NCBI RefSeq assembly: GCF_000964085.1
Contig: NZ_JZRB01000062.1
Location: forward strand, 1-37,229
Direction of reading: 5' to 3'
DNA from: Luteibacter yeojuensis
GTDB lineage: Bacteria > Pseudomonadota > Gammaproteobacteria > Xanthomonadales > Rhodanobacteraceae
DNA: 37,229 nt
In this document: positions 1-37,229 of the stretch, piece after piece
How the letters are laid out: the number at the start of each line of letters is the position of its first letter
Position numbering within the stretch: the stretch's first letter is position 1
Program-made: the position numbers and the translations under genes
Notes under the pieces: generated by a model
What the model was told of the DNA's origin: nothing
Seen by the model: only the letters and a program-made list of their open reading frames with translations
Databases searched by the model: none

Positions 1-30
1 TCCGCGATGAACCTTTTTTTTGCGCGCCAT

Positions 31-128
31 GTAGGAGCCCACGCCGTGGGCGACAGCATTTTGCGCGAACCGCCGCAGGCGCTGTGGCTTTATCGCGAGG
101 CGCTGTCGCCCACGGCGTGGGCTCCTAC
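31..128. repeat. REPIN-like inverted repeat, family A
   Basis: Two perfect 26-base arms in inverted orientation, 31-56 and 103-128, are separated by a 46-base spacer. The arms begin GTAGGAGCCCACGCCG and each is itself partly palindromic (CCCACGCCGTGGG). The element ends 3 bases from the stop codon of the lipoprotein gene. Paired REP sequences of this GTAGGAGC type are common in Pseudomonas and Xanthomonadales and are mobilised in trans by RAYT transposases; none is encoded in this window. In RNA it would form a long hairpin. Confidence 0.8.
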
Positions 129-130
129 AG

Positions 131-568
131 TTAGAGGGCGCGTTTCCATGTGGCGGTGAAACAACGCCACGCGTTACCGTCTTTGCGCCACCCGGTTTCC
201 ACCTGGTAGGCACCTGCGTTCTCCGGCAGCACGCCGGCGCCGGCCGTCAGCGTGACCGTGAACGTGGCCACCTGGCGATCGCCACGCGGCTCGACCGACA
301 CCGGCCCCAGTAGCACGTGCACCTTCTGCCCGCGCAGGGAGAACGCGCGCACCAGGTTCGCCAGGTCCTGCTTGTGCAGGTCGCCACCGTTGCCGTCGAA
401 GTCGTCGGTGAGCGCCGCCGTGGCCTCGCCACCGCTGCCTTCTTCCGCCCCCGTGGCCGCCGCGGCGATGGCCTTGCGCACCTGTTCGTCGTCCGGCGCG
501 TGCCTGCAGGCCACGAGACCGGCGAGGGCGATCAGTAGTAAGGTGGCCAGGACCCTGTTTCGCTGCAT
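131..568 (-). CDS. small predicted lipoprotein
   Basis: A 145-residue protein with a typical lipoprotein signal: a basic start, a hydrophobic core at about 6-19 and a lipobox LVAC with the lipidated Cys at residue 21. The residue after Cys is Arg, so no Asp+2 retention signal is present and outer-membrane sorting is plausible. The mature part alternates helix-like and beta-like segments and ends with a Trp-rich stretch (GWRKDGNAWRCFTATW), reminiscent of NTF2/DUF4440-like small folds, but I do not recognise a family. A good ribosome site (AGGAG) lies 7 bases before the ATG. It is divergent from the acyl-CoA ligase gene across 91 bases. The gene call is firm and the function unknown. Confidence 0.75.
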   Translation of the reverse strand: MQRNRVLATLLLIALAGLVACRHAPDDEQVRKAIAAAATGAEEGSGGEATAALTDDFDGNGGDLHKQDLANLVRAFSLRGQKVHVLLGPVSVEPRGDRQVATFTVTLTAGAGVLPENAGAYQVETGWRKDGNAWRCFTATWKRAL

Positions 569-659
569 GCGTCACTCCTCGTGTCTCGCTGCGTTGCGGC
601 TTGCCGCTATACGCGGGCGTATGCTCCAATCGTCCCACATTCAGGAGTCCGTCCCGTAC

Positions 660-2357
660 ATGAGCAACGAGCGCCCGTGGCTTGACCACTACCCGGCTGG
701 CGTCCCCGCCGATATCGATGTCAACGCGTACCGCTCCGTTGCGGCGGTCTTCGAGGAATCGTTTCAGAAATTTCGTGAGCGTCCCGCGTACAAGAATTTC
801 GGGAAGGTGCTCAGCTACGGGGAGATCGACGAGCTTTCCGCCGCCTTCGCCGGCTTCCTGTCGGGCGAGCTGGGGCTGAAGAAGGGCGACCGCCTCGCCA
901 TCATGCTGCCCAACCTGCTGCAGTACCCGGTGGTGCTGTTCGGCGCGTTGCGCCTTGGCCTCACCGTCGTCAACACCAACCCGCTCTACACCACCCGCGA
1001 GCTGCACCACCAGCTGGAAGATTCCGGCGCCAAGGCGCTCGTGGTGCTCGACAACTTCGCGCACACCGTGCAGGAAGCCCTGCCCGGCACGCGCGTCGAC
1101 CACGTCATCACCACCGCCGTGGGCGACATGGTCGGCTTCCCCAAGGGCAGCATCATCAATTTCGTGGTCAGGCACGTCCGCAAGGAGGTGCCCGCGTACA
1201 AGCTGCCGCGGGAAACCCGCTTCAACGACGCCATCTCGCGCGGCAAGGCCCACGCCATGCCCACGGTGGACGTGACCCACGACGACATCGCGTTCCTGCA
1301 GTACACCGGCGGCACCACCGGCGTGGCCAAGGGCGCCATGCTCACCCACCGCAACATGATCGCGAACATGCTGCAGGCCGATGCCTGGATCAGCGGCTCG
1401 GCCACCATGGGCGAGGAGATCATCGTCACGGCGCTGCCGCTGTACCACATCTTCTCGCTGACGGCGAACGGCCTGGTGTTCACCCGCATGGGCGCCATGA
1501 ACCTGCTGATCACCAACCCGCGCGACATGAAGGGTTTCGTCAAGGAGCTCTCGAAGGAACAGTTCACCGCCATCACCGGCGTCAACACGCTGTTCAACGG
1601 CCTGCTCAACACACCGGGCTTCGCCGAGCTCGATTTCTCGAAGCTGCACCTGTCGCTGGGTGGCGGCATGGCCGTGCAGCGCAGCGTGGCCGAGCGCTGG
1701 AAGAAGACCACGGGCGTCACGCTGGCCGAGGCCTACGGCCTCACCGAAACCTCGCCGGCCGCGTGCATCAACCCGCTCGACCTGAAGGAATACAACGGCT
1801 CCATCGGCCTGCCCATCCCCAGCACCTACGTGCAGATCTGGGCCGACGACGGCACCCCGCTCGCCACGGGCGAGGTGGGCGAGCTGTGCATCAAGGGCCC
1901 GCAGGTGATGAAGGGCTACTGGAACCGCCCCGACGAAACCGCCAAGGTGCTCGACGCCAACGGCTGGCTGCGCACGGGCGATATCGCAAAGATGGACGAG
2001 AACGGCTACGTCTACATCGTCGACCGCAAGAAAGACATGATCCTGGTCTCGGGCTTCAACGTGTACCCCAACGAGATCGAGGACATCGTCATGCGCCACC
2101 CCGGCGTGGCCGAGGTGGCCGCCGTGGGCGTCGACGACGAGCATTCGGGCGAGGTGGTGAAGATCTTCGTGGTCAAAAAGGATCCCGCGCTCACTGAGGA
2201 AGCACTCAAGGCCTACTGCCGCGAGAACCTCACCGGCTATAAGCGCCCAAAGCAGATCGAGTTCCGCGATGCGCTGCCGAAGACCAACGTCGGCAAGATC
2301 CTGCGCCGCGAGCTGCGCGATGAGGATCGCGCCAAGCGGAAGGCGGCGGGGGCCTGA
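660..2357 (+). CDS. fadD: long-chain fatty acid-CoA ligase (FadD type)
   Basis: This enzyme activates long-chain fatty acids with ATP and CoA through an acyl-adenylate, for beta-oxidation or phospholipid synthesis, at the inner membrane. The 565-residue product matches the length of E. coli FadD (561). It shows the AMP-binding P-loop YTGGTTGVAKGAM at about 215, the AYGLTETSP motif, the hinge motif GWLRTGDIAKMDENGY and the C-terminal PKTNVGKILRREL with the catalytic Lys. The frame is open upstream to about 252, but the ATG at 660 is preferred: it has AGGAG at 643-647, the protein then starts in register with FadD, and the extension would run antisense over the lipoprotein gene. Substrate chain length cannot be read from sequence. 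Confidence 0.92.
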   Translation: MSNERPWLDHYPAGVPADIDVNAYRSVAAVFEESFQKFRERPAYKNFGKVLSYGEIDELSAAFAGFLSGELGLKKGDRLAIMLPNLLQYPVVLFGALRLGLTVVNTNPLYTTRELHHQLEDSGAKALVVLDNFAHTVQEALPGTRVDHVITTAVGDMVGFPKGSIINFVVRHVRKEVPAYKLPRETRFNDAISRGKAHAMPTVDVTHDDIAFLQYTGGTTGVAKGAMLTHRNMIANMLQADAWISGSATMGEEIIVTALPLYHIFSLTANGLVFTRMGAMNLLITNPRDMKGFVKELSKEQFTAITGVNTLFNGLLNTPGFAELDFSKLHLSLGGGMAVQRSVAERWKKTTGVTLAEAYGLTETSPAACINPLDLKEYNGSIGLPIPSTYVQIWADDGTPLATGEVGELCIKGPQVMKGYWNRPDETAKVLDANGWLRTGDIAKMDENGYVYIVDRKKDMILVSGFNVYPNEIEDIVMRHPGVAEVAAVGVDDEHSGEVVKIFVVKKDPALTEEALKAYCRENLTGYKRPKQIEFRDALPKTNVGKILRRELRDEDRAKRKAAGA

Positions 2358-2388
2358 ACACCCCTCGCTCCAGTCGGCCCCCTCACCT

Positions 2389-2484
2389 GTAGGAGCCCAC
2401 CCGTGGGCGACATCTTCTCGCGAATGAGCCCGAGGCCGTGTTGCGTTGTCGCCAAAAGATGTCGCGCGCGGAGCGCGCTCCTAC
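2389..2484. repeat. REPIN-like repeat with unlike arms (chimeric)
   Basis: The left arm starts GTAGGAGCCCACCCGTGGGC (2389 on) and is a shortened copy of the family A arm seen at 31-56. The right arm ends GAGCGCGCTCCTAC at 2484 and resembles the GAGCGCGC family B elements at 7959 and 18189. The outer GTAGGAGC/GCTCCTAC ends pair. It lies between the convergent ends of fadD and the PilZ gene and may also serve as their bidirectional transcript end. Confidence 0.6.
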
Positions 2485-2494
2485 AACAGCGGCG

Positions 2495-2848
2495 TCAGTC
2501 GTCCGACCACGCCTCTAAGGTATCGGCGTAGCCGCCCAGCAGCTCCCACAGCGGGGCCTGCTTGTCCTCGGGGATAAGCGAGTATTCCATGCCGATCTGC
2601 CGCGCCGAGGTGCGCACCACGCGCGCCTCCACGTTGATGTGCAGGTCGTGGCCGAACACCATGTCGAGCACCCAGGTCTGGCCGGGTTCACCGCGCCAGC
2701 CGGAGGGGCGGCGCAGCAGCGCGCCGGTGGCCGAGATATCGACCAGGTCGGTGGGGTGAGCCTCGCCGCCGCGGCTCATCAGCACCGCGGTCTGCACCTT
2801 CATCCTTGCGTGGCGATAACGCACGTTCGGGCCTTCCTTGTCACCCAT
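2495..2848 (-). CDS. PilZ-domain protein, possible c-di-GMP receptor
   Basis: A single PilZ domain. The RxxxR motif (RYRHAR, starting about residue 10) and the (D/N)xSxxG motif (DISATGALL, about residues 36-44) that together bind cyclic di-GMP are both present, followed by beta-strand segments and a short acidic C-terminus. Free-standing PilZ proteins act as adaptors for motility, type IV pili or secretion; the partner is unknown here. The start is uncertain: the ATG at 2848 gives 117 residues beginning MGDKEG, with ATGs at 2899 and 2944 as in-frame alternatives; none has a strong ribosome site. It follows dinB on the same strand and may be co-transcribed with it. Confidence 0.75.
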   Translation of the reverse strand: MGDKEGPNVRYRHARMKVQTAVLMSRGGEAHPTDLVDISATGALLRRPSGWRGEPGQTWVLDMVFGHDLHINVEARVVRTSARQIGMEYSLIPEDKQAPLWELLGGYADTLEAWSDD

Positions 2849-2959
2849 CAGTTGTTCTACCCATCCTGCCTGCCGGCGGTTGAAGATGACGGCCGCCATT
2901 GACCGTACCCCGCGAAACTTACCTACCGTGTCACAAACGGACACATTAGCGCAGTCCGG

Positions 2960-4147
2960 TCATTCCCGCCCACGCGTCTTGAGCACGCCCGCCCTGACCA
3001 GCGCCCCGGCTCCGAAGCGCTCGTTGATGCGGTCCTGCACGCCGTCGGAACGCTTTTCTGCTGCCGGCGCGGCGAACATGTCCTGCTGTTCATCGCCATG
3101 CCGCGCATCGAAACCCGACAACGTGACGCCCAACAAACGCAGCCGGGGCCGCGGATGCTGGTGCCACCAGACGTTTAGCAAGCGGCGTGCCACGGCGTAG
3201 ATATCGGGCGTGGCGTTGCCCGGCACCGGCAACTGGGCCTGGCGGCTGTGGGTGACGAACGGCGGCTCGCGCAATTTCACCGCCACGGTGCGGGCCTTCA
3301 CGTCGCGGCCGCGTGCACGGGCGCCGACCCGTTCACACTGGCGCAGCATCCAGGCCTCGGCGATGGCCAGGTCGTCCACGTCCACGTCGAAGGTCCATTC
3401 CGCGCCGATCGATACCTCGGGGGCATCCGCCACCACCGGGCGCTCGTCCTCACCCACGCACAGGGCGCGCAGCTGGGCCGCATGGCGCTCGCCCACGGCC
3501 TTGTTCAGCCGCCAGGCGTCGGCCCGCAGCAGGTCGCCGATGGTGCGGATGCCCACGCGGTGCAGGGCCTCCTCGGCCACCTTCCCCACGGTCCACATGC
3601 GCCCGATGGGCAACGGGTCGAGGTAGCCGCGCACCTCGTCGGGCCGGATCACCAGGAAGCCGTTGGGCTTGGACAGCTCGCTGCCCAGCTTGGCCAGCAG
3701 CTTGTTGTGTGCCATGCCCACCGAGGCGTTCAGCCCTGTCCGTTCCCGGATGCTGTCCTTGATCCGGCGGCCGATGACCTCGACGGATGAGAAAAGGCGC
3801 AGGCTGCCCGTGACATCCAGAAAGGCTTCGTCCAGCGACAGCCCCTCGATCATGGGCGTGTATTCAGCGAACACGTCGAAGACCACCGCCGAGATGGCCG
3901 CGTAGCGCTCGTGGCGGGGATGGATATACACGGCCTGCGGGCAACGGCGGCGGGCCTCGGACGTGGGCATGGCCGAGCGCACGCCGTACTTCCGGGCCTG
4001 GTAATTGGCCGTGGAAACGACCCCGCGGCGCCCCAGGCCGCCCACGATCACCGGCTTGCCCACCAGGCCCGGGTCGTCCCGTTCCTCCACGGACGCGTAG
4101 AAAGCGTCCATGTCGACGTGGATAATGGCTCGCGGGGCGTGGGGCAT
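2960..4147 (-). CDS. dinB: DNA polymerase IV
   Basis: A Y-family error-prone polymerase for translesion synthesis. The N-terminal catalytic motif IIHVDMDAFYASVE carries metal ligand Asp12, and SLDEAFLDVTG supplies the second acidic pair. Palm, fingers, thumb and little-finger regions follow in order. At 395 residues it is longer than E. coli DinB (351). The extra C-terminus holds QQDMF at about 354-358, a plausible beta-clamp binding motif, then a basic tail with DRINERFGAG, as in many proteobacterial DinB/UmuC tails. No LexA box of either the E. coli type (CTGT-N8-ACAG) or the Xanthomonas type (TTAG-N6-TACTA) was seen upstream. Confidence 0.92.
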   Translation of the reverse strand: MPHAPRAIIHVDMDAFYASVEERDDPGLVGKPVIVGGLGRRGVVSTANYQARKYGVRSAMPTSEARRRCPQAVYIHPRHERYAAISAVVFDVFAEYTPMIEGLSLDEAFLDVTGSLRLFSSVEVIGRRIKDSIRERTGLNASVGMAHNKLLAKLGSELSKPNGFLVIRPDEVRGYLDPLPIGRMWTVGKVAEEALHRVGIRTIGDLLRADAWRLNKAVGERHAAQLRALCVGEDERPVVADAPEVSIGAEWTFDVDVDDLAIAEAWMLRQCERVGARARGRDVKARTVAVKLREPPFVTHSRQAQLPVPGNATPDIYAVARRLLNVWWHQHPRPRLRLLGVTLSGFDARHGDEQQDMFAAPAAEKRSDGVQDRINERFGAGALVRAGVLKTRGRE

Positions 4148-4210
4148 GCCCTATTGTGCCGGAACCGCAGGGCGGCCATGGGCTGGCCCGCTGGACTTGC
4201 GCGGGCGCAG

Positions 4211-4238
4211 GCTATACCCTGTACGCCAATCGGGTGAA
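4211..4238 (-). promoter_or_regulatory. candidate dinB promoter
   Basis: On the minus strand TTCACC (4233-4238), a 16-base spacer and TATAGC (4211-4216) resemble sigma70 -35 and -10 elements, placed about 64 bases before the dinB ATG. The rest of the 281-base dinB-scpA gap (4148-4428) shows no convincing gene and must also carry the scpA promoter. Confidence 0.35.
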
Positions 4239-4428
4239 CTTATTCCGGGCGCTTCGCGCTCCCGGCGATTTCTCACAGACGGTGACCCTCCTGGGTGTCC
4301 AGCGGCCATGCCTTCCGCTCGTCGGCGACGATGCGCGGCATGCCCGGTGTGAGGTGGCGGTGCAGCCGCCGGACGGCATCGATTTGTTGCTTGCGTTCCT
4401 GGTCGCTTGAAGGCGGCCCTTCTGACGT

Positions 4429-5316
4429 GTGCCGATGACTAACGAGACAACCGAAGTCCAGGTGGTCGAAACAACGCGGAATGCCTTCGCCGGTGTTCCC
4501 CAGCAGCAGGAAATGCCCCTCGCGCTGGTGCGCGGGCAGCCCGTGCTGCAAATGCCCCAGGATTTGTACATCCCGCCCGATGCGCTGGAAGTCATCCTCG
4601 AATCGTTCGAGGGCCCGCTCGATCTGTTGCTCTACCTGATCCGCAGGCAGAACCTCGACATCCTCGACATCCCTGTGGCCGAGATCACCCGGCAGTACAT
4701 GGATTACATCGAGATGATGCGCGAGGTGATGCGCCTGGAGCTGGCGGCGGAATACCTGCTGATGGCCGCCATATTGGCGGAGATCAAATCCAGGTTGCTG
4801 CTGCCCCGCCCACCGGCCGAGGAAGGCCTGGAAGAAGACCCGCGCGCGGAGCTGGTACGCCGCCTGCAGGAGTACGAACGCTTCAAGAAAGCGGCGCTCG
4901 ATATCGAGGAGCTGCCGCGGCTGGAGCGCGACACCACCGTGGTGCATGCCTTCGTCGGCGAGCACAACGTGGTGCGCGTCCCGCCCCCGCTCGATCTCAG
5001 GGAGATGTTGCTTGCGCTCAAGGATGTGCTGAAGCGCGCCGACCTGTTCACGCACCATGCGATCCAGCGTGAGCCTCTCAGCGTCCGCCAGCGCATGGGC
5101 GACCTTTTGAACAGCCTCGGCAGCGGTGGGTTCCACCGGTTTGAAACGCTGTTCGACGAAAGCGAAGGCCGGCTCGGGGTCGTGGTCACGTTCCTGGCCA
5201 TGCTCGAGCTCGCGAAGGAAATGCTTGTCGAGATCGTCCAGGAAGAAACCCTGGGCCCGATCTACATCAAGACCAAGGTCCAGACCCAGGCCGAGCACGA
5301 AGAACTGCTCGCCTAG
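4429..5316 (+). CDS. scpA: segregation and condensation protein A
   Basis: The kleisin subunit of the SMC-ScpAB condensin, which bridges the SMC heads and compacts and segregates chromosomes. The 295-residue product has an N-terminal kleisin helix region (ESFEGPLDLLLYLIRRQNLD) typical of ScpA, a charged middle (PPAEEGLEEDPRAELVRRLQEYERFK) and a C-terminal winged-helix part (VTFLAMLELAKEMLVEIVQ). About 45 residues precede the conserved core. The start is taken as GTG at 4429, 12 bases after AAGGCGG (4410-4416); ATG at 4435 is an in-frame alternative. scpB follows after 21 bases. No smc gene is in view. Confidence 0.9.
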   Translation: MPMTNETTEVQVVETTRNAFAGVPQQQEMPLALVRGQPVLQMPQDLYIPPDALEVILESFEGPLDLLLYLIRRQNLDILDIPVAEITRQYMDYIEMMREVMRLELAAEYLLMAAILAEIKSRLLLPRPPAEEGLEEDPRAELVRRLQEYERFKKAALDIEELPRLERDTTVVHAFVGEHNVVRVPPPLDLREMLLALKDVLKRADLFTHHAIQREPLSVRQRMGDLLNSLGSGGFHRFETLFDESEGRLGVVVTFLAMLELAKEMLVEIVQEETLGPIYIKTKVQTQAEHEELLA

Positions 5317-5337
5317 CCCACCCGCACGCCAAGGCCT

Positions 5338-6087
5338 ATGCAACCCGAACAACTCAAACCCATCGTGGAAGCGGCGCTGCTTGCGTCCACCCAGCCGATG
5401 ACCATCGTCCAGCTCAAGGCGATCTTCGGCGAGGAAGAGGAAGTCGGCACGGATGAACTGAAGGCGGCGCTGAAGGCACTGGGCGCCGATTGCCAGGGGC
5501 GCGGCGTCGAACTGGTCGAGGTCGCCTCCGGGTGGCGCTACCAGGTGCGGCGCGAGGTGCATGGGTGGGTATCGCGCATGTGGGCCGAGAAGCCCAGCCG
5601 CTATTCCCGCGCCCTGCTCGAAACCCTGGCGCTCATCGCCTACCGCCAGCCCATCACCCGCCCGGAGATCGAACAGATTCGCGGCGTGGTGGTTTCCTCG
5701 AACATCATCAAGACCCTCGAGGAACGCGAATGGATCCGCGTGGTGGGTTACCGCGACGTCCCGGGCCGTCCGGCCCTGTTCGGCACCACCCGCACGTTCC
5801 TGGATTATTTCAACCTCAAGTCGCTGGACAACCTGCCGCCATTGTCGGAGATCCGCGATCTTGACGAGCTCAACCCGCAGATGCGCCTCGAAGGCGATGC
5901 GGATGGCGTGCCGGCCCGCGTTGCCCTCCCCGAGGGCACCGACGAGGCCGGGCCCGCGAACGAACCGCCCGCCGGCGATGACGACATCGCCGCGGCTTCC
6001 CACACTGCCGACGAGGCAGAGAACCCCGACGGCGCCGCCGAAGAAGAAGACGGCGCCGGGCAAAATCCCGAGGAGTCACGCGCATGA
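5338..6087 (+). CDS. scpB: segregation and condensation protein B
   Basis: The partner of ScpA in the SMC condensin. Two winged-helix domains are visible, the second carrying the ScpB signature ALLETLALIAYRQPITRPEI followed by EIEQIRGV and GYRDVPGRPALFGTT. The product has 249 residues. After about residue 185 the tail is acidic and low in complexity (Asp/Glu/Ala/Pro), probably disordered and common in this order. Its TGA stop overlaps the ATG of the pseudouridine synthase gene (ATGA at 6084-6087), indicating translational coupling. Confidence 0.9.
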   Translation: MQPEQLKPIVEAALLASTQPMTIVQLKAIFGEEEEVGTDELKAALKALGADCQGRGVELVEVASGWRYQVRREVHGWVSRMWAEKPSRYSRALLETLALIAYRQPITRPEIEQIRGVVVSSNIIKTLEEREWIRVVGYRDVPGRPALFGTTRTFLDYFNLKSLDNLPPLSEIRDLDELNPQMRLEGDADGVPARVALPEGTDEAGPANEPPAGDDDIAAASHTADEAENPDGAAEEEDGAGQNPEESRA

Positions 6088-7580
6088 ATGCGCCAAATCG
6101 TTCCGTACTTAGCCTGAAGCGCACCGAAGCCCCCACCGGCGACGCCGCGCAGCTCGAAGAACGCCTGCACAAGGTGCTGGCCAACGCAGGCCTCGGCTCG
6201 CGCCGGATGCTCGAACAGCGCATCCAGGCCGGCGAAGTCGAAGTCAACGGCGCCGTCGCCACCATCGGCGCCAGCGTCCACGCCGGCGACCGCATCGTGC
6301 TCGACGGCAAGCAGTTCGTCGTCGCCACCGATAACCGCAGCGACGCCGAAGTGCTCGTCTACCACAAGCCCGAGGGCGTGGTGACGACCCGCGAAGACAC
6401 CGAAGGCCGCCCCACCGTGTTCGAACAGCTGCCGCGCCTGAAGGGCGCGCGCTGGGTCGCCGTGGGCCGCCTCGACATCAACACCACCGGCCTGCTCCTG
6501 CTCACCACCGATGGCGAACTCGCCAACGCGCTGATGCACCCCAAGAGCGGCCTCGAGCGCGAATACCTCTGCCGCGTCCACGGCGAAGTGCCCGACGAGA
6601 TCATCGAGCGCCTCAAGGCCGGCGTGGAACTGGAAGACGGCCCCGCCCGCTTCGACGACATCGGCGTCATCAGCCGCGGCGGCAGCCACAGCTGGTTCCG
6701 CGTCACCATCCGCGAAGGCCGCAACCGCGAGGTGCGCCGCCTGTGGGATTCCCAGGGTTTCCTGGTCAGCCGCCTGAAGCGCATCCGCTACGGCACCGTG
6801 GAACTGCCCCGTGCCCTACGCCGTGGCGATTGCGAGTCGCTCGACGAAACCGCCATCAAGGCCCTGCGCGAGCGCGCCGGCCTGGGCGCCCCGGCCCCGG
6901 TGCTTACCCTCAGCGCCGTGGTGCACCAGCGCCGCGCGCCGCGCCATGTCACCGAATACCGCCCCGACAAGGCCACGACCGGTGCCTGGAGCTCCGCGCG
7001 CCACGACGAGGCCCGCGAGCTCACCGCGTTCGATCGCCTGCGTGACGACGGCCCCGGCCGTGGCGGCCGCGGTGGTCGCGCCGGTGGCGGTAGCCGCGGT
7101 GGCCAGGGCGGCGGCCGTCGCGAAGTCAATGGCAATGTCGACCGCCCGGCCAAGGCCCCGCGCAAGACCTCCTCGCGCCGCGTCGCGCCCGGCCAGGAAC
7201 TGCCGGCCATGCGCACATGGTTCGCCGGCGACAGCCGCACGGGCGGCGGTGGCAATGCCAATGGCAATGTCGCCAACCCGAACGGCAACCGCGGTGGTGG
7301 CGGCGGTGGCAACCGTGGCCCGCGTGGCGGCCAGGGCGGCAACCGCACCGGCGGCGGCCAGGGCCAGGGTGGCGGCAACCGCGCCTACGGCGGCGGCCAG
7401 GGTGGCCAGGGCGGCGCCAGCCGTGCCAGTGGCAACCGCGGCTCCGGCGGCGGTGGCGCGGGCGGCAACCGTGGCCCGCGTGGCCAGGGTGGCGGCAACC
7501 GCGGTGGCCAGGGCGGCGGCAATCGCGGCCCGCGCGGCGGCAACCGGGGTGGTGGCGGTAACCGCGGCGGCAACTTTTGA
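6084..7580 (+). CDS. rluB: 23S rRNA pseudouridine synthase RluB with Gly/Arg-rich tail
   Basis: It isomerises a uridine of 23S rRNA (U2605 for E. coli RluB) to pseudouridine. An S4 RNA-binding domain (about 26-75, LHKVLANAGLGSRRMLEQRI) is followed by the RsuA/RluB/E/F catalytic domain with GRLDINTTGLLLLT, Asp131 being the catalytic aspartate. The fold appears to end near residue 300. Residues 324-498 form a low-complexity tail of GGNRGPRGG-type units, an RGG-like region expected to bind RNA. RluB versus RluF/RsuA is judged from the S4 domain and the scpAB neighbourhood, where rluB is normally found. GAGGAG before the ATG gives a good ribosome site. Confidence 0.88.
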   Translation: MNAPNRSVLSLKRTEAPTGDAAQLEERLHKVLANAGLGSRRMLEQRIQAGEVEVNGAVATIGASVHAGDRIVLDGKQFVVATDNRSDAEVLVYHKPEGVVTTREDTEGRPTVFEQLPRLKGARWVAVGRLDINTTGLLLLTTDGELANALMHPKSGLEREYLCRVHGEVPDEIIERLKAGVELEDGPARFDDIGVISRGGSHSWFRVTIREGRNREVRRLWDSQGFLVSRLKRIRYGTVELPRALRRGDCESLDETAIKALRERAGLGAPAPVLTLSAVVHQRRAPRHVTEYRPDKATTGAWSSARHDEARELTAFDRLRDDGPGRGGRGGRAGGGSRGGQGGGRREVNGNVDRPAKAPRKTSSRRVAPGQELPAMRTWFAGDSRTGGGGNANGNVANPNGNRGGGGGGNRGPRGGQGGNRTGGGQGQGGGNRAYGGGQGGQGGASRASGNRGSGGGGAGGNRGPRGQGGGNRGGQGGGNRGPRGGNRGGGGNRGGNF

Positions 7581-7918
7581 CCGCGTCCACCCTGTGGCAT
7601 AACCCGCGCTGTTCCAAGTCGCGCGAAACGCTCGCGCTGCTGCAGCAGCGCGGCGTGGCACCCACCGTGGTCGAGTACCTCAAGGCCCCGCCCTCGGTGG
7701 CCGAACTCGACCGCGTGCTGAAGCTGCTGGGCCGCGCGCCGCGCGAGCTGATGCGCACGGGCGAAGACGAGTACGCAGGCGTGCCGGCCGACGCCGGCCG
7801 CGCGGAACTCATCGCCTACATGGTCGCGCACCCCAAGCTCATCGAGCGGCCGGTATTCATCCACGGCAAGAAGGCGGCCGTCGGCCGCCCGCCGGAAGCG
7901 GTGCTCGCCATCCTCTGA
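7577..7918 (+). CDS. ArsC/YfgD-family arsenate reductase-like protein
   Basis: A 113-residue thioredoxin-fold protein of the glutaredoxin-dependent arsenate reductase family. HNPRCSKSR carries the catalytic Cys12 in the classical HxxxCxxxR arrangement, and Arg residues matching the three that bind arsenate in plasmid R773-type ArsC appear in LLGRAPREL, IERPVF and GRPPE. It is shorter than R773 ArsC (141) and close to housekeeping YfgD proteins, and no arsR, arsB or arsH is nearby, so a true arsenic role is unproven. The start is TTG at 7577, overlapping the rluB stop (TTGA); no other start codon lies before the active-site motif, so translation is probably coupled. Confidence 0.85.
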   Translation: MTASTLWHNPRCSKSRETLALLQQRGVAPTVVEYLKAPPSVAELDRVLKLLGRAPRELMRTGEDEYAGVPADAGRAELIAYMVAHPKLIERPVFIHGKKAAVGRPPEAVLAIL

Positions 7919-7926
7919 TCTTGCAC

Positions 7927-7954
7927 TCCTGTGGAGGCTCTCCTGTGGAGGCTC
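7927..7954. repeat. 14-base tandem duplication at REP border
   Basis: TCCTGTGGAGGCTC occurs twice head to tail (7927-7940, 7941-7954), and a third partial copy (TCCTGTGG) runs into the REPIN that begins at 7959. The unit looks like a repeated border of the neighbouring REP element. Confidence 0.7.
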
Positions 7955-7958
7955 TCCT

Positions 7959-8022
7959 GTGGGAGCGCGCTTGCGCGCGATGGCGCTTGCCGCGAGTACA
8001 TCGCGCGCAAGCGCGCTCCCAC
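7959..8022. repeat. REPIN-like inverted repeat, family B
   Basis: Two 24-base arms (7959-7982 and 7999-8022) in inverted orientation start GTGGGAGCGCGCTTGCGCGC and flank a 16-base spacer. The spacer matches that of the element at 18189-18252 at 13 of 16 positions. It lies between the convergent ends of the arsC-like gene and hisIE and probably also ends both transcripts. Confidence 0.85.
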
Positions 8023-8045
8023 ACACACACTTTCGAGAGCGGGCT

Positions 8046-8639
8046 TTATTTGTGCCGGGAGGCGAGCTTCTGCGCCACTTGGTCGAAGCCGATGCCGCGG
8101 GCGCGGAGCGCCACTATCAAATGGAACACCAGGTCGGCGGCTTCGCCGATGAGTTCGTCGTCGCCTTGCGCCACCGCGGCCAGCGCGGTTTCCACGCCCT
8201 CCTCGCCCACCTTCTGCGCGATGCGGCGGATACCGCCATCAAACAGCTTCGTGGTGTAGCTGCCGTCGGGCCGCTCGGCATGGCGTGACGCCACCAGCGC
8301 GTCCAGATCCGCGAGGAACCCGAGCGACGGCGCCACGTCGTTGCCGAAGCAGCTGGTAGTGCCCGTGTGGCACGTGGGGCCCGCGGGTATCGCACGCACC
8401 AGCAGCGTATCCGCATCGCAATCGAGCCGGACATCGACGAGCGCGAGCGTATCGCCCGAGGTCTCGCCCTTGGTCCACAGGCGCTGCTTGCTGCGACTGA
8501 AGAACGTGACCAGGCCGCTCGCCTGCGTTTTCGCCAGCGCGGCCTCGTCCATGTAACCGAGCATCAACACCTCGCCGGTGCGGGCGTGCTGCACGATGGC
8601 GGGGACCAGGCCATCGCCTTTTGCGAAATCAGGGGTCAT
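8046..8639 (-). CDS. hisIE: bifunctional PRA-CH/PRA-PH
   Basis: Catalyses steps 2 and 3 of histidine synthesis: pyrophosphate removal from phosphoribosyl-ATP and opening of the AMP ring. The N-terminal HisI half shows [22 protein letters not shown] and the zinc-site [12 protein letters not shown]. The C-terminal HisE half shows [23 protein letters not shown] and the metal-binding [14 protein letters not shown]. The fused protein has 197 residues, close to E. coli HisIE (203). The start is the ATG at 8639, whose bases overlap the hisF stop (ATGA). It is the last gene of the his operon. Confidence 0.95.
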
Positions 8640-9406
8640 GCGCGTACCTCGATGCCCTGCGCGCGCAGCTCGCGTTTCAGGGTGGGGATGGCGATATCGC
8701 CGGAATGGAACACGCTGGCGGCCAGCGCGGCGTCGACATCCGCGTCGCGGAACACGTCGGCGAAGTGGGCGGGCTCGCCCGCGCCACCCGACGCCACCAG
8801 CGGCACGTGGCACACGGCGCGCGCCGCACGCAGCTGCTCGATGTCGTAGCCACGCCGCACGCCGTCGGTACCCATGCAGTTCAGCACGATCTCGCCCGCG
8901 CCCAGCCGCTGCACCTCCTCGATCCAGTCGAGCGTGCGCTTGCGCAGCGCCTGCGTGCGCGAGGGGTCGCCGGTGTACTGGCGCACGCGCCATTCACCGT
9001 CCTCGTCCCGCAGGCTGTCGACGCCCACGACCACGCACTGCACGCCGAACGCCCCGGCAATCTCACCCACCAGCGCAGGGCGTTCCAGCGCGGGTGAATT
9101 GATGGAAATCTTGTCCGCGCCCGCGTGCAGCACCTCGCGCGCATCGTCCACCGAACGGATGCCACCGGCGACGCAGAACGGGATGTCGATCTCGCGCGCC
9201 ACGCGCTCCACCCAGTCGCGATCGACGCGGCGCCCCTCGGGGCTGGCCGTGATGTCGTAGAACACCAGCTCGTCAGCACCTTCGTCGCGGTAACGCAGCG
9301 CCAGTTCCACGATCTCGCCCACCACCACGTGGTCGCGGAAGCGGACGCCCTTCACCACCTGGCCATCGCGGACGTCCAGGCACGGGATGATGCGCCGGCT
9401 CAGCAT
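8636..9406 (-). CDS. hisF: imidazole glycerol phosphate synthase, cyclase subunit
   Basis: A TIM-barrel enzyme that, with ammonia from HisH, converts PRFAR into imidazole glycerol phosphate and AICAR. At 256 residues it is of normal length. Catalytic Asp11 lies in [15 protein letters not shown] and the second catalytic Asp in [11 protein letters not shown]; the half-barrel phosphate loops are recognisable (FCVAGGIRS and VASGGAGEP). It overlaps hisA by 7 bases at its start and hisIE by 4 at its end. Confidence 0.96.
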
Positions 9407-10152
9407 GAGGCATCCGCCTTCGCGGTGACAGCCAGCGCATCCGCCATGGTGAATTCCCCCTGCAGCAACGAGCGGCCGAGGATCACCCCGGCCACGCCCT
9501 GCAACGCCAGCCCGGCCACGTCATCGAGCGAGCGCACGCCACCCGAGGCCTGCACGTCGAGATTCGGCGAGGTGGCCGCCACGTAGCGGTACAACGCCGT
9601 GTTCGGGCCCGCCATGGTGCCGTCGCGGTCGATGTCCGTGCACAGCAGGTGCCGCGCGCCGGCGGCTTCGTAGAAGGGCAGCAACTCGCCCAGGGTGCGG
9701 TCCTCGTCCGCGGTCCAGCCCGCGCTGGGCAGGCGCCACTGGCCGTCGCGGAAGCGCGTGTCGAGCGCGAGCACGATGCGTTCGGCGCCGTAGCGGCCGA
9801 TCCAGGCGGCGACAGCGGCCGGCTCGCGGATGGCGATGCTGCCCACCACGACGCGGCTGACGCCCGCGTCGAGCAGCTTGCGTACGCCCGCTTCGTCGCG
9901 GATGCCGCCACCGGCCTGCACGGCCAGCCCGGCGGACGCCGCGATGGCCGTCAGCGTGGGCAGGTTCTCGAAGCGGCCGGAGCGCGCACCGTCGAGGTCC
10001 ACCACGTGCAACCAGGTGGCACCGTCGCTGGCGTAGCGGCGGGCGAGCGCCTCGGGCTCGAAGGCGAACGTGGTCTGCTGCTCGTAATCGCCCTGGAAAA
10101 GGCGCACGACCTTGCCGTCGCGGAGGTCGATGGCGGGGATAGGTAAGGTCAT
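9400..10152 (-). CDS. hisA: ProFAR isomerase
   Basis: A TIM-barrel isomerase converting ProFAR to PRFAR. The product has 250 residues, beginning [18 protein letters not shown] with the catalytic Asp in [18 protein letters not shown] and [12 protein letters not shown] are the two phosphate-binding loops, and [14 protein letters not shown] carries the second catalytic Asp. The ATG at 10152 overlaps the hisH stop (ATGA). The frame is open far upstream, but that part is antisense-like and lies inside hisH. Confidence 0.95.
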
Positions 10153-10739
10153 AGCGAAAGGAAGTTCCGGAGGAGCTGCGCGCCCACGCTGGCGGAGCGC
10201 TCGGGGTGGAATTGCATGCCCATGAAATTGCCCGCGCCCACGGCGGCGGAGAACGGCTGGCCGTGTTCGCTCGACACCAGGGTGTAGTCGCCCACGGGCA
10301 CGGCGTAGCTGTGCACGAAGTACGCGGTATCGCGCTCGCGCAGGCCCTCGGTCAGCGGGTGGCTGGCCGTGGCGCGCAGCGTGTTCCAGCCCATGTGCGG
10401 CACGCGCAGCCCCGGCGCACCCGGCATGCGCCGCACGGCGGCCGGCACCACGCCGAGGCATTCGGTGTCGTCTTCCTCCGAGCGCTCACACAGCAGCTGC
10501 ATGCCCAGGCACACCCCGAGCACGGGCTGGGTAAGGCCGCGCAACACCTCGACCAGCCCCGCGTCGCGCAGGCGCCGCATGCCCGGGCCCGCGGCGCCCA
10601 CGCCCGGCAGGATGACGTGGCTGGCGGCGCGGATACGCGCCGGGTCGGCGGTGAGCGCCGCGTCGGTGCCAAGGCGCTGCAACGCGTAGCGCACCGAGCC
10701 GATGTTGGTGCCGCCGGCGTCGACGAGGACCACGCGCAT
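10149..10739 (-). CDS. hisH: imidazole glycerol phosphate synthase, glutaminase subunit
   Basis: A class I glutamine amidotransferase supplying ammonia to HisF. It has 196 residues, the nucleophile Cys in GVCLGMQLL, and the His/Glu of the triad in MQFHPERS. The start [16 protein letters not shown] fits the family. Its ATG shares one base with the hisB stop codon. Confidence 0.95.
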   Translation of the reverse strand: MRVVLVDAGGTNIGSVRYALQRLGTDAALTADPARIRAASHVILPGVGAAGPGMRRLRDAGLVEVLRGLTQPVLGVCLGMQLLCERSEEDDTECLGVVPAAVRRMPGAPGLRVPHMGWNTLRATASHPLTEGLRERDTAYFVHSYAVPVGDYTLVSSEHGQPFSAAVGAGNFMGMQFHPERSASVGAQLLRNFLSL

Positions 10740-11803
10740 CACAGGCTGCCCTTGGTGCTGGGTAGCTCGGCGCCTTCGCGGCGGATGGCCTGGCGCAACG
10801 TGCGCGCCACCACCTTGAAGCAGCCCTCCACCATGTGGTGCGCGTTCTCGCCATGCACCGTGAGGTGCAGGTTGGCGCCCAGCGTCTCGCACAACGAACG
10901 GAAGAAGTGCGGCACCAGCTCCGTCGGCACGTCGCCCACGCGCTCGCGCGGAAACGTGCCTTCGAACACGAAGTAGGGGCGGCCGGAGAGATCGAGCTCC
11001 GCCCGCGCGGCGCTTTCGTCCATCGGCAGCGCGAAGCCGTAGCGGCCGATGCCACGCTTGTCGCCCAGCGCGGCGCGCAGCGCCTGGCCGAGCGCCAGCG
11101 CGCAATCCTCGATGGTGTGGTGTTCGTCGATGTGCGTATCGCCTTCGCAGGTGAGGCTGAGTGCGAAGCCACCGTGCTTGCCGATCTGCTCCAGCATGTG
11201 GTCGAAGAAGCCCAGGCCGGTGTGCACCTTGGGCTCCGCGACGCGGTCGAGGTCCACCTGCACGCGGATCGATGTTTCCTTCGTCTTGCGCACCACGTCG
11301 GCCACGCGCGGCGCGTCGAGCACCGCATGCGCCACCTCGGCCCACGTCGCGCCCTGCGCGCCCACGCGGAAACCGCGGACGCCCATGTTCGCGGCGAAGG
11401 TGATATCGGTCTCGCGATCGCCGACCATCGCCGACTGCGCGCGGCTCCAGCTATCGTCCGCCAGCCAGTGGCGCACCAGGCCGGTGCGCGGCTTGCGCGT
11501 ATCGGCGTTGTCGGCCGGGACGCTGCGGTCGATGAGTTGCTCACGGAACGTGATGCCCTGCGACGACAGGATCCGCACCAGCAGCTCATGCGGGCCATCG
11601 AAGCTGGCCTGCGGGAACGACGGCGTGCCCAGGCCGTCCTGGTTGCTCACCATCACCAGCTCATAGCCCGCCCCGACGAAACGCTGCAGCGCCGCGATGA
11701 CCCCCGGCAGCAGCGCCAGCTTGTCGTAGCTATCGATCTGCTGGTCGGCCGGCTCCTCGATGAGGCAACCGTCGCGGTCGACGAAGAGGATCTTGCGGCT
11801 CAT
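10739..11803 (-). CDS. hisB: bifunctional histidinol phosphatase / IGP dehydratase
   Basis: Two enzymes fused as in enterobacteria. The N-terminal HAD phosphatase has the DxD nucleophile pair in [11 protein letters not shown] (Asp9, Asp11), SNQDGLGTP and the MVGDRETD loop. The C-terminal imidazole glycerol phosphate dehydratase has the metal-binding motifs [15 protein letters not shown] and [14 protein letters not shown] plus a second pair near [11 protein letters not shown]. At 354 residues it matches E. coli HisB (355). The stop and start overlap hisH and hisC. It performs steps 6 and 8 of the pathway. Confidence 0.96.
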
Positions 11804-12864
11804 GCGCTGGCTCCCGCGCGCAGCACGGCCAGCACGCGATCGTTCTCGTTGCCGGTGCCGATGGTGATGCGCAGCGCATCGCCCAGGCCCGGGTATTTCG
11901 TGATGTCGCGCACCACCACGCCGGCCGACAGCAGGCGCTGGTAGGCGCCCGCCGGGTCGGCGAAACGCACCGCGAGGAAGTTGGCGTGCGAGGGCAGCAC
12001 CTCGCGCACGCCCGGCACGGTGGCCAGCGCCGCGGCCATGCGGGCACGCTCATTCAGTACCTCGTGCACGTGGTGGCGCTGCACGCGGCGGCCCTCGTAA
12101 CCCAGCGCCGCCAGCGCCGCGTCGACGCACGGCGACGGCAGCGGGTACGGCGGGATGATCCGGCGCAGCAGGCCGATGACCTCGGCACGCGCCACCAGCG
12201 TCCCCACGCGCGCGCCCGCCAGCGACCACGCCTTGGAAAGCGTGCGCAGCACGGCCACGTTCTCGTGGGCATCGATGAGCTGGGTGGCGCTTGGCGTGCC
12301 GGCGAACTCCGCGTAGGCCTCGTCCACGACGAGCAGCGCCCTGCCCGCCAGCGCCGTCGCGATGCGCTCGATCGTGCCGAGCCCCACCAGGTTGCCCGTG
12401 GGGTTGTTCGGCGAGCAGAGGTAGACGAGTTTCGTGGACGGGCCTGCCGCGGCAACCAGCGTGTCCGCATCGAGCGAGCCATCGGCCGCCAGCGGTGCTT
12501 CGACCACGGCGGCGCCCTGGATACGGGCGCATACCGCGTACATGCCAAAGGTGGGCGGCGAGATGACGATGCCGTCCTGGCCCGCGCGGCAGAACGCGCG
12601 CGTCAGCAAGTCGATGGCCTCGTCGCTGCCGCGCGTGACCAGCACGCGGTCGGGCGTGCTGCCATACAGTTCGGCCAGCGTCTCGACCAGCGCGCGCGGC
12701 TGCGGATCGGGGTAACGGTTGAGGCCGTCGCCGCCGGGGAAGCTCGGCGGCCGCGCGGATTCGTTCGCGTTCAACAGCACGGTGCCCCCGGAGGCCTCCA
12801 TGCGCGCGCTGGAATACGCCTGCATCTCGCGGATATCGGGGCGGGCAAGATCGAGCACGCTCAT
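11800..12864 (-). CDS. hisC: histidinol-phosphate aminotransferase
   Basis: A PLP-dependent fold-type I aminotransferase for step 7. It has 354 residues, with [13 protein letters not shown] near the start, [11 protein letters not shown], the VVDEAYAEF aspartate and the PLP lysine in [15 protein letters not shown]. The ATG at 12864 was chosen because it overlaps the hisD stop (ATGA) and starts the protein in register with HisC; upstream open frame is inside hisD. Confidence 0.95.
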
Positions 12865-14168
12865 GCCGTCGCACCCATGATCTCGAGGCGTAACGTCACC
12901 GCGCGGCGGTGCGCGTCGAGCTGTTCGGCTTCGGCCAGGGTCGCCGCGCACGGGCCGATGGCACGCAGGCCCTCGGCGCTGGCCTCCTGCACCGTCACCT
13001 GCTTCTGGAAGCTTGCCACCGAGACGCCGCTGTAGCTGCGCGCATAGCCATACGTGGGCAGCACGTGGTTGCTGCCGCTGCAGTAGTCGCCAAGCGATTC
13101 GGGGGTCCATTCGCCGAGGAACACCGAGCCAGCGGAGTCCACGCCATCGAGCAGCGCGCGCGGGTCGGTGGTCTGGATGATGAGGTGCTCGGGCGCGTAG
13201 CGGTTGCTGACGTCCAGCGCCTCGTCGAGGTCGTGCACCAGCACGAGGCGGCTTTCCTCGAGCGCACGCGCGGCGATGTCGGCGCGCGGCAGCGCGCGGC
13301 GCTGCGACTCCACCTCGTGCTCCACCCGCGCCAGCAGCCCGGCCGACGGGCTAACCAGCAACACCTGCGAATCCGGGCCATGCTCGGCCTGCGACAGCAG
13401 GTCGGCGGCGATGAAGCGTGGGTCGGCCTCGGCATCGGCGATGACGAGCACCTCCGACGGGCCGGCGGGCATGTCGATGGCCGCGCCTTCCGGGTCGCCC
13501 GAGACCTGCAGCTTCGCTTCCGTCACCCATGCGTTGCCCGGGCCGAACAGCTTGTCGCAGCGGGGTACCGTGGCCGTGCCGTAGGCCATCGCGGCGATGG
13601 CCTGCGCGCCGCCCAGCTTGAACACCTGGTGCACGCCCGTCGCCCTGGCGGCGAACAGCACCGCATCGTCGCAGCGGCCATGGGCCTGCACCGGCGTGCA
13701 CAGCACCACCTCGCGGCACCCGGCGATGCCCGCGGGCACGCCGAGCATCAGCGCGGTGGAGGGCAGCGGCGCACCGCCCGCGGGTACGTAGAGGCCCACG
13801 CGGCGGATGGGCCGCAGCACGCGTTCCACGCGCACGCCCGGGGCCGTGTCGACGGCGACCGGCGTGGGCGCCGCGGCGCGGTGGAAGCGCTCGATGCGCC
13901 CGGCGGCCTCGCGGATTGCGGCCTTCAGCGCCGGCGCCAGCCGGGCCTCGGCTTCGGCGAATTCCTCGTCGGTGACGGCGAGCGCATCGAGCGTGGCGCC
14001 GTCGTAACGCGCCGTGAGGTCGCGCAACGCTTCGTCGCCCAGCGTGCGCACGTCGGCGATGATGGCCTCGACGCCACTGCGCAGCTCCGCGGAGCGCGAT
14101 TGCGCCGGGCGGGCCAGCGCCTCGCGGCGGCCTTCGTCGTCAAGGGCATTCCAGTCGATGCGCTTCAT
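12861..14168 (-). CDS. hisD: histidinol dehydrogenase
   Basis: A zinc enzyme that oxidises L-histidinol to L-histidine in two NAD-dependent steps, the last of the pathway. It has 435 residues (E. coli 434). Recognisable features are [40 protein letters not shown], zinc ligands in [11 protein letters not shown] and the catalytic Glu-His in YAPEHLII. The start at 14168 overlaps the hisG stop. Confidence 0.96.
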
Positions 14169-15058
14169 GCCAGCATCTTCTCCACCGGCAGCACCAGCAT
14201 GTCGCGGGCACCGGCGCGTTTCATGTCTTCCAGCTGCCGCCAGCTCACGCTGCCGGCGCACAGGGCCTGCAGCACCACCTGGTCGGGGGCGCCGTCGACG
14301 GCCGTGAGGGTCGGGATGGGCAGGCCCGGCAGCAGCCGGGTGATCTCGGCCAGCGCATCGCGCGGCGCCTGCATCAGGATCAGGCGCGAATCACGCACCT
14401 GGATCACACCATCGAGGCGGCGCAACAGCAGCTCGGCGATCTCGCCGCGCTCGTCGCTGGGCAACACGCGGTGGCCGGCGAGCACGGCTTCGCTCTCCAC
14501 CACCACCGCGGCTTCGCGCAGCTGGTTGGCGACGAGGGTGGCGCCACTGGAGACCAGGTCGCAGATGGCATCGGCCGTGCCGAGGCGCGGCGCGATTTCC
14601 ACTGAGCCGGCGAGGAACACAACCTTCGCGTCCACGTTATTCACCCGCAGCCACTCGCCGAGCAGGCCAGGGTACGAAGTGGCGATGGCGCGGCCCTGCA
14701 GCTGCGCGGGGCCATCGTAGGCCTCGTCCTGCGGCACGGCGATGGACAGCCGGCAGCTGCCGAAGCCGAGGGGGCGCAACTCGTCCAGGCCCGCGCCCGC
14801 CTCGGGGTTGGCGAACTGGAACTCGTTGAGCACGTTGCGGCCGACGATGCCCAGGTCGCAGACGCCCTCGGCGATGAGGCCGGGGATATCGTCGTCGCGG
14901 ACCAGCAGCAGGTCGACGGGCTCGCCCTCGCCGAAGCAGAACAGCTTGTCGCGGCTCTGGCGGAACTTGAGGCCACAGCGGGCCAGCAGTTCCTGCGCCG
15001 GCTCGGTCAGGCGGCCGGATTTCTGCATGGCGATGCGCAGGCGGTCACGCGGCTTCAT
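14165..15058 (-). CDS. hisG: ATP phosphoribosyltransferase, long form
   Basis: The committed step: ATP plus PRPP gives phosphoribosyl-ATP. At 297 residues this is the long, hexameric form with a C-terminal regulatory domain for histidine feedback, so no HisZ is required. Seen: [43 protein letters not shown] and the PRPP loop [19 protein letters not shown] written here in part ([10 protein letters not shown]). It overlaps the regulator gene upstream by 4 bases. Confidence 0.95.
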
Positions 15059-15372
15059 GCGGTGGTTCCCTGGTTGCGGCGGGCGGCGGCGGCCATGTAG
15101 CCCCCTGCCCCCTGGTTGAGGTAGCGGGCGACGCGCCCGATGGTGGTGATGCTCACGGCCGTGCGCTCGTGGATCTCGCGGTATGAGCGCCCCTCCAGCA
15201 GGAAGGGCACCACGCGCCAGCGGTCCACCATGACCTCGATCTCGGCCGGGGTGCACAGGTCGTGGAGGAAGGCCCGCATCTCATCCACCGTCGAGAGGCC
15301 CAGCAGGGCCTCGCAGAGGCTGGTTTCCGCCGAATCGGCGGGGGTTTCCGGGTCCAGGGAGCGTCGCTTCAT
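15055..15372 (-). CDS. TrpR/YerC-family regulator heading the his operon
   Basis: A 105-residue all-helical protein of the TrpR-like YerC/YecD family. LLGLSTVDEMRAFLHDLCTP is the family N-terminal region, followed by a helix-turn-helix, with LLEGRSYREIHERTAVSITTIGR split around the turn and the recognition helix SITTIGRVARYL. As the first gene of the operon, with a TrpR-like palindrome immediately upstream, it is best read as a histidine-responsive autoregulating repressor; TrpR-family his regulators (HisR/YerC) have been proposed in other bacteria. The ligand is inferred. No Shine-Dalgarno sequence precedes the ATG, so translation may start from a very short leader. Confidence 0.85.
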   Translation of the reverse strand: MKRRSLDPETPADSAETSLCEALLGLSTVDEMRAFLHDLCTPAEIEVMVDRWRVVPFLLEGRSYREIHERTAVSITTIGRVARYLNQGAGGYMAAAARRNQGTTA

Positions 15373-15375
15373 AAT

Positions 15376-15393
15376 GTACTAACGCGTTAATAC
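15376..15393. promoter_or_regulatory. TrpR-type operator palindrome of the his operon
   Basis: GTACTAACG/CGTTAATAC is an 18-base palindrome with 16 of 18 positions symmetric. Its GTACTA half resembles the trp operator half-site. It starts 3 bases before the regulator ATG (minus strand) and covers the predicted transcription start, where a bound repressor would block initiation. Confidence 0.7.
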
Positions 15394-15401
15394 GATACCC
15401 C

Positions 15402-15430
15402 ATCGTAAGGGAAAGACTACTTTCTGGCAA
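15402..15430 (-). promoter_or_regulatory. his operon promoter
   Basis: On the minus strand TTGCCA (15425-15430), a 17-base spacer and TACGAT (15402-15407) form a good sigma70-type promoter. The predicted start falls near 15393-15396, giving a leader of only about 20-25 bases. There is therefore no room for an enterobacterial-type His leader peptide and attenuator. Confidence 0.65.
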
Positions 15431-15537
15431 GAAATTCGAGAAAACGCCGACGCGAAATTGCGCTTTTCTTCCATATACCGCAGGCGAAACGGTCGCCAAG
15501 ATGGACAGCACCCCCTCCCAAGGAATGAGCCGTACGC

Positions 15538-16251
15538 ATGTCGTGCACTGTCGTTATCGCCGATGACCAACCCGTCGTGGTGGCCGGCGTGGAAGCTGTC
15601 CTGAAGAAACACCGTTACGACGTGGTCGCCTGCGTCAACGACACCGATACCTTCGTCCAGGTCATGGACGATATCGACGTCGAGGTCGTGGTCATCGACC
15701 CCAGCCTGCCCGAGGGCAAGCACCCCGATGGCGTGGCGCTACTGCGCCGCGTCCGCAGCACGCGCCCCGACGTGGGCATCGTGGTCATGGCGCCCCTGGG
15801 CGACCTGGCCATCCTCCGCGCCGGGCAGGACCTGGGCGTGGCCGGCCTGTTCGACAAGCGTTGCAGCCTGCGCGACATGCCCCTGGCGGTGCATGCGGCG
15901 TCGATCGGCCGCAACTACACCAGCCCGTCCATCCGGCGGGCGTTCCACGACGTGGATACGGGCAACGGGTTCGGCGCCGGCCCCAATCGCCTGTCGCCGC
16001 GCGAGCTCGAAGTCATCCGCGCCTATGCGCAGGGGCTCTCGCTGGTGGAGGTGGGCAAGCTGATGGGCCGCAGCGTCAAGACCATCAGCCGGCAGAAACG
16101 CGCGGCGATGACCAAGCTTGGCCTGGTCAACGATGCGCAGTTCTACCAGTACCTGGCCAGCGTGCGTTCGGGGCTGGTCGACATGCATGCGCTGGGCGCG
16201 GCCGACGCCAGCGCCCAGCCCCCGCCCCGGGGCAGGCCTGCGAAGGCCTAG
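15538..16251 (+). CDS. RcsB-like response regulator (NarL/FixJ class)
   Basis: A receiver domain (about 1-125) joined to a LuxR-type HTH (about 150-205), 237 residues. The acidic pocket Asp9-Asp10 and phospho-acceptor Asp54 (VVVIDPSLP) are present, as is Lys107. The usual Thr/Ser of strand 4 is Ala85 (IVVMAPLGD). The spacing around DPSLPEGKHPDGVALL and the recognition helix GRSVKTISRQKRAAMTKLGL are strikingly like enterobacterial RcsB. No sensor kinase is adjacent. The gene has AAGGA 13 bases before the ATG, and its TAG stop overlaps the convergent ammonia-lyase stop. The regulon cannot be inferred from sequence. Confidence 0.85.
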   Translation: MSCTVVIADDQPVVVAGVEAVLKKHRYDVVACVNDTDTFVQVMDDIDVEVVVIDPSLPEGKHPDGVALLRRVRSTRPDVGIVVMAPLGDLAILRAGQDLGVAGLFDKRCSLRDMPLAVHAASIGRNYTSPSIRRAFHDVDTGNGFGAGPNRLSPRELEVIRAYAQGLSLVEVGKLMGRSVKTISRQKRAAMTKLGLVNDAQFYQYLASVRSGLVDMHALGAADASAQPPPRGRPAKA

Positions 16252-18143
16252 GCCGCGGCCACCAGGCGGCCCGAGGCCACCAGGTCGCACACGGTGCGCA
16301 CATCGCCATCCATCGCGCGGTCGCGCTGCATGAAGGCGATGTGCTCGCGCAGCGTGGCCAGTGCCTGGCGCACGGCCACGCCACCGTGGAAGTCCTCGGC
16401 GCTGGCCAGGGCGCCCATCAGCGCGCGCACTTCGCGTTCGAACTGCGGGTAGTGCGGCGAATCGCTGCGCGGGGCGCCGTTGATCTTCGCCGCCAGGGCC
16501 TGCCAGTCGCCACGCTTAGAGAGCGTGCGCGCCGCGTTGAGCATGTCCTGTCGGTACTCCAGCGCCTGCGCCGCGGTGTAGAGCTCCATGGCCAGCACGT
16601 GGCCCAGGTCCTCCATCATCTCGAGCACGTGGCGGGCCTCGTTCGCGCCCATCGACACATGGTCTTCCGCGTTCGCACTGGTGGGCACCGAATACACCGA
16701 CGCCGGGTGCGCGCGCGTGGCCAGGTCGTTCACCAGCGCGGCGGCGGTGTACTGCACGATCATGAAGCCGGAATCGGTGGCGTCCTCGTTGCCGATGAGG
16801 AACGCCGGCAGGCCATCGTTATTGGCCGGGTCCACCAGCTTGGCGGTGCGCCGTTCGCTGATCGACGCGAGCACGGGGATCGCCGCCTTCACGTAGCTCA
16901 TGGCCAGCGCCAGCGGCATGCCGTGGAAGTGGCCGGCGGAGATCACCTGGTCTTCGATCACCTCGGCGTTCTCGGCATCGGGGAACACCAGCGGGTTATC
17001 GGTCACCGCGTTGAGCTCCACGTCGAACACGCGGCACGCCTGCTCCCACGCATCGCGCACCGCGCCGTGCACCTGCGGCGCGCAGCGCAGGCAGTACGCA
17101 TCCTGCGGCTGGTGCTTCTTGCCGCCCTTGAACGGCAGGAAGCGCGAATAGAACGCCTCCTTGCCATGGCGCTGCGTGGCGGGCACCCAGTCCCAGCTGA
17201 TATCGAAGCGGTACGCCTGCTCGGCCGGGTCGGCCCACGAATCCGACAGCCACGGCCGGAAGCGCGGCACCATGTGGTAGGCGATATCGGCGAGGGTCGA
17301 GCCCTGCAACAGGCGGCGGAATTCACCGGCGGCGGCCACCTGGCCCGGGTGCGGGCGCAGGTCGTGCACCTGTTCCGCGTAGGCGCCCGTGCGGCCGGCG
17401 AACGCGTCGAGCGTCATGGCCAGCGCCAGGTCGGCCGTCTTCATGAGCATCTCGAGGGTATCGAGCGCCAGCACGCCCGTGGCAAGCATCTGCGTCGTGC
17501 CGTTGTTGAGCGCCAGGCCTTCCTTGAACGAGAGGCGGATGGGCTCAAGGCCCGCGCGCCGCAGTGCCTCGGCACCCGGCAGGCGCTCGCCTTGGTAGAA
17601 CGCCTCGCCACCGCCCAGCAGCACGATGGCCAGGTGCGAGAGCGGGGCCAGGTCGCCACTGGCGCCCACCGAGCCTTTCTCGGGGATGACCGGGATGACA
17701 TCGCGGTTGAGCAACTCGGCCAGCGCGCGCAGCGTCTCCACGCGGATGCCGGAATGGCCACGCATCAGCGTGTTGACGCGAATGGCGAGCATCGCGCGCA
17801 CCACGTCGATGGCGAACGGCTTACCCACGCACACGGCGTGCGTGATGATGAGGTTGTGCTGCAGTTCCTCCATCAGCGTGCCGTCCCGCGGCTCGGGGTT
17901 GCCGCCCGGCAGCTCGTCGCGTACGCGGTGCGCACCCAGCAGCTTTTCGGCATTGCTGCCGAAGCCGGTGGTGACGCCGTAGATCGGCTCGCCGCCACCC
18001 ACTTTCGCGGCAAGGAAATCGGCGGCGCGCTTCACCTTCACCAGCTGCGCCTCGTCGAGGCGGATGCTGGCACCCTGGCGGGCGATGGCGGCGACCTGGC
18101 CGCGGGTGAGGCTGCGGCCGTCGAGGAGGATGCTGCTGGTCAT
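16248..18143 (-). CDS. hutH: histidine ammonia-lyase family protein with internal insertion
   Basis: An MIO-containing lyase that removes ammonia from histidine to give urocanate. The Ala161-Ser162-Gly163 triad that cyclises into MIO lies in GSVGASGDLAPLSH, with active-site Tyr55 in IYGVTTGFG. The selectivity position reads Thr101-His102 (LIITHAV), as in histidine rather than Phe/Tyr lyases. The 631 residues exceed the usual ~510: about 60 extra residues sit at roughly 283-346, between the LLQGS helix and QDAYCLRCAPQVHG, and the C-terminus is also extended. No hutU, hutI, hutG or hutC is adjacent. No clear ribosome site precedes the ATG. Another aromatic amino-acid lyase activity cannot be excluded. 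Confidence 0.78.
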   Translation of the reverse strand: MTSSILLDGRSLTRGQVAAIARQGASIRLDEAQLVKVKRAADFLAAKVGGGEPIYGVTTGFGSNAEKLLGAHRVRDELPGGNPEPRDGTLMEELQHNLIITHAVCVGKPFAIDVVRAMLAIRVNTLMRGHSGIRVETLRALAELLNRDVIPVIPEKGSVGASGDLAPLSHLAIVLLGGGEAFYQGERLPGAEALRRAGLEPIRLSFKEGLALNNGTTQMLATGVLALDTLEMLMKTADLALAMTLDAFAGRTGAYAEQVHDLRPHPGQVAAAGEFRRLLQGSTLADIAYHMVPRFRPWLSDSWADPAEQAYRFDISWDWVPATQRHGKEAFYSRFLPFKGGKKHQPQDAYCLRCAPQVHGAVRDAWEQACRVFDVELNAVTDNPLVFPDAENAEVIEDQVISAGHFHGMPLALAMSYVKAAIPVLASISERRTAKLVDPANNDGLPAFLIGNEDATDSGFMIVQYTAAALVNDLATRAHPASVYSVPTSANAEDHVSMGANEARHVLEMMEDLGHVLAMELYTAAQALEYRQDMLNAARTLSKRGDWQALAAKINGAPRSDSPHYPQFEREVRALMGALASAEDFHGGVAVRQALATLREHIAFMQRDRAMDGDVRTVCDLVASGRLVAAA

Positions 18144-18188
18144 GGGGAATTACCGACTTAGGTCTGAACCAATGGCTTCATTTTTCTT

Positions 18189-18252
18189 GTAGGAGCGCGC
18201 TTGCGCGCGATGGAGCTTGCGGCAAGTACATCGCGCGCAAGCGCGCTCCCAC
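18189..18252. repeat. REPIN-like inverted repeat, family B
   Basis: Inverted 24-base arms at 18189-18212 and 18229-18252 (starting GTAGGAGCGCGCTTGCGCGC) flank a 16-base spacer. The right arm is identical to that of the element at 7959-8022. It sits between hisS (ending 18265) and hutH (starting 18143), both minus strand, and may end the hisS transcript. Confidence 0.85.
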
Positions 18253-18264
18253 AGGGGCCTGGGC

Positions 18265-19653
18265 TTAGCGGCCGATCTCCGCCTGGGCCAGTTCGACGCG
18301 GAGCGTTTTCACCAGGTCGGCGCGCGTGACTTCGAACTGGTCTTCGCGGCGCAAATCCTTGACGGTGACGACGCCCTTGGCGATTTCGTCCTCGCCCAGC
18401 ACGATGACGAAGCGGATGCCCGCGCGGTCGGCGTACTTGAACTGCTTGCCGAGCTTGCCGCCTTCGAGCACCACTTCGGTGGCGATGCCGGCGGCGCGCA
18501 GCTCGTTGGCCACGGCGAGGTAGGCCGGCAGCTGGGCCGCATCCATCTGCGTCACCAGCACGTCCACCGTGCTCTGCGCGGTGGAGACGAGGCCGGCGTC
18601 GCGCAGCTGCCAGTACAGGCGCGTGAGGCCAATGGAGATGCCCACGCCCGGCAGGTGCGATTTGGTGTACTGGCCGGCGAGGTTTTCGTAGCGGCCGCCC
18701 GAGCAGATGGAACCGATGCCGGGGTGGTCGTTCAGCGTGGTCTCGTACACGGTGCCCGTGTAGTAGTCGAGGCCGCGCGCGATGGAAAGGTTCAGCGCAA
18801 AGAAGGCCTCGGGCACACCGTAGTCGCGGATGAGCGCCAGCACTTCCTTCAGCTCCGCCCTGCCCTGCTCGAAGGTCTCGGAGCCGCTGCCCAGCGCATC
18901 GAGCTTCGCGAACGCATCGGCCACCGACGTGGAGCGCACCTGCACGAAGTCGAGGATCTTGGCGGTGGCGTCGGCGGACAGGCCAAACGCCTCGCCCATG
19001 AGCGTGTCACGCACGTAATCCGGGCCGCGCTTGTCGAGCTTGTCCACTTCGCGCAGCACCAGCATCTGCTGCTCGGCATCGGCCACGCCCAAGTTCTCGA
19101 AATACCCGCGCATGAGCTTGCGGTTGTTGAGCTGGATGGTGAACGCGCCGATGTTGAGTTCGCGGAAGACGCTGTAGATAACGGCCGGGATCTCGGCGTC
19201 GTAGCGCACCGAGAGGCTGTCCTTGCCGATGACGTCGATGTCGCACTGGTAGAACTCGCGGAAGCGCCCGCGCTGGGCGCGCTCGCCGCGGTACACGCGC
19301 TGCATCTGGTAGCGGCGGAACGGGAAGCTGAGGTCGTGCTCATGCTCGGCGACATAGCGCGCGAGCGGCACGGTGAGGTCGAAGCGCAGGGCCAGCTCGG
19401 GCACGCCACCCGGCTCCTTGTCGGCCGCGTTGAGCGCGCCGGTGGACTGCACGAAATACACCTGGCGCTCGGTCTCGCCGCCGGTCTTGGTCAGCAGCAC
19501 CTCGCTATGCTCGATCACCGGCGTTTCGATGGGCAGGAAACCGAACCGCTCGTAGTTGCGGCGGATGGTATCCAGCATGCGCTGGAACGCGATCTGGTCG
19601 AGCGGCAGGAGCTCGAGGACACCAGGCATCGTGCGGGCCGGGGTGAGTGCCAT
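18265..19653 (-). CDS. hisS: histidyl-tRNA synthetase
   Basis: A class II synthetase charging tRNA-His. It has 462 residues, with the class II catalytic core ([33 protein letters not shown] as motif 2, split at the loop), the histidine-specific [12 protein letters not shown] and [11 protein letters not shown], motif 3 ([13 protein letters not shown]) and a C-terminal anticodon-binding domain from about 360. The complete HisA motif and anticodon domain exclude HisZ. The ATG at 19653 has AGAGGA 5 bases upstream; further upstream in-frame starts would run into the tRNA-Pro promoter. Confidence 0.95.
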
Positions 19654-19665
19654 GCAATTCCTCTT

Positions 19666-19698
19666 GGGGCTGTACGTAGGCCGCCGTGCGGCAGCCCC
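19666..19698 (-). promoter_or_regulatory. leader hairpin upstream of hisS
   Basis: GGGGCTG (19666-19672) pairs perfectly with CAGCCCC (19692-19698), and a smaller CCG/CGG pairing lies within the loop. The stem begins 2 bases upstream of the hisS ribosome site, so it could influence initiation. No T-box features (tRNA-pairing TGGN, AGGGTGGNACCGCG) are present. Confidence 0.4.
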
Positions 19699-19761
19699 AT
19701 AGAGTAGCAGATGGCCATGGACGGCCCTGCGGGCGCCTTGTAAAAAAAGTGGCACAACCTG

Positions 19762-19790
19762 TTGCCATGCCCCGGGTTCATGGCTAATAT
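19762..19790 (+). promoter_or_regulatory. tRNA-Pro promoter
   Basis: TTGCCA (19762-19767), exactly 17 bases, then TAATAT (19785-19790) give a strong sigma70 promoter whose start would fall about 7 bases before the tRNA 5' end. A GC-rich stretch (GCGGCTCCCG) follows the -10, as in stringently controlled stable-RNA promoters. Confidence 0.75.
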
Positions 19791-19803
19791 ACGCGGCTCC
19801 CGT

Positions 19804-19880
<77 letters not shown>

Positions 19881-19894
19881 ATTGATTCATCGAG

Positions 19895-19925
19895 AACACC
19901 GGCCTTTGTGCCGGTGTTTTTGTTT
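19895..19925 (+). terminator. rho-independent terminator after tRNA-Pro
   Basis: AACACCGGC (19895-19903) pairs with GCCGGTGTT (19910-19918) around a 6-base loop and is followed by a T-rich run. It lies 15 bases after the tRNA. Confidence 0.9.
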
Positions 19926-19948
19926 TTGGCTTTTGGTTTTTGGAAGAG

Positions 19949-19972
19949 CATCGCGCGCAAGCGCGCTCCCAC
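19949..19972. repeat. solitary REP arm, family B
   Basis: One 24-base arm, identical to the right arms at 7999-8022 and 18229-18252, with no partner nearby. It lies between the tRNA-Pro terminator and the next hairpin. Confidence 0.8.
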
Positions 19973-19990
19973 AGTCAGTGGGTGTGGAAA

Positions 19991-20020
19991 CGCAAAACGC
20001 CCCTTGCGGGGCGTTTTGCG
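19991..20020 (-). terminator. terminator of the csrA/tRNA-Ser transcript
   Basis: A perfect 13-base stem, CGCAAAACGCCCC (19991-20003) with GGGGCGTTTTGCG (20008-20020), around a 4-base loop. It begins 4 bases beyond the 3' end of tRNA-Ser on the minus strand. The A/T tracts within the stem would act in either direction. Confidence 0.75.
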
Positions 20021-20024
20021 TAAC

Positions 20025-20117
20025 TGGCGGAGAGTGAGGGATTCGAACCCTCGATAAGGCTTTTGACCCTATACTCCCTTAGCAGGGGAGCCCCTTCGGC
20101 CTCTCGGGCAACTCTCC
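20025..20117 (-). tRNA. tRNA-Ser (anticodon GCT)
   Basis: A 93-base class II tRNA with encoded CCA. Acceptor GGAGAGT pairs with ACTCTCC, discriminator G73, anticodon stem CTCCC/GGGAG with anticodon GCT (complement at 20081-20083; reads AGC/AGU), a long variable arm and a GTTCGAATC T loop. Its place just downstream of csrA is the same as in E. coli and many gammaproteobacteria, and it may be cut from the csrA transcript. Confidence 0.95.
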
Positions 20118-20192
20118 ATTTTGATCGTTCGCTAGGCAGGTGCCCGAACGAGCCAGCAAGGATACTTGCCCTTGCTTCGCCCGTAAAGCTTT

Positions 20193-20390
20193 TTACTGGT
20201 CGTCGCCCGGATGGCCGGCAGGGTCGTTCTCGTTCTTGATGCGCTGGTAAATCTCTTCGCGGTGGACCGCGACATTCTTCGGCGCGTTGATACCAATGCG
20301 CACCTGGTTACCTTTGACACCCAGAACAGTGACCGTCACCTCGTCACCGATCATCAGGGTTTCACCGACCCGGCGGGTCAGAATCAGCAT
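20193..20390 (-). CDS. csrA: carbon storage regulator CsrA/RsmA
   Basis: A small dimeric RNA-binding protein that binds GGA motifs in mRNA leaders to block or promote translation. The 65 residues, [18 protein letters not shown] onward, are nearly identical to E. coli CsrA in the first 50; Leu4 and Arg44 (VHREE), needed for RNA binding, are present. The start at 20390 has GGAG 8 bases upstream, and that GGA could serve as an autoregulatory CsrA site. In X. citri CsrA controls the bacteria-killing T4SS after transcription (established there; for this genome an inference). Confidence 0.96.
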
Positions 20391-20407
20391 GATTGATACT
20401 CCATAAA

Positions 20408-20435
20408 ATCGTATTGGCTTCCCCACCAACGACAA
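20408..20435 (-). promoter_or_regulatory. candidate csrA promoter
   Basis: On the minus strand TTGTCG (20430-20435), a 16-base spacer and TACGAT (20408-20413), ending 17 bases before the csrA ATG. The rest of the 300-base alaS-csrA gap shows no gene. Confidence 0.5.
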
Positions 20436-20645
20436 CTCACCCCGAGTCTTGTCGCCAATGGATCGACGTTTCGACCATCGAAGGCCGAACAGCCTTGCCC
20501 GGCTATTTAAGTGCGTGTCGCTGACTAGCTGTCCTGCCTACGTCGACCCGACTGATCGATGCCGAAAGATGCGCTCCGACATTCATATGATACTAGCTGA
20601 GCCAAACGGGCTGGCGCAACGCACGGGCCGCTTAAACCGTGTACC

Positions 20646-20666
20646 GGGGCGCCTTTACGGCACCCC
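20646..20666 (-). terminator. weak candidate alaS terminator hairpin
   Basis: GGGGCGCC pairs with GGCACCCC, one mismatch, 5-base loop, 25 bases past the alaS stop. Only a short T run follows on the minus strand, so read-through into csrA is likely. Confidence 0.35.
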
Positions 20667-20690
20667 GTCGATACCCTGGCGGGGGTTTGT

Positions 20691-23324
<2,634 letters not shown>

Positions 23325-23392
23325 GAGCAATCGTGGCTGGGAGGCTGCGAGGATCGCGAAAGGCTCCCAGATCGGATCAAGGCTCGGTGCCT

Positions 23393-23861
23393 TCAGTCGT
23401 CGTCGGGGTCTTCCGCATCGGCGTGGGTTAGACCACGTACTGTGGCGGCGGCGAAGCCGCGACGCAAGAGGAACTGTGCCCGTTTCTGGCGTTCCGCCGG
23501 GTCGGCGGTGGGCGAACCGTAGCGCCGGCGCAGCTGGTGGGCGGCCAGGTCGTCCCAATCCACGTCCGCGGATGCGATGAGGGAACGCACCGTGGCATCG
23601 GGGATGCCCTGGCTGCGCAGCTCGGCGCGGATGCGGGCCGGCCCATAGCCCTGCCCCACGCGGCTGCGCAGCAAGGACTCGGCGAACCGGGTGTCGTCCT
23701 GGTAGCCCTGGTCGCCCAGGCGCCCGACGGCATCGGAGGTTTCGTCACGCGAATACCCGCCGCGCCCCAGCTTCTGCTGGAGCTCACGGCGGGAGTGTTC
23801 GCGCCGGGCCAGCAGGCCCAGCGCCTTGTCGTACGCGGTGCGGGCCGGGCCCGCACCGGGA

Positions 23862-23881
<20 letters not shown>
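23393..23881 (-). CDS. recX: RecA regulatory protein RecX
   Basis: Caps and shortens RecA filaments. The 162-residue protein is made of three-helix repeats typical of Rec[42 protein letters not shown] and [25 protein letters not shown] (here named by its ends). The ATG at 23881 lies inside the end of recA, overlapping it by 20 bases, as expected for a coupled recA-recX pair in which only some ribosomes continue. Confidence 0.9.
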
Positions 23882-24905
<1,024 letters not shown>

Positions 24906-25003
24906 CGTAGTTTCCGGTGTGCTTGTGTAGGTAGGTATCTTGCCGGAGCGGGGTCTCAGGGACTGCGATCCGACAAGCGGCGATTTTGCCACAGCCGAGC
25001 GGT

Positions 25004-25516
25004 CTACCCGTTCAGCTCGGTGACTATTCCAGCAAGTGCGGCAGCCACTGTCTGTCGGCGAACTGCCTCGCGATCACCGGCGAAATGGAACATTTCCGCG
25101 TGGGCGTAGCCCCCGCGTCGCTTCCAGCCGATCCATACGGTGCCGACAGGTTTCCCTGGCGTGCCGCCCGACGGGCCGGCGATGCCGGTGACCGCGACGG
25201 CCACGCCGGCGCCGTAGCGCGCCAGCGCGCCCGACACCATCTCGAGCACGGTCTCCTCGCTCACGGCGCCCGTCCGCTCGAGCGTGCGCGGGTTAACCCC
25301 GAGCAGGGCTTCCTTGGCGCTATAGCTATAGGTGACGACGCCCGCCTCGAACCAGGCCGAGCTGCCGGCCAGGTCGGTGAGCGACTTCGAGATCCAGCCG
25401 CCCGTGCACGACTCGGCGGTGGCGACCATGACCCGCTTCTCGATCGCGGCCCTGGCCACTTGCTCGGCGAGGGCCATCAGCGCGGCATCGGTGGGGGATG
25501 GGGGAAGGGAAGCCAT
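25004..25516 (-). CDS. pncC: nicotinamide-nucleotide amidase
   Basis: The CinA C-terminal family; hydrolyses NMN to nicotinate mononucleotide and ammonia in pyridine nucleotide salvage. The 170-residue single-domain protein has [21 protein letters not shown] (core ESCTGG with the catalytic Ser), GAVSEETV and [20 protein letters not shown] (glycine-rich loop). The N-terminal CinA domain is absent, as in most proteobacterial PncC. An AGGAT site lies 7 bases before the ATG. Its place just upstream of recA is conserved. Confidence 0.92.
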
Positions 25517-25732
25517 CGAACGGATCCTGACGGTAAAGGGAGGAGTTCTACCCTTCCCCGCCCGATGTGTCGATGTCGGGAATCAGGGTTCCCCTACGCA
25601 AAGTCGAGGCATGCACCGATTGCGCAACCCCGGTGAGTCCTTCACAGTTCCTTTTCGCACGTTGTGGTCGACGTCTCGCCAACGGGATGGACTCGCAGCA
25701 GGTTCCACGACGCGGCACGAGGAGAACATGGC

Positions 25733-25975
25733 ATGGATGTTCAGTTGCACCAGGCATCCCCACCGCGGCGACCGCGGGCTGGCACGATCACCGGTCGAAA
25801 CCTGTCACGCCGCGTTCGGCACTCACCGGTTGAGCATCGCCTCAAGCGGGCGTTTCGGTGGGAGCCCGCGAGTCACCACCTTAAAGTGGCAAATTCACCA
25901 GAACAGCATCAAATGACATGCGTCATCGGCAGTATTTGCCGCTGTCAACTTCTCGTCGTGCAATTTGTGGTTTAA
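25733..25975 (+). CDS. possible small basic protein, unrecognised
   Basis: An open frame of 80 residues whose ATG lies 8 bases after AGGAG (25720-25724). The product starts MDVQLHQASPPRRPRAG, is rich in Arg and His in its middle and ends hydrophobic (QLLVVQFVV). It resembles no family I know, and its codon third positions are less G/C-biased than in the neighbouring genes, which argues against a long-established gene. A second frame from the ATG at 25728 (62 residues) uses the same ribosome site but with only 3 bases of spacing. Confidence 0.22.
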   Translation: MDVQLHQASPPRRPRAGTITGRNLSRRVRHSPVEHRLKRAFRWEPASHHLKVANSPEQHQMTCVIGSICRCQLLVVQFVV

Positions 25976-25991
25976 TGAACGTACGGTAGCG

Positions 25992-26013
25992 CATGGTTGC
26001 CGCTGTAACCATG
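25992..26013. promoter_or_regulatory. inverted repeat, putative regulator site
   Basis: CATGGTT (25992-25998), 8 bases, then AACCATG (26007-26013): a perfect 7-base inverted repeat with operator-like spacing. It overlaps a second near-palindrome, GTAACCATGTTTAC (26005-26018, 12 of 14 symmetric). No GTAAA-N5-GTAAA direct repeat of the CpxR type was found. Confidence 0.45.
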
Positions 26014-26124
26014 TTTACCGTGTTTTTTCCGTGAATTGCGTCGCGATATGACCACATGAATGTTCTGGCCATTTGTTCATTCTTAGGTTAAATTTTTGAC
26101 GCGATTCCACGAGTCGCAGCGATA

Positions 26125-26139
26125 CAGGGGGATTACCTG
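26125..26139 (+). promoter_or_regulatory. hairpin presenting a GGA loop (possible CsrA site)
   Basis: CAGG (26125-26128) pairs with CCTG (26136-26139), leaving GGGATTA in the loop, the arrangement preferred by CsrA. Three more GGA triplets follow at 26238-26240, 26244-26246 (in ACAGGAAG) and 26256-26258. They count only if transcription starts upstream of 26120, which is not established. Confidence 0.35.
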
Positions 26140-26362
26140 CGCCACCCTGCGATGAGCCGATGTCACCCGACATCCTGGCTCCCGCAGCGCGCAGGTGCCA
26201 CTTCGGTACATCGATTGGCAGGGCGGCAGCATCGCCCGGAACAGGAAGTTTGAATGGAAAGCTTGCATAAGGCGCCGGGCACCAGGCCCGCGCGCAGGTA
26301 CGGACAACCAGGGGTACGGCTCGACGTTTCGCCGCCCCCAACCAAGCCACGCTCCCCGGCGA

Positions 26363-26380
26363 GTGCACGTTTTCGTGCAC
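26363..26380 (+). promoter_or_regulatory. perfect hairpin GTGCACG-TTTT-CGTGCAC
   Basis: A 7-base perfect stem with a TTTT loop, 125 bases before virB7. No T run follows, so it is not a standard terminator; it could be an RNA structure in the virB leader or a protein-binding palindrome. Confidence 0.45.
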
Positions 26381-26504
26381 CCCAGGGCGCTCAGCTGCCG
26401 ATTACGCACTAACTGCACCTGCTGGGCCGTGGCCCGACGCGGGCGGATCATCGTGTCCGCCTTATGAGAATTGTTACTGATTTTCAACAAGTTACGAGCG
26501 AAAC

Positions 26505-27008
26505 GTGAAAACACGCCAGACCAACCTCGTCCTGATTGGCATCATTACGGTGCTTTCGTCAGCCCTTACGGGTTGCGGAACCCCGCCCGCGCGCGACTTC
26601 GGCGGTTCCTGGAAGCCGGTGAACCACTTCGAGGACAAGACCACCGAGATCCCGCTCGCGGTGCCGTACACGTACTACGCGGCGCCGATGGACGGCACGC
26701 TGAAGACGATGCTCACCCGGTGGACCACCGATAACGGCATGAAGCTGCAGTACAAACTGCGGTCGGATTTCACGTTGACCAAGTCGGCAACGGCAATCCA
26801 CACCTCCGAGCTGCGCGACGCGGCTTCGCAGCTGAGTTCGATCTATGCCCCCCAAGGCGTGGCGGTCACGGTGAGCGGCCCCGATCTCGTCGTCGACGAG
26901 GTGAGCAACATCACCGCGCCGCCAGCCGCGCCGTCGGCCGCCGTGCCTGCCACGGGGGCCCGACCGGCCTCCGCCGCAGAGCATGTCGCCGTCACCGACA
27001 GCAAGTGA
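26505..27008 (+). CDS. virB7: VirB7 lipoprotein with N0-like domain
   Basis: The outer-membrane-anchored component of the T4SS core complex, binding VirB9. The 167-residue product has a lipoprotein signal with lipobox LTGC (lipidated Cys24), then GGSWKPVNHF, the short VirB7-type segment that contacts VirB9. Residues about 50-135 form an alpha/beta domain (GTLKTMLTRWTTDNGMKLQY, then IYAPQGVAVTV) resembling N0 domains of secretins; classical VirB7 ends before this. A VirB7 with an N0 domain is the published hallmark of Xanthomonadaceae T4SS. The tail is Ala/Pro-rich. The start is GTG at 26505 with a weak ribosome site. Its stop overlaps virB8 (GTGA). Confidence 0.85.
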   Translation: MKTRQTNLVLIGIITVLSSALTGCGTPPARDFGGSWKPVNHFEDKTTEIPLAVPYTYYAAPMDGTLKTMLTRWTTDNGMKLQYKLRSDFTLTKSATAIHTSELRDAASQLSSIYAPQGVAVTVSGPDLVVDEVSNITAPPAAPSAAVPATGARPASAAEHVAVTDSK

Positions 27009-28108
27009 GCGCGGACACGCCCATGCTCAGGAAAAAGAACTCCCCGAAGATCGACGAAGCCGTCCAGCAGGGCGTGAACTTCGAGGTCACGCTTTCGGAC
27101 AACGCTCGCCGCGCCGAAAAGCGCGCGTGGACCGTCGCCATCTGCTCGTGCATCGTGTCGGTGATCCTCGCAGGCGGCTACTTCTACATGCTGCCGCTGA
27201 AGGAAAAAGTCCCCTTCATCGTCCTCGCCGATCCGTACTCCGGCACGGCTTCGGTCGCGCGCCTCACCGATGACCTGGTCAATCGCCAGATCACCAGTAG
27301 CGAAGCGGTGAACCGCAGCAACATCGCGCACTTCATCATTGCCCGCGAGTCGTACGACCTCGCGATCAGCAACCTGCGCGACTGGCCGACGGTGCTCACG
27401 ATGTCGTCGCCCGATGTCGCCCAGCCGTACCTCGACCTGCATGCGGATGGGAACCCCCAGGCCCCCTTCAAGGTGTACGGCAAGGCGCACGCCATCCGCA
27501 TCAAGATCCTCAGCATCGTGCTGAATGGCGTGCCGGGGCAGACGCCCACGGGGGCCACCGTCCGCTTCCAGCGCAGCGTGTACGACAAGAACAACGGTTC
27601 GAGCTATCTGCTCGATAGCAAGATCGCCACCATGGCGTTCTCGTACAAGCCGAACCTGCGCATGGACGACCAGAACCGCATCGAGAACCCGCTGGGCTTC
27701 CAGGTCTCGAGCTACCGCGTCGATAACGATTACGGTAATGCGCCCCCGCCGGAGGTGCCGGTCACCGCACCGGCTGGCGCAGCTGGCCAGCCGGCCCCCG
27801 TGGGTGCCGCACAGGCAGCGGATGCGCCCGGCCCCACCGCTGCCGGGCAGCCGGCCTACGGCGCCCCGGGTGCCGTGCCGCCGGCCCAGCCGCAAACGCA
27901 GCCGGGTGTGTCGCAGTACCCGCCGCCAGGGGCAGGCGCCGCACCGATTCCGCTCGCCCCGGCCAATGGCATCCCGCCATCCACCATCCCGACCGAAGCC
28001 ACGTACCCTGCCCAGCCGCCTGCGGCCGGTGCGGGCGCGGCAAGGCAGCCCGCCGCTGCCGCGGCATCTCCCGCGAACCGAAGCGCCGCCAATGGAGGGC
28101 GCCGTTGA
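27005..28108 (+). CDS. virB8: VirB8 inner-membrane T4SS protein with Pro/Ala tail
   Basis: A bitopic inner-membrane assembly factor. A cytoplasmic N-terminus (to about 40), one membrane helix (about 41-62, AICSCIVSVILAGGYFYM) and the NTF2-like periplasmic domain (about 70-242), with SNIAHFIIARESYD and the YKPNLRMDDQNRIENPLGF end, are typical. Residues 246-367 add a low-complexity Pro/Ala/Gln/Gly tail of about 120 residues beyond the ~230-residue family norm, presumably periplasmic and disordered. The start is GTG at 27005 overlapping the virB7 stop; ATG 27023 is an alternative. Confidence 0.9.
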   Translation: MSADTPMLRKKNSPKIDEAVQQGVNFEVTLSDNARRAEKRAWTVAICSCIVSVILAGGYFYMLPLKEKVPFIVLADPYSGTASVARLTDDLVNRQITSSEAVNRSNIAHFIIARESYDLAISNLRDWPTVLTMSSPDVAQPYLDLHADGNPQAPFKVYGKAHAIRIKILSIVLNGVPGQTPTGATVRFQRSVYDKNNGSSYLLDSKIATMAFSYKPNLRMDDQNRIENPLGFQVSSYRVDNDYGNAPPPEVPVTAPAGAAGQPAPVGAAQAADAPGPTAAGQPAYGAPGAVPPAQPQTQPGVSQYPPPGAGAAPIPLAPANGIPPSTIPTEATYPAQPPAAGAGAARQPAAAAASPANRSAANGGRR

Positions 28109-28920
28109 TGAACCACTCCAGCAAGCTGAGCCTGGCCTGCTCGCTCGGCCTCGCCCTCGCCGTGGCGTTCCCCGCCGCGCGTGCAGAGACGCCGGCCGAA
28201 GCCGTCCCTTCACCTTCGCTCACGTCCAACCCGGCCGTGCAGTCCTACGAGTTCCAGCCCGATCGCATCTTCACGATCCGCACCGGCCTGGGCATCACCA
28301 CGCAGATCGAACTCAGCCCGAACGAGAAGATCCTGGATTACAGCACGGGCTTCAGCGCCGGCTGGGACCTCACGCGTCGTGACAACGTGTTCTACGTCAA
28401 GCCGAAAAACGTTGACGTGGATACGAACATGATGATCCGTACCGCCACGCACTCCTACATCTTCGAGTTGAAGGTCGTCGCCACCGACTGGAAGACGCTG
28501 GACCAGGCACGTCGCGCGGGCGTCCAGTACAAGGTGGTGTTCACCTACCCCTCCGATACGAGCTTCATGGCCGAATCGAAGAAGGTGGAAGAAGCGCCCA
28601 TGCTCGATACCGAGCTGGTAAAAGGCCGCGACTACAACTTCGATTACGACTTTTCGAAAACGCGCCGCACCGCCAAATGGCTCGTGCCCGTCAATGTCTA
28701 CGACGACGGCCGCTTCACCTACATCAAGATGCCGGACCTCAAGCAGTTCCCGACGGGTAACTTCCCGACGGTCTACATGCGCGAAAAGGAACACGGAGAC
28801 GACTCGGTGGTGAACACGACCGTGGAAGGCAACACCATCGTTGTCCACGGCACGTACCCCTACCTGGTTATTCGTCACGACGACAACGTCGTGGGTCTGC
28901 GAAGGAACACCAAGAAGTGA
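28108..28920 (+). CDS. virB9: VirB9 outer-membrane core component
   Basis: Forms with VirB7 and VirB10 the T4SS outer-membrane core complex. It has 270 residues with a Sec signal peptide (cleavage after ARA, residue 26). The N-terminal domain runs over about 45-150 (YEFQPDRIFTIRTGLGITTQ) and the C-terminal VirB7-binding beta domain over about 170-270, with YNFDYDFSKTRRTAKWLVPV and VYDDGRFTYIKMPD (family signatures). The ATG shares one base with the virB8 stop. Confidence 0.92.
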   Translation: MNHSSKLSLACSLGLALAVAFPAARAETPAEAVPSPSLTSNPAVQSYEFQPDRIFTIRTGLGITTQIELSPNEKILDYSTGFSAGWDLTRRDNVFYVKPKNVDVDTNMMIRTATHSYIFELKVVATDWKTLDQARRAGVQYKVVFTYPSDTSFMAESKKVEEAPMLDTELVKGRDYNFDYDFSKTRRTAKWLVPVNVYDDGRFTYIKMPDLKQFPTGNFPTVYMREKEHGDDSVVNTTVEGNTIVVHGTYPYLVIRHDDNVVGLRRNTKK

Positions 28921-30218
28921 GCCCGAACACGCCTTACACCCCGGACGACGAGTCCAACCGCGGCCATGCGCCGAACGAGAACCGTGGCGACCAGCGCGAT
29001 CCGCTGGCCGGCAACCCGTACTCGAACCAGCAGCGCCAGGCCCCGCCGCCGGACCTCGACAGCGCCGCGCCGCAGCTCACCTCCAACGACCTGCGACGCA
29101 TGAACCGCAGTGCGCTCGGCCTGCTGGCCGGCATCGTGCTGCTGCTCGTGGTCGTGGCGTTCTGGCTCTTCAGCAGCAGCGGCAACAACAGCACGCCGGT
29201 GGCCAAGCCCAAGGAAGAGACAGTGACGGTGCCCGATGCGCCGAACGTCACGCCGCAGCCGCAGCCGCCGCAAGCCCAGCCGATCCAGCTGGCACCCGCG
29301 CTACCGCCGCAGGAAGCGCGGCCGGAACTGCCGCCGATGCCGCCGCCGCAGGCGGCCCCGGGCCCGCACATCCCCACCCTGCTCGAGCGTCGCATCGCCG
29401 CCGCCAACAACGGCGCCGGTATCCAGGCCGTGGGCGACAGCGGCCAGGCCCAGCTCGCCCCCAACGCCCCGCCTGGCGGTGGCATGGGCGGCATGGGTGG
29501 CCCCATGGGCGGTATGGCCAGCGTGCCCGGCATGCCCGGCCAGCCCTACCGCAACGCGTATAGCGCCAGCGACAACATCGCCTACAACGGCAAGGATCTA
29601 CCGGACGTCTCCAGCGCCTCGCCGCTGCAGCACCCGGATACCCTGATGCTGCGTGGCACGTTCATCCGCTGCGTGCTTGAGACGCGCATCATCACCGACA
29701 TGCCGGGCTTCACGTCCTGCGTGGTGACCGAGCCCGTGTATTCGTTCACCGGCAAGCGCCTGCTGCTGCCGAAGGGCTCGAAGGTGCTGGGCAAATACGA
29801 GATGGAGCCGAGCGGCCCGCGCGTTGCCGTCATCTGGGACCGCATCGTTACCCCCACTGGCATCGACGTGAACATGGCCAGCCCCGGCGTCGATACGCTG
29901 GGCGCCGCCGGCCACCCCGGCATGTACAACGCCCACTGGGGCAGCCGAATCGGCGCGGCCCTGCTGATCAGCCTGCTCAGCGATGCGTTCAAGTACGAGG
30001 CTGCCAAGAACGGGCCGCGCCAGACCGAGATCAGCAATGGCGTCGTGACGCAGAGCCCGTTCGAGAGCAACACGGCCGAAACGATCCAGCAGCTGGCCAA
30101 CCAGGCGGTCCGCCGCCAGGCCAACCGCCCGGCCACCGTCACGATCAACCAGGGCACTGTCCTCGCCATCTACGTGGCCAAGGACGTCGACTTCGCTGGC
30201 GTCGTGGCACGGTACTGA
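28917..30218 (+). CDS. virB10: VirB10 energy-sensing core component
   Basis: Spans both membranes and signals ATP use to the outer-membrane channel. The 433 residues show a cytoplasmic Pro/Asn-rich N-terminus, one membrane helix (about 67-86, LGLLAGIVLLLVVVAFWLF), a Pro-rich periplasmic arm, LLERRIAA, and a Gly/Met-rich run (GGGMGGMGGPMGGM) near 186-200. The C-terminal beta-barrel domain follows with LMLRGTFIRCVLETRI, GSKVLGKYEME and the outer-membrane helix region IGAALLISLLSDAF. The start is GTG at 28917, overlapping the virB9 stop (GTGA). Confidence 0.92.
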   Translation: MSPNTPYTPDDESNRGHAPNENRGDQRDPLAGNPYSNQQRQAPPPDLDSAAPQLTSNDLRRMNRSALGLLAGIVLLLVVVAFWLFSSSGNNSTPVAKPKEETVTVPDAPNVTPQPQPPQAQPIQLAPALPPQEARPELPPMPPPQAAPGPHIPTLLERRIAAANNGAGIQAVGDSGQAQLAPNAPPGGGMGGMGGPMGGMASVPGMPGQPYRNAYSASDNIAYNGKDLPDVSSASPLQHPDTLMLRGTFIRCVLETRIITDMPGFTSCVVTEPVYSFTGKRLLLPKGSKVLGKYEMEPSGPRVAVIWDRIVTPTGIDVNMASPGVDTLGAAGHPGMYNAHWGSRIGAALLISLLSDAFKYEAAKNGPRQTEISNGVVTQSPFESNTAETIQQLANQAVRRQANRPATVTINQGTVLAIYVAKDVDFAGVVARY

Positions 30219-30225
30219 GGCACGC

Positions 30226-31263
30226 ATGGAAAGCGCACTGGCCGCCGTCGGCAACGACTTCCTCGACTACCAGTACGAAGTGCTGGGGGTGAAGGATTTC
30301 CTTGCCGAGCCGGACGTCACCGAAATCTGCATCAACCGCCCCGGCGAGCTCTACCTCGAGCGCCGTGGCGGCTGGCAGCGGGTGGAAGTGCCCTCGCTCA
30401 CCTTCGAGCGGGCGCGCCAGTTCTGCACGGCCGTGGTCAACGAAAGCAACACGGGCCAGCGCATCACCGATCTCGACCCCGTAGTGTCGCTCACCTTCCC
30501 GACCGGGCAGCGTGCGCAGTTCGTCATCCCGCCCGCCTGTGAGGCCGGCCGGGTGTCGATCACCATCCGCCTCCCCTCGAAGCAGACACGAACGCTCGCC
30601 CAGTACAGCGACGATGGCTTCTTCGACGAGATCCTGGAGGGTGCCAACAGCATCAGCCAGGCCGACAAGGAACTGCTGGAACTACGCGCCGAGCGCCGCT
30701 ACGCGGATTTTTTCCGCCACGCCGTGCTCAACAAGAAGAACATCGTCGTGGCCGGCGCCACCGGCAGCGGCAAGACCACGTTCATGAAATCGCTGGTGCA
30801 TCACATCCCGGCGGATGAACGCCTGGTCACCATCGAGGATGCCCGCGAGCTGTTCATCGACCAGCCCAATGTCGTGCACCTGCTCTATTCCAAGGGCGGC
30901 CAGAGCGCCGCCAACGTCACCGCCAAGAGCTGCATGGAGGCCTGCCTGCGCATGAAGCCGGACAGGATCATCCTGGCCGAGCTGCGCGGTGACGAATCGT
31001 TCTACTTCATCCGTAATTGCGCCTCCGGCCACCCGGGTTCGATCACAAGCTGCCATGCCGGCAGCGTGGAGCAGACCTGGGACCAGCTGGCGCTGATGGT
31101 GAAGGCCTCGACGGAAGGCGCGGGGCTCGAGTTCAGCACGATCAAACGGCTCCTGATGCTCACCATCGACATCGTGGTGCACATCAAGGCGCATGCGGGC
31201 CGGCGCTACATCACCGGTATCGATTTCAACCCGGCTCGCGCGTTGGGCGCGGACGGGGGGTAA
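30226..31263 (+). CDS. virB11: VirB11 traffic ATPase
   Basis: A hexameric cytoplasmic ATPase of the PilT/GspE superfamily that drives pilus assembly and substrate transfer. The 345 residues have an N-terminal domain (to about 150), Walker A GATGSGKTT (177-185), an Asp box (TIEDARELF), Walker B RIILAELRG and a His box (GHPGSITSCHAGS). The ATG lies 7 bases after the virB10 stop. Confidence 0.94.
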   Translation: MESALAAVGNDFLDYQYEVLGVKDFLAEPDVTEICINRPGELYLERRGGWQRVEVPSLTFERARQFCTAVVNESNTGQRITDLDPVVSLTFPTGQRAQFVIPPACEAGRVSITIRLPSKQTRTLAQYSDDGFFDEILEGANSISQADKELLELRAERRYADFFRHAVLNKKNIVVAGATGSGKTTFMKSLVHHIPADERLVTIEDARELFIDQPNVVHLLYSKGGQSAANVTAKSCMEACLRMKPDRIILAELRGDESFYFIRNCASGHPGSITSCHAGSVEQTWDQLALMVKASTEGAGLEFSTIKRLLMLTIDIVVHIKAHAGRRYITGIDFNPARALGADGG

Positions 31264-31301
31264 CACTCCAGAACATCGGTCATGAGACAGGAGCTGTAAA
31301 G

Positions 31302-32399
31302 GTGCTACCAGGACTTGAAATGATGGGTTGCCAGAACCTTGCCGTGCCGGCCGAGGTGATGCAGCACGTCGTCAACGTCGAATCCAGCCGCAACCCCTAC
31401 GCCATCGGCGTGGTGGGTGGCCAGCTCGTGCGCCAGCCGCAGAACCTCGGCGAAGCCGTGGCCACGGTGCAGATGCTCGAACAAAAAGGCTACAACTACT
31501 CGCTTGGCGTCGCGCAGGTGAACCGCTCGAACCTCGGCAAGTACGGCCTCGACAGCTACGAAAAGGCCTTTGACGTGTGCCCGAACCTCCGCGCCGGGTC
31601 GCGCATCCTCGCGCAGTGCTATGCCAGCGCGAGCAAGGACTGGGGCAAGGCATTCAGCTGCTACTACTCGGGCAACTTCACCACCGGCTACCGCGACGGC
31701 TACGTGCAGCGCATCTACGAATCCATCGCGAAGAGCAGCCTGGCCGGCGCCACGGCCATCCCATTGCAGCGCGCGACCGCCACCCCCGTGCGCGTGGTCA
31801 GCGTGGGCAAGGGCGTCACGGGCGTGACTACCGACAGCCCGGCGTACCGCGTCGCCATGCGCAGCGTGCTGGATGCAGCGGCCTCTGCCTTCGTTTCGCC
31901 AGCCATGGCGTCCGAAGCACCGCCGCAGGCCGCCTCGCCGCAGGATCTGCCGAACGTACCCGGGAGCATCCCGGGGAATCTGCCCAACGGTTACGGCAAT
32001 GGCTACGGCAACCCAGTACTCGACGAGGGCCCGCCGCCCCCGCCCGGCCGCATCCCGACCGACCCGGCCACCGCCGCGATGATGCGCCAGGTGGGCCCAC
32101 GGCTACCCCAGGGCAACAGTAATCCGCAGCCGGGCCGGATCGTGACCGATCCGGGTACCGCCGCCGTGATGTCGCAGATCGGCGTCTCGGCCAACCCGAA
32201 CGGCAGCTCGCCTGCGCAGCAGGACAACAGCGTGTTCGAGCCGCAGGTACGTGGCCCGAACGACCCGCCGCAAGCCGCGCCTATGCAGGCCGTGCCCATG
32301 CAGGGGCAGCCCATGCAGGCGCCGACGGCGCCGCAGATGCCGGCGCGCGACCCTGCCGACACACGCAACGGAGGTGGCGATGGCGCCTTCGTCTTCTGA
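31302..32399 (+). CDS. virB1: VirB1 lytic transglycosylase with long Pro-rich tail
   Basis: Opens peptidoglycan for T4SS assembly. Residues about 12-150 form an SLT-type domain with the catalytic Glu27 in VVNVESSRNPYAIGVVGG and the SLGVAQVN and CYYSGNFTTGY motifs. The start is GTG at 31302 with AGGAG 8 bases upstream; from there the protein begins MLPGLEMMGCQN and has no recognisable signal peptide. The C-terminal half (about 205-365) is Pro/Gln/Met-rich and contains a duplicated 18-residue motif at 248-265 and 277-294 (PGRIPTDPATAAMMRQVG and PGRIVTDPGTAAVMSQIG). The order virB11-virB1 is that of Xanthomonas. Confidence 0.88.
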   Translation: MLPGLEMMGCQNLAVPAEVMQHVVNVESSRNPYAIGVVGGQLVRQPQNLGEAVATVQMLEQKGYNYSLGVAQVNRSNLGKYGLDSYEKAFDVCPNLRAGSRILAQCYASASKDWGKAFSCYYSGNFTTGYRDGYVQRIYESIAKSSLAGATAIPLQRATATPVRVVSVGKGVTGVTTDSPAYRVAMRSVLDAAASAFVSPAMASEAPPQAASPQDLPNVPGSIPGNLPNGYGNGYGNPVLDEGPPPPPGRIPTDPATAAMMRQVGPRLPQGNSNPQPGRIVTDPGTAAVMSQIGVSANPNGSSPAQQDNSVFEPQVRGPNDPPQAAPMQAVPMQGQPMQAPTAPQMPARDPADTRNGGGDGAFVF

Positions 32400-32443
32400 G
32401 CGCACGCGGTGCGCACGTTTTCGCATATCGGGCAGTGCTGCCC
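32400..32443 (+). promoter_or_regulatory. stem-loop pair between virB1 and virB2
   Basis: GCGCAC-GCG-GTGCGC (32400-32414) and GGGCAG-TG-CTGCCC (32430-32443) are perfect stems directly after the virB1 stop. The first is followed by ACGTTTTCG, the second has no T run. They occupy the largest intergenic gap of the operon (130 bases) in front of the pilin gene. They may act as a weak terminator or as an mRNA processing and stability element. Confidence 0.5.
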
Positions 32444-32529
32444 GCCATGCAGGCCTTCGGGCCAACCCTAGCCCGGTGGCACCCGACCACCGGAAAACCA
32501 AGACCACCCCAGTAGAAAGGAAACACGAG

Positions 32530-32961
32530 ATGGCCCTGCCTGCCCTGTCCAAGGTTATCGCCAAGAGCAAGAACCCGGTGAAGAACGCCGTCGGCCTCGC
32601 CGCCCTGTTCACCGCCCTCCTGATCCCGAGCCTCGCCTTTGCGCAGATCGGCGACACGGGCACCAAGGTGTGCGGCTTCTTCCAGAACATCAACTCGCTG
32701 CTCAACGCCGCGTCCATCGTGGTGGTGACCATCGCCGTCATTTTCTCCGGCTACCAGATCGCGTTCGCCCACAAGCGCATCGCCGACGTGGCCCCTGCCC
32801 TCATCGGCGGCGTACTCATCGGCGCCGCCGCCCAGGTGGCCAAGATGGTCGTCGGCGGCAACGGTGGCGGCAACGGCGCCACCGCATGCACCTCCAGCAG
32901 CGGTGGCTTCCTGATGGACGCCATCAACACCGCCGTGCACCTGCTGCAGATCCATGCATAA
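32530..32961 (+). CDS. virB2: VirB2 major pilin
   Basis: The pilus subunit. The 143-residue precursor has a long basic-hydrophobic signal peptide cleaved after AFA (residue 38), leaving about 105 residues. Two hydrophobic helices (ASIVVVTIAVIFSGYQIAFA and PALIGGVLIGAAAQVAKMVV) flank a basic loop HKRIAD, the standard VirB2 hairpin. The mature C-terminus is longer than usual, with a Gly/Asn stretch (GGNGGGNGATACTSSSGGF) and a Cys that could pair with Cys48. A good ribosome site (AAAGGAAA) lies upstream. It overlaps virB3 by 8 bases. Confidence 0.9.
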   Translation: MALPALSKVIAKSKNPVKNAVGLAALFTALLIPSLAFAQIGDTGTKVCGFFQNINSLLNAASIVVVTIAVIFSGYQIAFAHKRIADVAPALIGGVLIGAAAQVAKMVVGGNGGGNGATACTSSSGGFLMDAINTAVHLLQIHA

Positions 32962-33265
32962 GAACCCGCTGTTCCGGGGCTGCACCCGCCCGCCCATGTT
33001 CATGGGCGTGCCCTACGTGCCGTTTTTCATGGGCACGGGCACGGGGCTGCTCCTGGCGATGTACTTCAACTTCTGGTACCTGCTGCTCATTCCCTGCGTG
33101 GTCTTCGTGATGCGCCAGATGGCGCGCCGCGACGAGATGATCTTCCGGCTGCTTGGCCTGCGCCTGCAGTTCAAGACCCGTGTAAGGAACGTGCCGCAGC
33201 ATGACGGGATGTGGGTATTCACGCCGAACAGCTACCGCGATCCATCGAAGGACAAGCGAAAGTAA
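32954..33265 (+). CDS. virB3: VirB3 inner-membrane T4SS protein
   Basis: A small inner-membrane protein that associates with VirB4 and the inner-membrane complex. The 103 residues show the family start KNPLFRGCTRPPMFMGVPY, two close membrane segments (about 17-50) and RRDEMIFRLLGLRLQFKTR. The ATG lies within the last codons of virB2. Confidence 0.9.
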   Translation: MHKNPLFRGCTRPPMFMGVPYVPFFMGTGTGLLLAMYFNFWYLLLIPCVVFVMRQMARRDEMIFRLLGLRLQFKTRVRNVPQHDGMWVFTPNSYRDPSKDKRK

Positions 33266-33277
33266 GTAAGGACAGGC

Positions 33278-33303
33278 GCCCCGGCGTGCACGCACGCCGG
33301 GGC
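33278..33303 (+). promoter_or_regulatory. perfect 11-base stem-loop between virB3 and virB4
   Basis: GCCCCGGCGTG (33278-33288) and CACGCCGGGGC (33293-33303) form an uninterrupted GC-rich stem with a CACG loop. It ends 19 bases before the virB4 ATG and has no following T run. Such a stem would block 3' exonucleases and could protect the upstream virB2-virB3 message. Confidence 0.65.
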
Positions 33304-33322
33304 CTCTACAGCTCCAACGGCC

Positions 33323-35797
33323 ATGACCACCATGTTCACACCCGACGCGCCCATCTCCACGCACATCACGCTCTCCGCCCACGTCTCGCCTTCGGTGGTG
33401 AAGACGACGGGTGGCGACTTCCTGCTGACCTGGCGCCTCAGCGGGCTGCCGTTCGTCGGCCGCGAAGAGTGGGAACTGGAACACCGCCACAATTCCTTCA
33501 ACCGCATGCTGCAGACGCTGCGTGCGCCCGATTACACCAACGTGGCGTTCTGGGTGCATGACATCCGCCGCCGCCGCGGCATCCGCGACAAGTCGAAATT
33601 CGGCCAGGCCTTCAACCAAGACCTCTCCAACGCCTACTTCGATGCGCTGACCTCGCAGAAGCTCATGCAAAACGAGCTTTACCTGACGATGATGTACCGC
33701 CCGATCGTCCACGGTAAGCGCTTCGCGGAGAAATCCTCCGACGTGCAGCGCCTCGAGGCCGAGCAGGCCCAGGCCATCGCCACCGTGCTCGAACTCGCAG
33801 GCAACATTGAGGCCGTGCTCAAGGACTACGCCCCTACCCGCCTCGGCATGTACGAGGCGCCCAACGGCATCGTGTTCTCCGAAGTGCTGGAGCTCTTCGG
33901 CTACATCCTCAATCGAGTGGACGAGCCGGTGCCCGTGCTGAAGGCACCTATCTACGATTACCTGCCCGTGAGCCGCCAGCGTTTCTCGGCCAAGACCGGC
34001 GATTTCGTCTTAACCGCGCCCGATGGCAAGAACCACTTCGGCGCCATCCTCAACCTCAAGGAATATGTGGACGGCACCTATCCCGGCATCCTCAACGGGC
34101 TGAAGTTCCTCGATTTCGAATACGTCGTGACCCATTCGTTCACGCCCATGGGCCGCCAGGATGCCCTGCGCGCGCTGGAGCGCACCAAGGGCATGATGGT
34201 GTCGTCCGGCGACAAGGCCGTAAGCCAGATCATCGAGCTGGACCACGCGATGGACCAGCTGGCCTCCGGCAATTTCGTGCTGGGCGAGTACCATTTCACG
34301 ATCGCCGTGTTCGCGCCGAGCCAGGAGGCCCTGTCGCACCAGATCGCCTCCACGCGCGCCGAACTCTCCAACGCCGGCTTCGTAACCGTCAAGGAAGACC
34401 TCGCCGTCACGGCCGCCTTCTATGCCCAGTTCCCGGGTAACTGGAAGTACCGCACGCGCCTGGCCAACGTCAGCTCGCTGAACTTCCTGGGGCTATCGCC
34501 CCTGCACAACTTCGCCACGGGCAAGAAGGAAAACAACCCGTGGGGCGCCTGCGTCACCACGCTGCAGACCACCAACGGCCAGCCGTACTACTTCAACTTC
34601 CACGCCACCCACCCCGCCGAAAACTCGCTGGGTGAAAAGGCCATCGCCAACACCATGGTGATCGGTAAGTCGGGTACCGGTAAGACCGCGCTCATCAACT
34701 TCCTGCTGAGCCAGGTGCAGAAGCTCGACCCGGCGCCGACCATCTTCTTCTTCGACAAGGATCGCGGCGCCGAGATTTTCGTGCGTGCGTGCGGCGGCAA
34801 TTACCTCGCCCTGGAGAACGGCAAGCCCACCGGCTTCAACCCGTTCCATTGCGAGCGCAACGAAGAAAACGTGCAGTTCCTGGCCGATCTCATCAAGGTG
34901 CTCGCGGGCAAGAGCGTGTACAGCTCACGGGAGGAGGAAGACATCTTCCGCGCCGTCGACAACATGCTCGACACGCCGATGCACCTGCGCAACATGACGA
35001 ACTTCCAGAAGAGCCTGCCGAACCTGGGCGATGACGGCCTCTTCGTGCGCATGCGCAAATGGACCGCCGGCAACTCACTGGGGTGGGTATTCGACAACCC
35101 ACACGACACGGTGGACCTGACGAAGGCCAATATCATCGGCTTTGACTACACGGACATCATCGATAACCCCGAAGTGCGCGTGCCGGTCATCAACTACCTG
35201 CTGCACCGCCTCGAGGCCCTGATCGACGGCCGCCGCCTCATCTACGTGATGGACGAGTTCTGGAAGATCCTCGACGGCAAGGGTGGCCTCAAGGAATTCG
35301 CCAAGAACAAGCAGAAGACCATTCGTAAGCAGAACGGCATGGGCATCTTCGCCACCCAGAGCCCGGAAGATGCCCTGGCCAGCGATATCGCCTCCGCGCT
35401 CATCGAGCAGACGGCCACCATGGTGCTGCTGCCGAACCCGAACGCGAGCCGCGAGGATTACGTCGATGGCCTGAAGCTCACCGAAGCCGAATACCAGGTG
35501 GTGGTGAGCCTCGACGAGCGCTCGCGCTGCTTCCTCGTGAAGCAGGGCCATGCCTCTGCGGTGTGCCAGCTCAACCTGCGTGGCATGGACGATGCCCTCG
35601 CGGTCATCTCCGCCTCCACGGACAACATCGAGATCATGCACGAGGTATTGCAGGTACGTGCCGAGGCCGAAGGCGTTTCGCCGAACGACCTGCGCCCTGA
35701 GCAGTGGCTGCAGATGTTCTACGACAACCGGAAGGGAAGCGGAAAAGGAAATCCGTCGCCCCGCCCCACCCCTAATTCGTCCCGACGTGCCGCCTGA
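33323..35797 (+). CDS. virB4: VirB4 T4SS ATPase
   Basis: The largest and most conserved T4SS ATPase, at the inner membrane. The 824 residues show the CagE/TrbE/VirB N-terminal domain (about 1-420) and the RecA-like C-terminal domain with Walker A GKSGTGKT (448-455), FFFDKDRGAEIFVRA, Walker B LIYVMDEFWKIL and ATQSPEDAL. No Shine-Dalgarno sequence is visible before the ATG (CTCCAACGGCC), so expression may depend on the upstream stem-loop or on re-initiation. The C-terminus is Pro/Ser/Arg-rich. Confidence 0.95.
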   Translation: MTTMFTPDAPISTHITLSAHVSPSVVKTTGGDFLLTWRLSGLPFVGREEWELEHRHNSFNRMLQTLRAPDYTNVAFWVHDIRRRRGIRDKSKFGQAFNQDLSNAYFDALTSQKLMQNELYLTMMYRPIVHGKRFAEKSSDVQRLEAEQAQAIATVLELAGNIEAVLKDYAPTRLGMYEAPNGIVFSEVLELFGYILNRVDEPVPVLKAPIYDYLPVSRQRFSAKTGDFVLTAPDGKNHFGAILNLKEYVDGTYPGILNGLKFLDFEYVVTHSFTPMGRQDALRALERTKGMMVSSGDKAVSQIIELDHAMDQLASGNFVLGEYHFTIAVFAPSQEALSHQIASTRAELSNAGFVTVKEDLAVTAAFYAQFPGNWKYRTRLANVSSLNFLGLSPLHNFATGKKENNPWGACVTTLQTTNGQPYYFNFHATHPAENSLGEKAIANTMVIGKSGTGKTALINFLLSQVQKLDPAPTIFFFDKDRGAEIFVRACGGNYLALENGKPTGFNPFHCERNEENVQFLADLIKVLAGKSVYSSREEEDIFRAVDNMLDTPMHLRNMTNFQKSLPNLGDDGLFVRMRKWTAGNSLGWVFDNPHDTVDLTKANIIGFDYTDIIDNPEVRVPVINYLLHRLEALIDGRRLIYVMDEFWKILDGKGGLKEFAKNKQKTIRKQNGMGIFATQSPEDALASDIASALIEQTATMVLLPNPNASREDYVDGLKLTEAEYQVVVSLDERSRCFLVKQGHASAVCQLNLRGMDDALAVISASTDNIEIMHEVLQVRAEAEGVSPNDLRPEQWLQMFYDNRKGSGKGNPSPRPTPNSSRRAA

Positions 35798-35834
35798 TCG
35801 CCAGCCCCATGGCCCTTCGCATCGGATAAGTAAC

Positions 35835-36620
35835 ATGAACAAGTACACCACCAAGCGCCGCCCCCTCGCCCACCAGGCCTGCAAAGCCCTGGTCGCCCTT
35901 GGCCTGACCGTTGCCGCGGGCTTCTACGCGATGCCCAGCCGGGCGCAGTGGATCGTCGAAGACCCAGTCGCCATCGCAAAGAGCGTTGAGGAATACGCGA
36001 ACCAGCTGCAGCGCTGGCTGGAAACCGCACAGCATTACAGGGACCAGGTCCAGTTCTGGCAGGACAACCTGACCGCCCTGCAAAGCCTGCAGTTCGATTT
36101 GCTGCGCACCCAGCAGCAGTTCAAGAAGGTTTCCGACGACTTTGGCGTTACTGAAGCATGCCCCGGCGCCAGCACATCCCTGTTGAGTGGTGACATCACA
36201 TCGGCGCTCACGTCGGTGGTGGGCAACCTGACCGGTGATATCGCATCGCAGCAGAATGCCGTTTGCGTGATGATCCGCCGCACAAAGAACCAGCGGTACA
36301 ACAACACCGTCGATTACCTCAACCAGGTCACCAAGCAGACCGACACGCTTTCGAAGCTCGCCAGCATGCGCCTCAACCTAGTGGGTACCTCACCGGGCAA
36401 GACCCAGGCACTGCAGGAAGACACCGGGCGGTTCAGCGTCAACGTGGCCCAGGCACGCGACTCCTGGAAAACCACGGACGAGCAACTGGCGGCGCAGATC
36501 GCCGCGCTGCAGGATAAGCAGGGCATGTTGGGGCGCCAGATGATGAACGGCAAGACGGAAGTCCTGGGTACGGTCATCAACGCCGCGATCCTCGAAACCG
36601 CATTGAAAGTAGGCAACTGA
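35835..36620 (+). CDS. virB5: VirB5 minor pilus component
   Basis: A periplasmic/pilus-tip protein. The 261-residue precursor has a basic start and a signal peptide cleaved after SRA (residue 37). The mature part is predominantly helical: IAKSVEEYANQLQRWLETAQ, QSLQFDLLRTQQQFKKVSDD and a C-terminal Gln-rich helix (DEQLAAQIAALQDKQGML), the VirB5 pattern. Two Cys (in EACPG and NAVCVMI) may form a disulphide. The ribosome site is weak. Confidence 0.85.
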   Translation: MNKYTTKRRPLAHQACKALVALGLTVAAGFYAMPSRAQWIVEDPVAIAKSVEEYANQLQRWLETAQHYRDQVQFWQDNLTALQSLQFDLLRTQQQFKKVSDDFGVTEACPGASTSLLSGDITSALTSVVGNLTGDIASQQNAVCVMIRRTKNQRYNNTVDYLNQVTKQTDTLSKLASMRLNLVGTSPGKTQALQEDTGRFSVNVAQARDSWKTTDEQLAAQIAALQDKQGMLGRQMMNGKTEVLGTVINAAILETALKVGN

Positions 36621-36685
36621 TACTGGCCACGGAAGACCGCCAAAGCCGATTGCCACCGCGCCACATGGCCAGGGACTAGAGAGAT

Positions 36686-37229
36686 ATGCAGCCCAGTATT
36701 GCCGATTACGTATTCTTCAAACTTATCTACAACTACCTCGAAGACAAGATCGACAAGTTTGGCCTCGAGGTCATGCACCGCTTCATGACCTGGGCGGCGA
36801 CCTTCGCGCTCATCCTCGTGACCATCTACATCCTTATCCAGGGCTTCCGGGTCATGACCGGCCGCTCGCGCGAACCGCTGATGGAGGTCGTCATCAACCT
36901 CGGCCGCATCGTCGTCATCGTCTCGGCCGCCACGGCCATGGCCATTGGCAACACCAACCTGTCGGATTTCCTGACGAAGGACCTCGACCGGCACGTGCAC
37001 TACATGTTCACCGGCGAAGACAACAAGACGACGGCGGATGCGATCGACGAGAACCTTGCCTACACCCAGCTGGCCATGGCGGCCATCGATGCGGTGAAGG
37101 TCGTGAACGACGATGGCGAGCTCCAGGGCGACAAGGCCCGCGCCATGCTCATCGCCGGCGCGGGCGCCTCGTCGCCGCCGATGGCCGCTGGCGCCATGCT
37201 CCTTCTCTATAAGTTCGCGATGGCCCTGT
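36686..37229 (+). CDS. virB6: VirB6 inner-membrane channel protein (partial, cut by window end)
   Basis: The first 181 residues of a polytopic inner-membrane protein, beginning MQPSIADYVFFKLIYNYLED. Hydrophobic segments lie at about 34-53 (WAATFALILVTIYILIQGF) and 70-90 (INLGRIVVIVSAATAMAIG), with a third starting near 168 at the window edge; the GFRVMTGR turn is typical of VirB6/TrbL. AGAGAG precedes the ATG. The frame is open to the last base. Confidence 0.85.
   Translation, partial: MQPSIADYVFFKLIYNYLEDKIDKFGLEVMHRFMTWAATFALILVTIYILIQGFRVMTGRSREPLMEVVINLGRIVVIVSAATAMAIGNTNLSDFLTKDLDRHVHYMFTGEDNKTTADAIDENLAYTQLAMAAIDAVKVVNDDGELQGDKARAMLIAGAGASSPPMAAGAMLLLYKFAMAL

What the first reader, a model, noticed from the sequence alone, without database searches (positions are those of the whole stretch)
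26505..37229. Xanthomonadales-type (bacteria-killing) type IV secretion operon
The order virB7-8-9-10-11-1-2-3-4-5-6 and, decisively, a VirB7 lipoprotein carrying a C-terminal N0-like domain are the marks of the X-T4SS described in Xanthomonas citri, which injects toxic effectors into rival bacteria. No relaxase, mobility gene or integrase is nearby, which argues against conjugation. The cluster sits beside a conserved housekeeping block (pncC-recA-recX-alaS-csrA), so it looks like a resident trait. virD4, effectors with XVIPCD tails and immunity lipoproteins should lie outside the window.
Basis: partly seen in the sequence, partly recalled or inferred. Interest (0 to 1): 0.75.

Follow-up and report, generated by a model that had tools for sequence, protein, structure and literature searches.

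The report
Bacteria-killing type IV secretion system
A soil bacterium related to Luteibacter carries a needle-like machine, already described in its relatives, that most likely injects toxic proteins into rival bacteria; it is a well-supported but ordinary new example.

Summary
Genes virB7-8-9-10-11-1-2-3-4-5-6 lie at 26505-37229; virB6 is cut by the contig end (the window is all of contig C104). VirB7 matches the solved Xanthomonas citri VirB7 (E=2.3e-38), and its modelled domain fits the N0 crystal structure (rmsd 1.0, target TM-score 0.92). VirB8 has the Ala/Gln/Gly/Pro-rich tail that marks these systems. The predicted missing parts exist elsewhere in the genome: one VirD4 and seven proteins with XVIPCD tails, five of them with VirD4 on contig C78. 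Six of the seven have a neighbouring candidate immunity gene, but only two of seven candidates show a strict lipobox. No relaxase of two searched families was found. In a related single-contig genome recA-pncC, virB7-6, effectors, virD4 and mutS are contiguous, so C104 and C78 are probably neighbours. The four published X-T4SS criteria are met, virB6 being only partly visible. Luteibacter is already listed in the 2019 review, so this is a new member of a known kind. Killing itself is inferred. More open leads: a second T4SS on C46 with no coupling protein near it, and an HExxH effector with no visible immunity gene.

The parts
26505..27008 (+). virB7, 167-aa lipoprotein (lipobox LTGC, Cys24), TEIPL motif at 47, C-terminal N0 domain
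27005..28108 (+). virB8, 367 aa, with a 126-aa C-terminal extension that is 72% Ala+Gln+Gly+Pro
28105..28920 (+). virB9, core complex
   Evidence: X. citri VirB9 6gyb E=4e-110
28917..30218 (+). virB10, core complex
   Evidence: X. citri VirB10 6gyb E=3.1e-108
30226..31263 (+). virB11 ATPase
   Evidence: TIGR02788 over cut-off
31260..32399 (+). virB1, lytic transglycosylase domain (GTG start inferred from overlap with the virB11 stop)
   Evidence: PF01464; scanned from 31263
32530..32961 (+). virB2 pilin (start inferred)
   Evidence: PF04956; scanned inside 32251-32958
32954..33265 (+). virB3
   Evidence: PF05101
33323..35797 (+). virB4 ATPase, 824 aa
   Evidence: TIGR00929 over cut-off; 79-94% identity to the 80 best chromosomal relatives
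35835..36620 (+). virB5, minor pilin, weakly recognised (start inferred)
   Evidence: weak TrbJ match, position between virB4 and virB6; scanned from 35823
36686..37229 (+). virB6, first 181 aa; cut by the contig end
   Evidence: PF04610 4.6e-13
25517..26504 (.). 988-base gap between pncC and virB7 that should hold the operon's promoter and leader
   Evidence: read directly; function inferred

Best explanation
This is the structural operon of an X-T4SS, the class A type IV secretion system that Xanthomonas citri and Stenotrophomonas maltophilia use to kill other Gram-negative bacteria, in a Luteibacter species near L. anthropi. Inferred working: VirB7/9/10 form the outer core with an N0 ring; VirB3/4/6/8/11 form the inner-membrane engine; VirB2/5 the pilus. 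The single VirD4 (contig C78) binds the XVIPCD tail of toxic effectors and feeds them through the channel into a touching rival. There two lipases, one M23 peptidase, two GH19-type enzymes, a peptidoglycan-binding protein and an HExxH protein attack membrane, cell wall or other targets, while neighbouring secreted or membrane proteins protect the producer. Shown here: gene content, N0 fold, VirB8 tail, VirD4, XVIPCD effectors, absence of two relaxase families. Inferred: secretion, VirD4-tail binding, toxicity, immunity and killing.
For: Complete virB order; VirB7/9/10 match the solved X. citri killing core complex 6gyb at 2.3e-38, 4e-110, 3.1e-108; N0 fold; VirB8 tail 126 aa, 72% AQGP against 129 aa, 71% for L. 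rhizovicinus in PMC6536674 Table 2; VirD4 on C78, the only PF02534 match at E<=0.001; seven PF20410 XVIPCD proteins, all over cut-off, none in 14 control genomes; effector E5 matches the solved S. maltophilia T4SS effector TfcB, 7r6s, 8.1e-93 (identity of 7r6s from passages of PMC11253643); genus-wide conservation: VirB7, VirD4 and XVIPCD each in 23 of 23 genomes, own included; VirB4 tree; no PF03432 or PF08751 relaxase; plasmid VirB4s all under 60% identity among the 5000 records that the capped search kept.
Against: No experiment. virB6 is incomplete and its missing end was not found. Only 2 of 7 candidate immunity proteins have a strict lipobox; E7 has no visible candidate. Only two relaxase families were searched; no oriT or integrase search. 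The tree's relatives were chosen by similarity, and the tool warns about long plasmid branches. Such a machine could in principle also move DNA or act on eukaryotes.
Confidence: 0.94

Rival explanations
1. A conjugation system (plasmid or integrative element) that moves DNA.
For: Class A virB genes are shared with conjugation; VirD4 carries TrwB/TraG domains.
Against: No PF03432 or PF08751 relaxase in the genome; VirB7 is 167 aa with N0; VirB4 stands apart from 9 plasmid rows, of which 5 are typed conjugative, 2 mobilizable, 2 non-mobilizable; seven XVIPCD effectors; same site beside recA-pncC in other Luteibacter.
Confidence: 0.02
2. An X-T4SS machine that acts mainly on eukaryotes (for example fungal hosts of endohyphal Luteibacter) and not on bacteria.
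For: Some Luteibacter live in fungi (abstract start of PMC9040847 in the listing); GH19 domains also occur in chitinases.
Against: Several effectors carry peptidoglycan-binding domains and one an M23 peptidase, with adjacent candidate immunity genes; E5 is a relative of the antibacterial TfcB. In a fungus-Luteibacter co-culture study none of 12 T4SS genes was differentially expressed (one passage of PMC9040847; weak evidence).
Confidence: 0.03
3. A relic: the operon is no longer functional.
For: virB6 cannot be seen whole; the assembly is a draft.
Against: The other ten virB genes and virD4 are open frames; VirB7 and VirD4 are found in 23 of 23 genus genomes.
Confidence: 0.01

Closest known systems
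Xanthomonas citri chromosomal X-T4SS (VirB/VirD4; core complex PDB 6gyb)
   Same: one operon of eleven virB genes beginning with virB7, N0-bearing VirB7 with TEIPL motif, AQGP-rich VirB8 tail, VirD4, XVIPCD effectors (criteria and features from PMC6536674)
   Different: virD4 lies downstream, beyond an effector array (read from the relative G003 and from C78), not directly upstream of virB7; five effectors share a contig with virD4, where X. citri has one effector gene in its vir locus (PMC6536674 section 13).
Luteibacter rhizovicinus DSM16549 X-T4SS (listed in PMC6536674)
   Same: same genus; VirB8 tail 129 aa/71% against 126 aa/72% here
   Different: this strain's record was not fetched; another strain, LP_13_YM, was (L029, VirB4 85% identical).
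Stenotrophomonas maltophilia VirB/VirD4 X-T4SS and effector TfcB
   Same: E5 is a TfcB relative (7r6s, 8.1e-93)
   Different: E5 has a peptidoglycan-binding domain, PF01471; whether TfcB lacks it was not tested.

Membership tests
X-T4SS | chromosomal location (criterion i of PMC6536674) | tested here: met
   window flank is recA-pncC; in G003, a single 4,994,364-base contig, the locus lies between recA-pncC and mutS. The window's own genome is a draft.
X-T4SS | VirB7 with C-terminal N0 domain (criterion ii) | tested here: met
X-T4SS | all twelve class A subunits (criterion iii) | tested here: met
   eleven virB genes in the window plus virD4 on C78; virB6 seen only in its first 181 aa, VirB5 match weak
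X-T4SS | effectors with C-terminal XVIPCD (criterion iv) | tested here: met
   seven PF20410 matches, all over cut-off
X-T4SS | AQGP-rich VirB8 extension | tested here: met
   126 aa, 72%; the rest of VirB8 has 23%
X-T4SS | [T/S]EIPL motif before N0 | tested here: met
   TEIPL at residue 47; I49, P50, L51 invariant in 29 aligned VirB7s
X-T4SS | cognate immunity genes next to effectors | tested here: inconclusive
   candidates beside 6 of 7 effectors, signal- or membrane-like N-termini judged by eye; strict lipobox in 2 of 7 candidate proteins
X-T4SS | contact-dependent killing that needs VirD4 | not testable with these tools
   needs an experiment
conjugative T4SS | relaxase | tested here: not met
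   no PF03432 or PF08751 match at E<=0.1 in the genome; relaxases outside these two families not searched
conjugative T4SS | oriT | not tested
   no search made

The most novel reading that the evidence does not exclude
The genome has two type IV secretion systems but one VirD4 coupling protein that I could find. The second system (contig C46, after a pilus cluster that looks chaperone-usher by eye) has virB11, 2, 3, 4, 8, 9, 10, 6 and a likely virB1, but no VirD4 match on its contig; in 8 of the 9 Luteibacter genomes that carry it, the nearest VirD4 match is over 150 kb away or on another contig. The most novel reading not excluded is that the VirD4 of the killing system also serves this second machine, or that the second machine exports a substrate without any coupling protein. 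A very divergent VirD4 could have been missed.
Probability: 0.07. Interest if true: 0.5.

Novelty: new member of a known kind. Interest (0 to 1): 0.13.

Why it matters
It confirms that this antibacterial weapon is widespread in the genus Luteibacter (VirB7, VirD4 and XVIPCD each in 23 of 23 genomes searched) and gives a genus-specific arsenal to test. It does not change what is known about the system. Useful leads are an HExxH effector with no Pfam domain in its N-terminal part and a small unnamed family of three proteins beside the two lipase effectors and virD4.

Tried and rejected
Detached virD4 as a novelty: rejected. virD4 looked separate only because of the contig break. In G003 it lies about 22 kb downstream of virB7 on one contig, and PMC6536674 already says that virD4's position varies (passage).

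CsrA control: X. citri CsrA represses virB through the virB7 leader (passages of PMC7286519), and csrA lies in the window between 20151 and 20700, - strand (named by eye). ANGGA is not enriched in the window (166 found, 195.8 expected) and no leader-specific test was made, so nothing is claimed.

Missing half of virB6: the only TrbL matches in the genome are the truncated window copy and the C46 system, so the rest probably lies in an assembly gap.

Solved-structure look-up for immunity candidate I3 found nothing at E<=0.1.

Plasmid VirB4s: 9 of the 40 listed hits were fetched. Two of the 80 loci (L073, L075) were dropped from the tree for a stop inside the aligned segment.

Full report
Observation. 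The window is the whole of contig C104 (37,229 bases) of a 4.55-Mb draft genome of 144 contigs. From 26505 to its right end it carries virB7-8-9-10-11-1-2-3-4-5-6 on the + strand, close together and often overlapping. Pfam and NCBIfam matches name the genes other than virB7 (named by its match to solved structures) and virB5 (weak match only); virB6 is cut by the contig end after 181 residues. This is far beyond chance.

VirB7. The 167-residue protein has a lipobox (LTGC), a TEIPL motif at residue 47 and a C-terminal domain. Pfam TcpQ (N0-like as I recall) is reached only below its cut-off (25.4 against 27 bits). Against solved structures the result is plain: X. citri VirB7 from the killing core complex (6gyb, 2.3e-38), its NMR structure (2l4w, 1.9e-35) and the crystal of its globular domain (3ov5, 3.6e-22). 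An AlphaFold2 model from 29 aligned VirB7s is confident over the domain (pLDDT blocks 91-97 for residues 51-130) and poor elsewhere. Foldseek finds the same three X. citri structures first (3ov5: rmsd 1.0, TM-score 0.92 on the target, 0.47 on the whole query) and secretin N0 domains next, at weaker E-values of 0.016 and above.

Other marks. VirB9 and VirB10 match the same X. citri complex at 4e-110 and 3.1e-108. VirB8 has a 126-residue tail, 72% Ala+Gln+Gly+Pro, against 23% in the rest of the protein. The review PMC6536674 (abstract, sections 4, 10 and 13, and passages seen) names this tail as a mark of X-T4SSs and gives 129 residues and 71% for Luteibacter rhizovicinus.

The rest of the system. 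The genome has one VirD4 (PF02534, 5.5e-108), on contig C78, and seven proteins with an XVIPCD tail (PF20410), all over the cut-off: five on C78, one on C68, one on C63; none of 14 control genomes matches. By Pfam they are E1, with a peptidoglycan-binding domain and an unnamed N-terminus; E2 and E3, class 3 lipases (little over the cut-off); E4, an M23 peptidase with a peptidoglycan-binding domain; E5 and E6, GH19 with peptidoglycan-binding domains; E7, no Pfam domain besides XVIPCD but an HEVQH motif at residue 214. E5 matches the solved S. maltophilia effector TfcB (7r6s) at 8.1e-93. The string GLxRIDxV occurs in E1, E2, E5 and E6; E3 (GLAHVDSV), E4 (GLTGISSA) and E7 (GLQRIDQI) depart from it. 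Six of the seven effectors have a neighbouring gene for a protein whose N-terminus looks like a signal or membrane anchor by eye (one an LprI lysozyme-inhibitor relative). Two of the seven candidate proteins carry a strict lipobox. Three of the candidates are related to each other (25-33% identity) and match no Pfam family at E<=0.01.

Contiguity. In G003, a genus relative on one contig of 4,994,364 bases, the order is recA, pncC, virB7 to virB6, effector region, virD4, mutS. C104 maps to the virB side and C78, reversed, to the virD4-mutS side. The two contigs are therefore probably neighbours, with the rest of virB6 in or near the break; no read evidence was available. Of an even sample of 61 genomes of the order, 55 had a mutS match and the 30 best loci (own genome included) were examined: pncC lies within 1.5 kb of mutS in 13 of 30. 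Within the window's own family it does so in only 1 of 7 other genomes (same calls). So the system may occupy a gap between two genes that are neighbours in many members of the order, but the family itself mostly lacks that arrangement and I did not look at what lies between the genes there.

Relatives. VirB7, VirD4 and XVIPCD are each found in 23 of 23 genomes of the genus, own included. Among the 80 best VirB4 relatives (of 292 found), VirB7 was found in 74, its match reaching residue 120 or beyond in 73; VirD4 lies in the held flank of 44, and an XVIPCD frame in the held flank of 55. Some of these loci are short or cut by contig ends. RecA was found in 9 of 80 loci and PncC in 8 of 80; those printed are Luteibacter.

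Tree. With 78 of those 80 loci, the C46 system and 9 plasmid rows, the window's VirB4 falls in a group of 79 with support 100 that holds no plasmid row; its nearest row is L. anthropi at 95% identity. Caution: the loci were the most similar to the window, the plasmid branches are long, and the tool warns about them. The 5000 plasmid records that the capped search kept all have less than 60% identity to it.

Conjugation. No match to the relaxase families PF03432 or PF08751 at E<=0.1 in the genome. Other relaxase families, oriT and integrases were not searched.

Mechanism. Shown: the parts. Inferred from X. citri and S. maltophilia work (passages of PMC6536674 and PMC6759196): VirD4 recognises the XVIPCD tail, the effectors cross the channel on contact and attack the envelope of the rival, while immunity proteins protect the producer and its kin.

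Verdict. The four published criteria are met, with virB6 only partly visible. PMC6536674 already lists Luteibacter species with this system, among them Luteibacter sp. OK325 and UNCMF331Sha3.1 (passage of its Table 1). The finding is correct and ordinary: a new member of a known kind.

Noticed in passing
L015 (G000 C46:200001-219000), 5534-17050: A second class A T4SS (virB11, 2, 3, 4, 8, 9, 10, 6 by Pfam and a likely virB1 by eye) directly after a pilus cluster that looks chaperone-usher by eye, with no VirD4 match on its contig. Its VirB4 has close matches (83-100%, own included) in 9 of 23 Luteibacter genomes, 4 of the 9 with one TGA inside the match. Comparing places, in 8 of the 9 the nearest VirD4 match is over 150 kb away or on another contig; the ninth (G012) is too fragmented to say.
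   Followed up: partly
L121 (G014 C3), 883-3192 and 3903-4637, - strand: Several Luteibacter genomes carry extra VirD4 paralogues 55-72% identical to the X-T4SS VirD4, at other places than the main one. In G014 one stands near a frame that looks XVIPCD-like by eye. The window's genome has none.
   Followed up: partly
L021 and L067 (one contig of Luteibacter sp. UNCMF331Sha3.1); G020 C7; G021 C11: Some Luteibacter seem to carry two X-T4SS copies in tandem: virB4 or virB7 copies about 13-15 kb apart (the second virB7 match of G021 holds a stop).
   Followed up: no
L014 3440-5236 (G000 C63): XVIPCD protein E7: HEVQH motif, no Pfam domain in its N-terminal 450 residues, no clear immunity gene next to it. 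Its tail region is 71% identical to that of E6 (C68); these two remote effectors share a tail insert that the five on C78 lack.
   Followed up: partly
L012 379-990, 1081-1686, 4830-5453 (G000 C78): Three related proteins (25-33% identity) beside the lipase effectors and virD4, sharing a CHW string seen by eye and without a Pfam match: possibly an undescribed family of lipase immunity proteins.
   Followed up: partly
L012 10203-13119 (G000 C78): Four small proteins between the C78 end that should face virB6 and the effectors; three were scanned and are DUF4189, the fourth looks alike by eye.
   Followed up: partly
L047, L056, L057, L058, L062: Records labelled Comamonadaceae (Variovorax, Acidovorax, Xenophilus) have VirB4s that fall inside the Rhodanobacteraceae part of the tree, which suggests horizontal transfer; PMC6536674 already notes the system in Burkholderiales.
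   Followed up: no
window 20151-20700 and 25517-26504: csrA (named by eye) lies about 6 kb from virB7; X. citri CsrA represses virB through the virB7 leader (passages of PMC7286519). Whether it does so here is untested.
   Followed up: partly
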